Positions 1 to 64,000 of a DNA stretch of 64,000 nucleotides are shown here, one piece after another. Numbering within the stretch: position 1 is the first letter of the stretch; every line of letters starts with the position of its first letter. The stretch lies in NCBI GenBank assembly GCA_025766275.1, contig JAFKAC010000008.1, forward strand, positions 1,426,001-1,490,000, given 5' to 3'. Origin of the DNA: Lactarius indigo (Eukaryota > Basidiomycota > Agaricomycetes > Russulales > Russulaceae). Under the pieces are notes generated by a model. That model was given only the letters and a program-made list of their open reading frames with translations. It had not been told where the DNA came from and did not search any database. The position numbers were made by a program, and so were the translations under genes.

Positions 1-769
1 CCAGACAATGTCTTAAAGTCACCCAAACGTCCATGCACAACATGGATATATGGACCCAAATCATGCAAAATATGGACGAAGCAATGCTCCTCCCATGAAT
101 AGAACCCCATAACCTGAAGAAACACAAGGGGCTATGGTGGAAAGGCAAGGCTCTCATTGTTGTGGGAAACAACGACCTGAAACGGGGGGTAATTACCTTT
201 TTCCACGATACCCCAAGGGCCAGACACCCAGGGATCATGAATACTCTGGAATTAGTAAGATGCAACTTCTGGTGGCCTAACATGCGAAAGGACGTAGAAG
301 CCTATGTTAAAGGATGTGCCACATGCCAGAGCAACAAAATTAACCCCCATCAACAAAAGCTGCACTTATTCCCCATCACAACCAACCCTTCAGCCAAACC
401 CTTTGAAGTAGTATCAATGGATTTTATAGTCAAACTCCCCACTTCAAATGGATTTGACTCAATCCTCACAATCACTGACCACAATTGTTCAAAGGTGGCT
501 ATATTTATTCCTTGTAATGAAACCATCACATCAGAAGGAGTAGCCAAACTCTACCTCCGACACATATACCCCCATTATGGACTACCCCAAAGGATCATAT
601 CCGACCGGGACCCCAGATTTGCATCAACATTCATGAGACAGTTGTGCTCCACACTTGGGATACAACAAAATATATCCTCCGCATATCACCCCCAAACCGA
701 TGGACAATTGAAACGTACCAACCAGTGGCTAGAACAATATTTACGACATTGGTGCAACATGAAACAAGA
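1..769 (+). pseudogene. pol: gypsy A1 pol: integrase zinc domain and core (5' part)
   Basis: The translation carries the integrase HHCC zinc-binding segment, ending in CATCQSNK near 310-345, followed by the rve core. The first catalytic Asp lies in SMDFIVKLP (about 415-440) and the second in SDRDPRFAS (about 600-630). Where a catalytic Glu is expected after TDGQ, the copy reads LKRTNQ, so the third residue of the DDE triad is replaced. The codons before position 162 are also integrase-like (LWWKGKALIVV), with a stop further upstream. Reading breaks off at 769, where LTR A of element A2 is inserted. The missing continuation (DNWAETLPMAQF) is found at 29012. Confidence 0.85.
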
Positions 770-1346
770 TGTTACAATTTCTTTGCCTTCGGACTCGTTC
801 TTTCCTTACACTGCTGTTCCCCTTCCAATACTTTATGAGCCCTGTATGACTACGTGGACAATATGTTTACCTGGTTCCTATCATGTGCCTTGCTTATCGA
901 CAATCTCTTTTGATAAAGCTTGACATGTGCCAGTTTCCATCTTGTTCCCACTCATGCGTGAACCCACATGATTCACCTTTGTTCCACATTATGACTTTAC
1001 CTTGTCCCTCTTATGTATTTCCCTTTGTTTCTCGATCTAGTGATGGTGCCATCTGTTTGTAGGAGCCATACACAGTCTCCCCTATTTAAACCTAGTCTTA
1101 TCTAGCTTGTACGGTAGACTAGACTTCTTGTGTAATACTACACTCGTCTATACAAAGGTTGCCTTAGTGCATTCCCCATCTCGTGAACCCCCAGTTGTAC
1201 ACTAGGTCTTTGTACCTTAGCATTCCCTCTACAGTCCTTGTGACTCTTGTGCATCATTCTACTGAAGTTGAGCCATCGAGCTTGTACTACCGTGTATTGA
1301 CTGACTCGGTACAGGTCATACCTAACGCCCCTGTAGTGGCATTACA
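770..1346 (+). repeat. LTR A, 5' LTR of A2
   Basis: A 577-bp LTR running from TGTTACAATTTC to GTGGCATTACA. It is homologous to the 588-bp LTR at 32418-33005. It carries a TATTTAAA box at 1083-1090, with AGACTAGACTT 33 bp downstream (1116-1126). That 11-mer is the exact reverse complement of the sequence just after the LTR. Confidence 0.9.
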
Positions 1347-1348
1347 TT

Positions 1349-1359
1349 AAGTCTAGTCT
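1349..1359 (+). promoter_or_regulatory. primer binding site of A2 (self-priming type)
   Basis: AAGTCTAGTCT begins two bases after the LTR end. It is perfectly complementary to AGACTAGACTT at 1116-1126, which is the predicted 5' end of the transcript, 33 bp below the TATA box. Tf1 of fission yeast primes reverse transcription by folding its own RNA 5' end onto the primer binding site. The match here points to the same mechanism by inference. Confidence 0.7.
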
Positions 1360-1424
1360 CCTTGCACATCGTGGCTCTCACCAGCTGAAGCTGAACCAAG
1401 TTTGTCCAGGAGTTCCTGGAATGA

Positions 1425-3171
1425 CACCCCCACAACGACCTCCAATCTTTAGTCAAAGGAACTGCTGTCTGGAGAAACACTCCTCATGACGAAGGATATT
1501 ACGTCTTCGACCCCAACAAAAACACTTACAATCCCATTGAATATATCAAAGACCAACATATTTGGGCTTACATTGCCTACTCCAACAGAAAACAATCTTG
1601 GTATTCTGTTAAGCCAGTACCACAATCCCTTGGATTAGGACCAGGGAAAGGAAACATCCAAGCAATCGATGCTGATTCCAATGTCAAAGAACCTGACACC
1701 AACTTGGAAAATGAAAATAATCCAGCACACACCCCTACCATTACAAGACCAGTCAACTTCATGTCATATGCCAACATGTTGACCACACAACTCTTGACCA
1801 CCCTCACCAGTACCACAGGAGGACAACCCACTGCAAGCTCACCAGTGGTGGTGCATCCTTCAGGTAGTGGAGGACATTCTTTGGGAGGAAGTATGCTGGC
1901 AGGTGGAAGCAGCCCTTCAGGAGGTGCAGGAGGCAATCCTGGAGGCAGTGCGCCTGGAGGTGGAGGTGGTGTGCCTGGAGGCAGAGGCGGCGCACCTGGA
2001 GGTGGAGGTGGTGTTGGAGGCATTGCCACTGCAGCTGGCGGACCCCTGCCCCCAAATGGACAACTTGGAGGAAACCCCCCTCCAGAATTCACCAGAGATC
2101 AAGAAACCAGCCAAGCATTCCTCAATGCTTTTGCCCTCTACTGAGGAATGAACCCACATGTCCAACAGCTAGTACTCCCCTATTCACGAGCCATGACCCT
2201 GCTATCCTATATCCGAGGACCATTGGTAGACAATTGGGTAGAAGAACAGATCCAATGGCTGGTAGATCAACTGGCCAGAGGAGTGGTGATGAATGCTGAA
2301 AACCTATGGAACACGATAGAAACACACTTCATTCAAGCCTATACCAATACTACTCAGCAAAAAAAGGCACAACACGCTATCCAGACACTCCAAATGGATA
2401 AAGAAGATATCAATATGTATATTGCCAAGTTTTCCAATTTGGCAAACAAAGCAGGGTATAACAAAGATGAAGCCACCACCCTGGAAATCTTCCAGAAGGG
2501 ACTACCAGGAGCGCTGGTGGTAAATGCGATCAAGTTCCACCACCCAATAACATGGGACGATTGGAAGGCCACGGTTACCCTTCAACAAGCAGAATACCTC
2601 CTCCTCAAAGACAAACTCACCAAAGGAAGAAACAATAAAAAAGGAGGAGCCTCTTGGGACCAATGGCTGTTGACCCTGAACAAGACCTGAGACCTGAATG
2701 CAATGGACGTCAGTTGTACCCAAGCCCATGCAGCCATGACTGATGACGAAAAAAGGCAACTTCAAAAGGAAGGAAGATGCTTCCAATGCCTAGGACAAGG
2801 GCATATTTTGCGCTTCTGCCCCCAAAAGCCAGCAGCAACCGCCAAAACTGCAGACACCACCGCTCCAACCACAGCTACCACATCCATGACCTCCTAAAGA
2901 CCTCTTTCTAACAAAGAACAAGCTGAAGCACAGGTAGCCACCCTGTTCGCACAAAGCCCCAAAGTTCACAAACTTATGGCAAAAGAAGGATTTTCTAAAC
3001 ACTTGAACCCAGCAGCCTGGGCTAGAGCATTAAAAGGTAGCATGTACAATAGCAGATTCTGATCCATGTGAATTCCAGTTCTTTTCAAATCTGCACACAT
3101 GACAGCTGAATGAAGTGTCCTTATCAATTCCAGAGCAATGGATAACTTTATAAGTGCAAACTGTCATGAAC
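1425..3171 (+). pseudogene. gag: gypsy A2 gag and start of protease
   Basis: One reading frame with several in-frame stops (TGA at 2142, TGA at 2688, TAA at 2895). It has an N-terminal domain (EGYYVFDPNK...), a Gly/Pro-rich linker at about 1860-2040, a retrotransposon gag capsid domain (2148-2690), and a CCHC knuckle CFQCLGQGHILRFC at about 2778-2820. At 3120-3165 a decayed aspartic protease motif, NSRAMDNFIS, stands where DSGATDNFIS is expected. The frame ends where the B2 LTR begins at 3172. The Gly-rich stretch gives long spurious open frames on both strands. The element is inactive. Confidence 0.8.
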
Positions 3172-3850
3172 CTATAAACCTGGTCGTGACTCAAGGTGCT
3201 TAGGACCAGTGCAGATCAGGCTGGGCTTATGTCATCAACTTCCTAAAGGGGAAATCCGAAATCGGAGTTTGAATTTCGCTCTCCGACAATCATGTGATTA
3301 CCCTGTCTTTCCAAGTCACATGTGTATGTACACGTGTACCAATCAACAGTTGATCATTTATCGATCAACAAAGATAATCAACCAAGTCACAAGGAACACA
3401 TGTATCGATCATGGGTTCTGCAGCTGCTGTGGAATCAAGCCACTATGGCACAATATGGCGTCATTGACTGCGGTGCAGTTGTACCATGCTTATCCTTTAT
3501 TCTGATTGGACAGTATTAATGGTTATCTCTGGAATGTTCCAATCCACAGTATTGCGCAGCACTCGTGGACAGGCCCTAAGCCTGCCCTAAACCTACGCAC
3601 AGACCACCCCCTGTAGTATATAAGCTAGCACAATCTATTGGACAGTCCCTCAGACTGTCCACTTGTGACATCCTCCTTCTTGCCTCTCAGCTCCTTCGAG
3701 TGCCCCACTCATTGTGCACCACTACTCCTCTTTGAGCCAAGAACGTACCTTGTGTTCTTCTGCCCTCCTGTGTCACTCCTCCACACCCTCTACAGCCCCC
3801 AGTCCCTGCCTTTGCCGTGACCCCCTGTTAAGTGACAGTGAGTCATCACA
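3172..3850 (+). repeat. LTR B, 5' LTR of B2
   Basis: A 679-bp LTR from TGTCATGAACC to GTGAGTCATCACA, homologous to the B1 LTRs but clearly diverged, with many transitions. TATATAAG and the AGACTGTCCA start segment are retained. A GTGAGT donor begins at 3838. Confidence 0.88.
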
Positions 3851-3891
3851 CTTGGACAGTCTCACCAATAGACTGACTCCGGGCTGCCCCA

Positions 3892-4257
3892 GTGACTGAC
3901 TACAACTACAAGTACGACTTCTCGCAGTATGGTCAGTGGGACGGAGATTCTGCCAGCTACCAGTCAGAGTTCAACAACCAAGGTAGCCCCCTCAACTTCT
4001 CCCACACTTCCCCTGTTCCCTCCACCTCTGCTGTCCATCTTGACAGCCCCCACTTTACTACCCCCTACACTCCTGCCACATTTGGTAGTAGGGAACCCCC
4101 CACCCCTGTTGCCCTTGTTCGGGACGCAACCCCTGAACTAGTTTACCCTCACACTCCGGCTGAAGAAGCCACCCCCCATCCTTCCCCTCGACCCCTGTCC
4201 CCTAGCACTGCCCAGTTCTACAAAGAGGTCCTCAAGATTTTCAACCTCAACAGGAAC
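3892..4257 (+). pseudogene. B2 ORF1, first part
   Basis: This is the N-terminal part of the family B ORF1 protein (TDYNYKYDFSQYGQWDG...), a Tyr/Gln/Ser-rich start followed by Pro-rich sequence. There is no ATG. The frame opens at an AG|TG junction at 3892 that matches a predicted 3' splice site (intron 3838-3892). Reading is cut at 4257 by B1, with GGAAC duplicated, and continues at 14113. Confidence 0.75.
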
Positions 4258-4959
4258 TGTCACGAACCTATAAACCTGGTCGTGACTCAAGGCGCTTAGG
4301 ACCGGTCCGGAACGGACCGGGCTTATGTCATCAACTTCCAAAAGGGGAAATCCGAAATCGGAGTTTGAATTTCGCTCTCCGAAGGTCACATGATGCGTCA
4401 CGTGATTACCCTGTCTTTCCAAGTCACATGTGTACATGCACGTGTATCAATCAACGGTTGATTGTTTATCAATCAACGAAGATAACCAACCAAGTCACAA
4501 GGAACACGTGTCCTGATCACGAGTTCCGCAGTTGCTGCGGAATCGCACCACTATGGCGCAATATGGCGTCATCGACTGCGGCGCAGTCGCACCATGCTTA
4601 TCCTTTATTCTGATTGGACAGTATTAATAACTTATCTCTGGAATGTTCCAATCCGCAGTATTGCGCAGCACTCGCAGACAGGCCCTAAGCCTGCCCTAAA
4701 CCTATGCACAGACCACCCCCTGTAGTATATAAGCTAGCACAATCTATCGGACAGTCCCTCAGACTGTCCACTTGTGACATCCTCTCTCTTGCCTCACAGC
4801 TCCCTCGAGTGCCCCGCTCTTCGCGCGCCACTACCTCTCTACTGAGCCAAGAGCATATCTTGCGTCCTTTTGTCGTCGAGCACCTCTTCTCCACACCCTC
4901 TCAGCCCCCAGTCTCTGCCTACGTCGTGACCCCCTGTCGAGTGACAGTGAGTCATCACA
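4258..4959 (+). repeat. LTR B, 5' LTR of B1
   Basis: A 702-bp LTR from TGTCACGAACC to GTGAGTCATCACA, nearly identical to 13406-14107. It contains a TATATAAG box (4726-4733), a predicted transcript start at AGACTGTCCA (4761-4770), and a predicted splice donor GTGAGT at 4947, 13 bp before the LTR end. Confidence 0.95.
4726..4770 (+). promoter_or_regulatory. TATA box and predicted transcript start of B1
   Basis: TATATAAG at 4726-4733 lies 35 bp upstream of AGACTGTCCA (4761-4770). The latter is complementary to the primer binding site. If transcription starts at this A, as the spacing suggests, the RNA 5' end can anneal to the primer binding site. The same arrangement is kept in B3 (TATATAAG about 50386, AGACTGTCCA 50421-50430). 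Confidence 0.6.
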
Positions 4960-5001
4960 CTTGGACAGTCTAACCAATAGACTGACTCCGGGCTGCTCCA
5001 G
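4947..5001 (+). other. predicted intron 1 of B1 (contains primer binding site; creates ORF1 ATG)
   Basis: The donor is A|GTGAGT (4947) and the acceptor CCAG|TGGCTGAC (ends 5001), giving 55 nt. Joining the terminal A of the leader to TG makes the ATG that ORF1 otherwise lacks. The same donor and acceptor are kept in B2 (3838-3892) and B3 (50600-50655). The intron spans the LTR end and the primer binding site, so spliced RNA would lose the site. Confidence 0.6.
4962..4971 (+). promoter_or_regulatory. primer binding site of B1 (self-priming type) within a hairpin
   Basis: TGGACAGTCT starts two bases after the LTR and is the exact reverse complement of AGACTGTCCA at 4761-4770. Its 3' half also forms a local stem: CAGTCT (4966-4971) pairs with AGACTG at 4979-4984. 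That hairpin is kept in B2 and B3 with different loop bases. It could compete with primer annealing. Confidence 0.65.
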
Positions 5002-6263
5002 TGGCTGACTACAACTACGAGTACAACTTCTCGCAGTACGGTCAGTGGGACGGAGATTCTGCCAGCTACCAGTCAGAGTTCGACAACCAAGGTAGCCCCC
5101 TCGACTTTTCCCGTACTTCCCCTGTCCCCTCCACCTCCGCTGTCCGTCTTGACAGCCTCCGCTTCACCACCCCCTACACCCCCGCCACCTTCGGTGGTGA
5201 CGAGCCCCCTGCCCCTGTTGCCCTTGTTCAGGACGCAACCCCCGAACTAGTCTACCCCTACGCTCCGGCCAAAGAAGCCACTCCTCATCCATCCCCTCGT
5301 CCTCTGTCTCCCAGCACCGCCCAGTTCTACGAAGAGGTCCTCGAGATCATCGACCTCAACGGGAACGTCGTCCCCTTGTCCCCTGAACCCTGTGCCGAGT
5401 CTGCACCTCCCCTCCGAGTCCCGACCCCCTGCCCTCCTGTTTCCCTTCGTGGCTCTCCTTCACCACCTCCTGTTCTTCCTCCGACTCCTCATCACTCTCC
5501 GTCTCCTGTTCTGGTCCCCTCCCGCCTTGCAACCCCCGACTCGCCGATTAACTACGAGCGAGTAGCAGAACAAGGCCCCGTCTTTCTTCTGGCCCCTCAC
5601 CCCGACCAGGAGAACCTTCCCCCGCTTGGCGCCACCGCTTACCAAGCCCCTCCTTGTCTCCTTCACCAAGGAGAACACCCCCACCAGTACATTGCTGTCA
5701 TCACCCCCCAAGGAGAATCTTGGCGGCCCGCCTCCATCACACTCCGGGAACTGATCACTAAAGTTCCCCTCGCCACCTCCCTCGTTACCTTTCCCCCGAT
5801 CTTCCCTTCCGTCACCCCCTTTCATCTTCTTCCCCCTCACGTCTACACCCTCTTCCCGCGCATTGTTGACCCTGCTCAACACCCCGACTTCCCCCCCCTG
5901 TACGTCTGTTCCAAGGCCATCTATGACCTTCCCTCCCCCGACACCCCCTTTGGGACTATCCGCTACGACTTCAGGGAAGGCCTGAGACGTGTCTTCACCC
6001 CCCTCACTAACGTCCACAGGGCAGGGTACATTGACTCTCTAGTAACCCTAGAGATCCAGGACTTTTTGGACGGAAGGATTGTTACCACTTACGGACATTT
6101 ACACTTTTCTTTTAACGGACAAATCTACGCTTACCACCAGGCCTATTTCTTTGAGGACTTGGTTCGTTCTGCCCCCCACCTTCTTGCTTACTGTCTCTCA
6201 CCTCGAGTTCCTGCCGACCCCTTTAGTTTCATTTCCACCTTTCCCAACGACCAACCACTTTAG
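5001..6263 (+). CDS. B1 ORF1, unknown Pro-rich protein
   Basis: A 420-residue frame of unknown function, placed before gag. The first codon in the DNA is GTG. It probably becomes ATG by splicing (intron 4947-5001). Residues 1-30 are rich in Tyr, Gln and Asp, and residues 35-190 are rich in Pro, Ser and Thr. The last 200 residues are more ordered and better conserved among B1, B2 and B3, with a SPINY motif and the blocks QAPPCLLHQGEHPH, ITPQGESW and GYIDSLVTLEIQDFLDGRI. No signal peptide or membrane segment is apparent. The TAG stop at 6261 lies in the loop of a perfect 8-bp hairpin. I do not recognise the family; it may act with Gag or be a regulatory protein. Confidence 0.7.
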   Translation: MADYNYEYNFSQYGQWDGDSASYQSEFDNQGSPLDFSRTSPVPSTSAVRLDSLRFTTPYTPATFGGDEPPAPVALVQDATPELVYPYAPAKEATPHPSPRPLSPSTAQFYEEVLEIIDLNGNVVPLSPEPCAESAPPLRVPTPCPPVSLRGSPSPPPVLPPTPHHSPSPVLVPSRLATPDSPINYERVAEQGPVFLLAPHPDQENLPPLGATAYQAPPCLLHQGEHPHQYIAVITPQGESWRPASITLRELITKVPLATSLVTFPPIFPSVTPFHLLPPHVYTLFPRIVDPAQHPDFPPLYVCSKAIYDLPSPDTPFGTIRYDFREGLRRVFTPLTNVHRAGYIDSLVTLEIQDFLDGRIVTTYGHLHFSFNGQIYAYHQAYFFEDLVRSAPHLLAYCLSPRVPADPFSFISTFPNDQPL

Positions 6264-6308
6264 ATAAGTGGTTATATATTTGCCTTGTCTTGAAACGAGT
6301 GTTTTAAG
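6253..6308 (+). promoter_or_regulatory. two hairpins after ORF1 of B1
   Basis: The first is AACCACTT (6253-6260), loop TAGAT, AAGTGGTT (6266-6273); the loop contains the ORF1 stop TAG. The second is CTTGAAAC (6289-6296), loop GAGT, GTTTTAAG (6301-6308), with one G-T pair. In B2 the second stem is nine perfect pairs (15625-15646, loop GAGT), and in B3 it is nine pairs with one G-T (51945-51966, loop AAGT). Confidence 0.6.
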
Positions 6309-6319
6309 TGCAACGCAAA

Positions 6320-6371
6320 GTAAGTAAGTGTTTACTTATTTGAGTTTTGGACTTAAATTGAGTGATTTAAG
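6320..6371 (+). other. predicted intron 2 of B1 (creates ORF2 ATG), with 3' hairpin
   Basis: The donor is CAAA|GTAAGT and the acceptor TTTAAG|TGCC, giving 52 nt. The equivalents are 15660-15711 in B2 (52 nt) and 51979-52026 in B3 (48 nt). In all three the upstream exon ends in A and the downstream exon starts with TG. A hairpin, ACTTAAATT (6351-6359), loop GAGT, GATTTAAGT (6364-6372), covers the acceptor. Confidence 0.6.
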
Positions 6372-7354
6372 TGCCTCCTTCTACTCCATTCACCTTCAAC
6401 TTATCTGAAGAACAAAGGCTCGCGCGAGCCCGAGTTAACTTCAAGTCCCACAGGCAGCGGCAACTTGACCACTACTACCCCATCACTTCCACTTACGACC
6501 TCATCGATAACCCCCGTCTTGACTGTTGGACAGAACCCCCCACCGCCTTATGTACCCTTATCGACCTCTTTGACTTCAGAGAAGTCATCCCTGAAAGGGT
6601 TTATCACGAGTTTATTGACGATCTTTCTGAAGTCGTCAAGGCTGCTGACGAGCAACTCCTTTATTGGCATCTTTCGAACTCTGCCTCTGCCACCAATCAT
6701 CCAACAGACCAACTCCTAGTGTGGACCAAGAGCGACTATCTTTGGTTTGTCCACATTCCCCCTCGTCGAGACCACTACATTCGGCAACTAGAAGACGGCT
6801 TCTCTCTTCATTACGTTGACCGACTCCGCCTCACGTACCAGGAAATACAGATTTCCTTTCAAGAACTTCGAGTGGTCATTCACCCCAACTCTGCCCCCCG
6901 TTTAGTTATCTCCGATAGTTCGGAGCTCACTTATTCCTTCACCACCTCTCTGTGGGAAACTACCTTGTCCAACCCTGACCGAAACCTCGTCAACCCTAGT
7001 AACTGGCACTACCCCCCTTCAACCTCTGACGACCCAGAGTTAGTTTCGATTCTCAACGCTAGAGAAACTTTCCGGACTCTGCCCCTGCTCCACCGAATTA
7101 CAGATCAGCTACCCCCTAGTTCCCCTGAAACTGAAGACGAATCTTCAGATTCCAACATCTCCCTACACAACGGGGATACCAACCAGCCACCTAGTCCAAA
7201 CGACGGTTGGGGACCAACTCTGACCTCAGGCCCCTATTGGTGCTCTCAAGAAGTCTGCACCTGCGGTTATCGTCCCAACACCCCCCCGACACCCCCCAAC
7301 ATAGTGTTGTGGTCCCCTGGAGTTAACTATCTACCTTATAGAGAAAAGGTCTAG
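6371..7354 (+). CDS. B1 ORF2, unknown protein with Cys-rich C-terminus
   Basis: A frame of 327 residues between ORF1 and ORF3, unrecognised. It opens at AG|TG directly after intron 2 and has no ATG in the DNA. The N-terminus (LSEEQRLARARVNFKSHRQRQ) is charged and probably helical. The middle has conserved blocks such as LLVWTKSDYLWFVHIPPRRD and FQELRVVIHP. Near residues 290-300 there is a C-x4-C-x-C cluster (WCSQEVCTCGY) that could bind metal, followed by VLWSPGVNYLPY at the end. B2 and B3 keep the same blocks but carry stops. The TAG stop at 7352 sits in a stem pairing 7326-7333 with 7352-7359. The function is not known. Confidence 0.68.
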   Translation: MPPSTPFTFNLSEEQRLARARVNFKSHRQRQLDHYYPITSTYDLIDNPRLDCWTEPPTALCTLIDLFDFREVIPERVYHEFIDDLSEVVKAADEQLLYWHLSNSASATNHPTDQLLVWTKSDYLWFVHIPPRRDHYIRQLEDGFSLHYVDRLRLTYQEIQISFQELRVVIHPNSAPRLVISDSSELTYSFTTSLWETTLSNPDRNLVNPSNWHYPPSTSDDPELVSILNARETFRTLPLLHRITDQLPPSSPETEDESSDSNISLHNGDTNQPPSPNDGWGPTLTSGPYWCSQEVCTCGYRPNTPPTPPNIVLWSPGVNYLPYREKV

Positions 7355-7363
7355 ATAGTATAG

Positions 7364-7402
7364 ATTGTCGAGATAAATTTTACGAGTGTAAAATTTGACA
7401 AT
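7364..7402 (+). promoter_or_regulatory. GAGT-loop hairpin between ORF2 and ORF3 of B1
   Basis: AAATTTTAC (7375-7383), loop GAGT, GTAAAATTT (7388-7396) form nine perfect pairs. This is extended by ATTGTC (7364-7369) pairing with GACAAT (7397-7402) across a 5-nt bulge. B2 keeps both stems (16694-16733). B3 has a different, shorter hairpin here (ACTTTT, loop GCTG, AAAAGT, 53050-53065). Confidence 0.65.
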
Positions 7403-7492
7403 TTTCCAAGTCAAATCCTGGATCCAATTCATTGGGCAATTAACCTGGCATCATCACACGTCGCCCAAAGAAGAACTTGTCGACACTTCCAA

Positions 7493-8086
7493 GTGGACGA
7501 TCGGCCCATCGCCTCCACCCCTAGTACCCCTGTTACCCAAAGAAGGGCCCCCAGAGCTCGTCGAGCTACAAACACCCAGATTCCCCTTCCGAGTATTAAC
7601 CAAGCCGGTCCAAGTGAACCGGTGTACCCCAGTATCCAAGCAACCCCGACTGCAAGGCAGCATTCCACGAGCAGCGACGAAGCTCAGTATCTTGAGACCC
7701 AACCCCGAGAAATCCATTGTCATCTCCCTGAAGCTATCCTAGTAACCAAGAGCCTACCAACCCGAACCCCCCGAGAACTCGACGTGTTCAGAAGGCACTG
7801 TTCTTTGTTGTACCAAAACCGGCACAATCTTGAAACCCTGTACTTTTCCCAGCTGCTTACGCGCATAAGCGAGGTTTCGACAAGCCCTTTGTATTTCCAA
7901 GACTTCTTGTGGAGAAGTAAAACAACCCTGACCCACTTTGGTATTTGGGAAGAATACCATTGGATCCGTCGTTCACAAAGACCCCATCGTCCGGATAGAG
8001 CTATCCTCCTCCCCGCGTACAAAGTCTACTACCCCTGGAACCTGGACAGTTGGACTGTCACCCGTCTCACCAGAAGAGGTGAATGA
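7493..8086 (+). CDS. B1 ORF3, unknown basic/aromatic protein
   Basis: A frame of about 197 residues, unrecognised. It starts at CCAAG|TGGACG, again an acceptor-like AG|TG with no ATG. The donor for this junction is uncertain: the shared LTR donor, or GTGTAA inside the GAGT hairpin. Residues 17-26 are strongly basic (RRAPRARRAT). The C-terminal half is rich in Trp, Tyr and Arg (FLWRSKTTLTHFGIWEEYHW). The TGA stop overlaps the gag start as ATGA (8083-8086), which suggests termination-reinitiation. B2 and B3 keep the order but separate the stop and start by a few bases. Confidence 0.62.
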   Translation: MDDRPIASTPSTPVTQRRAPRARRATNTQIPLPSINQAGPSEPVYPSIQATPTARQHSTSSDEAQYLETQPREIHCHLPEAILVTKSLPTRTPRELDVFRRHCSLLYQNRHNLETLYFSQLLTRISEVSTSPLYFQDFLWRSKTTLTHFGIWEEYHWIRRSQRPHRPDRAILLPAYKVYYPWNLDSWTVTRLTRRGE

Positions 8087-8520
8087 ATACACAGCGACCT
8101 CTCACACCAGAAGAAAAAGCCCACATCCCAGTATACTTCTTCGACCCCTATTTTTCTCTCACCGATAATCTTTACTACGCCAAGTGGAAAGAGGAGGACA
8201 TCTCTAGCCCTACTGGAAAACACCCATGGACGATTGTTGCCACCCAACACCAACTTGTTTTTCAAGACCTTAAGGAAGCCTTTCCGGGTATCGACAAAGT
8301 TGAAAACATAAACTACAACGCCCTACACGCCACCTTCAAGGGAAAGAACGTCCGTTGGAACCTTGTAAACGAACAGTGGATCTACTTAAACAACAAACCA
8401 GTCCACTTCAACACACCTAGTCAATCCGAAGATTCAGACAGCGACACAGAAGAAGTATCGCAAATCCTAGACACTACTACCAAAATACTCTCTGGTCTAC
8501 TATCCCAAGTAACCTCCTGA
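8083..8520 (+). CDS. gag: B1 gag, N-terminal part
   Basis: This starts at ATG 8083 (MNTQRPLTPEEKAHIPVYFF) and runs 145 residues to TGA at 8518. It is the matrix-like N-terminal region of Gag, with blocks HPWTIVATQHQLVFQDLKEAFPG and NLVNEQWIYLNN and an acidic Ser/Asp stretch. The TGA is in frame with the capsid part that follows. B2 has CGA and B3 has CAA at this codon, so the stop is a single C to T change at a CpG. The ancestral gag is one frame, 8083-9633. Confidence 0.75.
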   Translation: MNTQRPLTPEEKAHIPVYFFDPYFSLTDNLYYAKWKEEDISSPTGKHPWTIVATQHQLVFQDLKEAFPGIDKVENINYNALHATFKGKNVRWNLVNEQWIYLNNKPVHFNTPSQSEDSDSDTEEVSQILDTTTKILSGLLSQVTS

Positions 8521-9633
8521 CCCTCGACACCTCAGATCTCTCCTAGTACCACCGGCCCAAGCCGTTTCCCTGCAGTAGTTCCCCCACACCGACTCCCATC
8601 ACCACCCCTAACTATTCAAGCCTCTTCCTCAGCACCCCCTTTATCCGTTCCCCCTGTACCCACCGCAATGGCAGCCCCTGCACCTGCAAAAATTTTAGGC
8701 GCAGCACCTGAGCCCTTTGATGGCAAGCCCAACAATGCTGAGGCCTTTTGGAACAACCTGGCCAATTACTTCCATCTAAACCAGGATATCTTTAACACGG
8801 AGGATAAAAAGATATCCGCTGCCCTTACTTACTTCAAGGTTGGGACCTCAGCTGGAGAATGGGCTCAGGATAGGCAAAAGAAGGCCTTAAACCCGACCGG
8901 TGGTGCCGCAATTTCCTTTGGCACCTGGGCGCAGTTCAAAACCGACTTTGATGCACACTTTGTTCCTGGTCACACCGCTATGGAATCCACCAACAAAATG
9001 TATTCTCTAAAGATGGGGACCCGACCTTTCAATGAATGGTTTCAAGAATGGTCAACCCATGCTATGCGAAGTGGTGCAAACGAACAAACCAAGATGTATG
9101 CTTTCCGACAAGCTATCCCAACGGCTCTAAACATGAAGCTGCTTGGCATATCCCCCATCCCTACCACCTTCGACACCCTTGTTGAGAAAGCAAGAGAATT
9201 CGATCGCGCCTATCGAATTTATGCTGGTCATGCCATTAACCAGTTTAACAAAACCCATAAGCCTACTTCAGGACGAGCAGTCCTAGCAGAGGACGATAGC
9301 GTAAATGTCAACGCCTCCTCATCACATACTACCAAACCAAGAGCCAAACTTACCAAGGAAGAGCGAGAGTATCGCTTCAAGAATAAACTCTGTCTGTACT
9401 GTGGCAAACCAGGCCATGTACTTAAAGAATGTCACACCAAGACGGCAGCCATGAAGGCCAAAGGAGGCCAATCCAACAACAACGCTAGGGCGCGTGGCGC
9501 CTTTGTTGATGAACCAAGTCAGGAGGAAGCACCTGCTGACCACCCAGCAAACATTGGAGCGGTATATCGAGAGATACTCCCCTTTGACCCGGACGTACGT
9601 CCGCGTTCGGTGCCTATTAATGAGGATTTTTAG
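8521..9633 (+). CDS. gag: B1 gag, capsid and nucleocapsid part
   Basis: This is in frame with the preceding part, with an internal ATG at 8668 (MAAPAPAKILGAAPEPFDGK). A Pro/Ser-rich linker is followed by a retrotransposon gag capsid domain (EAFWNNLANYFHLNQDIFN to about residue 190 from 8668). A CCHC knuckle CLYCGKPGHVLKEC lies at residues 242-255 from 8668, followed by an Ala/Asn/Gly tail. It ends at TAG 9631 in the string GATTTTTAGG. Pol lies in the -1 frame and overlaps here. B2 has CAG at this position and reads five codons further. The protein would form the particle shell and package RNA. Confidence 0.88.
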   Translation, partial: PSTPQISPSTTGPSRFPAVVPPHRLPSPPLTIQASSSAPPLSVPPVPTAMAAPAPAKILGAAPEPFDGKPNNAEAFWNNLANYFHLNQDIFNTEDKKISAALTYFKVGTSAGEWAQDRQKKALNPTGGAAISFGTWAQFKTDFDAHFVPGHTAMESTNKMYSLKMGTRPFNEWFQEWSTHAMRSGANEQTKMYAFRQAIPTALNMKLLGISPIPTTFDTLVEKAREFDRAYRIYAGHAINQFNKTHKPTSGRAVLAEDDSVNVNASSSHTTKPRAKLTKEEREYRFKNKLCLYCGKPGHVLKECHTKTAAMKAKGGQSNNNARARGAFVDEPSQEEAPADHPANIGAVYREILPFDPDVRPRSVPINEDF

Positions 9634-9650
9634 GCTCTTCCATCGTAGCA
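9622..9650 (+). promoter_or_regulatory. gag-pol junction, predicted -1 frameshift site
   Basis: Gag reads GAT TTT TAG, and pol continues in the -1 frame as TTA GGC TCT, so a slip on the T run at TTT would join them. In B2 the string is GATTTTCAGG and gag ends 15 bases later. In both copies pol is -1 relative to gag. The T run is short, and no downstream pseudoknot was established by eye. Confidence 0.5.
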
Positions 9651-12377
9651 CTGTCGATTGGAAGTATTCGTGCCAGTAGCATTGTACATGGCCTTTCCTT
9701 ACTAGAGACGCTCGGAGCCGAGCATGTACCTGAAGAAACAATTTGGAATAGGAGAGCTCCTTCAATTGTTCTCAGAGTTACACTAGTAGGAAAGAAGTCT
9801 GGCAAAGAAATCAGTGCCCGTGCCCTGTTGGACAGTGGTGCAGAGGGCATCATCGTGGATGATGGGTTTGCGCGAGCAAACAACCTAACAATGAGGACAC
9901 TAATTAAACCCTTACCAGTTAGAAATGTGGATGGGTCTCCCAACAAGACGGGATCTGTTAGGTATACAACAATCCAAAGACTACGGATCAGAACTTCCGA
10001 CGATAACTACCACGATGAAACCATGGAACTTTATGCAACCACTCTAGGGGAGCACGATATAATATTAGGAACAGATTGGCTCCAAGCACATAACCCAGAA
10101 ATTGATTGGCTTCAACCAAGAATAGCCTTCACCAGATGTCCGAAAACCTGCACCCTATCTTCCTCAGCAGTCATCATCTCTTCAAGAACACCACAAACGC
10201 AACATACGACTATTAACATCCTCGAACTTGACCTGAACCAAGAAACCTGTCTCCCCGTGAACGAAGAAATTGAACCCCTGGAACCTACCTTCATCCAAGA
10301 TGCCTACGAACCCTGGCTGTGGATTCACAGCTTTAGCAAATATGACCACCTTGCCATCCGAGCAAAGGTAACTACAAGCACCAAGATAGCAGCATGCACT
10401 GCACCCAAGCCTTCCACCGACCACATTCCGAGTCATTTCCAACGTTACACCAAAGTATTCAGTGAAATCGCGTCCCACCGACTTCCCCAACACCAACCTT
10501 GGGATCACGCAATTGATCTCAAGCCAGGAGCCACTATGAAGAATTGTGGTATTTATCGACTTACACCTAAGGAATCTGATGCCCTCAAGGAGTACATTTC
10601 TGAACACCTGAAGAAAGGTTACATTCGACCATCTAAGTCACCCATGGCCTCCCCCTTCTTCTTTGTTGACAAGAAGGATGGCAAACTCCGCCCTGTGCAA
10701 GACTACCGCGCCCTCAATGATATAACCATCAAAAATGCAGCACCACTCCCCCTTATCCCTGAACTCATTGACAAACTTCATGGCACCCATTACTTCACCA
10801 AACTGGATATTCGTTGGGGTTACAACAATATCCGCATCCGCGAAGGCAATGAATATAAAGCAGCCTTCAAAACATCTTTGGGACTTTTCGAGCCTACAGT
10901 AATGACTTTCGGCCTCTGCAACGCCCCTGCCACGTTCCAAACATTCATGAACCAAATCTTCGAGCCCTTAATCGACGGTGGACATGTAGTGGTCTACCTC
11001 GATGACATCTTGATCTTCACAGAAGATATCTCCTCACTCACAGCGTTAACGCACGACGTGCTTCAACGACTGGAACACCACGACCTCTACCTCAAACCTG
11101 AAAAGTGTACGTTTGCACAAACCTCGGTTGAGTACCTCGGAATAGTCATTTCCGATGGCCAAGTTTCTATGGACCCTGCAAAAGCTGCGGGCATTACTCA
11201 ATGGCCCACTCCACATACTGTTAAACAAGTACAGGCCTTCCTGGGCTTTTGCAATTTCTATCAACGCTTCATTAAAGACTACTCCACTATCGCCCGCCCC
11301 TTGTTTGACCTAACCAAGAAAGATGTCCCCTTTTCTTGGGGTACCGTGGCGGAAAGCGCTTTCCGCACCCTGATCGAATGCTTCACCAAGGCTCCTGTCC
11401 TTGCCCTGCCTGACCATTCCAAACCTTTCCGCCTCATCACCGATGCTAGCGACTTTGCTACCGGTGCCATTCTCGAACAACCTGATGCCTTGCAACGTTG
11501 GCACCCCGTCGCCTTCCTTTCCAAATCCCTCCTTCCTGCTGAACGCCACTATGAAATTTGCGACAAAGAACTCCTCGCCATCATCCATGCCCTACATGCT
11601 TTCTGCCACTACCTGGAAGGACGCGATGACCTTACTGAAATCTGGTCTGACCATGGCAACCTTGTCTATTTTACCACGAAGCAGAAACTTTCCCGCCGAC
11701 AGGCCCATTGGGCCCTTTTCCTCTCTCACTTCCGGTTCATCATCATCCACAAGCCTGGAACGCAGAACAAATCTGATGCACTGTCTCGGCGTCCAGATCA
11801 TAAAAAGGGGATAGCAGATGAAGATGAAAAGCAAGTGCTCCTGGACACCAAGTATTTTTCCATCAATGCAGTACAAAGAACTGCAGTAACCATTCAAGGA
11901 GATACCACCCTCCGGCAGCGTATCAAAAACACCCAGACCTATGACAAGGAAGTCAGCATGGCCCTGGAGTCCCTCCTAAAAAATGGTCCTCGATCCCTAG
12001 CTAAAGGACTAGAAGAGTGGAACTTAGAAGACGGCATTATCTTGTTCAAAGGACAAGTCTATGTTCCCAAAGATGACAACCTACGAAGGGACATCGTCAA
12101 AACATACCACGACCACATCGCCACAGGACACCCAGGACGATGGAAGACCTATGAGTTAATATCCCGAGACTTCTGGTGGCCAGGCATATCAACATTCGTT
12201 AAAACCTATGTCGATGGTTGCGCCACATGTCAAACCACTAAAATCAAACCACGTACCCAAGTACCCCTACAACCAAATGCAATACCTGAAGAAATATGGG
12301 GAACCATCACAATGGACTTCATCACCGACCTTCCCCTATCCCACAACTACGATTCACTATTTGTAGTGGTTGATTGA
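9630..12377 (+). CDS. pol: B1 pol: protease, RT, RNase H, integrase N-terminus
   Basis: This frame has no ATG and is expected to be reached by -1 frameshift from gag. The aspartic protease motif LLDSGAEG is at about 9825-9848. RT starts near 10540 (SPMASPFFFVDKKDGKLRPV), with the catalytic YLDD at 10995-11006. RNase H holds ITDAS near 11440, HYEICDKELLAI near 11548 and the DALSR end. The integrase zinc domain (HDHIATGHPGRW to CATC) is at about 12100-12235 and the first integrase Asp (TMDFITDLP) near 12315. A TGA at 12375 (VVVD-stop-LSK) ends the frame. B2 has the same stop at 21702, while relatives of this family normally have Arg. Apart from this, the frame is intact. Confidence 0.9.
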   Translation, partial: LGSSIVALSIGSIRASSIVHGLSLLETLGAEHVPEETIWNRRAPSIVLRVTLVGKKSGKEISARALLDSGAEGIIVDDGFARANNLTMRTLIKPLPVRNVDGSPNKTGSVRYTTIQRLRIRTSDDNYHDETMELYATTLGEHDIILGTDWLQAHNPEIDWLQPRIAFTRCPKTCTLSSSAVIISSRTPQTQHTTINILELDLNQETCLPVNEEIEPLEPTFIQDAYEPWLWIHSFSKYDHLAIRAKVTTSTKIAACTAPKPSTDHIPSHFQRYTKVFSEIASHRLPQHQPWDHAIDLKPGATMKNCGIYRLTPKESDALKEYISEHLKKGYIRPSKSPMASPFFFVDKKDGKLRPVQDYRALNDITIKNAAPLPLIPELIDKLHGTHYFTKLDIRWGYNNIRIREGNEYKAAFKTSLGLFEPTVMTFGLCNAPATFQTFMNQIFEPLIDGGHVVVYLDDILIFTEDISSLTALTHDVLQRLEHHDLYLKPEKCTFAQTSVEYLGIVISDGQVSMDPAKAAGITQWPTPHTVKQVQAFLGFCNFYQRFIKDYSTIARPLFDLTKKDVPFSWGTVAESAFRTLIECFTKAPVLALPDHSKPFRLITDASDFATGAILEQPDALQRWHPVAFLSKSLLPAERHYEICDKELLAIIHALHAFCHYLEGRDDLTEIWSDHGNLVYFTTKQKLSRRQAHWALFLSHFRFIIIHKPGTQNKSDALSRRPDHKKGIADEDEKQVLLDTKYFSINAVQRTAVTIQGDTTLRQRIKNTQTYDKEVSMALESLLKNGPRSLAKGLEEWNLEDGIILFKGQVYVPKDDNLRRDIVKTYHDHIATGHPGRWKTYELISRDFWWPGISTFVKTYVDGCATCQTTKIKPRTQVPLQPNAIPEEIWGTITMDFITDLPLSHNYDSLFVVVD

Positions 12378-13394
12378 CTCAGCAAAGCAATAGTTATTTC
12401 CCCTTGCAACAAAACCATCACTGCAGACGAAACAGCCCAACTCTACCTTGAAAACGTCTGGAGACGTACTGGCCTACCTCGACAGGTTATTTCCGACAGA
12501 GGCCCCCAATTTGCATCAAAGGTCATGCAAGAAATTTGGAACAAACTCGGAGTCAAATCCACGCTATCTACAGCTTTCCACCCACAAACCGATGGAGAAA
12601 CTGAACGTGTCAACCAAGAACTTGAACAATACCTCCGTGTCTTCTGCAACTTCCAACAAGATAACTGGGTAGATCTAATCCCATTCATGGAATTTGCACA
12701 CAACGCCCGACAACATAGCGCAACCCACAAATCACCCTTTGAGGTTTGGTATGGATACAAACCAGAGTTCATCCCCCCCACCCACTTCACCACCAAAATA
12801 CCTGCAGCTGAGGAGAGACTAAATGCGCTAAATCAAATCCGCTCCGAAGTTACCGCAGCCCTTAAGGTAGCAGCGGAAGTCATGAGAGGGTCGAAAACAC
12901 CCACCCCCTCTCACGAATTCAAGACAGGCGATCTAGTCTGGCTGGAAGGAACCAACATCCATACTACCCACCCCAAAGCTAAACTTGCCCCACGACGCCA
13001 CGGCCCCTTTAAAATCCTTTCCACCTGGGGAGTTAATTGCAAACTCCAACTTCCAAAAACATGGCGCATTCACCCAGTCTTCCACAACTCCTTGATCTCC
13101 CCGTACAAAGAAAACACTACACATGGACCCAACTTCACCAGACCACCCCCTGAAATCATCCAAGGGGAAGATGAACACTACGAAGTTGAAAAGGTCCTGC
13201 AATCCAAGGTATCGCCTAACAAGAAGGGCATACTCTACTTGATCAAGTGGAAGGGGTATCCTGATTCGGAGAACTCCTGGCTCCCCTCCTCCCAAATGAC
13301 CCATGCGCAAGACCTTGTTAGCCAATTTCACAAGGCCAACCCCAATGCCCCTAAGCCAAAGACAACCAGTGCTAGTGGAATAGCACGACGTTAA
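12378..13394 (+). CDS. pol: B1 pol continued: integrase core, C-terminus and chromodomain
   Basis: This continues in the same frame after the TGA. The second integrase Asp is in VISDRGPQFAS (about 12490) and the catalytic Glu in TDGETERVNQ (about 12590), so the triad is complete. The GPF/Y-type C-terminal segment (HGPFKILSTWG) is near 13000. It ends with a chromodomain (EHYEVEKVLQSK ... YLIKWKGYPDSENSWLP, about 13165-13330) that in chromoviruses directs insertion to marked chromatin. TAA is at 13392. It would need readthrough of the stop at 12375 or help in trans. Confidence 0.88.
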   Translation, partial: LSKAIVISPCNKTITADETAQLYLENVWRRTGLPRQVISDRGPQFASKVMQEIWNKLGVKSTLSTAFHPQTDGETERVNQELEQYLRVFCNFQQDNWVDLIPFMEFAHNARQHSATHKSPFEVWYGYKPEFIPPTHFTTKIPAAEERLNALNQIRSEVTAALKVAAEVMRGSKTPTPSHEFKTGDLVWLEGTNIHTTHPKAKLAPRRHGPFKILSTWGVNCKLQLPKTWRIHPVFHNSLISPYKENTTHGPNFTRPPPEIIQGEDEHYEVEKVLQSKVSPNKKGILYLIKWKGYPDSENSWLPSSQMTHAQDLVSQFHKANPNAPKPKTTSASGIARR

Positions 13395-13402
13395 AAAGGG
13401 GA
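13393..13402 (+). promoter_or_regulatory. polypurine tract of B1
   Basis: AAAAAGGGGA overlaps the pol stop and lies three bases before the 3' LTR. It primes plus-strand synthesis. The same tract precedes the B2 and B3 3' LTRs. Confidence 0.8.
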
Positions 13403-13405
13403 TAC

Positions 13406-14107
13406 TGTCATGAACCTATAAACCTGGTCGTGACTCAAGGCGCTTAGGACCGGTCCGGAACGGACCGGGCTTATGTCATCAACTTCCAAAAGGGGAAATC
13501 CGAAATCGGAGTTTGAATTTCGCTCTCCGAAGGTCACATGATGCGTCACGTGATTACCCTGTCTTTCCAAGTCACATGTGTACATGCACGTGTATCAATC
13601 AACGGTTGATTGTTTATCAATCAACGAAGATAACCAACCAAGTCACAAGGAACACGTGTCCTGATCACGAGTTCCGCAGTTGCTGCGGAATCGCACCACT
13701 ATGGCGCAATATGGCGTCATCGACTGCGGCGCAGTCGCACCATGCTTATCCTTTATTCTGATTGGACAGTATTAATAACTTATCTCTGGAATGTTCCAAT
13801 CCGCAGTATTGCGCAGCACTCGCAGACAGGCCCTAAGCCTGCCCTAAACCTATGCACAGACCACCCCCTGTAGTATATAAGCTAGCACAATCTATCGGAC
13901 AGTCCCTCAGACTGTCCACTTGTGACATCCTCTCTCTTGCCTCACAGCTCCCTCGAGTGCCCCGCTCTTCGCGCGCCACTACCTCTCTACTGAGCCAAGA
14001 GCATATCTTGCGTCCTTTTGTCGTCGAGCACCTCTTCTCCACACCCTCTCAGCCCCCAGTCTCTGCCTACGTCGTGACCCCCTGTCGAGTGACAGTGAGT
14101 CATCACA
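13406..14107 (+). repeat. LTR B, 3' LTR of B1
   Basis: A 702-bp LTR nearly identical to 4258-4959. It is followed by the target duplication GGAAC (14108-14112), after which B2 ORF1 resumes. Confidence 0.95.
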
Positions 14108-14611
14108 GGAACGCTGTCCCCTTGTCCCCTGAACCACGTGCCAAATCTGTGCCTCCCATCCGTCTTCCCACACCCTGTCCCCCTCTCCCTTCCCACGCAG
14201 CAACCACCCCTCATGCCTCTCCTTTGCTACCTATTGACACTCCTCCGTGTCCTCCTTCTCCCTCGCCTCCTCCAGTTGCCTTGCGGCCTCCCACCCTGGA
14301 CTCCCCTATTAACTACAAGAGGGTAGCTGAACAAGCCCCTCCTTTCCCACACCCCAACCAGGAGAATCTCCCTCCTGTTGCTGCTGCCACCTACCAAGCC
14401 CCCCCTTGTCTCCTTCACCAAGGAGAACACCCCCATCTGTACATTGCCATCATCACCCCCCAAGGAGAATCTTGGTGCCCCACCTCCACCACACTTCAGG
14501 AACTGATCACTAGAGTTCCCCTTGCAACCTCCCTTGTCAATTACCCCCCAGTATTCCCCTTGGTCACCCCCTTTCGTCTCCTTCCCCCTCATATTTACAC
14601 CCTCTACCCCC
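14108..14611 (+). pseudogene. B2 ORF1, second part
   Basis: This continues the piece at 3892-4257: Pro-rich sequence, then SPINYKRVAEQAP, QAPPCLLHQGEHPH and ITPQGESW, as in B1 ORF1. It stops at 14611 in CCCCC, where a solo LTR C is inserted, and continues at 15168. The frame is open through this piece. Confidence 0.75.
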
Positions 14612-15162
14612 TGTTGATAAGTGACCCTTGCGCACTTAGCGGCTCTAACGGACCGGACTTACAGATATGGACTGCTGTAGATTAATTAGGACCGCTTTAG
14701 ATTAGATTTAATTTGATCTGTACAATCTAGGACTTCTATGACATCACTGTACAATGACATCATATGGACTACTCCGGACTCTTCATTGTACTCCTTCCTT
14801 TGTTCTCTTTGCAGCGTTATCTTTATTGTGATGTCACTATGATATCATACTTGTCTAGACTTTCTCTTGTTCTGGTCGCCTTGTTCTCCTTTGGTACATT
14901 CCTTTTGTCCTGTATGTAGAACAACGCTCCTTGTATTCTGTGACTCTATGTTACTGTCCTTGTACTAGTGTCACACCTCTGTATAGTATAAGTAGAGTAC
15001 TCTGTATGCCCTGGTCCACATCAGTTCTCACTCTGTTGTGTGCCAGACTCCCTGCTTTACTTGCAAGATCCCCTGTTACACCTCTGCTTCCAGCTACCTT
15101 CCATATCTCACCACAGTCCACTTGTCCACTGTGAGTATGGTCTTTATGTATGCTGTTCATCA
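14612..15162 (+). repeat. solo LTR C in B2 ORF1
   Basis: A 551-bp element from TGTTGATAAGTGACC to GCTGTTCATCA with a perfect duplication CCCCC (14607-14611 and 15163-15167). A TATA-like element (TAGTATAAGTAG) is near 14990. It lacks the 54-nt intron-like segment present in the copies at 35731 and 62574. No internal region is attached. Confidence 0.9.
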
Positions 15163-15571
15163 CCCCCACATTGTTGATCCCACTCAACACCCTGACTTCC
15201 CCCCCCTTTATGTCTGCTTGAAGGCCATTTACGACCTTCCCTCTCCAGACACTCCCTTTGGGACTGTTCATTACAACTTCCAGGAAGGCCTGTGGTGCAT
15301 CTTCGCCCCCCTTGCTAACATCCACAGGGCAGGGTACATTGACTCTCTAGTGACCCTAGAAATTCAGGACTTTTTGGACGGGAGGATTGTAACCACTTAC
15401 AGACATCTGCACTTCGCTATTGACAGACAAATCTACGCTTACCACCAGGGATACTTTTTTGAGGACTTACTTCATGCCTCCCCCCATCTTCTTGCTTACT
15501 GCCTTGCACCTCATATCCCTGCCAACCCCTTCTCTTTCATTTCTGCTTATCCCAACTCCCAACCCCTCTAG
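15163..15571 (+). pseudogene. B2 ORF1, third part
   Basis: This is the C-terminal part of ORF1 (HIVDPTQHPDFPPLYVC ... GYIDSLVTLEIQDFLDGRI ... NSQPL), ending at TAG 15569. It aligns with B1 ORF1 residues from about 290 to 420 without stops. With its insertions removed, ORF1 of B2 would therefore be nearly open, while ORF2, gag and pol of B2 are broken. Confidence 0.75.
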
Positions 15572-15624
15572 AAGTCAGTAAGGGGGACGTACCCTTTTGA
15601 AAGAACAATAAATTTGCCTTGACC

Positions 15625-15712
15625 ACTTAAAACGAGTGTTTTAAGTCTCAACGCAAATAGTAAGTAAAGTTTACACATTTCAACTTGGACTTAAAGTTGA
15701 GGGATTTTAAGT
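15625..15712 (+). promoter_or_regulatory. GAGT hairpin and predicted intron 2 of B2
   Basis: ACTTAAAAC (15625-15633), loop GAGT, GTTTTAAGT (15638-15646) form nine perfect pairs. A predicted intron, A|GTAAGT (15660) to TTTTAAG|TGCC (15711), is 52 nt. A second hairpin (15689-15712, loop GAGG, ten pairs including two G-T) covers the acceptor. Confidence 0.55.
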
Positions 15713-16685
15713 GCCTCTGTTCACTTTCAACTTACCTGAAGAACAAAGGCTCATGTGAGCCTGAGTTAACTTCAAGTCCCACAGGCAGTGGCAACTTGAC
15801 TGCTACTACCTTGTCACTTCCACTTATGATCTCATCGACAACCCCCATCTTGATTGCTGGATGGAACCCCCCACTGCCTTATGTGCCCTCATTGACCTTT
15901 TTGACTTTGGAGAAGTCATCCCTGAAAGGGTTTACCACGAGTTCATTGACAACCTCTCTGAAGTTGTCAAGGCTGCCGACAAACAACTCCTTTACTGGCA
16001 CCTTTCAAACTCCGTCTCTGCCACCAACCATCCAACAGACCAGCTCCTAGTGTGGACCAAGAGTGACTATCTTTGGTTTGTCCACATTCCTCCTCATCAA
16101 GACCACTATATTTGGTAACTAGAAGACGGTTTCTCTCTTCACTTTGTCGATTGACTCCGCCTCACATACCAGGAAATACAGATTTCCTTCCAAGAACTCC
16201 GAGTGGTCATTCACCCTGACTTGGCCCCCCATCTAGTAATCTCCGATAGTTTGGAGTTCACTTACTCCTTCACTACCTCCGTGTGGGAAACTACCCTGAC
16301 CAACCCCAACCGAAACCTTGTCAATCCCAGTATCTGGCACTACCCCCCTTCTACCTCTAACGATCCAGAATTGGTATCAATCCTCAATGCCAGAGAAACC
16401 TTCTGGACTCTGCCCTTACTCTGCCAAATAACAGACCAGCTTCCCCCCAGCTCCCCTGAAACTGAAGAAGAATCTTCAGACTCCGACATCTCCTTACACA
16501 ACGGAGATACCAATCAGCCACCCAGCCCTAACAACGGTTGGGGACCTACTCTGAATTCAGGACCTTGTTGGTGCCCCCAAGAAGTTTGCACCTGCGGCTA
16601 TTGTCCTAACACCCCCCCAACACCTCCAAGCATAGTCTTGTGGTCCCCTGGAGTAAACTATCTACCTTATAGAGAAAGGAACTAG
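15711..16685 (+). pseudogene. B2 ORF2
   Basis: A copy of B1 ORF2 broken by stops: TGA early (CATGTGAGCCTG against CGCGCGAGCC in B1), TAA at about 16118 where B1 reads CGGCAA, and TGA at about 16154 where B1 reads CGA. The C-terminal Cys cluster is kept (WCPQEVCTCGY), as is VLWSPGVNYLPY. It is followed by the conserved GAGT hairpin at 16694-16733. Confidence 0.72.
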
Positions 16686-16821
16686 ATAGTATTAATTGTC
16701 AAGATAATTTTACGAGTGTAAAATTTGACAATTTCCAAGTCAAATCCTGGATCCAATCCACTGGGCAATTAACCTGGAATCCTCACACATCACCCAAAGA
16801 AGAACTCATCATCACTTCCAA

Positions 16822-17406
16822 GTGGACAATTGGCCCTTAGCCTCCACCCCCAGTACCCTGGTAACCCCAAGAAGGGCCCCCAGAGCTCGTTGAGCTACCA
16901 ACACCCAGATTCCCCTTCCGAATATTAACCAAGCCAGTCCAAACAAGCCAGTGTACCCCCATATCCAAGCAACCCCAACTGCCAGGCAGCATTCCACGAG
17001 CAGTGATGAAGCTCAGTACCTTGAGACCCAACCCCAAGAAGTCCATTGCCATCTTCCTGAGGCTATCCTAGTAACCAAAAGCCTACCAACCCAAACCCCC
17101 TGAGAACTCAATGTGTTCAAAAGACACTGTTCTCTGTTGTACCAAAATCAGCACAATCTTGAAACCCTGTACTTTTCCCAGCCGCTTACACGCATAAGCA
17201 AGATTTTGACAAGCCCCTTGTATTTCCAAGACTTCTTGTGGAGAAGTAAAACAACCCTGACCCACTTTGGTGTTTGGGAAGAATACCATTGGATCCGCCA
17301 TTCACAAAGACCCCACCATCCAGATAGAGCTATCCTCCTCCCTGCGTACAAAGTCTATTACCCCTGGAACCTTGACAGTTGGACTGTTACCCACCTACAA
17401 ACCTAG
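16822..17406 (+). pseudogene. B2 ORF3
   Basis: A copy of B1 ORF3 opening at CCAAG|TGGACA. It contains several stops, among them TGA at about 17101 where B1 has CGA. The aromatic/basic C-terminal block (FLWRSKTTLTHFGVWEEYHW) is retained. It ends at TAG 17404, four bases before the gag ATG. Confidence 0.68.
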
Positions 17407-17409
17407 TAT

Positions 17410-18974
17410 ATGAACACTCAGCAACTGCTCACAGAAGAAGAAAAGAAGCACATCCCTGTATATTTCTTTGACCCCTACTTCTCCCTCACCAACAACCTCT
17501 ACTACGCCAAGTAGAAAGAGGAGGATATCACCAGCCCTACAGGACAACACCCGTGGACAATCATCGCCACCCAACACCAAATTAAATTCGAAGATCTAAA
17601 GGAAGCATTTCCTGGTATCAATAAAGTCGATAACCTAAGTTACAACTCCCTCCACACCACTTTTAAAGGAAAGAACATCTGTTGGAATTTTGTAAGCGAA
17701 CAGTGGATCTACCTGAACAACAAACCAGTCCATTTCAACACACCCGACGAATCTGATAATTCAAGAAGTGACACAGAAGAAGTCTTGCAAATCCAGACAC
17801 CACTGCCCAAAAACTTTCAGGCCTACTCTCCCAAGTAACCTCCCGACCCTTGACACCCCAGATTTCCCCTAGCACCTCTGGTCCAAGCCATTTCCCCACA
17901 GTAGTTCCCCCACAACAACTCCCATCACCACCCCTAACTGTTTGAGCATCTTCCTCAGCACCCCCCTTATCTGTCCCACCTGTAAGCACTGCAATGGCAG
18001 CACCTGCACCTGCAAAAATCTTAGGGGCAGCGCCTGAGCCCTTCAATGGGAAGCCCAACAACGCTGAGGCATTTTGGAACAACCTGGCCAACTATTTCCA
18101 CCTGAACCAGGATATTTTTAACACCGACGATAAAAAGATATCCACAGCCCTCACCTACTTCAAGGTGGGAACCTCTGCCGGTGAATGGGCTCAAGACAGG
18201 CAAAAGAAAGCCTTGAACCCAACTGGTGGTGCAGCAATTACCTTCGGCACATGGGCACAGTTCAAAACTGACTTTGATGCACACTTCATCCCTGGTCACA
18301 CCGCCATGGAGTCTACCAACAAAATGTATTCCCTAAAGATGGGCACCCAACCTTTCAATGAATGGTTCCAAGAATGGTCAACCCACACTAAACAAAGTGG
18401 TGCAAACAAGCAAACCCAGATGTATGCTTTCTGACAGGCTATTCCACCGGCTCTGAATATGAAGCTACTTGGCATATCCCCTATCCCCACCACCTTCGAC
18501 ACCCTTGTTGAGAAAGCAAGAGAATTCAACCACACATATCAAATTTATGTGGGCCACGCCATTAACCAGTTTAACAAGACCCATAAGCCCACTTCAGGAC
18601 AAGCAGTCCTAGCCAAGGACGACAGCGTAAATGTCAACACTTCCTCATCACATACCACTAAGCCAAGAGCCAAGCTGACCAAGGACAAGCGAGAGTATTG
18701 CTTCAAGAATAAACTCTGTCTGTACTGTGGCAAGCCAGGCCACATACTCAAAGAATGTCACACCAAGACAGCAGCCATGAAGGCCAAAGGAGGCCAATCC
18801 AGTAACAATGCTAGGGCACGTGGCGCCTTTGTTGACAAACCTAGTCAGGAGGAAGCACCTGCTGACCACCCAGCGAACATGGGAGTGGTATATCGAGAGA
18901 TACTCCCTTTTGACCCAAACACACGTCCGCGTTCAGTGCCTATTAATGAGGATTTTCAGGCTCTTCCATTGTAG
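17410..18974 (+). pseudogene. gag: B2 gag
   Basis: This starts at ATG 17410. A TAG near 17513 (TGG to TAG), a 1-nt deletion near 17786 and a TGA at 18432 (CGA in B1) break the frame. The capsid region (17994-18434), the C-terminal part and the CCHC knuckle (CLYCGKPGHILKEC, about 18717-18758) are well preserved. At the position of the B1 stop codon 8518 this copy has CGA, which shows that the N-terminal and capsid parts belong to one gag frame. Confidence 0.8.
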
Positions 18975-21900
18975 CACTGTCAATTGGAAGTATTTGTGCC
19001 AGTGGCATTGTACACGGCCTTTCCCTACTAGAGACGCTCAGAGCTGAGCATGTGCCTATAGAAACAATTCGGAATAGGGGAGCTCCTTCGATTGTTCTCA
19101 GAGTGACACTAGTAGGAAAGAAGTCTGGCAAAGAAATCAGTGCCCGTGCCCTGTTGGACAGTGGCATGGAGGGCATCATTGTGGATGATGGGTTTGCGTG
19201 AGCAAACAACCTAACAATGAGGACACTAATTAAACCCTTACCAGTTAGAAATGTGGATGGGTCTCCCAACAAAATGGGATCTGTTGGGTTTACTACAATC
19301 CAAAGGCTATGGATCAGGACTTCTGACAACAACTACCACAACGAAACAGTGGAACTTTATGCAACTACTCTAGGGGAGCACGACATAATCCTAGGAATGG
19401 ATTGGCTCCAAGCACATAACCCAGAAATTAATTGGCATCAGCCAGAAATAGCCTTTACACGATGGCCAAAAACCTGCACCCTGTCCTCTTCAGCTGTTAT
19501 TATCTCTTCAAAGACCCCACAGACACAATACATGACCATTAATATCCTCAAACTCGAGTCAAGCCATGAAACTTGTCTTCCCACACATGAAGAGGTAGAA
19601 CCTTTGGAACCCACCTTCACCCAAGACGCCTGCGAACCCTGGCTATGGATCCACAGTTTTAGCAAGTATGACCACCTTGCAATTCAAGCAAAAGTAACTA
19701 CAAGCACCAAGATAGCAGCACGCACTGCACCCAAGCCTTCCACCGACCACATCCCAAGTCATTTCCAACATTATACTAAAGTATTCAGTGAAACTGCATC
19801 CCACCGATTACCCCAACATCAGCCCTGGGATCACACAATTGATCTCAAACCAGGAGCCACTATGAAGAATTGTGGCATTTATCAACTCACACCCAAAGAA
19901 TCTGATGCCCTCAAAGAGTATATTTCTGAATATCTGCAAAAAGGGTACATTTGCCCATCCAAGTCGCCCATGGCCTCCCCATTCTTTTTTGTGGATAAGA
20001 AAGACAGTAAACTCCGACCGGTACAAGACTATCGAGCTCTGAATAATATTACTATCAAAAATGCAGCACCCCTTCCCCTCATCCCTGAACTTATCAACAA
20101 ACTTCATGGTGCACGTTACTTCACCAAACTAGACATTCGTTGGGGATATAACAACATCCACATTTGTGAAGGCAACGAATACAAGGCAGCCTTCAAAACA
20201 TCCTTAGGACTTTTCAAACCCACAGTAATGACCTTCAGCCTCTGTAACACCCCTGCCACCTTCCAAATGTTCATGAACCAAATCTTTGAATCCTTGATTG
20301 ACGGTGGACACATAGTGGTCTACCTTGATGACATCTTGATCTTCACAGAAGATATCTCCCCCCTTACAGTGTTGACGCACAAAGTACTTCAACGACTGGA
20401 ATGCCACGACCTCTACCTGAAACCTGAAAAGTGTACCTTTGCACAAACCTCAGTCGAATACCTTGGAATTGTCATTTCCGATGGCCAAGTTTCTATGGAC
20501 CCTGCAAAGGTTGCAGGTATTACTCAATGGCCCACCCCACACACTGTTAAACAAGTACAAGCCTTCCTAGGCTTTTGCAACTTCTACCGTTGTTTTATCA
20601 AAGACTATTCCACCATTGCCTGCCCCTTGTTTGACCTGACCAAGAAAGATGTTCCCTTTTCTTGGGGTACTGCAGCGGAAAGTGCTTTCCGCACCCTGAC
20701 CAAATGCTTCACCAAAGCCCCTGTTCTTGCCCTCCCTGACCACTCTAGACCTTTCTGCCTCATTACCGATGCAAGCAATTTTGCTACCGGCACTATTCTT
20801 GAACAACCTGATGCCCTGCAACTTTGGCACCCTGTCGCCTTCCTGTTAAAATCTCTCCTTCCTGCCGAACGACACTACGAAATCTGCGACAAAGAACTCC
20901 TTGCCATTATCCACACCCTCCACACTTTCTGTCACTATCTGGAGGGCCGAGACAATGTTACTGAAATCTGGTCTGACCATGGCAACCTTGTCTACTTTAC
21001 CACAAAACAAAAGCTCTCCCATTGTCAGGCCCAATGGGCCTTATTCCTCTCTCGTTTCCAGTTCATCATCATCCACAAGCCTGGGACACAGAATAAGTCT
21101 GATGCCCTGTCTTGGTGTCCAGATTATAAAAAGGGGATAGCAGATGAAGATGAAAAGTGAGTACTCCTGGACACAAAATATTTTTCCATCAACACAGTAC
21201 AACAAACTGCAGTAACCATTCAAGGAGACACCACCCTTTGACAATGCATCCAAGATATACAAACATACGACAAGGAAGTCAGTATGGCCCTAGAATCCCT
21301 TCTAAAAAATGGCCCTTGATCCCTAGCTAAGGGCTTGGAAGAGTGGAATTTAGAAGATGGCATTATTCTGTTCAAAGGACAAGTCTACGTTCCCAAAGAT
21401 GACAATCTACGGAGAGATATTGTCAAGACATACCACGACCACATTGCCACAGGATACCCAGGTCAATGGAAGACCTACAAGTTAATATCCCAAGACTTCT
21501 GGTGGCCAGGAATATCAACATTCGTTAAGACATATGTTGATGCATGCGCCACATGTCAAACCACTAAAATCAAACCACGTACCCAAGTACCCCTGCAACC
21601 AAATGTAATACCCAAAGAAATATGGGGAACCATCACAATGGATTTCATCACTGACCTTCCCCTATCCCACAACTACGATTCACTGTTTGTAGTAGTTGAC
21701 TGACTCAGCAAAGCCATAGTTATTTCCCCTTGCAACAAAACCATCACTGCAGACAAAACAGCCCAACTCTACCTTGAAAATGTCTGGAGATGTACTGGCT
21801 TACCTTGACAAGTCATATCCGACAGAGGCCCTCAGTTTGCATCAAAAGTCATGCAAGAAATCTGGAACAAACTCAGAGTCAAATCCACATTATCTACAGC

Positions 21901-22720
21901 TTTCCACCCACAAACCAATGGAGAAACTGAGTGTGTTAACCAAGAACTTGAACAATATCTTCATGTCTTCTGCAACTTCCAACAAGACAATTGGGTGGAC
22001 CTAATTCCATTCATGGAATTTGCACACAATGCCCAACAACATAGCGCAACCCACAAATCACCCTTCAAGGTTTGGTATGGATCCAAACCAGAGTTCATTC
22101 CCCCTACCCACTTCACCACCAAAATACCCACAGCTGAAGAAAGACTAAACGCACTAAACCAAATCTGCTCGGAAGTTACTGCAGCCCTCAAAGTAGCAGC
22201 AGAAGTGATGAAAAGGTCAAAAACACCTACCCCCTCCCACGAATTCAAGATAGGTGATCTAGTCTGGCTGGAAGGGACCAACATCCATACTACCCACCCC
22301 AAAGCTAAACTTGCCCCACAACGCCATGGCCCTTCTAAAGTCCTTTCCACCTGGGGAGTTAATTGTAAACTCCAACTCCCAAAGATGTGGCGAATTCACC
22401 CAGTCATCCACAACTCCTTGATCTCTCCATACAAAGAAAACACTACACATGGCCCAAACTTCGCCAGACCACCCCCTGAAATCGTCCAAGGGGAAGATGA
22501 ACATTATGAAGTCGAAAGGGTCCTGCAATCCAAGGTGTCGCCTAACAAGAAAGGCATACTCTACTTGATCAAGTGGAAGGGGTACCCCAACTCTGAAAAC
22601 TCCTGGCTCCCCACCTCCCAAATGACCCATGCGCAAGACCTTGTTAGCCAATTTCACAAGGCCAACCCCAATGCCCCTAAGCCAAAGACAACCAGTGCTA
22701 GTGGAATAGCACGACGTTAA
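18960..22720 (+). pseudogene. pol: B2 pol
   Basis: The -1 frame relative to gag. Protease is altered (LLDSGMEG). RT YLDD is kept (about 20320), and RNase H, the integrase zinc domain (HIATGYPGQW to CATC), the integrase core and the chromodomain (HYEVERVLQSK ... LIKWKGYPNSENSWLP) are all recognisable. Stops occur near 19199, 21158, 21238, 21318, 21702 and 21806. Most are TGA where B1 has CGA, while the one at 21702 is also TGA in B1. The TAA end at 22718 is followed by the polypurine tract and the 3' LTR. Confidence 0.88.
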
Positions 22721-22731
22721 AAAGGGGATAC

Positions 22732-23161
22732 TGTCACGAACCTATAAACCTGGTCGTGACTCAAGGCGCTTAGGACTGGTCTGGATCGGGCCAGGCTTAT
22801 GTCATCAACTTCCTAAAGGGGAAATCCGAAATTGTACTTTGAATTTCACTCTCTGACGATCACGTGATGTATCATGTGATTACCCTGTCTTTCCAAGTCA
22901 CATGTGTATGCGCACGTGTACCAATCAACAGTTGATCGTTTATTGATCAACAAAGATAATCAACCAAGTCACAAGGAACATGTGTATCAATCACAGGTTC
23001 CACAGCTGCTGTGGAATCAAGCCACTATGGCACAATATGGCATCATTGACTGCAGTGCAGTCATACCATGCTTATTCTTTATTCTGATTGGACAGTATTA
23101 ATGGTTATCTCTGGAATGTTCCAATCCACAGTATTGCGCAGCACTCGTAGACAGGCCCTAT
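22732..23161 (+). repeat. truncated 3' LTR of B2
   Basis: The first 430 bp of LTR B (TGTCACGAACC to ACAGGCCCTAT), ending abruptly at a copia LTR. The rest of the LTR, including TATA and the end, does not reappear to the right of the copia element. Confidence 0.88.
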
Positions 23162-23417
23162 TGTTATTTGTGGCTAAAGCATCGCTGTTTTCACCTATTC
23201 TCTGACTGTACATTGCCCTAAGTGGAGTTACCTTATGTAGATATGCTTAGTCAGGTTCATATATCCTGCAGAGGACAGAAAATATGCCTTTAGTCTTATA
23301 TCCTCCTCTGCAGGTGAGTAACTAGTTTTACCTTGATCAATATAGTCTTATATCCCCCTCTGCAGTCCCCTTGTGTCCTCTGTCACTCAAGGGCCCTCTA
23401 TAGGTCGCATTCTAACA
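23162..23417 (+). repeat. LTR D, 5' LTR of copia element
   Basis: A 256-bp LTR from TGTTATTTGTGG to GCATTCTAACA. It contains two direct copies of a 23-bp segment ending in CTCTGCAG. The first is followed by GTGAGT and the second by TCCCC, so a 52-nt GT-AG segment lies between them. Confidence 0.9.
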
Positions 23418-23431
23418 GGTTATGGGCCCTG
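23418..23431 (+). promoter_or_regulatory. primer binding site, initiator tRNA half-molecule type
   Basis: GGTTATGGGCCCTG directly follows the LTR. It is complementary, with one mismatch, to the CAGGGCTCATAACC anticodon arm of eukaryotic initiator tRNA-Met. Drosophila copia and yeast Ty5 use the same half-tRNA priming. This differs from the self-complementary sites of the gypsy families here. Confidence 0.7.
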
Positions 23432-23594
23432 CCCTGCGACTTAACTGATCCTTGCTGTCATTCCTGCTGCTCTCTTCGCTCTCAGCTCTCCACACTCATT
23501 CCAATCACTCCAATCAACTCCATTCATTTCCCACTCTTCCATTCATCCAAATCTCTCCATTCCTTTCCATTCCATCACCCACATCGCCCTCAAC

Positions 23595-24660
23595 ATGTCC
23601 ACATCCAGAGATACCTCTATCTCGTCCATTTCTCCTCTCACAACCGAAAACTATTGCCTCTAGGTTGATGATATCAAGTCCTGGCTACAGCTCAATGGTC
23701 TTTGGCGATTGGTTTCTGGCTCAGAGAGGAAACCAGCTGGAAAACCTGAAGTCCTGGACTCTAAGGGCAATGTCCTCACTCCTGCTATGCCTCCAGACGA
23801 GGATAAGCTGGAGAGATGGGAGGTTAAGGCTGAAAGGGCTGCTGGAGCACTCAAGACTGCTATGTCTCATGAACTCAGGGTGCATATTAGGGACTGTGAA
23901 GACGACCCCATTGCTATCTGGGACACCCTCAAGGCCTCCTTTGTCCAACAGCGAACTGCCCCTCGCTTCAATGCCTATCACACACTCCTATCCACCCAGA
24001 AACATGACTCAGAGTCCCTGGAATCACTCATTAACAAGGTGGATGAGCAGATTAGGGTCATAAAGTCGCTCTCACCCTCCTCCTTCACCCTGGACAACCT
24101 CTATGATGAGCTGGCTGTCATGGCTATCATTAGGGCACTCCCACAATCATTTGATGAAGTTGTGCGCACAATTTCGGTCCTGGACAAGTTTGACAAGCAA
24201 TCTGTGATCCAATCGCTCAGGAACATGGATCAGACCCGTTCCAACCTATCTGGTGTTGAAGTGGGGATATGCCGTTAATCCCTTCGACATGGTTAGGGTT
24301 TATGACATCATTTCGGCGTGATGTCTACAATAACCTGACTCGTAATACCTAAGGCCGTGTAGCTCAGTTGGAAGAGCACGGAGATCAAATCCGGGGTCTT
24401 GGGTTCGATCCCCAACCTGGCCATGTACTTTTCCCCTATCTGAGGTCCCTTTCGATCGTTGTCTGGGGTGCTGCATCCCTGGGACTTCATCATCTGGGAC
24501 TTCATCAGCGTTCTCAGCATCATCTACAGCGTCTAAATCACGTCCTAAGGCTCCCTCAACTCCACATTCCACTCCTCCCACTCCCTCCACTCAATCCAGC
24601 TCCTCCAGTCACCCCAAATGCGACTTCTGCTCTCGCTTGGGCCATATTGAGGCCAAATGC
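23595..24660 (+). pseudogene. gag: copia gag, interrupted by a tRNA-like insertion
   Basis: ATG at 23595 (MSTSRDTSISSISPL) is followed by a TAG about 22 codons later and then a long open gag frame to about 24255 (DDIKSWLQLNGLWRLVSG ... LDKFDKQSVIQSLRNMDQTRSNLSG). This is typical of copia gag. About 225 bp of unrelated sequence with a tRNA-like core then intervenes. Gag resumes with a Ser/Pro-rich stretch and the CCHC knuckle CDFCSRLGHIEAKC (about 24615-24660). Confidence 0.8.
24353..24423 (+). repeat. tRNA-like sequence inside copia gag (SINE head or pseudo-tRNA)
   Basis: 71 bp with tRNA features. The acceptor arms are GGCCGTG and CCTGGCC (one mismatch, one G-T), the D arm is GCTC/GAGC, and the T arm is TTGGG-TTCGATC-CCCAA with five perfect pairs. 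The anticodon region is poor: the best stem is four pairs (CGGA/TCCG), and the loop lacks T at position 33. It is therefore probably not a working tRNA gene but the promoter head of a SINE-like insertion (about 24256-24480). A perfect inverted repeat, GACATCA ... TGATGTC, lies upstream at about 24303-24324. Confidence 0.55.
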
Positions 24661-25395
24661 TTCCTCAAGGACCGCCTCATGCGTCAGATCAACCCCCCTT
24701 CGTCTTCCACAGCCTCACCTGCCACCATCTCGTCTCAGTCACCTCCAGAAGCTCCACAGTCCGCTTCAGCTGCATCAGCAAGTGCCCTATTTTCTGCTCT
24801 GCAGAACGACTCTCACACTTCCTGGTATGCAGATACTGGTGCCTCAGCTCATATGACATTCAATCGTCATTGGATGTGCAATTTGAAGCTGCATAGAGTC
24901 AAAATTAGGCTGGCTGATGGGTCTGTGGTCTATTCTGAAGGGGTGGGGTCGGTCCGCTTCAATCCTGTGGTGAATGGCGAGGAAATGGCACCTCTAGAGC
25001 TCACTAATGTCCTATATGTCCCTGCACTCTGCAGTAATCTATTATCTGTGTTATATCTCACTCTCCATCGCCGTTTCATCGTCTCCATTGAGAAGGACAC
25101 CCTACACTTCATTAGGGACAACAGGATTGCCTTTCAAGCGAAGACTGGACCTTCAAATGCTGCATATCTTGTGGGGGACACCATTCCAGTGGAGGAGTTC
25201 GCCTCATTATCATCTGCTACCACCTTCCCATTGGACTGGGACCTCTGGCATCGTCACCTCTGCCACCATCACTTGGCAGGCATCAAGAAGCTGCTCTCAG
25301 GCAACCTGGTGACCGGTTTCAAGCTTGATTCACAAGCAGATCCTGATCCAGTATGTGAAGCTTGCAAAGCTGGCAAGATGCATGCAGATCCCTTT
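24661..25395 (+). pseudogene. pol: copia protease and integrase N-terminus
   Basis: Open to the insertion point of LTR G. The protease motif is DTGASAHMT (about 24832-24858), with the downstream block LTNVLYVPALCSNLLSV. The integrase zinc-binding start WHRHLCHHHLAGIKKL to CEACKAGKMHADPF runs to 25395. It continues at 26213 after the solo LTR. Confidence 0.85.
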
Positions 25396-26207
25396 TGTTA
25401 CGGTTGTATGTCCGTAGTGTCCGACTTGGACGGTCCTGCGGGTGCACAATGCCCCAAGTTGTCAGCCAACTCTTCGGGGGAGGCAAATACAGCCAAGGCG
25501 TCCCCTAGTCGACAAGGGTACTGGCAGCCTTCTATCAGATTGAAGTACTGAGAGGCAAAGAATGGCAGATAAGAGAGGGAAGGGGGAATGAGCAAACAGC
25601 CCAAGGGGATGGCAAACAGCCCAGCTCAAAAGACAGAGGGAAAGATGGCGAGCAGCCGATACAATTCACCAAAATCTCAAGCTAAGGAGTCGGGGATACA
25701 AGCTACCCTACTTATACCCTAGCTATGACAAGGTTCAAACTCAGAAACCCTAATACAACGATCCTAGGGTGAGTAATCGTGCAGTAAGAGTGTCATCGGG
25801 AATGTGTAATCATCAGTCAGCATACAGTCAGTCAACCAATCAGAATGAGGTATCAGTCATCCTTATCGTAATAGTGTAATCGTCTATGAGTCATCCACAG
25901 CCAGTATCAGTCATCAGGTACCAAACATCAGTCAGCCAGGCACAAGCTCATCTGGACTCTTCCGGTGCATTCTAGCCAGGTCACATGCCGGGGTCACGTG
26001 ACAGGCGATGTGGATATTGCTTATCCGGGTCGGTGGAACCTACAATTCTGCGCATCATTGCAGAAGGTCCAATGAAATCGCGGGCCGGGGCACTTATCTC
26101 TTGGTTTATGGCTTATCTCAGCCTTTTCTTCGTCTTCTTCCTCCTTTCCGCATGATTGCGTCCGTCGTATCGCCGTTTGCCGAGGTCGAGAGGGTGAAAC
26201 CATGACA
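25396..26207 (-). repeat. solo LTR G in copia integrase
   Basis: 812 bp with TGTTACGG ... CATGACA ends and a perfect duplication CCTTT (25391-25395 and 26208-26212). The minus orientation is chosen because a TATAAGTAG box reads on that strand near 25710. It is the only copy of this family in the window, and no internal region is present. Confidence 0.8.
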
Positions 26208-26797
26208 CCTTTCCAACTTCGACCTCCAGAGCCTCAAAACCTCTTCAATTGGTCCATAGCGACATCCATGGCCCTGTGAAGGTGTCTACACATCAAGGGT
26301 ACCGCTATTGGGTCACATTCATCGACGACTTCTCTTGCTTCAAGGCTGTTTACCTCTTGAAGTGAAAGTCTGAGACATTTGCTGCCTTGACATTTGCTGC
26401 CTTGAAACAGTTCAAGTCTTGGGCTGAGAATGTCACTGGAGCGAATCTGGGCACTCTGAGGGATGATAAAGGTGGGGAGTACATGTCTGGCAAGTTTGAA
26501 GTGTTCTGCATTGAGCATGGCATCCAGAGGCAGCACACTGCCAGGAATTGGCCTCAGCAGAATGGAGTGGCTGAGAGGGCCAACAGGACGATAGAGGAAG
26601 GTGTCATTTCGATGCTGCATGAGTCTGGGATGCCCACAGCCTTCTGGGGCGAAGCTCTGGACGCTTTCATTCACACTAGCAACAAACTGGTCACTTCAGC
26701 GGTCCCAGGCAGCACACCTCATGAGGCATTCATTGGGAGCAAGCCAGATCTGTCTAGGCTTCGTGTCTGGGGCTGTACTGGTTATGTACTGATCTAG
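26208..26797 (+). pseudogene. pol: copia integrase core
   Basis: The rve core is visible: first Asp in VHSDIHGPV (about 26260), second in LRDDKGGEYM (about 26460), and Glu in QNGVAERANRT (about 26565). A TGA near 26364 (LLK-stop-KSE) and a 16-bp tandem duplication (ACATTTGCTGCCTTG, about 26376-26407) damage the frame, as does TAG at 26795. Confidence 0.82.
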
Positions 26798-28213
26798 AGA
26801 GATAAGCGACCACTTGGGAGCCTTGGATCACACATGGAGAAGTGTGTATTCATTGGATATCCTCAGGGATACAAGGGATGGAAGTTCTACAATCCCTTGA
26901 CCAAGAAGGTGCTCATCTCAGAGAGGGCTGACTTTGATGAACACTTTTTCATGCTCCAGACTCACTCTGTACCCCACCTGCCTCCCCCTCATCTTGATTC
27001 CCTTCTTGACACACCTCCTGCTTCCATTTCACTCCCAGACTTGTCAGATGATGTCCTGGATGCTCCATTTGAGTCACAGATGCCAGTTCATGGGGGAGAT
27101 GGGTCTACTGACTCTGATCTGCCCTCTGGTCCTCCCATTTGGCCTCCAAGTGTCGCTCCAGCCCCTCTTCACTCACAGACACCTCAGTCCATTTATCATT
27201 CACTTCCTCCTTCATCTCCATCACCTTCAACACCTCCAGCTCATCTCCCTTATCCTCCTCCTCCTCCCTCTCGTCCCCAGCGCTCCAGACATCCTAGAGA
27301 TCAGTGGCTGCCAGAGCAATGGGCTGTTCCAGATCGCTATAAGCAGCCAAGGGAGCCCACACCAGCAATAGTCTCCTCAGACAAGGATGATGACTCTGAT
27401 GATCCCCTTGACATCATCCAGGCTGGTGCAGCCTCCACAGCTGAGCCCACATCCTACAGTCAGTCCCAATGTCGCTCTGATGCAGATCTGTGGCATAAGG
27501 CTTGTGAGGAAGAGATGGAGGCTCACAGACTCAATGGCACTTGGGAGACTGTCAAATTGCCACCTGGGAAGCGTGCAATTGGCTCCAGATGGTTCATGAA
27601 GGTGAAGCACAATGCTGATGGCTCCCTGGACCGGTACAAGGCCAGATTGGTGGCCAAGGGCTATTCTCAGCGTCCTGGCTTTGATTTCAAAGAGACATTT
27701 GCTCCAACAGTTCGCTATTCCACCATTCGCATTGTCCTTGCCTTATCAGCCATTGAGGACCTTGAACTTCGCTCCATTGACATCTCTCATGCTTATCTCA
27801 ATGGCACTCTGGAGGAAGAGATCTACATGCTGCAGCCTGAGGGATTTGAAGTGGGCAGTCCAGATCATGTCTGCAAGCTGAGAAAGTCGCTATATGGCTT
27901 GAAGCAAGCAGGCAGGGTGTGGAACAAGACCCTTCACTCTGTGCTCACTTCTATGGGCTTCAATCGCATCCAATCCGACCATGGGCTGTACATCTACCTC
28001 AGGGATGATGTCAGGATCTTAATGCCTGTGTTTGTTGATGATATCACGCTTGCCTGCAAGGATGGAGCCAAGATTGATTCAATTGTCCATGAGCTCTCTA
28101 CTCACTTCAAACTTCGAGATCTTGGCCCTACCACCCAATTACTTGGCCTAGAAATCCACAGAGATCGTCCCAATCAACCACAAGCTTGTCTACAAGCCCT
28201 CCATGTTGCCTGA
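26798..28213 (+). pseudogene. pol: copia integrase C-terminus and RT
   Basis: CVFIGYPQGYKGWKFYNP is followed by a long Pro-rich linker and then copia RT: GSRWFMKVKHNADGSLDRYK, KARLVAKGYSQ, APTVRYSTIR, SIDISHAYLNG, KSLYGLKQAGRVWNK and the active-site FVDD (about 28030). From 26834 it is a single open frame of about 459 codons. It runs out of frame near 28190 because part of the RT to RNase H connection is missing. Confidence 0.88.
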
Positions 28214-28713
28214 GCCATTCATCACTTACTCAGATGCTGATCATGGTGGAAACCCAGACAATGGCAAGTCAACTGGTGGATATGTGGTCAGGATTGGCTC
28301 TGGAGCGGTCTCTTGGAGCTCCAAGCTGCAGCCCTTGGTTGCCTTGTCCACAACTGAAGCAGAGCACATCTCTGCTGTTGAGGCGGGCAAGGAGATCCTC
28401 TGGATGCGCCAATTCATGGGGGAGCTTGGCTACAAGATCTCTGGTCCCTCACTGCTGAAGATGGACAATCAATCAGCCATTGCAGTGAGCAAGAACCCAG
28501 AGCATCATTCCAAGATGAAGCACCTCTCTCTTCGCCTATTTTGGCTGAGGGATGCTGTTCAAGATGGTGTAATCAGTCCCAGCTTTGTGACAACACAGGA
28601 GATGGCTGCTGACATCTTTACAAAGGCTCTTGACCGATTCAAGGTTGAGAAGTGTGCTAAGATGCTTGGTTTATTCAGTCAGGAACTTAGAGCCCTGCAC
28701 ATTCATGGGGGAG
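28203..28713 (+). pseudogene. pol: copia RNase H
   Basis: The frame has TYSDADHGGNPDNGKSTGGY, WSSKLQPLVALSTTEAE, LKMDNQSAIAVSKNPEHHSK and TKALDRFKVEKC, all typical of copia RNase H. It reads straight into the 3' LTR. Its N-terminal link to RT is lost through a deletion of uncertain size near 28190. The polypurine tract GGGGGAG is at 28707-28713. Confidence 0.85.
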
Positions 28714-28969
28714 TGTTATTTGTGGCTAAAGTGTCGCTGTTTTCACCTATTCTGTGACTGTACATTGCCCTAAGTCGAGTTACCTTATTTAGATATGCTT
28801 AGTCAGGTTCATATATCCTGCAGAGGACGGAAAATATCCCTTTAGTCTTATATCCTCCTCTGCAGGTGAGTAACTAGTTTTACCTTGATCAATATAGTCT
28901 TATATCCTCCTCTGCAGTCCCCTTGTGTCCTCTGTGACTCAAGGGCCCTCTATAGGTCGCATTCTAACA
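28714..28969 (+). repeat. LTR D, 3' LTR of copia element
   Basis: A 256-bp LTR matching 23162-23417. The intron-like segment GTGAGT ... CTGCAG is at 28866-28917 (52 nt). Confidence 0.9.
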
Positions 28970-29006
28970 TACAGGTCATACCTAATGCCCCTGTAGTGGC
29001 GTTACA
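28970..29006 (+). repeat. 3' end of LTR A (A2), remnant
   Basis: Only the last 37 bp of LTR A remain (TACAGGTCATACC ... GGCGTTACA). They are followed by the A2 target duplication CAAGA at 29007-29011. The preceding 540 bp of the LTR and the rest of A2 are absent. Confidence 0.85.
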
Positions 29007-29700
29007 CAAGACAATTGGGCAGAAACTTTACCAATGGCACAATTCATGCATAACCCATGGATGAACGCCACTACCAAACACTCCCCATTCTCACTCCTTA
29101 TGGGGTGGGAACCCCAAACCCTTGAGTTTCCCCACAGTGGACCAACGATTGGAAGGACTATTAGTCCTTAGGCAACATGCCCAGGACAGTAATAAGCGCA
29201 CACAACACCTTATCACACAATGAGGAAAAACAAGTTTCACACCTTATCAACAAGGAGACCACCTATGGCTAGAAGGGACAAATCTCTGTACCTTCTATCC
29301 CACGAGCAAACTCACCCCCAAGAGATACAGACCCTTCAAGATAACAAGAGTTCTATCAGATGTTTCCTATGAGCTGGAACTTCCTGCATCATGGAAGATC
29401 CACCCCATATTCCATGCGAACCTTCTCACACCATATAAGGAGACAGAGATGCATGGGACAAATTTCACCCAACCTCCACCTGACCTTATCAATGGGGAAG
29501 AGGAGTATGAAGTGGAGCGAATTGAAGACACCCAGGTACAAGGTCAAGGGTGCAAACTCCACTTCCTAGTAAAGTGGAAGGGATTCCCCACAAGTGACAA
29601 TACGTGGGAGCCCACAGCTAACTTAACACATGCCAAAGATGCCATCAAAGATTATTATCGCCTCTATCCCTCCACCACTGGGGCTGGACAAACATTATAA
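29007..29700 (+). pseudogene. pol: gypsy A1 integrase C-terminus and chromodomain
   Basis: This is the continuation of the frame cut at 769 (DNWAETLPMAQFMHNPWMNATTKHSPF). It has a TGA near 29220 and frame damage near 29150. The integrase C-terminus includes [23 protein letters not shown] chromodomain ([17 protein letters not shown] ... [17 protein letters not shown]) lies at about 29503-29640, and TAA at 29698. It is the same domain order as family B. Confidence 0.85.
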
Positions 29701-29742
29701 GACACCACCCACTAGACTTGAACCCCTCATCTGCAACACATT

Positions 29743-30024
29743 ATGACCACTACCCCAGTATCTGACACCACCCTGGTTAATGTCCTGGATGTCGACCCCT
29801 GCCTCATTGCCCTCTTCTCAGGGGAAACCATCATTGTCACCAACCTATCCTTCACCATCCCTGGCATCCCTCGACTATCACCACCACCATCAGCAGCAGA
29901 CTCCCCCCAATCCACCATGACCATCGACCCAGTACCCATTATACCCCAATCTCCTGAAAGAGAGCCAGGTGGGCTCACTCCGTCCACACCTGAAGAGGGT
30001 CAATACTCACCAACACCCCCTCCT
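29743..30024 (+). CDS. A1 third ORF, N-terminal part
   Basis: This starts at ATG 29743, 42 bp after pol, and reads about 94 residues of Thr/Pro/Ser-rich protein (MTTTPVSDTTLVNVLDVDPC ...). It is interrupted by two minus-strand solo LTR C copies, each with its own duplication. Removing them restores the frame into the piece at 31169. A third ORF between pol and the 3' LTR is unusual for gypsy elements, where an env gene would stand. No signal peptide or membrane segment is seen. Confidence 0.65.
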
Positions 30025-30588
30025 TAATGAACAGCACACATAGAGATGTTACTCACAGAGACAAAGTAGACTGTGGTGAGATAAGAAGGGTGGCTGGAAG
30101 GCAGCAAGAGGGTGAAGTCAAGCAAGAGTGAAGCAGAGGTTGTCTGGCACACAAGCAGTGAGAACTGATGTGGACCAGGAGCATACATGGTACACTACTT
30201 ATACTGTTTACAGGTGTGACACTAGTACAAGGAAGTAACATAGGGTCACATAGTACAAGGGACGTTGTTCTACATGTGCACAAAAGAGATGTACATATGG
30301 AGAACAAGGAGCGCAGAAACAAAGAAAGTCCAGACTGAAATGATATCATAATGACATCACAATAAGGATAGAACTAAAAAGGGAACAAAGGCATAGTACA
30401 ATGACAGGTCCAGAGGAGTCCATGTGATGTCATGGTACAGTGATGTCATAGATAAGTAAATATAAGGTGTCCGAGATTGTACAGATCAAATATCTAATCT
30501 ACAAGTCCTGTATATCTAATCTAAAGCAGTCCATGCTGCAAGTCCGGTCTGTATGAGCCGCTAAGTGTGCACAGGTCACTTATCAACA
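30025..30588 (-). repeat. solo LTR C (minus) in A1 ORF3, copy 1
   Basis: 564 bp with a perfect duplication CTCCT (30020-30024 and 30589-30593). The outer base is mutated (TAATGAAC for TGATGAAC). The 54-nt intron-like segment is absent. Confidence 0.88.
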
Positions 30589-30606
30589 CTCCTCAGCAGA
30601 ATCTGA

Positions 30607-31168
30607 TGATGAACAGCATAGACATAACCAGTACTCACAGAGGCAAAGAGTCTGTGGTGAGATACTAGTGGCAAGCTGGTTAGCAGCAGAGGGGAATGTC
30701 AAGCAGTGAAGCAGAGGGAGTCTGGCACACAGCAGTGAGAGAACTGATGTGGACCAGGAGCGTACAAGCACTACTACTTATACTGTACAGAGGTGTGACA
30801 CTAGTACAAGAGTGGTAACGTAGAGTCACAGAATATAAGGAGCGTTGTTCTATATACAGGACAAAAGGAGTGTATGAAGAGAGAACAAGGCGACTAGAAC
30901 AAAGAGAGTCCAGACAAAGATGATATCATAATGACATCACAATAAAGATAAGAATTAAAGGAGAACAAAGGACTGAGTACAATGAAGTGTCCGGAGTGTT
31001 CTACATGATGTCATAGTATATGATGTCATACATGACGCAATGATCAGCGCTAGATTGTACAGATCAGAAGTAAGTAATCTACATGTCCATTTAATCTAAT
31101 CTAAAGCAGTCCATGCTGCAAGTCCGGTCCGTACAAGCCGCTAAGTGCGCAAGGGTCACTTATCAACA
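30607..31168 (-). repeat. solo LTR C (minus) in A1 ORF3, copy 2
   Basis: 562 bp with a perfect duplication TCTGA (30602-30606 and 31169-31173). It lies only 18 bp from copy 1 and has the same orientation. It is an independent insertion, since each copy has its own duplication. The intron-like segment is absent. Confidence 0.9.
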
Positions 31169-32383
31169 TCTGACACCACCCCTTGAAGAACCCACACCTT
31201 CTCCCCCATCCTCAAAACACTCAACCCCACCACCACCACTCAAATCCCCTCCTACTCCCCTCACTCCCATTTGTGTCCACACTCCCATTAACTATAACCA
31301 CCCCAACACACCCAAAGAAGAGAATGACGATCCAGGTGCTCTGTTCTTCCTGAACAGTCCCAGCTCCCCCAAGTACTATCCGTTGCAAATCCCACTACCT
31401 GAAGGTGGATTCCACATTGCAAAGTATATCTACTATTGCAAGGGATTCACTGAGGTAGCGGGGACAATGAGGAACGGGCAGCTGCACTATGGCAAAACAG
31501 TTTACTTGTCCACTCTGCATCCCAATGTCTCAGCCCCCCCATTCACTGCCAAACAACTCCAGTTCTTTGACCCAAATGACATCTGTGCTTGTGCCCTTGA
31601 TGAGACATTAATCGAACTTAACTTGCCACACCTTACTGCTGAGGTAACACACTTGTGCACAGGACTAGCAGCAATGAAAGAGCTGGACAAGAAGCATGAA
31701 AGACTGGAGGAAGAAGGCCAGAAACTCAGAGCTGAGCGACTTACAGTGGACCTAATGCTAGCCAGCACCAAAAGACACTTACAGGATGCCAGAGCCCTTG
31801 CCACCATTGCCAATGAGTATGCCCGTCTCATGGCCCTCCCCATTCCTCTACGCCACTCTTGCCATGCTATCCCTTCTCCACTTGACATGGTGGACCGGTT
31901 GAGTTTCCCTGACTCCATGATAAGCCTCATCAACGATGCTGTTACCATTGTAACAGCCCTCATCACCTTGGACACAACTGCCCTACAAGACCTTGACCGG
32001 CTTGCTGCCACTGCCAGAGTCAAGAACACCAGTCACACCAGTGTATCTTCAGACAAATGGAGATGGTTGCCGAGGTCATCACTACTCAACAAGCAGAGGA
32101 GTGGATATGTCGCAAGATGTCTCCCAATGAAACTACAGCCTTCACCATACCTTCCCCACCAACCATTGCTGCCAACACTCAGGGGAGGTGGTGTGGACAA
32201 TGTTTCCGCTCCAATGCCAATCATGACAAAATCTGCTGCCCACAATATGAGATGTGCCACAAATGTGGAGCACATGGCCCCTTCCTCTTTCTTCGCACTC
32301 ATTACTGCCCTCGGGATGTCTCCAAATGGCCAGAGAACGACCTTGACGCTGACATCTATGACTTGATTGACCCTGAGTCCTGA
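31169..32383 (+). pseudogene. A1 third ORF, main part
   Basis: Pro-rich start (EEPTPSPPSSKHSTPPPP), then TPINYNHP, a conserved-looking middle (GGFHIAKYIYYCKGFTEV, GQLHYGKTVYLSTL), a probable coiled coil (AAMKELDKKHERLEEEGQKL ..., about 31670-31800), and a C-terminal Cys/His cluster (CGQC, CCPQYEMCHKCGAHGPF, HYC; about 32190-32310) that looks metal-binding. A frameshift near 32045-32057 separates the cluster from the rest. TGA is at 32381. Counting both pieces the protein is about 500 residues. I do not recognise the family. It resembles no Env by eye; a nucleic-acid-binding accessory protein is one possibility. Confidence 0.65.
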
Positions 32384-32403
32384 AGTTGAGGCATCTTCAG
32401 ACC

Positions 32404-32414
32404 AAAACAGGGGG
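32404..32414 (+). promoter_or_regulatory. polypurine tract of A1
   Basis: AAAACAGGGGG lies just before the 3' LTR and is the expected plus-strand primer. Confidence 0.7.
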
Positions 32415-32417
32415 TAA

Positions 32418-33005
32418 TGTTACAATTTCTTATCTTTCAGACTTGTTCTTTTCTTTGCTTATCTTTCCTCTCCCAATACTATACGAGCCCTGTATGATTA
32501 TGTGGACAACATGTTTACCTGGTTCCTATCACATGCCCTGCTTATCAACAATCTCTTCTGATAAAGCTCAACATGTGTTAGTTTCCATATCATTCTCACT
32601 CACACACGAGCCCGCATGACTTCCCCTTGTTCTGTTTATAACTGTGTCTTGTTCTCTTTATGTATCCTCCTTTATCTCTCAATCTAGCGATGGCACCATC
32701 TGTTTGTAGGAGCCATACAGAGTCTCTCTTATTTAAACCTAGTTCTATCTAGCTTGTATGGTAGATTAGACTTCTTGTGTAATACTACACTTGTCTAACA
32801 AAGGGTGCCTTTGTGCTTTCCTTGTCTTGCAATCCCCCGTCTTCGCTAGGTCTTCACACCTTAGCCCTTCCTCTACAATCCAAGTGACTTACGTCCTTGT
32901 GATCCTTGTGCATCACTCCACTGAAGTCAAGCCACTGAGCTTGTACTACCGTGTATCGACTGACTTGGTACAGGTCATACCTAATGCCCCTGTAGTGGCA
33001 TTACA
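32418..33005 (+). repeat. LTR A, 3' LTR of A1
   Basis: 588 bp, TGTTACAATTTC to GTGGCATTACA, homologous to 770-1346. The self-priming start segment is mutated here (AGATTAGACTT), consistent with age. Confidence 0.9.
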
Positions 33006-34518
33006 CAACTGGAGGGATGCAGTGATACACAAAGAGATGATGCTGGTCATCATCAATACCAAGGAAAGTCAACAAACTGATGCTGTCATTGCAGCTGCAC
33101 TCACCATTGTTAGAATGCGACCTATGAGAGGCCCTTGAGTCACAGAGGACACAAGGGGACTGCAGAGGAGGATATAAGACTATATTGATCAAGGTAAAAC
33201 TAGTTACTCACCTGCAGAGGAGGATATAAGACTAAAGGGATATTTTCCGTCCTCTGCAGGATATATGAACCTGACTAAGCATATCTAAATAAGGTAACTC
33301 GACTTAGGGCAATGTACAGTCACAGAATAGGTGAAAACAGTGACACTTTAGCCACAAGTAACAACCATAGATGCAAAAGAGGCAATCCTTGATGAGCTAG
33401 AAGAAGAAGAGACATACCTTTGGGCCACTACATCAACTGAACTGGCCATTCAAGGACAACAGCATACCAAGGAAGTAGACCTTCCTCCCACCTACCACAC
33501 ATTCAAACACCTTTTTGATGAAGAGGTGTCACAACACTTCCCCCCAGCTAGACCATGGGATCATGCAATCAACTTCAAGCTGGGGACACTGTCCACAATT
33601 GACTGCAAGATTTACCAGCTTATACAAGAAGAGGAGGGTAAACTCAAGGAGTTCCTTGATGAAAAGCTGTCCCAGGGTTACTTACACCCATCCATGTCTC
33701 TGTACACATCATCCTTCTTCTTTGTTAAAGAGAAGGATGGAAGGCTACAGCTGGTACAGGACTATTGAGTCATTAAATCACACACAATCTGCTACCAATA
33801 CCTGCTTCTTCTGCTGATCCAAGATCTCATTTATGACCTCAGCAATGTGCATATCTACACCAAGCTTGATATTGATGGGGGTATAACAATGTCCACATCC
33901 ATGATGGTGATCAAGAGAAAGTGGCCTTTAAAACCAAATTCAGGCTGTTTGAACTGACGGTCATGTTCTTTGGTCTCACTAACTCTCCCACAACCTTTCA
34001 GACAATGATGAACCACATTTATCAAGATACCATCACCAAACATGAACACCATGGCACTGTTATCCGTGTTTACATGGATGACATAGGCATCGCTATGAGG
34101 GAAGGCCATGACCTTGACACACACATTGCAGCTGTCACCAATGTCCTCCATGTCACTAAAGAACATGACCTGTATTTCAAGCTGGAAAAATGCCTCTTCT
34201 ATCAACCTTGGATGGATTACCTGGGGGTAATCCTCGAAAAGGGGGTAACATGCATGGACCTGGTAAAAATTCACAGCATCAAAGACTGGCCAACACTGAC
34301 AAAAGTCAGGGACATATGATCTTTCCTTGGCTTCTGTAATTTTTACTGTCTATTCATCCAAGGTTTTGCAACCCACACACAACCACTAAACCAACTTACA
34401 AGGCAAGATGTAGAATGGAGATGGGGAGAAGAAGAAGACAATGCCTTCCAAACACCCAAGAGATTGGTGACAGAAGAACCAGTACTTGCACATCCATGCC
34501 TGCAAGACCATTCAAGGT
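33006..34518 (+). pseudogene. pol: gypsy pol fragment (pre-RT, RT, start of RNase H)
   Basis: Target sequence to the right of A1. It has the typical pre-RT motif (PPARPWDHAINFKLG), RT (SMSLYTSSFFFVKEKDGRLQ, VFRLFELTVMFFGLTNSPTTFQ-like segment), the catalytic YMDD (about 34070), LGVILEKGVTCMD and the start of RNase H. Stops at 33766 and 34316, a frameshift near 33880 and a solo LTR D (33108-33363) disrupt it. It ends at about 34518, where RecQ-like sequence begins. The element it came from cannot be assigned. Confidence 0.82.
33108..33363 (-). repeat. solo LTR D (minus)
   Basis: A 256-bp copy of the copia LTR on the minus strand with a perfect duplication ACCAT (33103-33107 and 33364-33368). 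It contains the 52-nt intron-like segment. Confidence 0.9.
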
Positions 34519-35690
34519 ACTGTGTTAGTACAGAGTATAGCCTGTTTGTTAAGTATGGAAATTATCATGAGTAGGAAATTGAATCCCTTAGATTCCGCAT
34601 TATCATTACAAGCCCAAAGTGCATCCTCACCAACCAGTGTTTTCTTGATCTATGGAAGTCAAAGAGGTTCACCAATAAACTGTGTAGCATAAAATCAATG
34701 AGGCTCACTGTATTAGCCAATGTTCAGGGGATTTCCAACCTGAGTACACTGACCACTGTCACGTACAAGCCAAACAAAGGGTGGCGATACAAGCAGAGAA
34801 AAGTCAACAGCAGGAAGTCCCAGATCCCAAGAGTGTAACATTGCTGACCTTGTCACCAAGGAGACGTGTACATGTGGAAGGTGGCAAGAAGGGCGGTTCA
34901 AGAGCATGGAAGAAACCTCGCCACAAAGCCAACCAGTCTGGTAACAAGGTACCACAGATGACAGGAATCTTGATTGTTCAGAAAGAGTGACATCAAGACT
35001 ATGAAGCAGCAGCTATGGATGTGTACATCAACACATGTTTGCAAGGAATCTGTTGCTGCAAGATACTGAATGAGTTCTTTGGTAATTGACCCAGTATGTG
35101 TATTTAATCCATTCCAAACGTGACCCTATTTGACCTGCAGCCAGTGTCTCCATCGATGGTGTGTTCTACTTGTCCTCATTGTGTTGTCAAGGCCTCCCAG
35201 TTGTGCTGCAATACCTGCAGCCCAGGTTCATTTATTCTACCACTTCCTACTGTGTCTACCGTGAAGCAAACTCAGGCTCTGAATAAATTTAAGGTGGGTC
35301 TGTACAGATTGACAGATGCAGACCTGAGCCTCAAGTCTGCCCTGGAAGACTGGTGGGATGCCCAGCTAGGGCACATAGGGATTCTGGGTGATGATATGTG
35401 TGGCTCACAGCTTATCATGACAGATGACATTCTCAAATGGATTGTGGAGTTGGCTCACTTCCACCAACTCGCTGATCTTTTGTCAATCAGGGCCCAAGTG
35501 AACTGGCATTATAGCAAGACATGGGGCATCCAGATCCTCAAGCTTGTCAAGAAGCACATTCCTGGAACTGACAGTGTCGATCTACTTGCTGCCACTCCAG
35601 GCCAGCGCAGACTCACACTCCAGCCCACTGACACAGGAAATATCCCAGGGCCATCCACTAGCCACCAACCACCTGGCATATGACCAAGTA
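34519..35690 (+). pseudogene. RecQ-type DNA helicase relic
   Basis: Frames joined by eye show SLRFRIIITSPKCIL, then NEAHCISQCSGDFQPEY (about 34690-34735), which is the DEAH box and following motif of fungal RecQ-type helicases (DEAHCISQWG.DFRPEY) with the first Asp changed to Asn. A Cys-rich segment (CSTCPHCVV ... CCNTCSPGSF) follows, and then an open C-terminal frame (35120-35683: LKSALEDWWDAQLGHIGILGDD ... LIMTDDILKWIVELAHF). I know this C-terminal pattern from the multicopy RecQ-type genes of Agaricomycetes. The middle is deleted, and several stops make it a relic. Confidence 0.65.
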
Positions 35691-35730
35691 CCATCACCCC
35701 CAAATCAAATGCATCCAACTCTAACCATAT

Positions 35731-36324
35731 TGTTGATAAGTGACCCTTGCGCACTTAGCGGCTCTAACGGACCGGACTTACAGATATGGACTGCTGTAGA
35801 TTAATTAGGACCGCTTTAGATTAGATTTGGTTTGATCTGTACAATCTAGAACTTCTGTGACATCACTGTACAATGACATCATATGGACTACTCCGGACTC
35901 TTCATTGTACTCCTTCCTTTGTTCCTTTTCTAGCGTTGTGATGTCACTATGATATCATCTTAGTCTGGACTCTCTTTGTTTCGCGCTCCTTGTTCTCCAT
36001 TAGCACACTCCTTTGTCCCACATGTAGAACAAACGTCTCTTGTACTGTGTGACTCTATGTTACTTCCCTTGTAGTAGTGTCACTCCCCTGTATAGTATAA
36101 GTAGTAGGCTTGTACGCTCCTGGTCCACATCAGTTCCTCACTGCTCTGTGTGCCAGGTATGTCTTATCCCTTCAATTGTATCATCAGTTCCTCACTGCTC
36201 TGTGTGCCAGACACTCTTGCTTTAACTTGCTTGACTCCTGTTGCTGCTTTCCAGCCACCCAGCCTATCTCACCACAGTCCTCTTTGTCCACTGTGAGTAT
36301 GCTACCTTTGTGTGCTGTTCATCA
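35731..36324 (+). repeat. solo LTR C with intron-like segment
   Basis: 594 bp with a perfect duplication CATAT (35726-35730 and 36325-36329). Unlike four other copies it contains 54 extra bases at 36157-36210, starting GTATGT and ending CCAG. Confidence 0.9.
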
Positions 36325-36469
36325 CATATAGGTACACTCAAAATATCAATATTATTGTTGTGAGCATCACTGACTCGGATAATCCCTTCAGCTTCTAACC
36401 AGAGCTGTCCGTGTCATCGTTTGTACAAAGGAGCTAATATACAAGGCCCAAATGAGAATATGTTTTCGG

Positions 36470-39310
36470 TTAGTGTGCCTCTAAATCTGCCACCTCGATC
36501 TTGTGCACCTCCTCAGGTTGTACAATTTTCTTAGCATCCTCTGTCTGTAGCCCCTTGACAATATCTTCCATTACTTCCCATTCCACAACCCCCCCCTTTG
36601 GAATTCACAGCAACCCATTGCTTGCAAGTGCACATGTAGTCTCTCAATTGTTGTGGTCATATCTGGGGGTGTATGCTTGAGAGTCCAGTGTGTGAGCTGG
36701 AATGCTGACTTGACTATAATGTGACATTTCCTGAACACCTCTATCAACCATTGACTGGTCAGAACACAATTGGTTTCCCAGTGGGATTACACAACATATT
36801 CATTCAGACAATTTGGCTGAGATTTGCAGGTCATACTTCAAGAGTCCCTGATCAATTCCAGCTCACCTCAGCTCTGGAGGGTGGACCTCATGTAAGTTCT
36901 TCAGATATCTTGCTAATTGTGAAGCATACTTATGCTTCCCTGTAGCATGGAATATGTAAATCCAGTGGAGGAAGGACACCTCCACTCACCCAACGTTGCC
37001 AACATTTATGGCATTGCACAGGTTGATGTAGAGCAGGTAATTGTGGTTCTGGAGAACTTGATTTTCAAACTGCTGATCTCTTTCACTTTCAGGTTTCTCC
37101 CATGACTGCCACAGCCCCCCTGTCATCGCAACATACTTGCAAACAATATCCTCTGATATCTTGACAATCAACTCCCAGTCAGGTTTTGTTTCAGCAAATG
37201 TTTTGAGGGACACTGACTCAGGTTCTGCTGACATCAACACAGATGACTCCTCGCACCAACACTTGAGGATAACGGCATGCAGTTTGTGATGCACCACATT
37301 GTGCATGTGATGGAACCTGGGCTTTGATGTCATTAGCCCTGTCTCCTATGGATGCAAGATACCAACATGCTGGTGAGTGCTGCTGCATCCTTCTTTGGCT
37401 TGAAGGTAGGTCCTTCAGAGTGCATCAACACATGCCATCTTGTAATGAAAGAGCCCTAAAACAAACACAACAAACTCAAACTGGTTTCTAGGAATATCTT
37501 CTATGCACTCGGAATCCCACATGGTATTGAGGCATTCCTTTGTCAGGAGATCACCATGGACTAAGAGCACGAAATCCAAAATGTTGACATCACCATTAGA
37601 CTCAAAGTTTGGCTCTGTTGGGTCACTCAGGCCTCCTTGATGAAGTAAGTTCTCCATTACTTTGATGTTTCTGTCTACTGAGGACTGCTTGATCTTCATA
37701 GACCTCATAGGTACCTGGTCAGTCCTCAAGACTGGTATCTGGAGCACAGTCTCCAGCATTGCAAGTTTGTTGGACAAGTACCCAAAGTATTGGCCATGGT
37801 TTACCAGTATTTCATGTACATGCCATGCAAATGCCTTGTGTTGTGGACTGACCTCCATCCCAGGTGGCATGTGGCCATATGTATTGGTGAGATGGAACCT
37901 GAGAAGGTCAAATTTGTCAAAGCTTGAATATGAGACCAGGAGCAAAGGGTTTCAAGGATCCATGCTCCACAATGCTTTGGAGGACTGCAATGCATCGATG
38001 CTGTCAATTTCAACAAGAGGTACTGCAATGGCAGACATGGTGCTCACAAAGGATGATTGGTGGGCAAGCATTGGCTCCAATGTTTCAAAGTTGATGTCAA
38101 AGTTGTCGTATGTAATAGCCATCTTGAGTGAGCATAGGCCCGTCTTCATCTTGCATGCACTGTCAATTGACATTGATCTCACTGCTTGTTGTATGGACTT
38201 GATACTGATTGTAAGACCAGCATGTGCCAAGACTTCAGCAACATGCTGAGGGACATTTGCCAAATGAACAAAGATCCCAAGGATACTTTGGAGGTGATTA
38301 CAGTTTTTGTTTGTGCTCTGAAGAACAATACTGATACAAATGATGCATTTCTAGCATTTGAATCACCACTGTAAGTTTACAATACAATGCAGAGTGCCTC
38401 AATGTGGTATTACTCACAATCACTCAGATTGCAGTGTTTTCGCTGAGACATCCTTTTGCACCTTCTGAGTTGGTGCATCTTCCTCATGTTCAGAGTCTGA
38501 TTTGCTGCTGTCACTGTGTCCACTTGATCACCCTCAGCATCTATATCCCCTCCAATTTCCCCCAAATTCCACTCAGATTCATCAAATACTTCTGCCAGAT
38601 CCATGGTGAATGGGTCAACTATGAGTGATGGGTGCCATTCATCTGTTGCCCCAAGTAGACTAAAAATCAGTCTCCACAGAGATGGAGCAACTTGTCACAT
38701 ATTGTCTGCAAGATGAGGCATAAATGTTGACTCAATTTTCTCTGCCAATGCCACCTTTGCATCAAAATGAAGACTGTGCAATTTCTTGAACATCTCTTCT
38801 ATGTCAGATTGCAGCACTGATTGGGCAATTTGGAGGGCCCATGTTGTTACAGGGGCAGCTGTTGGGATGTGATTTAGAAGATGTGTGCATATACCCAATG
38901 CATGTTATTTGTGGTTAAAGTGTCGCTGTTTTCACCTATTCTGTGACTGTACATTGCCCTAAGTGGAGTTACCTTATTTAGATATGCTTAGTCAGGTTCA
39001 TATATCCTGCAGAGGACAGAAAATATCCCTTTAGTCTTATATCCTCCTCTGCAGGTGAGTAACTATCTTTACTTTGATCAATATAGTCTTATATCCTCCT
39101 CTGCAGTCCCCTTGTGTCCTCTGTGACTCAAGGGCCCTCTATAGGTCGCATTCTAACAATGCATCATGTTCCACCTCTTCCCTTGCCAACCAAATGCCCC
39201 AATCTTCCAGGGTATACCATCATGAGAGGACATCAGATAGCAGGGTAAAGATCATGTAGCCATTGTTAGATAGATAGGAAAGGACAGTATTGAGCCCAGC
39301 GTAGTTATCC
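36470..39310 (-). pseudogene. DUF6589-type protein relic
   Basis: Read on the minus strand: an N-terminal segment (39310-39164), a solo LTR D (38903-39158, duplication ATGCA), then AITYDNFDINFETLEP (about 38130) and a 176-codon open frame (37945-37415) with HGDLLTKECLNTMWDSECIE and FVVFVLGLFHYKMACVDAL. A C-terminal part (37333-36986) follows, with AETKPDWELIVK and RDQQFENQVLQNHNYLLY, and weaker matches down to about 36480 (LCNPTGKP). These are the landmark blocks of the DUF6589 family that is abundant in Agaricomycetes and has no known function. Frameshifts and stops break it; some gaps may be introns. Confidence 0.68.
38903..39158 (+). repeat. solo LTR D in DUF6589-type relic
   Basis: 256 bp, TGTTATTTGTGG to GCATTCTAACA, with a perfect duplication ATGCA (38898-38902 and 39159-39163). 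The intron-like segment is present. Confidence 0.92.
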
Positions 39311-39407
39311 ATTGACGCAGCAGGCAGAAATGAGATCATACTACCCTTGGTACTACCCTGCACTCACATGTTCATGCATATACACCAATGCCAAATGTCC
39401 AATAAAT

Positions 39408-40504
39408 GGGGGTGGATGGTGCACCGGGCTTTTGCCACCCCCTCACCTCATTCTAAGGAATGTCACGTGTGTCAGACCCTGGGTTTGATCCTGGCAGGAG
39501 ACAGATGAGGGCACTCATTACACCACTGCTTCCAGCAACCACCTTCCTTTCCCACCCTGAACCCCAACACCACCACACCACCTTTGGCCCACATGGCCGT
39601 GCACTCATTTCCTATCTGGGCTCTGTCACATGCACCTTGACATCCCATGCCACCAACTATTGCTGCACTCATTTACCACTTCTGGGCTCTGCTGGTTAGC
39701 CATCAGCATCCCGATCCCACCTTCTACCCACACCCCTGTTCCTTCTCCAATTCCATTTCCAACAATCCCACACCACCCCCAATTCAACTCCACCACTCAA
39801 CCACAGTGGACTCCCCTTTATGAACACCCCTTCACCCTGGCTGGGCTACCCATTGTAGTGAGGAGACTTGGTGAGGAGGGCTGACTCATCATCGGTGACC
39901 ACCAAAGACCTCACGTGTGAGGACACTCCTTGGGAAATACTGCCTTGGTGTTGGTATCAGTAAACAAAAGTTTTGGGGTCAAACTCACAACCGAGGGGTT
40001 GGATGGCAATGACAGTGTGGGAGGTAGGGATGAGGTGTGGATGACATAACATACAGATGGACTGGGAGACCACACTCTGGGACCTGCCATGTCCCTTAAT
40101 TACCTACTTACCGAACCTGACCAGGCTTCCTCTGGGAGGTGCCCTTAGGGCGGGGTTTAAATTCCCTGACCCTACAACCCACAGACCACAGGTCTTTGGA
40201 CCTTGAACTCTCCTAACTCTGCTGTGCACACACTGTCTACTTACCCTCATCTTGGTCCCCTTACATAATCCAATAGAGCTTACAGGTATACTATACAGAA
40301 TTATGGTTTGTCCACCCATCACTACCATATACAGGGAGCAGCCTTTGGGCAGATAAGCATACCTAGGGAATAGTATACACTCAAGAGATGAGGATTTGGT
40401 AATACTGAGTTTCTGTACAGAGTAGTAGCCATATGGCCTGCAGGACTGGCTTTGTATTAAGTACTGCCCTGGAATATAAATTGATTAAAAAAAAACAAAA
40501 AAAA
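39408..40504 (+). mobile_element. 1.1-kb tRNA-headed, A-tailed non-coding retroelement, copy 1
   Basis: A perfect 11-bp target duplication GTCCAATAAAT (39397-39407 and 40505-40515) flanks 1,097 bp. The head has an A-box-like TGGTGCACCGG (39418-39428) and a B-box-like GGTTTGATCCT (39482-39492), as in RNA polymerase III promoters derived from tRNA. The 3' end is CCCTGGAATATAAATTGATT followed by an A-rich tail. It has no credible ORF. A homologous copy lies on the minus strand at 47774-48916. The structure fits a SINE-like element, but it is far longer than usual SINEs (100-500 bp). Confidence 0.78.
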
Positions 40505-40515
40505 GTCCAATAAAT

Positions 40516-40750
40516 TAATTATATATTCCTAATCTGGATGCACACATCTACAAATCTAAAAGACAGAAGCCATGACAAAAGGACAAGATGTTGTCATGGT
40601 CCAAGATCCCCAACACAAGTGTCCCCAGTCAGTGCAGAGTGTAATGAGATGCAAAGTTGTGATAAAAAAGGAAAGTGTGGTGTGGGAAAAAACACGTGAG
40701 GAGTAATCATAGTCTCTTACATGGAGCATCAAATGGGAAGGAGTCTGATG
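40516..40750. other. unassigned sequence
   Basis: I see no gene or repeat that I recognise in these 235 bases. Confidence 0.5.
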
Positions 40751-40838
40751 GAAAATATGCCTTTAGTCTTATATCCTCCTCTACAGTCCCCTTGTGTCCT
40801 TTGTGACTCAAGGGCCTTCATAGGTCATATTTTAACAC
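40751..40838 (+). repeat. fragment of LTR D lacking the intron-like segment
   Basis: The last 88 bp of LTR D (GGAAAATATGCC ... ATTTTAACA). Where other copies have CTCTGCAG-GTGAGT ... CTGCAG-TCCCC, this one reads CTCTACAG-TCCCC, that is, exactly without the 52 nt. Confidence 0.75.
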
Positions 40839-40840
40839 AG

Positions 40841-41156
40841 AGGTAGGGGATGCACAAGAAGAGGGGATGAGATGAAGTCACACCAAAGGTACAAAGGCAA
40901 GGTTGCTAGATTGCAAACAAAGCCAAGTCTGGCTTCCTATGGTCTATGGTACAGGTTTATATAGGACAAGGTTCCAAACAACATGAACACAAGTCCACAC
41001 AATATCAAAGAGACAAAACAGGTTAAGGAGATATTTGGATCAAGGGAAACAGTGCCACTAGTAACAGTAGCTCCTTTGGTAACAAGGTATAGTACAGAAG
41101 GGGAAAGACAACTGGTGACATACTGTGACTGAAGTCTGAATCATTGGATCATAACA
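40841..41156 (-). repeat. fragment of LTR E (minus)
   Basis: It matches the LTR E copy at 59476-60054 from GAGGTAGGGGATGCAC to GGATCATAACA. It is truncated on the left, next to the LTR D fragment, and diverged. Confidence 0.75.
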
Positions 41157-41676
41157 TGATGAGAGCTGGGAAATACAACCTGATGGGACAGGTACAAATG
41201 AAGACACAAGCTTAAGATATGGGGATGCCCTTGTTTTATATCAAACAACCATCATACTGACCCAAAATATATTTAGAGTTCATACTTTGGCCTTTTCAAT
41301 CTCCCCCCCCTCTACTAGTGGATTCCTCCCATCATGAACACTGCATGTTTCTGATGTCATGGATGCACATGCAAATTCACCCCTTGTGGTTATTTGCAGC
41401 ACACCAGCAGGTCACTCCACACACCTGCTGTACTGGTAAGGTGGTGCAGTATTCACTGTTAGCATCTCAGATGGCTCCACATGCAGGGTTTTTACCTGCA
41501 CTGAACTCAAATTATCCTCCATATGACCTGGCCAAGGTTTGACTAGTGGGGGATTAAGGGCAGATCACCTTGTCAATAATGATAGTAAAGTCTCAAGGGT
41601 TCATGCAATGCAACACTAATAGTACATAGTACAAATACAACTACTGATGCTCCTAGCATGACCAGCCCAACAATAT
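41157..41676. other. unassigned sequence
   Basis: A short open frame on the plus strand (41318-41542) is present but matches nothing I recognise. It may be distal Plavaka sequence, as it lies left of the LTR H insertion. Confidence 0.35.
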
Positions 41677-42415
41677 TGTCACGCCTCTGCAGGGGCGTGC
41701 GTCGTTCTGTAACAGATCCTGCCTGAGGCAAAGGACTCTGAGTCAGATCCCCACTGAGTGGAAGGACTCCTAAGGTCGTCTGTAACAGCTCCTACACTGA
41801 GGTAGCTGAGTTGGTGGTAATCCCCCTGTACTAGGGTGGGAAGGTCTGTCTGTAACAGCCCCTTGTGCTAAGGTGACTGAGTCTGTAGCAATGGACGAGC
41901 TCGATGGCCTAAGTCCAAAGGTCACGTGTCACTGGGCTGACTAGTAAGACAGGAAGGGGGTAGGAGCAAAGTCAAGGGGAAGCCTGCACAGAGGCTGAGA
42001 GGGGAATGACCCAAAGAGGGTAAGGGTCAAGGGTCCGAGGTTCTGGGTCAAGGGCTTGAGTGCTGAAGGGACTGAGGCACTCAAGGAGTCAATGGAGATA
42101 CAACGCAGATAGTTGATTAAGCCAAAGCTAAGGAGCTAAGGCGCACTACAAGGTTCCTTATATAGTACAGGATTGCGCCTGAGCGCATAGTGCTACTGGT
42201 TGCTATAGATAGAGTGGTGTGCTGGCAAGATGATGCCATTATCATACAAGATGGTGTCGTGCCAGCAAAGCAGGAGAAGGTTGAACAAGAATAGCACAGA
42301 AGGTGCTGGAATAATCAGATAAGGAGAAAGCATAGGTTCAAGAAAGGTAATGGTCGAGAAGGGAAATGGATCAGATAAGGACAGGAAAGGAAAGGTAGCA
42401 GGGGAGTTTGTGACA
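41677..42415. repeat. solo LTR H
   Basis: 739 bp with terminal inverted repeat TGTCAC ... GTGACA and a perfect duplication AATAT (41672-41676 and 42416-42420). A TATATA stretch near 42160 reads as a possible box on either strand, so the orientation is not assigned. It is the only copy in the window. The inside contains recurring CTGTAACAG-like motifs (about 41708, 41780, 41850). Confidence 0.72.
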
Positions 42416-43031
42416 AATATCATGAACATGATCAGTGCTAAGGATATGGATGCCAAGAAACACACTGACACAGCTGACATTACAGACACTGAAATTTATG
42501 AACAATTAACTCTGGCCAATGAAACATCCATGGCCTATCCAGAACAAGAGCTCTTAGAGGATCTGGCATCACCAGCCCAGACCCAATCTGTCAATTCACC
42601 CCCTCCAGTGCCACCAATCCATTCTGAGCACAGTGACCTTGATTCTTTGCCTAAACTGGTTGTTGATTACTTTTCATATGGTAGTGCTGGAGTGCCAGTA
42701 CCTGGCATACATCAAGGGCCATTGCCATACCAAATTTCCCAAGAGGTACTTGGCACATCAATTTGGGCTCCATTTTGGTCCCAGTGCAACTGGGAGATTG
42801 CACATTGGGCCAAGATGTGTGGAGTGACATCCTCAGCCATTGTGAGCTTACTTGCTATCCCTCAGGTGTGTGCACCATATTTTCCATTTATTGGGTCACT
42901 AATGTGTTGTAAAAGCTCATAGACAAGCTTAAGCTTTTGTACCACAATACCAGAGTGCTTAACAGGATAGTTGACACAGAGTTACCAGCACACCCACTAT
43001 TCAAGTCTCAGGATCTAGCTATTGCTGGTGA
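42416..43031 (+). pseudogene. Plavaka-type transposase relic, N-terminal part
   Basis: An acidic N-terminus leads to blocks in alternating frames such as WAPFWSQCNWEIAHWAKMCG, typical of the WxFA.WAK segment of Plavaka (KDZ/CACTA-like) transposases of Agaricomycetes. It ends at 43031 (GGTGA), where a solo LTR D is inserted. Stops and frame changes are present. Confidence 0.6.
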
Positions 43032-43287
43032 TGTTAGAAAGTGACCTATAGAGGGCCCTTGAGTCGCAGAGGACACAAGGGGACTGCAGAGGAGGATATA
43101 AGACTATATTGATCAAAGTAAAACTAGTTACTCACCTGCAGAGGAGGATATAAGACTAAAGGGATATTTTCTGTCCTCTGCAGGATATATGAACCTGACT
43201 AAGCATATCTAAATAAGGTAACTCAACTTGGAGCAATGTACAGTCATAGAATAGGTGAAAACAGTGATGCTTTAACCACAAATAACA
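43032..43287 (-). repeat. solo LTR D (minus) in Plavaka relic
   Basis: 256 bp with a perfect duplication GGTGA (43027-43031 and 43288-43292). The intron-like segment is present. Confidence 0.9.
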
Positions 43288-43557
43288 GGTGAGACTCTCC
43301 ATTTGTATTACATAGACATAATACAATGCCTCCAGGCCCTCTATGGAGATCCCAAGTTTGCACAAGACATGATCTTTGCACCTGAGTGCCATCACACCAA
43401 ACATGACCAGACTTGTTGAGTCTATAGTGACATGCACACTGGTGACTGGTGGTGGGCAGTACAGGTGTGTAACTCATCATATGTGTTGATTTGAGTACCT
43501 ACCAGTACCAACAGATGTCCCTTGAATCATGCCAGCCAGAAGTGACAGTCATCCCAG
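43288..43557 (+). pseudogene. Plavaka-type transposase relic, second part
   Basis: QCLQALYGDPKFAQDMIFAPECH and VYSDMHTGDWWWAVQ are strongly characteristic of Plavaka transposases. A TGA splits them where the family has Arg. It ends in VTVIPV at the LTR C insertion, with CCCAG duplicated. Confidence 0.75.
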
Positions 43558-44117
43558 TGATGAATGGCACACATGGAGAACATACTCACAGTAGACTGGG
43601 GACACTGTGGTAAGATATGCAGGGTAGCTGAAAGCAGCAACAGGGGTTGTTGTCAAGCAAGTAAAGCAAAGTGAAGTCTGGCACACAAGTCAGAGGAAAA
43701 CTGATGTGGGCCAGGAATATACATGGTACTCTACTTATACCCTTTCAGGGAGTGACACTGGTACATGGAAAGTACCACTAATTGCATAGTACAAAACAGT
43801 TATTGTTCTACAATTGGACAAAGGAGTGGACATATTGAGAATAAGAGAGAAGAAACAAGGAGAGTCCAGAAGCAAATGATATCATAGTGAGATCATAATA
43901 AAGATAAGAACAAAGGAAAAGTATAAAGGTTTTGAGTACAATACATAGTCCAGATCCATGATGTCATACTATACAGTGATGTCATAGATAATGAAATACA
44001 AGAAGTCCAAGATTGTACAGATCAAATATCTAATCTATATGTCCTGTATATCGAATCTAATGCATTTCTTTATCTGCAAGTCCTTTACCACTAAGTGTGC
44101 TAGGGTCACTTATCAAC
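43558..44117 (-). repeat. solo LTR C (minus) in Plavaka relic
   Basis: 560 bp with a perfect duplication CCCAG (43553-43557 and 44118-44122). The 54-nt intron-like segment is absent. Confidence 0.88.
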
Positions 44118-44537
44118 ACCCAGTCATCCTATCTTCAGACAAGATGCAGCTGACTCTCTTCCACAGTAAGGCTGCAAATCCAGTCTATATGACCAGCAAT
44201 ATTCTGAAAGGAATATCCATTGAAACCATTGCACCATGCATAGACACTCATTGGCTACATTCCAATAACCAAACTGCCCAGTCTCACCAACAAGGCAGCT
44301 TGATGGTGTGCCCCTCCCAACCTATTCCATTCCTGCATGCAAACTATATTGGCACCAATTACAAGTTATGGTGAAACAGGCATTGTGATGATGAGTGGGA
44401 CATGGTGCTCATCCCATCCCATCTTTGCAGCATTTATTGGGGATTACCCTGAGCAGGTCTTGGTAACATGTATGTATTGTGGCCAGTGCCCCAAATGCAC
44501 TGCATCTTATGACCAACTTGGAGACTTTGTTAGGTTC
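44118..44537 (+). pseudogene. Plavaka-type transposase relic, third part
   Basis: PVILSSDKMQLTLFHSKAAN is followed, in another frame, by HPIFAAFIGDYPEQVLVTCM and GQCPKCTASYDQLGD, both landmark blocks of the family including its CPxC motif. It ends at the 15-bp duplication of the tRNA-headed element. Confidence 0.78.
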
Positions 44538-45515
44538 TTTTTTTTTATTTTTATTAAAATCCACTTATATTCCAGGGTGCACTCCATAGCAAGTAGACCG
44601 GTTGTAGAGGCTATCTACATTTATGAAACATGGATTACATGGGTCACCCAATTTGGAAGTTAATTGATGAATCAGGATCAGGATGTGAGTGGTGCCCCCA
44701 TAGGGGTTAGGAAATGGTGGATGGCTCAGGGTAGGTATGGGTCTGTCAATCTGTACATATGTCACCCATCCTTCCACTACAAACTCTGACACTGGTTACA
44801 ACTGGTCTTATGCCACCAACACAACATACTTACACATCCTCATGGACCCATCGCAACTGTTGACAGGGCCCCCAGACTTTCCTACTAGGCTGGAATGATT
44901 TCCCAGGCTGTCCAGGTCTTCAGTCCATTGCCCCTGCCAGTGCACAGGAGAGCCCTCATGGCCAGCATGCTTTGGGGTACTGCCAGACTCCTGGGTCACT
45001 ACTCCAGAGTTACATCTAGGACTGCCATATAGGTCTTAGGTCCTGCAGTCTCTTCTCCCCCAGGCACCACTGGGATACCAGGATGCTGACACACTATTGG
45101 GAGTTGGGGGTTATCAGGGTATTCTGGGTGTGTTCCAATATGGGGTGGTTCTGCCATGTTGGCATTGCAGGGGCCAGCCTTGGCTGGGAAGAGTGAGGGT
45201 CAGACAGGATCAGAGAATGAACAGGATCCCAGGGTAGGGGTGTGATGGGGGGTTAGGGCAGGCCAGTGGTGCAGTGGTGGCCCAGAGTAATGACAGTGGT
45301 GTGACAAGGAGTCACAGTGGTAAGATAGGGTTCCCAGGAAGGCACCCTAGGGAGGGCGGTTTGTTGTGGGGCTGAAACCCCATGATTGAAACATGCCAAG
45401 GCACAAGGAGGCCTGCAGGGAATGCGCCAGCCCAGATTTGAACCCAGAGTCCATCACCAAAGCTGTTCTGTGTAAGGTGGGGGGGAGCATTTGCCCATTG
45501 CACCACCTCCCCCCC
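44538..45515 (-). mobile_element. tRNA-headed, A-tailed non-coding retroelement (second family member)
   Basis: 978 bp on the minus strand with a perfect 15-bp duplication GACTTTGTTAGGTTC (44523-44537 and 45516-45530). The head at the right end carries TGGTGCAATGGGC and GGTTCAAATCT boxes (complement of about 45436-45510). The tail is CCTGGAATATAAGTGGATT plus A-rich DNA. Head, tail and length resemble the element at 39408, but the body differs. No ORF is supported. Confidence 0.78.
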
Positions 45516-47055
45516 GACTTTGTTAGGTTCCCACTGTACAATTATAATTAAGTCATCACAATCTATTCATTAGAGGACAAAGATATGCATGTGGTCCATA
45601 TAGGGAGTCATGCAGTGGGCCTCAAGCCTGTTTTTCACCCTTTCTGTGAGTCCTTGCTACTGGTCAATATATTTGTTTCAATCACTCTGGACATCTTGCA
45701 TCAGATGCTTCAGGGTGTAATGAAGAAGCATCTGGTTGTGTGGCTGACTCATTCAGGTGTTTTTGGCACTGGGCTAATCAATGTGCAGCATTGATCCTTG
45801 TTGCCCAATCATCACATCAAGACCTTTTCAAATGGGATATCAATGCTGTCTTGCATCTCAGGCCAGGAACACAAGAACATATGTTGGATACTACTCAGTT
45901 TGATTGTAGACCTCCTACTTCCTGTCACCTCATGCATTATTAGATCTGTACATGCACTCCTCAATTTCCTGTACTTCACACAGCTCCCTTCTCAAACCAC
46001 TAATACAGTAGTTCAGCTCAACAAGGCTCTAGCTTGGATCCACAGCAACAAGGCCATCTTTGTTGACTTGGGTGTTCACAAGTGCTTTAACATACCCAAG
46101 TTCCACTCTCTTATTCAATACACCAGATCAATCTCTCTCTTTGGCACCACAGACTACTATAACACTGAGCAGACTGAGAGGCTTCATATTGACTTCACCA
46201 AGGATGCTTCTCATGTGACCAACCACAAAGATGAGTACCCTCAAATGACCACTTGGCTGGAGCATCATGAGAAGGTGCTTCAGCACACAGCCTTTATCAA
46301 GTGGCAGCAGCAGCCTGAGGCTGAGCCATGGACCAGCCAACCTCTAGCTGGGCCTCCTGGACCAGCTCCCTGCAGTGTGAAGATGACCTAAAACCCATCT
46401 GCCAAGGCAATATCATTTAAGGATCTTTCAGGTAAACATGGTTCTGCTGATTTTCAGGACATGTTAGCAGATTTTATCACTTAGATGAATCACCCTGAGG
46501 TTTCAGCAGGAGCTCTGAGAATGCCAGCTGCAGATACACTGATTCCATTCCATGCCATCCCTGTCTTTACCAAATTAAATTCACTTCAGATAGCATAGCA
46601 CATCCATGGTTGTTGATGCAGTCCATGTCCAGCCTGAACAGATTGAAACACATAGACACTCAATACCACCATGATTTGACACTGTCATCATCTGTGCCCA
46701 CCATCAAGGTCATGCCCAGGGGAACAATGGTAGGTCTCTTCCCAGTCAATAACCTATCCATCTAATCACTCTAAATACTCAGGTCAGCAAATAGCCCAGG
46801 TCTGCATTGTCCTTCAGGATACCTGCCAGGTTGATTCCAGACTTATTCCCCTTTTCAGCCACAGTACTGCCAACACACCTCACATACATAGAGTGGTTTT
46901 CCCCAATTCTGGCCACCCCCAACATCAATAGCTTATTATATCAAGTATTCAGATTGACATGCAATGGCCAGGATAAGGCCAGTACCATTCCTGTGGACTC
47001 TATATTTTTGAGTGTACACTTGTTTCCCCAATCCAGACAACAAACACATAAGTGA
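45516..47055 (+). pseudogene. Plavaka-type transposase relic, C-terminal part
   Basis: LKPVFHPFCESLLLVNIFVS and ITLDILHQMLQGVMKKHLVV are followed by a 198-codon frame (45798-46391) with HIKTFSNGISMLSCISGQEHK, FHSLIQYTRSISLFGTTDYYN and QTERLHIDFTKDA. A further segment at 46807-47055 reads YIEWFSPILATPNINSLLYQ. All are expected in this order in Plavaka transposases. Terminal inverted repeats of the DNA element were not found. Stops and frameshifts make it non-functional. Confidence 0.78.
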
Positions 47056-47773
47056 CACACTTTTTCAGTTTTGGAATTATGACATTCCTTTTACATAAAC
47101 CCTTTCAGTGACTGTGATATATATCTTGTATTTTGTAGTTAATCATCACATGATATTAGTTTGTTGCTCACCCAAATAGGTGGTCACCACATCAGGGAGG
47201 TACTTGAAATTATTCATGAATTATCAGAATTATTGGAACAGTATCTCTGGTCTTACAATTATTGTCCAATTCTCACTACAATATCACCAATTAACTTGGG
47301 AGGTTTTCCCTGATGTGCAGGAAGGAACACCCTCCTTACTGACCTGAAAATTTTAACACATCCATAAGTCTTCCTTGTTAGAGTAATAATTGGCTCATTT
47401 CAAGTAATTTTTGGAAATTTTTCAAAGTTCCAACTACCCACAGTGGTATCCCATCTAAGGGTAATGGAGCTGTCAATCATGATTCAAATTCAGTGTAACT
47501 GATTCATGTTTTGTAGGTATAGTTTTCTAACAATCTTCTAGGTGGTATATATGTGACATGTTTCCCACCTACCCTACTTGACCTCCTAAATTAAATAAGA
47601 ACAAAAACTTATCTTCACTTACATTAATACCAACATAATTGACAGTGCAAACAATTTGAAGCAATAATACTAGGTAGATGTGAATAGAAATAAATATAGC
47701 ATAAATAAATGTAGTGGTGGTGGTTGAAGGGGTGCAAGTCCTGGTTCAGTGGTAAAATTTCTTTGTTTGACAC
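47056..47773. other. AT-rich sequence without recognised genes
   Basis: 718 bp, clearly richer in A and T than the neighbours. I see no ORF or repeat in it. It may contain the right end of the Plavaka element. Confidence 0.5.
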
Positions 47774-48916
47774 TTTTTTTTTTCTTTTTTTTGAATTGAT
47801 TTATATTCTGGGGCAGTAGGTAATACAAAGCTGGTCCTACAGTATGACAGCTACTACTCCATATGGAAACTCAGTATATACTGGACTCCCTCACCTCTTA
47901 GTCAGATATTCCCAGGCATGCATATGTGCCCCTCTCAAGGCTGCTACCTATATATAGTATTAACAGTGAAGGGTGAAACCATTCCAAGCTCCACATATCC
48001 TGACTGTAAGTATAATTGAGATGTAAAGGGACTGAGACAAGGGTAAGTAAATAGCATGTACACATAGATTAGAGTGAAGGTCTGTGGTCTGAAGACCAGT
48101 GCAGTCATATGGTTGTAGGGGTGAGGGGTTTAAACCTTGCCCACTAGAGGCACCTCTCAGAGGAACCTGGTCAGAGTCAGTGTATTAGGTAAAGTAGGGG
48201 ATGTGTGAGGTCCCTCAGAGTGTGGTCTCCTAGTCCATCTGTATGTTAAGTCATCCAAATCCTCATCCCTACCTCCCACACCATCATCACCTTCCAACCC
48301 CTCAGCACCTTCTCAGGCACACTTACTGAGGACCTTCCTTTTCTCACCTTGGCATGTGGGTTTGCAACCATGGTCACCTGCCTTATTTGTCAGGACTACC
48401 TGGGGGCCCAACCCTGGCTGTCACAGGTTGGTGTTGCAACCATCTACAGGGACCTGGCCTTTGTATGCCAATCTGAGCAGACTTGCAACCTGAGGGTGCC
48501 ACAGCAAGTTAAGCAAGTTAGAGAGAGACTATGAGTGGTGGAGATTGAATCAGGGTGGTGTGGGATTGTTGGAAATGGAATTGGAGATGAAACAGGGTTG
48601 TTGGCAAGGAAATGGTGTCAGGGGATGCCAATGGCTAACCAGCAGAGCCCAGAAGTGGTAAGAGAGTGTGGTGATAGCTGATATTGTGGATTGTGGGGTA
48701 TCAGTGGTGCAGCATGACAGAGCCCTGGATAGGAAATGAGTGCATGGCCAAGTGGGCTGGTTGTTGGTTGTTGTTGGGGTTCAGGGTGGTTAAGGAAGGC
48801 GATAAATGAGTGCCCTTGTTTTTGTCTCCTGCCAGGATTGAACCAGAGGTCTGACCAACATGACATTCCTCAGAACAAGGTGGGGGTGGCAAAAGCCCAG
48901 TGCACCATCCACCCCC
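47774..48916 (-). mobile_element. 1.1-kb tRNA-headed, A-tailed non-coding retroelement, copy 2
   Basis: Homologous over its length to the element at 39408-40504. The head (right end) has TGGTGCACTGG and GGTTCAATCCT boxes, the shared middle includes CCACTTCTGGGCTCTGCTGG and TTCCATTTCCAACAATCCCA, and the tail is CAGAATATAAATCAATTC plus A-rich DNA (T-run at 47774). No clean target duplication was found, so it is older or its edge is damaged. Confidence 0.7.
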
Positions 48917-49948
48917 CTGATGAAGAAGCTGTTGTCCCTCATGTATTCTGTGATGAGGACAGGAAGTGCAAGCCCATCACCACTATCTCCCCAAGTGAAG
49001 ACCTTGTCAGCATTCAGGGAGTTTTTCTGAGTGACCACAAGTGCATCGGCCCTACAGGCCTACAAGATGGAGGGTGGAGGAAGGTAGCAGTGAGTTGGCA
49101 GTGAGAGCAGATTGAATCAGCACAGTGGAGATTGAGTGACCTCAGGGAGCATCAGGAGCATTGGAGGATGCTGAAGCTAACAATGATGATGATGATTACT
49201 ACCTGGCATGCCACCCCCTCATCTGAACACATAGCCACCCTACTAATTCCAGGGCCACTCCATGGCTTATCCACACTGACAGCTCCCCCATGTATCAAGG
49301 ATATGTGCACATCAGCAGAGCCACACCACACACCCCCTTCACCCAACAAGACAACCCCACCAACTGCATGGTCCCAGAGGGGTTCCAGGTCAATCAAGGA
49401 CCCAATCACATTCCCTTCAGCATCATCCTCCTTGATGACACCACCCACACTATGAGCCACATCCAGATTATCATGGGCTCCAAACCCTTTGTCCTTAGCA
49501 TAGTGCCCAGGTCTCCCCATGTCAATATGGACTCCAACTTGTGTTTGTATGACTCATAGCCAGTTATGACTATGGCCTGAAGTATTAGTCATGGACATTT
49601 ACTCACATATCAGTCAGCATAGTAGTTCACATGTGATTTGTGACTCATGTATGACTCATTCCTAGGATAGCAGTACTAGGGTTTGAGCTAGTTATGCTAC
49701 TGGTTACCTATTGTTCAAGTGGCACTTTAAAGCTCACAAGTATCTGTATAAGTAGTAGCTGCAGATGACCAAGACTCCCCATCTTGGTCTTCTTCAATCC
49801 ACCATCTGAATCATCTCTTATCTGCCTAAGTCTCAGACTTAGTGTGCTTCTGCTTTGACTTACCAAGAAGTTGAGCCTCTTCATTATCTTTGCTGTGGTT
49901 GAATGCCATTGGGCTCCCATTCAGCCTGTGACATGTTGACATGTGGTC
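48917..49948. other. unassigned sequence, possible LTR-like part
   Basis: An open frame at about 49290-49556 (plus) is not recognised. From about 49560 the sequence looks like LTR DNA: TATAAGTAGTAG at about 49747, with CAAGACTCC some 25-30 bp downstream. I could not define its ends. It is the target of B3 (TGGTC, 49944-49948). Confidence 0.35.
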
Positions 49949-50613
49949 TGTCATGAACCTATAAACTCAGTTGTGACTCAAGGTGCTTAGGACCAGACCA
50001 GGCTTATGTCATCAACTTCCTAAAGGGGAAATCCGAAATTGGAGTTTGAATTTCACTCTCCAATGATCACATGATGTGTCACATGATTACTCTGCCTTTC
50101 TGAAGTCACATGTATATGTGCACATGTATCAATCAACAAAGATAATCAACCAAGTCATGAAGGAACATGTGTATCAATCACAGGTTCCGCAGTTACTGTG
50201 GAATCATGCTACAATGGCACAATATGGCGCCATTGACTGTGGCGCAGTTGTACCATGCTTATCCTTTATTCTGATTGGACAGTATTAATGGTTATCTCTG
50301 GAATGTTCCAATCCACAGTATTGCACAGCACTCATGGACAGACCCTAAGCCTGCCCTAAACCTACACACAGACCACCCCCTGTAGTATATAAGCTAGCAC
50401 AATCTATCAGACAGTCCCTCAGACTGTCCACTTGTGACATCTTCCCTCTCTTGCCTCCAAGCTCCTTTGAGTGCCCCACCTTGTGTGTGCCACTACCTTC
50501 TTCGAGCCAAGATGCCTCCTCTTTGCCCCCTCCGATGCTCCCTCCACCTCCATCTTGCCCACCATTGTCTCCAACCATATCCCTTGCTGTCGAGTGATAG
50601 TGAGTTCTCCACA
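49949..50613 (+). repeat. LTR B, 5' LTR of B3
   Basis: 665 bp, TGTCATGAACC to GTGAGTTCTCCACA. TATATAAG is at about 50386 and AGACTGTCCA at 50421-50430. The primer binding site TGGACAGTCT follows at about 50616. Predicted intron 1 is 50600-50655. Confidence 0.9.
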
Positions 50614-50654
50614 CTTGGACAGTCTCTTTAATAGACTGACCTTGGGCCTTCCCA

Positions 50655-51897
50655 GTGGATTCAGACTATGACTTCTTGCAGTTTGGACAGTGGGACAGAG
50701 ATTCCTGTAGCTACCAGGAATATGATCATTTCCAGGGTAGCCCCCTCAACTCCATTTTCACTCACTCTCCTGTAGCATCCACCTCTTGTCTTCTTCCTCT
50801 TCCTACCCTAAGTTTCTCCCCTCCTGTTATTCCCTCACCCATCCTAGAAAGTCAGGAAGCCACCCCTGAACTGGTGTACCCTGACCCTGAAGTCACCCCT
50901 CATCCCTCCCCTCATCCCATGTCCCCCAGTACTGCCCAATTCTACAAAGAAGTGTGCAAGATTATAGACCTCAATGGGAACATAGTTGAGCTCTCTTGCA
51001 CTCCATCCCCTGAACCACATGCTGAGTCTGCGCCCCCTGCTTGTCTCCCCACACCTCGTCCCCCTCTTCCTTCTCATGCAGCTACCACCCCTTGTGCCTC
51101 TCCTTTGTTACCTATTGATACTCCTCCACATCCTCCTTCTCCCTTGCCTCCTCCAGTTGCCTCATGGCCCCCCACCCCCAACTCCCCTATTAACTACAAG
51201 AGGGTAGCTGAACAGGCCCCTCCTGTCCCTCATCCCAACCAGGAGAATATCCCTCCTGCTGCCGCTGCCACCTATCAAGCCCCCCCTTGTCTCCTTCACC
51301 AGGGAGAACACCCCCACTTGTACATTGCTGTCATCACTCCACAAGGAGAATCTTGGCAGCCCACCTCTACCACACTCCAGGAACTGATCACTAAAGTTCC
51401 TCTCACAACCGCCCTTGCCAACTACCCCAGTTTTCCCCTCAGTTACCCCCTTTTGTCTCCTTCCCCCCCACATTTACACCCTCTTTCCCTGCATCATCAA
51501 CCCTACCCAGCACCCCAACTTCCCCCCCCTTTACATCTGCTCAAAGGCCATTTATGACCTTCCCTCCCCAGACACACCCTTTGGGACTGTTCGCTACAAC
51601 TTCAGGGAAGGCCTGTGGTGTGTCTTCACCCCCCCCCCCTAACATCCATAGAGCAGGGTACATTGACTCTCTAGTGACCCTAGAGATCCAGGACTTCTTG
51701 GACAGGAGGATTGTGACCACTTACAGACATCTACGTTTCGCTATTAATTGACAAATTTATGCTTACCACCAGGGTAACTTTTTTGAGGACTTACTTTGTG
51801 CCTCCCCCCACCTACTCACTTACTGCCTTACACCTTGAATCCCTGCTGACCCCTTTCCCTTTATTACTGCTTACCTTGACTCCCAACCCCTCTAGAA
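50655..51897 (+). pseudogene. B3 ORF1
   Basis: This starts at CCCAG|TGGATT, so splicing to the leader A would give ATG. It is open for 300 codons, then frameshifted near 51420 and in the C run near 51640, with a TGA at about 51749. It keeps SPINYKRVAEQAP, QAPPCLLHQGEHPH, ITPQGESW and GYIDSLVTLEIQDFL. It ends at TAG near 51895. Confidence 0.7.
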
Positions 51898-51944
51898 GTT
51901 AGCAAGGGGATGTATTTTTTTTAAAAATCAAAATTGCCTTGACC

Positions 51945-52026
51945 ACTTAAGACAAGTGTTTTAAGTTTCAACACAATAGTAAGTAAACAACTACTATTCT
52001 AAGGTCCTAAACCGAGTGGTTTTAAG
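51945..52026 (+). promoter_or_regulatory. hairpin and predicted intron 2 of B3
   Basis: ACTTAAGAC (51945-51953), loop AAGT, GTTTTAAGT (51958-51966). The predicted intron runs from A|GTAAGT (51979) to TTTTAAG|TGCC (52026), 48 nt. A second hairpin has AAACC (52009-52013), loop GAGT, GGTTT (52018-52022). Relative to B1, the pair T-G has become C-G. Confidence 0.5.
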
Positions 52027-53031
52027 TGCCCCCAGAACAACTTACTGAAGGACAAAGGCTAGCGCTAGCCCAAGCAAACTTTGAATCCCACAGACAGCAA
52101 CAACTTGAATGCTACTACCCTTCCACTGCCCTTGTCAACCTATCAGTGTTAAACAACATTGACTGTTGGACTGACCCCCCAACCATCCTTAACAAATTTC
52201 ACTACAACTTTGACTTTGGAAGGATACTAGGAAGAGAAGCCTATGAAACCCTTGTTGACTGTCTCCCTATTTTGGTAGACGACACACACAAACAACTCCT
52301 CTGTTGGCATCTTTCAGGTGCCATCACCACCACTAATAGACCAACCAACCAATACCTAGTCTGGACCAAGAGTGATTATCTCTGGTTCATCCACATTCCC
52401 CCTAGAAGAGAATGACTTATCAGAAGAATAGAAGAGGGGCATATGAGGTGATACATTAACTGAGTTCTCCTCAACTATAGAGAACTACAAATTAATTTTC
52501 AAGAACTACGAGTAGTCAGAGTCAGCAACTCCCCACCTTGCCTTGTCATTGTCAAAGGGAAGGAACTCTCTTATGCCTTCAGCACTGGAGTCTGGGAAAC
52601 AACCTTTACCAATCTGGACCAACCCCCAGTAAACCCACGAATTTTCCTTGAGCCCCCAGAGAGCCTGAAGACCCGGACCTAGTAGAACTCATACTAGCAA
52701 GAGGACAAAGATCCCCTTGACAACCTTCCTTACTCACCAGAATCACAGAACAGGACTGGGCCTCCAGCCCTGAATACTCCCCTCCTCCCCCAGATGAAGA
52801 AATCTCCCCACAAAACAGCAATGTTTCCCTCCATAACAGAGATACAGATGAAGAAGGTGCAACAGTAGTTGATACTTGGAACAACCTGGTCAATACCAAC
52901 CCTTGTTGGTGTTCAAACGAAGTTTGCACTTGTGGATTTAGACCAGCTATCCCCCCTACCCCTCCTAACGTTGTATTGTGGGCTCCCAAACTTAATTACT
53001 TCCCATACTGTGGAAGCATAGACGATTTTTA
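52026..53031 (+). pseudogene. B3 ORF2
   Basis: A diverged copy of B1 ORF2 with LTEGQRLALAQANFESHRQQQ at the start and YLVWTKSDYLWFIHIPPRRE in the middle, and stops from 52413 onward. The Cys cluster is kept (WCSNEVCTCGF), as are the last residues before TAG at 53029. ORF2 of this copy differs more from B1 than its gag does. Confidence 0.65.
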
Positions 53032-53200
53032 GAAATTTTGTTGGGACCTACTTTTGCTGAAAAGTGTTAAGTCACAACTTTAAGTGAAAAACCTGGGAAA
53101 ATTACACCTGTAAAACATCAACCTGGAACCCATCACAAACTGGGCAATCACCCTGGCATTTTCCCATTGCACCACAAAAAGGTGTCACCACCATCTTCAA

Positions 53201-53729
53201 GTGGACACCCATCCCCTAACTTCCACAAACACCACCCCAGTAATTCCAAGACAGACCCATCAACAAACCACTAGCCAAAACCCTGTCCCCAGTATAAACC
53301 AATCCAGCCCAAATGGACCTGTTTTCCCTAGTATCCATAGATGTCCCTAGACAACACACCACTAGTAGTGACAAAGCACAATACCTAGAAACCCAACCAA
53401 GAGAAATTTACTGTCACCTCCCCAAAGCAATCCTAGTGACCAAAAGTCTACCCACACAAACCCCCAGAGAACTCGATGTCTTCAACTGTCACTGCACCCT
53501 CCTATACCAAAACCAACACACTCATGAGACCTTATCCTTCGCCCAACCACTCACTAGAGCAACTGAAATTATCACCAGTCCCCTGTATTTCCAAGACTTC
53601 TTGTAGAGAAGTAAAACCATCCTAACCCACTTTGGTATTTGGGAAGAATATCATTGGATCTGCCAACAACAATGAACACATCACCCAGGTTGTGCCATCT
53701 TGCTCCCTGCCTACAAACTTAGTGTATGA
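53201..53729 (+). pseudogene. B3 ORF3
   Basis: This opens at CTTCAAG|TGGACA, the conserved acceptor-like junction. The middle block is recognisable (QYLETQPREIYCHLPKAILV, PRELDVFNCHCTLLYQN). TAG at about 53604 (TGG in B1) and further stops break it. Confidence 0.6.
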
Positions 53730-55347
53730 ATACACAACGACCACTCACAGAACAAGAGAAAACACATGTCCCAGAATATTTCTTTGACCCCTATTTTTCT
53801 CTCACCAACAATTGTTACTATGCCAAGTGGAACGAAAATGACATCACCAGCCTTACAGGACAACACCCATGGACAATAATTGGCACTAAACACCAAATTA
53901 AATTCCAGGACCTAAAAGAAACCTTCCCTGGTATCGACAGAGTTGACAACCTAAACTGTTATGATCCGATGCTTCAGACCTCAGTCACAAGTATGTCTCT
54001 ACCTTGCTTTTCCCTTTTTGTACTATACCTTGTTACCGAAGGAGCTACTGCTGTTAGTGGCGCTGTTTCCCTTGATCCGAATATCTCCTTGTTCCATTTG
54101 GTCTCTTTGATATTGTGTGGACTTGTGTTCATGTTGTTTGGAACCTCGTCCTATATAAACCTGTACCATAGACTGTAGGAAGCCAGACTTGGCTTCGTTT
54201 GCAATCTAGCAACCTTGCCTTTGTACTTTGGTGTGACCTCGCTCTATTCCCCTCTTCTTGTGCATCCCCTATCTTAGTCCTTAACCAGGACACTCCGAAG
54301 TCTTTGCAGTTGAACTATATCAACGTGTCACACCTGTTATACTCTGTGCACTAGCAAGATCAAGTGTAGAGAAGTGTTAGACACTTCGGACAAGGAGTCC
54401 TCCATTACAGAGTAGTGCTGCACCTTGTGCCACACTTTTGCCACTTGCATTTCATAGCAATAAGACAACAGATGTCTTTGCTTGATACTTGTGTGATTTA
54501 GAACATCAAGAACCCACACCCCTGCTAGGGCGTAACATAAACTACAACTCTCTAAATGCCACTTTCAAAGGAAAGAAAGTCTGTTGGCACTTTGTGAACG
54601 AACAGTGGGTCTATCTAAATAACAAACTGGTCCACTTCAAGACACCTGAAGAACCCGACACTTCTGGTAGCGATACAGAAGAAGTATCACAAATCCTAGA
54701 CACCACTGCCCAGAAATTCTCTGGCCTACTCTCCCAAGTAACCTCCCAACCCTCGACACCCTATATTTCCCCTAGTACCCCCAGTCCAAGCCGTTTTCCT
54801 GCAGTAGTTCCCCCACACTGACTCCCATTACCACCCCTAACTGTCCAAGCATCATCCTCAGTACCCCCCTTATCTGTTCCGCCCACTAGTACTACTATGG
54901 CGGCACCTGCACCTGCAAAAATCTTAGGTGCTGCACCCGAACCCTTTGATGGAAAGCCCAACAATGCCAAAGCTTTTTGAAACAACCTAGCCAATTACTT
55001 CCACCTGAACAGCGCTATCTTCAACACCAATGATAAAAAGATATCCACAGTGCTCACTTACTTCAAAGTGGGAACCTCAGCTGGTGAATGGGCCCAGGAT
55101 AGACAAAAGAAGGCTCTAAACCCAATGGGTGGTGCAGCCATCATCTTTGGCACATGGGCACAATTCAAAACCAACTTTGATGCACACTTCGTTCCTGGCC
55201 ATACCACCATGGAATCTACCAACAAAATGTATTCCCTAAAGATGGGCACCCAACCTTTCAACAAATGGTTCCAAGAATGGTCAACCCATGCTAAACAAAG
55301 TGGTGCAAATGAACAAACCCAGATGTATGCCTTCTGGCAGGCTATTC
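53726..55347 (+). pseudogene. gag: B3 gag (truncated, split by LTR E)
   Basis: ATG at 53726 (MNTQRPLTEQEKTHVPEYFF). LTR E cuts it at 53957-54537 (TAAAC duplicated), after which it resumes with NSLNATFKGKKVCWHFVNEQ. The codon homologous to the B1 stop at 8518 is CAA. There are TGA at about 54820 and TGA at about 54978. The capsid domain is open from 55050 to 55347, where the deletion begins. The CCHC knuckle is lost. Confidence 0.78.
53957..54537 (+). repeat. solo LTR E in B3 gag
   Basis: 581 bp, TGTTATGATCC to GGGCGTAACA, with a perfect duplication TAAAC (53952-53956 and 54538-54542). It has TATATAAA near 54152, with AGACTTGGCTT about 33 bp downstream. Confidence 0.92.
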
Positions 55348-55412
55348 TGATGAATAGCATACATAAAGACTATACTCACAGTGGACAAGAGGACTGTGGT
55401 GAGATATGGAAG
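55348..55412 (-). repeat. 65-bp LTR C fragment at the B3 deletion joint
   Basis: TGATGAATAGCATAC ... GAGATATGGAAG matches the reverse complement of the end of LTR C (compare 15098-15162). It starts exactly at the LTR C terminus and joins directly to integrase sequence at 55413. A solo or full LTR C in gag followed by deletion explains it. Confidence 0.82.
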
Positions 55413-56047
55413 AAACCAGAGTTCATTCCCCCCACCCACTTCACCACCAAAATACCTGCAGCTGAAGAAAGACTAAATGCACTAAACCAGATCCATTCCA
55501 AAGTTACTGCAGCCCTTAAAGTAGCAGCAGAAGTAATGAGAGGGTCAAAAACACCAACCCCCTCTCACAAATTCAAGACAGGCAATTTAGTCTGGCTGGA
55601 AGGAACCAACATCCATACTACCCACCCCAAGGCTAAACTTGCCCCACGACACCATGGCCCCTTTAAAGTCCTTTCCACTTGGGGAGTTAACTGCAAACTC
55701 CAACTCCCAAAGACATGGTGAATTCACCCAGTCTTCCATAACTCCTTGATCTCCCCATACAAAGAAAACACCATGCATGGCCCTAACTTCACCCAACCAC
55801 CCCCTGAAATCATCCAAGGGGAAGACAAACATTATGAAGTCAAAGGGTCCTGCAATCCAAAGTATCACCTAACAAGAAAGGCATACTTTACCTGATCAAG
55901 TGGAAAGGATACCCTGACTCTGAAAACTCCTGGCTCCCTGCTTCCCAGATGACCCATGCACAAGACCTTGTCCATCAATTCCACAAGGCCAACCCCAGTG
56001 CCCCTAAATCCAAGATAACTAGTGCTAGTGGAATAGCACGATGTTAA
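55413..56047 (+). pseudogene. pol: B3 integrase C-terminus and chromodomain
   Basis: KPEFIPPTHFTTKIPAAEER to HGPFKVLSTWG, as in B1. A TGA at 55719 and a frameshift near 55845 follow. The chromodomain end (LIKWKGYPDSENSWLP) is at about 55895-55940. TAA is at 56045 and the polypurine tract follows. Confidence 0.82.
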
Positions 56048-56058
56048 AAAGGGGATAC

Positions 56059-56760
56059 TGTCACAAACCTATAAACTTGGTTGTGACTGAAGGTGCTTAG
56101 GACTGGACTGGACCGGACCGGACCAGGCTTATGTCATCAACTTCCCAAAGGGGAATTCTGGAATTGGAGTTTGGATTTCACTCTCCAATGATCACATGAT
56201 GTGTCACCTGTTTACTCTGCCTTTCTGAAGTCACATGTGTATGTCCACATGTATCAATCAACAGTTGATTGTTTATTGATCAATGAAGATAATCAACCAA
56301 GTCATGAAGGAACATGTGTATCAATCATGGGTTCCACAGTTACTGTGGAATCACACTACAATGGTGCAATATGGTGCCATTGACTGCGGCGCAGTTGTAC
56401 CATGCTTATCCTTTATTCTGATTGGACAGTATTAATGGTTATCTCTGGAATGTTCCAATCCACAGTATTGCACAGCACTCATGGACAGACCCTAAGCCTG
56501 CCCTAAACCTATGCACAGACCACCCCCTGTAGTATATAAGTTAGCACAATCTATCAGACAGTCCCTCAGACTGTCCACTTGTGACATCTTCCCTCTCTTG
56601 CCTCCAAGCTCCTTTGAGTGCCCCACCTTGTGTGCACCACTACCTTCTTTGAGCCAAGATGCCTCCTCTTCACCCCCTCTGACACTCCCTCCACCTCCAT
56701 CTTGCCCACCATCATCTCCAACTGTATCCCTTGCTGTTGAGCAACAGTGAGTTCTCCACA
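56059..56760 (+). repeat. LTR B, 3' LTR of B3
   Basis: 702 bp, TGTCACAAACC to GTGAGTTCTCCACA. It differs from the 5' LTR mainly by transitions and by retaining about 37 bp missing there. Confidence 0.9.
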
Positions 56761-56765
56761 TGGTC

Positions 56766-57585
56766 CGTGTTTGCCTGTTATCTGCTAAGTTATCTACACC
56801 ATCACTAGTCCAAGTTGAACTAACACCTATGGAGTGTAACATTAAGACCAAGATCCTTCATCATGGCATATATGACAAGAGACCAGTGGACTTTGTTCCA
56901 CCCCTACTCCCTCAAATGACAAGGAGATCACAATGTATCAATAAGATTCCTGGGAGTTGCCCAGTGGAGAGAATGTCATGAAGATACTTTGTGGAGTTTA
57001 ATGGTCTGAGCCATTACCAACCTGTTGAGTTCATTTTCAACCATCTCTGTTGGACTGAGGTTATGTGGAACCCCATAGACCATTGTTGAGACATTGTCTG
57101 TCCAGCTGGAAGACACTATAATTGTGACATCAGCATGTGCAAATTAAACAGCCACACAGACTACAGTCCTATCAATGAACAAGCAAGAGAACATATAACA
57201 GACAAAGGAATTAGTGGAGAAGAAGAATCAGAGAACCAGGAATCCCCTAGCAGAGGGAATATGCCCTCAGAAAGTTTAGGTGCTATTGGAGAGCACATCA
57301 TCCAGCAAACTGAGTTGCTTACTATTCACCAACCTGAACCCAAAACAATTCACATTCATTCCCTAGCAGTAGCTATGGCTACCACCACCATCACCCATGA
57401 AGAAGAATGATGAGCAGCCAAAACTCTCAACTGGCTTGCTCAAAAAGAACAACACCATATTGCACAAGAAGTGCAGGCCATCCTGGCCCCTATCAACCCA
57501 CACACCAGTCATTGAATGACCAACAACAACATTGCCATACACCACACCATTGGGCTGGACCAACCAGACCCACCTAGTAGTGGAG
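56766..57585. other. unassigned sequence (target of B3 and left flank of E)
   Basis: A plus-strand frame of 91 codons at 57135-57410 and scattered shorter frames are present. None has a domain I recognise. Since B3 inserted between 49948 and 56766, this is the continuation of the unassigned DNA left of B3. Confidence 0.35.
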
Positions 57586-58162
57586 TGTTATGATCCAATG
57601 CTTTGGACTCTGGCTACAGTATGTCTCCTTCTTGTCTTTCCCCTTCTGTACTATACCTTGTTACCAAAGAAGCTACTACCCTAGTGGTGCTGTTTTCTTG
57701 ATCCAAATACTCCCTTAACCTGTTTGGTTTCTTTGATATTATGTGAATTTGTGTTCATGTTGTTTGGAACCTTAACCTATATAAACCTGTACCATAGACC
57801 ATAGGAAGCCAGACTTGGCTTTGTTTGCAATCTAGCAACCTTGCCTTCGTACCCTGGTGTGATCTTGTCTTATCCCCTCTTCTTGTGCATCCCCTACCTT
57901 TGTCCTTAACCAGGGCATCTCAAAGACTTTGCAGTTGAACTATATCAATGCATCACACCTGTTAGACTCTGTGCACTTGCAAGATAGAGTGTAGAGAAGT
58001 GTTACACACTTCAGGCAAGGAGCCTTATTTGACAGAGTAGTGCTGCACTTTGTGCCACACCCCTGCCACTTGTATTTCATAGCAATAAGACAACAGATGT
58101 CTTTGCTTGATACTTGTGTGACTTAGAACCTTCCAAACCCATGCCACTGCTAGGGCATAACA
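57586..58162 (+). repeat. LTR E, 5' LTR of element E
   Basis: 577 bp, TGTTATGATCC to GGGCATAACA. It has TATATAAA at 57778-57785 and AGACTTGGCTT at 57811-57821. The five bases on either side (TGGAG and TAAGC) differ, as expected for a 5' LTR joined to its interior. Confidence 0.88.
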
Positions 58163-58163
58163 T

Positions 58164-58174
58164 AAGCCAAGTCT
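58164..58174 (+). promoter_or_regulatory. primer binding site of E (self-priming type)
   Basis: AAGCCAAGTCT, one base after the LTR, is the exact reverse complement of AGACTTGGCTT at 57811-57821, which lies 33 bp below the TATA box. Confidence 0.68.
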
Positions 58175-58369
58175 ACAACTTCTGATACACCTAAGACACT
58201 ACTGCCACACAGCAGAGTGGGCAAGAATCCAAGAGGACACATCAGCCAACAACCAGACACCCCATAGAACCTAGAACAATGGCATAGCTGGGCAATGGAT
58301 CCTCCCTGACACAAGAGGCCGCTTTAGCCATCCCCTCACACAGACCAGCACCCAGAACAGACCACAATC

Positions 58370-60640
58370 ATGGCTGGCATCAGTGTCACCTTTGAATCAG
58401 ACAACAATTGGACCCCAGTCACAACCAGAACACAAGATGACCTCCCACACCATGTTAAAAGTGGTCAATTAGGAAGGGGAGCTTGCTAGGCCACAACACC
58501 AAACAGATCACCCTCTTACAAGTGCCTCATCGAAGGTAAACTCAGACCAGTAGAATTTATCAACAATGACTGGTACATCCTCCAATACTTCCAGAACTCC
58601 TACCACACCAGAGCTATAATCATCACCCCACACAGATTTGCTGAAGGACTAGGCTGGTGGAACAAAGAAGACAAACAGAACCCAGAAACACCCACACAAC
58701 AACCATCCTCAGCACCAAGAAATACCAGGGGAGCATATGGACCACAACAAGACTCCTCAGAGGAAGAAGAACCCAGCTCAGACAAAGTAGAACAACACAC
58801 AGAATCCTCCTACTCCTCTAGATGCCACCTAAACATTGTAGTACCCCCACAAGCCTCATCACATGCCAGCCCAACCATCCCCATTTGGATAGAACCATCC
58901 CCAGCAGAAGAAGTGCTCCCAGCCCCATTACCACCAATCCAAGTACCTTTCCCAGTCAAACCACCCCAGACCCCCATCACACCACAACCAACACTCATCA
59001 TGTCAGCTGTAAATGCCACAGGCACTAGCTTAGGTACTGGCCCAGGCACTGGTACAGGAGGAACACCAACAACACACAGGAGGACTCAAGGGAGTGCCTC
59101 CCATTCCATTCACAGGAGACAGAACAGAGAGCAGCCAGTTCAAAAGAGAACTACTGGGATACATTAAGTTGAATAGTGAAAATGAACTCATTAAAGAACC
59201 TTATGCACAAGTACTATTTGCCCTCACACCATTCAAAGGACCCAGAGCACAACTATGGGTCAATCAAACCAAAGATGACATGGAAGTGGCACTAGCAGAC
59301 ACTACCAAAGCCCTCACCAAGAACAGCACAGACCTGTGGGATGGCTTCATCCACACCTTCAACAGAGACTGGATCAACACCCTGAACAAAGAAAGAGCCT
59401 ACCAAAAGCTCATGAGCCTAACAATGCAGGGTGGAGTGCTGGACAGTTATGTCCTCAATTTTGAACACCTCACAGTGTTACGCCCTAGCAGAGGCGTGGG
59501 TTCTGAAGGTTCTGAATCACACAAGTATCAAGCGAAGACCTCTGTTGTCTTATTGCTATGAAATACGAGTGACAAAAGTGTGGCACAAGGTGCAGCACTA
59601 CTCTGTAATGTAGGACTCCTCGTCCGAAGTGTTTAACACTTCTCTACACCTGATCTTGCTAGTGCACAGAGTATAACAGGTGTAACGCGTTGATATAGTT
59701 CAACTGCAAAGACTTCGAAGTGTCCTGGTTAGGGACTGAGGTAGGGGATGCACAAGAAGAGAGGAATAAGGTGAGGTCACACCAAAGTACGGAGGCAAAG
59801 TTGCTAGATTGCAAACGAAGCCAAGTCTGGCTTCCTACGGTCTATAGTACAGGTTTATATAGGACAGAGTTCCAAACAACATGAACACAAGTCCACACAA
59901 CATCAAAGAGATTAAACGGAGTAAGCAGAAGTTCGGATCAAAGAAACAGCGCTACTAGTAACAGTAGCTCCTTTGGTAACAAGGTATAGTACAGAAGGGG
60001 AAAGACAAGGTGGAGACATACTGTGACTAAGGTCCGAAGTGTCGGATCATAACACACAGGAATAGCAGGATGGGCAAGAGATGCCCCTGGAACAGTGGAG
60101 ATCTTCAAAAGAGGACTGCCCACAGGCCTATATTGCACTTACCTCATGAGGACCACCATACCTAACACCATGGACGAGTGGCAAACTGCTGCCAGAGCAG
60201 AACACCAATGTTGGAAGCTGTTAAAAGCCAGACCAGGAAATAGAAACCCAGGACCAACCCAGAATGTCCATCAAGGACAACCCAAATGAGACCCAAATGC
60301 AATGGATGTAGATGCCACTACCTCCACCCCCTTCAAGAAGCCCACTGAAGAAGAAAAGAAAACCCTCATGAAAGAAGGACATTGCTTCAAGTGCAGACAA
60401 CAAGGACACATGGCTAGGAACTACCAATGACAAAACACCACCAACCAAACCAAAGCCAGAGCTACAGACACCCAAGAAGCAGACACTGCACCCCCATACA
60501 CCCCAGAAGCAAGCACCTCATCAGTGGCTGCTACCACAACCAAAGACAAGGTCTGACAGGCCCATGCACTTGTCCAAGGCATGACTGAGGATGAAAGAAG
60601 ATGCTACTATGCCCTAGACCAGGATTTTTGCAATGCCAAC
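58370..60640 (+). pseudogene. gag: gypsy E gag, split by solo LTR E
   Basis: ATG at 58370 (MAGISVTFESDNNWTPVTTR), TAG at 58487, then a conserved N-terminal block (YKCLIEGKLRPVEFINNDWY), an acidic and Pro-rich linker, and a frameshift near 59085. The capsid domain (PPIPFTGDRTESSQFKRELL ... LWVNQTKDD) runs to 59475. It resumes at 60060 (GIAGWARDAPGTVEIFKRGL). The zinc knuckle reads CFKCRQQGHMARNY, so the last Cys is lost. Further stops follow. The element is inactive. Confidence 0.78.
59476..60054 (-). repeat. solo LTR E (minus) in element E gag
   Basis: 579 bp with a perfect duplication CACAG (59471-59475 and 60055-60059). It keeps more CpG than the 5' LTR at 57586, so it is younger than its host copy. 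Confidence 0.92.
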
Positions 60641-60654
60641 CTGTGAGAGCTGAC

Positions 60655-61640
60655 AGGGAGGCCAACTCAATGTACAGTATTCCACATAATGGCGCAAGTT
60701 AGTGACAATATGTATGTAAAAGCCCATGTGCATATAGACCTTACAGCTTGTTGAAACCCATGTGGGCCCATCAAGCAAGAGTGGGCATATATCATGAGTG
60801 GGCCCATGGATCAAACTGCTGAGATGAATGAATGGGCCATTTGTAGTAACTGGGAAATTTTGTCAATAGTATACAGTGGGCCCATGGTTAAACTCATTGA
60901 GAGCTGCCAAACACATTGAGTGGGCCCACAATCAAGACATAGTATAATTTGACCTATTACATTGGTGAAACCACATAGGCCCATCAAGTAAGAGGGGCAT
61001 ATATCATGAGTGGGCCCATGGATAGAACTGCCAAGATAAATGGATGAGCCAATTGGCACAGCTAGGAAGAGTTGTCAATATTTTAGAATGGGCCCATTGT
61101 TGAGCCCACAGAGAGCTGCCAAACATCTTGAGTGAGCCCACAATCAGGCAGGGTGTAAATTGACCTATTACATTGGTAAAACCACATGGGCCCATCAAGC
61201 AAGAGTGGGCATATGTCATGAGTGGGCCCATGGATTCAACTGCTGAGATAAATGTATGGGCCATGGACACCAATTGGAAAAACTGCTGAGATAAAAGAAT
61301 GGGCCAATTAGCACAGCTTAGAAGAGTTGTCACTAATTTAGAGTGGGCCTGTGGTTGAACTCATTGAAAGCTATCAAACACATTGAGCAGACCCACAATC
61401 TTGTAATAGTGTAAATAGACCAATTACATAGGTAAAACCTATGTGGGCCCATCAAGTAACAGTTGGTATATATCATTAGTGGGCCCATTGATAGAGCTGC
61501 CAAATAGCTCAGATTGGCCATGGACACTGATTGGAACAACTGCTGAGACAAATGGATGGGCCAATGGCCATAGTTGCAAATTGCTGTTGATGGTTTGCAG
61601 TTGGCCCAGAATTGAATCACAGAGAGCTACCAACCATCCT
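60655..61640. repeat. satellite array, about 212-bp unit, rich in TGGGCCCA
   Basis: Unit landmarks (CATGGGCCCATCAAGCAAGA) recur near 60762, 60976, 61186 and 61445, giving periods of about 213, 211 and 258 bp. Within each unit the palindromic core GGGCCCA appears three to four times (GAGTGGGCCCATGG, CATTGAGTGGGCCCACAATC). Units are diverged by substitutions and one insertion. It begins right after the truncated element E. Confidence 0.8.
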
Positions 61641-62238
61641 CACTGGGACTACTTAAGCCCTACAATGTTCCTGCAAAATAATACTGATGGTCCCAAATGG
61701 CCTCTACATCACCCTCATAGCAGCTTTACCGAGTATCTTACATTGTGCTGGTGTCCTTTTGGAGATGCCAACTTTGGCATTTGAGTTGCCCATTATCCTT
61801 TATCATATCAACCAGCAATCTCTTCTGGGTGTGCTTAAATTGCATCTGAATCAAGGCTGCTATATGTGCACTATTTAAGCATTTGACACCACTATATAAT
61901 GTTCTACACCTCAATATTGTCCAGCTCATTCACCATAGCATCTACAACCTCACTCAAAGTGATCTCCCTCTCATAAATCTGCCAAGCTTGGACATAGATC
62001 TGCTGAAGTCTTACAGCTTCAGCACATAAGATTGACACCTGAGTTCCAAGGTCATACTCTTCTTGTTAGAAAGAAACAATGGTCAGTTTTCACTATGCTA
62101 GGTTGACAATGTGGTGCACCAGCTCTGAAGGTGCTTCCTCCTGACTGACCTCACCTTCCTGTATCTCAGAGTTTCTAGGAGATGGGGCACAACCACCCCA
62201 ATTCCAAGCTGTGCATGCAGAGTTAGAGACATATATAA
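61641..62238. other. unassigned sequence
   Basis: No gene or repeat is recognised in about 600 bp between the satellite and the repeat-protein gene. Confidence 0.45.
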
Positions 62239-63437
62239 TCAGCAGAAATGAGACTTACTGTGAGCTGCCAAATGGCTGCCGAAGGCCTCTCTGGCCTCGG
62301 TAGGTAGAGAGACGCCTGCCCCAGATCTTTCCTCCTGTGTTGGCACTGGGTCAATGCTGGGTTCTTGAGTCCCTAGAACCAGTGGGGATTCCATCCTCAA
62401 TGCAGGGTCAGTCCCCTGATCTTGGATGTCAGGTGAGGTTGGCATATCCTTGCTGAAGTTGTCTTGAGATTCTGGTGAAGGCAACTTGTCCACACCAAAG
62501 CTGCATTGTCCATGTGAAGAGGGTGACGAGGGTGACCCATCCCTGCCAAGATTGTGTTGGCATTGAGGGGATGTGTTGATAAGTGACCCTTGCGCACTTA
62601 GCGGCTCACACAGACCGGACTTGCAGCATGGACTGCTTTAGATTAGATTAATTGGACTTGTAGATTACATAGTTTTGATCTGTACAATCTAGCGCTTACT
62701 ATTGTGTCATGTATGACATCATGTACAATGACATCATGTAGAACACTCCAGACACTTCATTGTACTCTGTCCTTTGTTCCTCTTTAGTTCTTATCTTTAT
62801 TATGATGTCACTATGATATCATCCTTGTCTGGACTTTCTTTGTTCTAGTCGCCTTGTTCTCTTTTGGTACACTCCTTTTGTCCTGTATGTAGAACAATGC
62901 CCCTTGTATTCTGTGACTCTATGTTACTACCCTTGTACTAGTGTCACACCTCTGTATAGTATAAGTAGAGTACTCTGTACGCCCTGGACCACATCAGTTC
63001 TCACTCTGCTGTGTGCCAGGTAAAGTCCCTCTCCTGTAATACTATTATCAGTTCTCACTCTGCTGTGTGCCAGACAACTATCTTGCTTTACTTGCCTGAC
63101 CCCCTGTTGCTGCTTCCAGCCACTCTTGATATCTCACCACAGTCTCCTTTGTCACTGTGAGTATCATCTTTATGTGTGCTGTTCATCAGGATGGTGACAT
63201 ATCCATGCTGAAACTATGTTGGTGTTGAGGGGATGACAACCCACTCATACTGAAGCTGCATTGACTTTGAGGGGAGGGTGACCCATCCATGCCAAAGCTG
63301 TGTTGGCTCTGTGGAGAGGGCAACCCATCCATGCCAAAATCATCTTGACCTTCAGCAGATAATGGCACATCTCTTCTGGTCACAAGCTGCCAAGTGTCAA
63401 CTGATAGTGCAAGAAAAGGGTGACACATAGCTAGCAA
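62239..63437 (-). pseudogene. repeat protein gene split by solo LTR C
   Basis: Read on the minus strand from 63437: MLAMCHPFLALSVDTWQLV, then tandem peptide units of about 14 residues of the type HSFGMDGSPSPQSQ and CSFSMSGLSSPQHQ. The units continue after the LTR (62573 downward) with CSFGVDKLPSPESQ and DNFSKDMPTSPDIQ, followed by TDPALRMESPLVLGTQEPSI and a stop at 62239. I count seven units in total. Units are 42 bp, some with indels. The solo LTR (62574-63188) interrupts without changing the repeat phase once one duplication is removed. I do not recognise the protein, and upstream exons were not identified. Confidence 0.55.
62574..63188 (+). repeat. solo LTR C with intron-like segment, in repeat protein gene
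   Basis: 615 bp with a perfect duplication GGATG (62569-62573 and 63189-63193). The extra 54 bases are at 63020-63073, starting GTAAAG and ending CCAG, as in the copy at 35731 (GTATGT). Confidence 0.9.
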
Positions 63438-63884
63438 AGAAGTGGGACAGTTTGATGAGGCAGTGATAAGGGAGACTCAATGTGGAATGAGCCTATATAT
63501 CTAGATTGCTTATTACGCAAGAGACACTCAAGATTCATTACTGTTTGTGCTGAATCAGGTTCCAAATTCCAGATTGGTAGTTTTGGCAGCTCAGCAGCAT
63601 GCCACTTGTTGACCTTGCTTCAATGCAGCAATGTAAACTGCTGACACACTTTTTTCTTACCCACTAATGCCATGAACTCCCTCCTCCATATCACCACTAG
63701 GGTTGAGGCCACTGTTGCAAGCTATGTCAGTGTTTGTGATGTTGCTAACAGGGCTGAATGGGAACGCTGCTTTGAGGAAGAGAAGGTACATACTCAATTC
63801 AATTGCAGTTTCCATTCGATCCCCATTTGAATTAGGTCCTCACAACATGAGAGTTCAGGAGGCTCCAGCAAACTTCAGGGGACC
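63438..63884. other. unassigned sequence
   Basis: No gene or repeat is recognised. Coding continuation of the repeat protein gene on the minus strand is possible but not supported. Confidence 0.4.
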
Positions 63885-64000
63885 TTTTTTTGTTTTTTTT
63901 TTTTTGAATCCATTAACATGCACCTTGGGGCCTAGTACCCTATGTAGCACGAGACTGTTAAACTAAATACATGCATGATTTTCGCATCTGTGAAGTGTTC
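63885..64000 (-). mobile_element. A-tailed retroelement 3' end (minus), runs off the window
   Basis: A T-run at 63885-63905 followed by GAATCCATTAACATGCACC reads on the minus strand as GGTGCATGTTAATGGATTC plus an A-rich tail. It resembles the tails GGAATATAAATTGATT-A(n) of the tRNA-headed elements at 39408, 44538 and 47774. The head lies outside the window. Confidence 0.5.

Follow-up and report, generated by a model that had tools for sequence, protein, structure and literature searches.

Candidate splice-made start codons and an AUG-poor zone upstream of gag in a chromodomain LTR retrotransposon of Lactarius indigo

In retroviruses, downstream ORFs mostly keep their own AUG; the env AUG of RSV is supplied by splicing, and some retroviral donors precede the PBS. 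For foamy viruses and other retroviruses, the cited part of the source describes full-length RNA as gag messenger and genome, and spliced RNAs as messengers of the other genes (PMC7828637). The section cited for RTBV and badnaviruses (Caulimoviridae) describes leaky scanning through ORFs I and II over ~900 nt without internal AUG and, in RTBV, one accessory ORF that starts at AUU and a spliced RNA that serves P4 (PMC5902531). Self-priming is reported for the Tf1/sushi group in the passage cited (PMC6317226). In the Drosophila MDG1-group, sORF1 and sORF2 (about 70-110 aa) lie between the 5' LTR and gag, and the section cited reports no evidence of splicing for full transcripts (PMC11952523).

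The window analysed here comprises 64,000 nt of Lactarius indigo (GCA_025766275.1, contig JAFKAC010000008.1, 1,426,001-1,490,000, forward strand; host genome 90 Mb), and coordinates are given in window numbering, with all features on the + strand. It contains element B1 (4258..14107), a full-length chromodomain Ty3-type LTR retrotransposon with a TSD (GGAAC, 4253-4257 and 14108-14112) and paired LTRs, inserted inside an older copy, B2. The 5' LTR (4258..4959, TGTCA...CATCACA) and 3' LTR (13406..14107) measure 702 bp each and differ by 1 base. A TATA-like box lies at 4726..4732, and the final ATG of the 5' LTR is at 4704. The pol gene (9624..13394) encodes protease, RT, RNase H, integrase and chromodomain, in the order PR-RT-RH-IN plus chromodomain expected of a Ty3 chromovirus, and carries an in-frame TGA at 12375. 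The gag gene (8083..9633), whose AUG would be the first in an unspliced RNA otherwise essentially free of ATG, is broken in B1 by an in-frame TGA at 8518. The ORF at 8083 is the N-terminal part of gag: it shares the gag frame in B1, and in 3 of 4 loci of the second subfamily its frame continues into gag as far as the fetched sequence extends. At position -3 of the gag AUG, B1 and L069-L072 have T. The alignment comprised 33 rows, namely B1 and 32 other loci of two subfamilies; these are related copies, some near-identical, so that 33 rows do not equal 33 independent events. The original prediction that copies differ greatly away from their junctions holds for B3 (~71% identity to B1 over 2.8 kb), but not for B2 (~86%).

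The predicted leader exon of B1 ends in A immediately before a GTGAGT donor (A4946/GTGAGT, 4946..4952; the slash marks the splice boundary), which lies inside the 5' LTR, 13 nt before its end. The predicted intron 1 (4947..5001) holds the LTR end and a putative PBS, and is followed at CCAG/TG (5000-5003) by ORF1 (5002..6263; 420 aa counting the spliced-in ATG). The predicted intron 2 (6320..6371) runs from A6319/GTAAGT to TAAG/TG (6370-6373), where ORF2 begins (6372..7354; 327 aa counting the spliced-in ATG). The corresponding sites in B2 are the A/GTGAGT donor, intron 1 (3838-3892) and CAG/TG at 3837..3892, and the A/GTAAGT donor, intron 2 (15660-15711) and AAG/TG at 15659..15711; in B3 they lie at 50599..50655 (intron 1, 50600-50655) and 51978..52026 (intron 2, 51979-52026). 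The coordinates originally proposed for these two ORFs were correct in B1, and their junctions are unchanged across the alignment: none of the 33 rows departs from either donor block (7 bases each) or either acceptor block (4 bases each). Outside these blocks, invariant columns make up 645 of 1257 in ORF1, 401 of 978 in ORF2 and 31 of 47 in intron 1 with its putative PBS; intron 2, with 15 of 44, shows the lowest conservation of all stretches compared. Intron 1 spans 55-56 nt and intron 2 47-53 nt; the original prediction gave 48-56 nt for the two.

ORF1, ORF2 and ORF3 are all under purifying selection. Relative to the second subfamily, dN/dS was ~0.17 for ORF1 and ~0.19 for ORF2, and values for ORF1-3 ranged from 0.04 to 0.26, apart from one saturated comparison among the 9. 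Among Lactarius gene models, the joined ORF1 start SSD-M-SDYD occurs in P0005, P0011, P0054, P0055 and P0058, and the joined ORF2 start NAT-M in P0005, P0011, P0012 and P0060. Other models keep the intron, or fuse and frame-join the ORFs, so the gene models give no clean support for splicing. A search for intron-less copies returned 0 for leader/ORF1, 0 for leader/ORF2 and 0 for intron 2; the last result argues mildly against an RNA lacking intron 2 only, because such an RNA would keep the PBS. No Pfam match, envelope or other, was found for ORF1, ORF2 or ORF3, and fold searches, which covered ORF2, the accessory protein modelled with confidence, gave no significant structural match.

For ORF3, the AG/TG at 7492-7495 was rejected as a start. 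The TG at this third junction is indeed kept in B1, B2 and B3, as predicted, but is not constant in the wider alignment, with AGTG in 15 of 33 rows, AGTA in 16, AGCA in 1 and AGCG in 1. It forms a Val codon with wobble, inside a conserved protein whose homologs reach upstream of 7492 (WAINLAS block). A start at the CUG at 7418 (ORF3, 7418..8086) appears more likely from the alignment. This CTG, with A at -3 and G at +4, is present in 33 of 33 rows, including B2 (16747..16749) and B3 (53123..53125). The phase downstream of it is constant in every row. The distance from the CTG to the next anchor upstream falls into each of the three phases (14, 11 and 5 of 30 rows; 3 rows have no anchor). Other [AG]NNCTGG motifs upstream in the aligned stretch are absent from 18 of the 33 rows, single in 13 and multiple in 2.

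The original prediction also stated that the three ORFs lack ATG, and Met is indeed absent, as start or internal residue, from the 419, 326 and 196 codons of B1 ORF1, ORF2 and the then-claimed ORF3. What it missed is that the stretch between leader and gag is almost cleared of ATG in every frame, which agrees with ribosomes scanning an unspliced RNA until they reach gag. In B1, the ATG-poor zone extends from downstream of the TATA box to gag, with 2 ATG as exceptions. Between leader donor and gag AUG (3124-3236 nt), 16 of the 32 other copies have 0 ATG in any frame, and the maximum is 5. Codon-preserving shuffles of ORF1-3 gave an expectation of 8.3 ATG in L069 and 9.4 in L071, against 0 observed in both (P ~3e-4 each). 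None of eight other triplets was depleted to this extent (lowest ATC, z -1.9 and -1.4), and AGT was over-represented. Shuffled per ORF, the signal is weak in B1, with its 2 ATG (P 0.29 for ORF1, 0.02 for ORF2), and in L069 P is 0.02, 0.008 and 0.27 for ORF1, ORF2 and ORF3. The loss is absent from gag and pol. Relatives of ORF2 contain 8 internal Met in 8976 residues (30 proteins, omitting 4 fused gene models of 34), and relatives of ORF3 0 in 2855 residues (13 of 13 proteins), a scarcity shared at about 30-60% identity; ORF1 relatives, mostly fused gene models, do carry some internal Met. Strong-context near-cognates other than CTG are not depleted (ACG 5 vs 2.1 expected, TTG 3 vs 2.3, GTG 2 vs 1.6), and 52 CTG, weaker near-cognate codons, lie on the scanning path at 4761-7417 of B1.

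That this scarcity is a translationally meaningless side effect of base composition or amino-acid bias seems extremely improbable. A first-order Markov model does predict only 17-21 ATG, and Met loss makes up part of the deficit; however, the opposite strand of the same stretch carries 26-39 ATG, the ATG missing relative to the shuffles (8-9 vs 0) are out of frame, the B1 zone is bounded by the TATA box and gag, and the scarcity recurs in distant ORF2 and ORF3 relatives. It is also highly unlikely that splicing joins the three ORFs in frame into a single polyprotein, as the ORF1-ORF2 fusion in some gene models (P0005, P0058) might suggest, since each ORF has its own stop, relative frames vary among copies, gene models disagree on fusion points and relatives keep an N-terminus near the junctions.

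The AG/TG sites also read as in-frame GTG, so that ORF1 and ORF2 could begin at GUG of the unspliced RNA, splicing not being involved. Some relatives called as uninterrupted ORFs do open with V here (e.g. P0007, P0010), and the cited portion of PMC7049704 indicates that fungi use near-cognate starts. Yet this reading, which we hold to be quite unlikely, leaves unexplained the A/GTGAGT and A/GTAAGT that all 33 rows keep unchanged 47-56 nt upstream, and the ORF1 GTG of B1 has C at -3. The original prediction instead allowed a single leader donor to be joined to distant acceptors at 5002, 6372 and 7494, creating ATG each time. The terminal A of the leader would give A/TG at 5002 and 6372, and splicing over 1.4 kb to 6372 would drop the PBS, which fits the absence of intron-2-less copies. 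Such a donor is possible for ORF2 but is not needed there, because ORF2 owns an invariant donor ~50 nt 5' of its acceptor; the acceptor at 7494 fails (AGTG in 15 of 33 rows), and the scheme as a whole is unlikely.

The arrangement that we consider probable from these sequence patterns is that splicing makes the AUGs of ORF1 and ORF2, ORF3 starts from CUG, and unspliced RNA is scanned to gag. One RNA would carry three accessory genes 5' of gag, and the gene translated would depend on where a usable start codon is first met. In well-kept copies, unspliced RNA would be essentially AUG-free from its 5' end up to gag, and scanning ribosomes would arrive there. Removal of intron 1 would join A to TG as the ORF1 AUG; since the LTR end and putative PBS are lost with it, the spliced RNA should not template reverse transcription. 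The ORF2 AUG would arise when intron 2 is removed, whether by itself, together with intron 1 or through direct splicing of the leader to 6372. ORF3 may be reached by occasional initiation at its strong-context CUG on unspliced RNA, most ribosomes continuing to gag. Several points count against this arrangement: 3.3 kb without initiation exceeds the 900 nt documented for RTBV in the section cited (PMC5902531), near-cognate codons lie on the scanning path, the gag AUG has T at -3, the per-ORF shuffle signal is weak in B1, and ORF1 relatives carry some internal Met.

Conserved hairpins were located on or beside the splice sites. The first, CTGT-CGAGTG-ACAG (4934..4947, loop in the middle), reaches with its 3' arm into the leader donor and has a 4-bp stem in B1 and an 8-bp stem in the second subfamily. 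CTTGAAA-CGAGTG-TTTTAAG (6289..6308) lies upstream of donor 2, ACTTAAAT-TGAGTG-ATTTAAGT (6351..6372) overlaps the ORF2 acceptor, and TAAATTTTA-CGAGTG-TAAAATTTG (7374..7397) precedes ORF3 and is absent from all three rows of the second subfamily. Near the predicted 5' end of the transcript, 35 nt past the TATA box in B1, a putative 10-nt self-primer, AGACTGTCCA (4761..4770), is the exact reverse complement of the putative PBS (4962-4971) within intron 1, and both motifs also occur in B2 and B3. We tentatively propose a fuller scheme, somewhat less probable than its negation, in which two splice-made accessory AUGs, the CUG of the third gene and exclusion of AUG from 3.3 kb let unspliced RNA be genome and gag messenger, and the CGAGTG-loop hairpins may switch between these fates.

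If correct, four genes would be expressed from one promoter, with splicing creating start codons and selection erasing nearly all others. The element would offer a natural test of AUG-free ribosome scanning distance in an integrating fungal element, as well as protein families almost without internal methionine. It would also account for the poor calls of gene finders on ORF1-3 (V starts, fused models).

B1 resembles the Tf1/sushi group of Ty3 chromoviruses in its RT, RNase H, integrase, Tf2-type SH3 and chromodomain, and the LTR stretch complementary to its putative PBS may correspond to the self-priming described in the passage cited; three accessory ORFs before gag and a predicted splice donor inside the LTR may set it apart. 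Caulimoviridae are not known to have LTRs or integrase, both of which B1 possesses. Within what the cited section covers, B1 is like RTBV and badnaviruses in having accessory ORFs without, or nearly without, internal AUG before the structural gene, and the conserved candidate CUG of ORF3 may be a counterpart of the non-AUG start of an upstream ORF in RTBV. Unlike RTBV as described there, its zone extends over ~3.3 kb and two of three starts are apparently splice-made, in an integrating chromodomain LTR retrotransposon. The proposed division between full-length and spliced RNA matches that given for foamy viruses and retroviruses in the cited part, whereas the AUGs of ORF1 and ORF2, unlike most of those of downstream retroviral ORFs, would not exist before splicing. 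As in the MDG1-group elements of the section cited, the accessory ORFs lie between 5' LTR and gag; unlike the sORFs described there, they encode 222-420 aa and are internally Met-free.

B1 (4258-14107) is an LTR retrotransposon with two 702-bp LTRs that are identical except for one base, a GGAAC target-site duplication, gag, and a pol encoding protease, RT, RNase H, integrase, a Tf2-type SH3 and a chromodomain. It is inserted in the older copy B2, and the region 49948-56760 holds a third one, B3. In the 90.3-Mb genome (291 contigs), a search with an ORF2 relative gave 141 match rows, in which pieces of one copy count separately; many rows are full length and stop-free. In B1, gag (8518) and integrase (12375) are each interrupted by an in-frame TGA, and copies with stop-free accessory ORFs occur. 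Gag and pol overlap in differing frames at 9617-9640 beside a T run, where a frameshift is possible. B2 is broken by a repeat of ~550 bp (14612-15162; similar copies begin near 30027, 30609, 35731, 43557 and 62574) and B3 by one of ~580 bp (53957-54537; similar copies near 57586 and 59476). A 256-bp repeat (23162-23417) recurs at 28714, 33108, 38903 and 43032, giving five copies with ~94-98% identity.

The leader-to-gag stretch of B1 was aligned with 32 loci. They belong to the set L039-L073, which covers 34 separate places around ORF2 since L039 and L073 coincide; L039/L073 and L070, in which the leader anchor is absent, were excluded. The 32 rows represent 29 of the 30 best genome matches to the ORF2 relative plus three second-subfamily rows; the rows are thus non-independent, and certain pairs are near-identical. 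In L073 (C24:155700-160300), different sequence with a long open frame lies upstream of ORF2. The original prediction held that joining A to TG by splicing makes the ATG of ORF1, ORF2 and ORF3 in all three copies. For ORF1 and ORF2 the sequence supports this: the leader A|GTGAGT, the second donor A|GTAAGT and both AG|TG acceptors are unchanged in 33/33 rows, with predicted introns of 55-56 nt (intron 1) and 47-53 nt (intron 2), whereas the ORF3 AG|TG is present in only 15 of the 33. The junctions of ORF1 and ORF2 are likewise preserved in B2 and B3.

As an ORF3 start, this AG|TG was rejected on its distribution and on homology extending upstream of the site. All 33 rows have a CTG at 7418 flanked by A (-3) and G (+4); the length before this CTG varies through all three phases, while the downstream phase is constant. 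Most ORF3 relatives reaching that far have Leu-Glu near this position, which shifts somewhat, and 18 rows have no strong-context CTG preceding it in the aligned stretch. Other strong-context near-cognate codons are not avoided upstream, which counts against a CUG start. Judged from the sequence, ORF3 likely initiates at CUG.

On the coding strand, B1 4761-8082 contains 2 ATG against ~21 by Markov expectation. Between leader donor and gag AUG, 16 of the 32 other copies have none and the maximum is 5, versus 26-39 on the opposite strand. R-U5 is ATG-free in 41 of 46 occurrences (one or two ATG in five; 3' LTRs and overlapping loci counted), and the B1 LTR ahead of the TATA box holds ten. Synonymous-codon shuffling of ORF1-3 (3000 shuffles each) gave mean ATG counts of 8.3 and 9.4 for the second-subfamily copies L069 and L071, with zero ATG in 1/3000 for each; none of eight other triplets was as depleted. 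Per ORF, the test is weak for B1 alone (2 ATG; P 0.29 and 0.02). Among ORF2 relatives (30 of 34 proteins, after removal of four fused gene models), 8 of 8976 residues are internal Met, and ORF3 relatives (13/13) have none in 2855 residues; counts in ORF1 relatives, mostly fused gene models, were mixed.

All named relatives of ORF1 and ORF2 belong to Lactarius, which makes a mushroom-forming host likely. A Pfam search of the three ORFs gave zero matches. For B1 vs L069/L071 and L069 vs L071, respectively, dN/dS was 0.17-0.18 and 0.09 (ORF1), 0.19 and 0.26 (ORF2), and 0.08 (one pair; the other saturated) and 0.04 (ORF3).

The leader donor lies within the LTR, 13 nt short of its end, and CTTGGACAGTCT directly follows the LTR 3'. 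Reverse-complemented, 4761-4770 (35 nt past TATATAA) is identical to the PBS-like TGGACAGTCT at 4962-4971, which recalls the self-priming of Tf1/sushi elements as described in PMC6317226. With its donor inside the LTR, intron 1 takes out this putative PBS, and RNA lacking the intron would be barred from reverse transcription. An intron-less leader/ORF1 copy was looked for and none was found. From its protein sequence, P0056 of another species appears to read through a retained intron: its N-terminus MSHHTWTV matches GTGAGTCATCACACTTGGACAGT translated from GTG and continues to LVSDYEYDF at the ORF1 start.

Hairpins with CGAGTG tips were observed at the leader donor (4934-4947), before donor 2 (6289-6308) and before ORF3 (7374-7397; absent from the three second-subfamily rows), and one of this type (TGAGTG in B1) at the ORF2 acceptor (6351-6372), where stem sides co-vary between subfamilies. 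Folding z-scores were -0.85 to -3.23 over seven stretches. We suggest that such hairpins could mask splice sites.

In the scheme judged most likely, unspliced RNA would serve as both genome and gag messenger, removal of intron 1 would create the ORF1 AUG, removal of intron 2 that of ORF2, and ORF3 would be translated from CUG. Splicing-made start codons are known for single genes. In titles and abstract openings, the combination of splice-made starts, CUG and an AUG-poor zone was not found described. The nearest known logic is that of RTBV, for which PMC5902531 describes ORFs I and II with no internal AUG across 900 nt and an AUU start for ORF I. The element itself is of a known kind; within the literature searched at that level, the combination of features is the new part.
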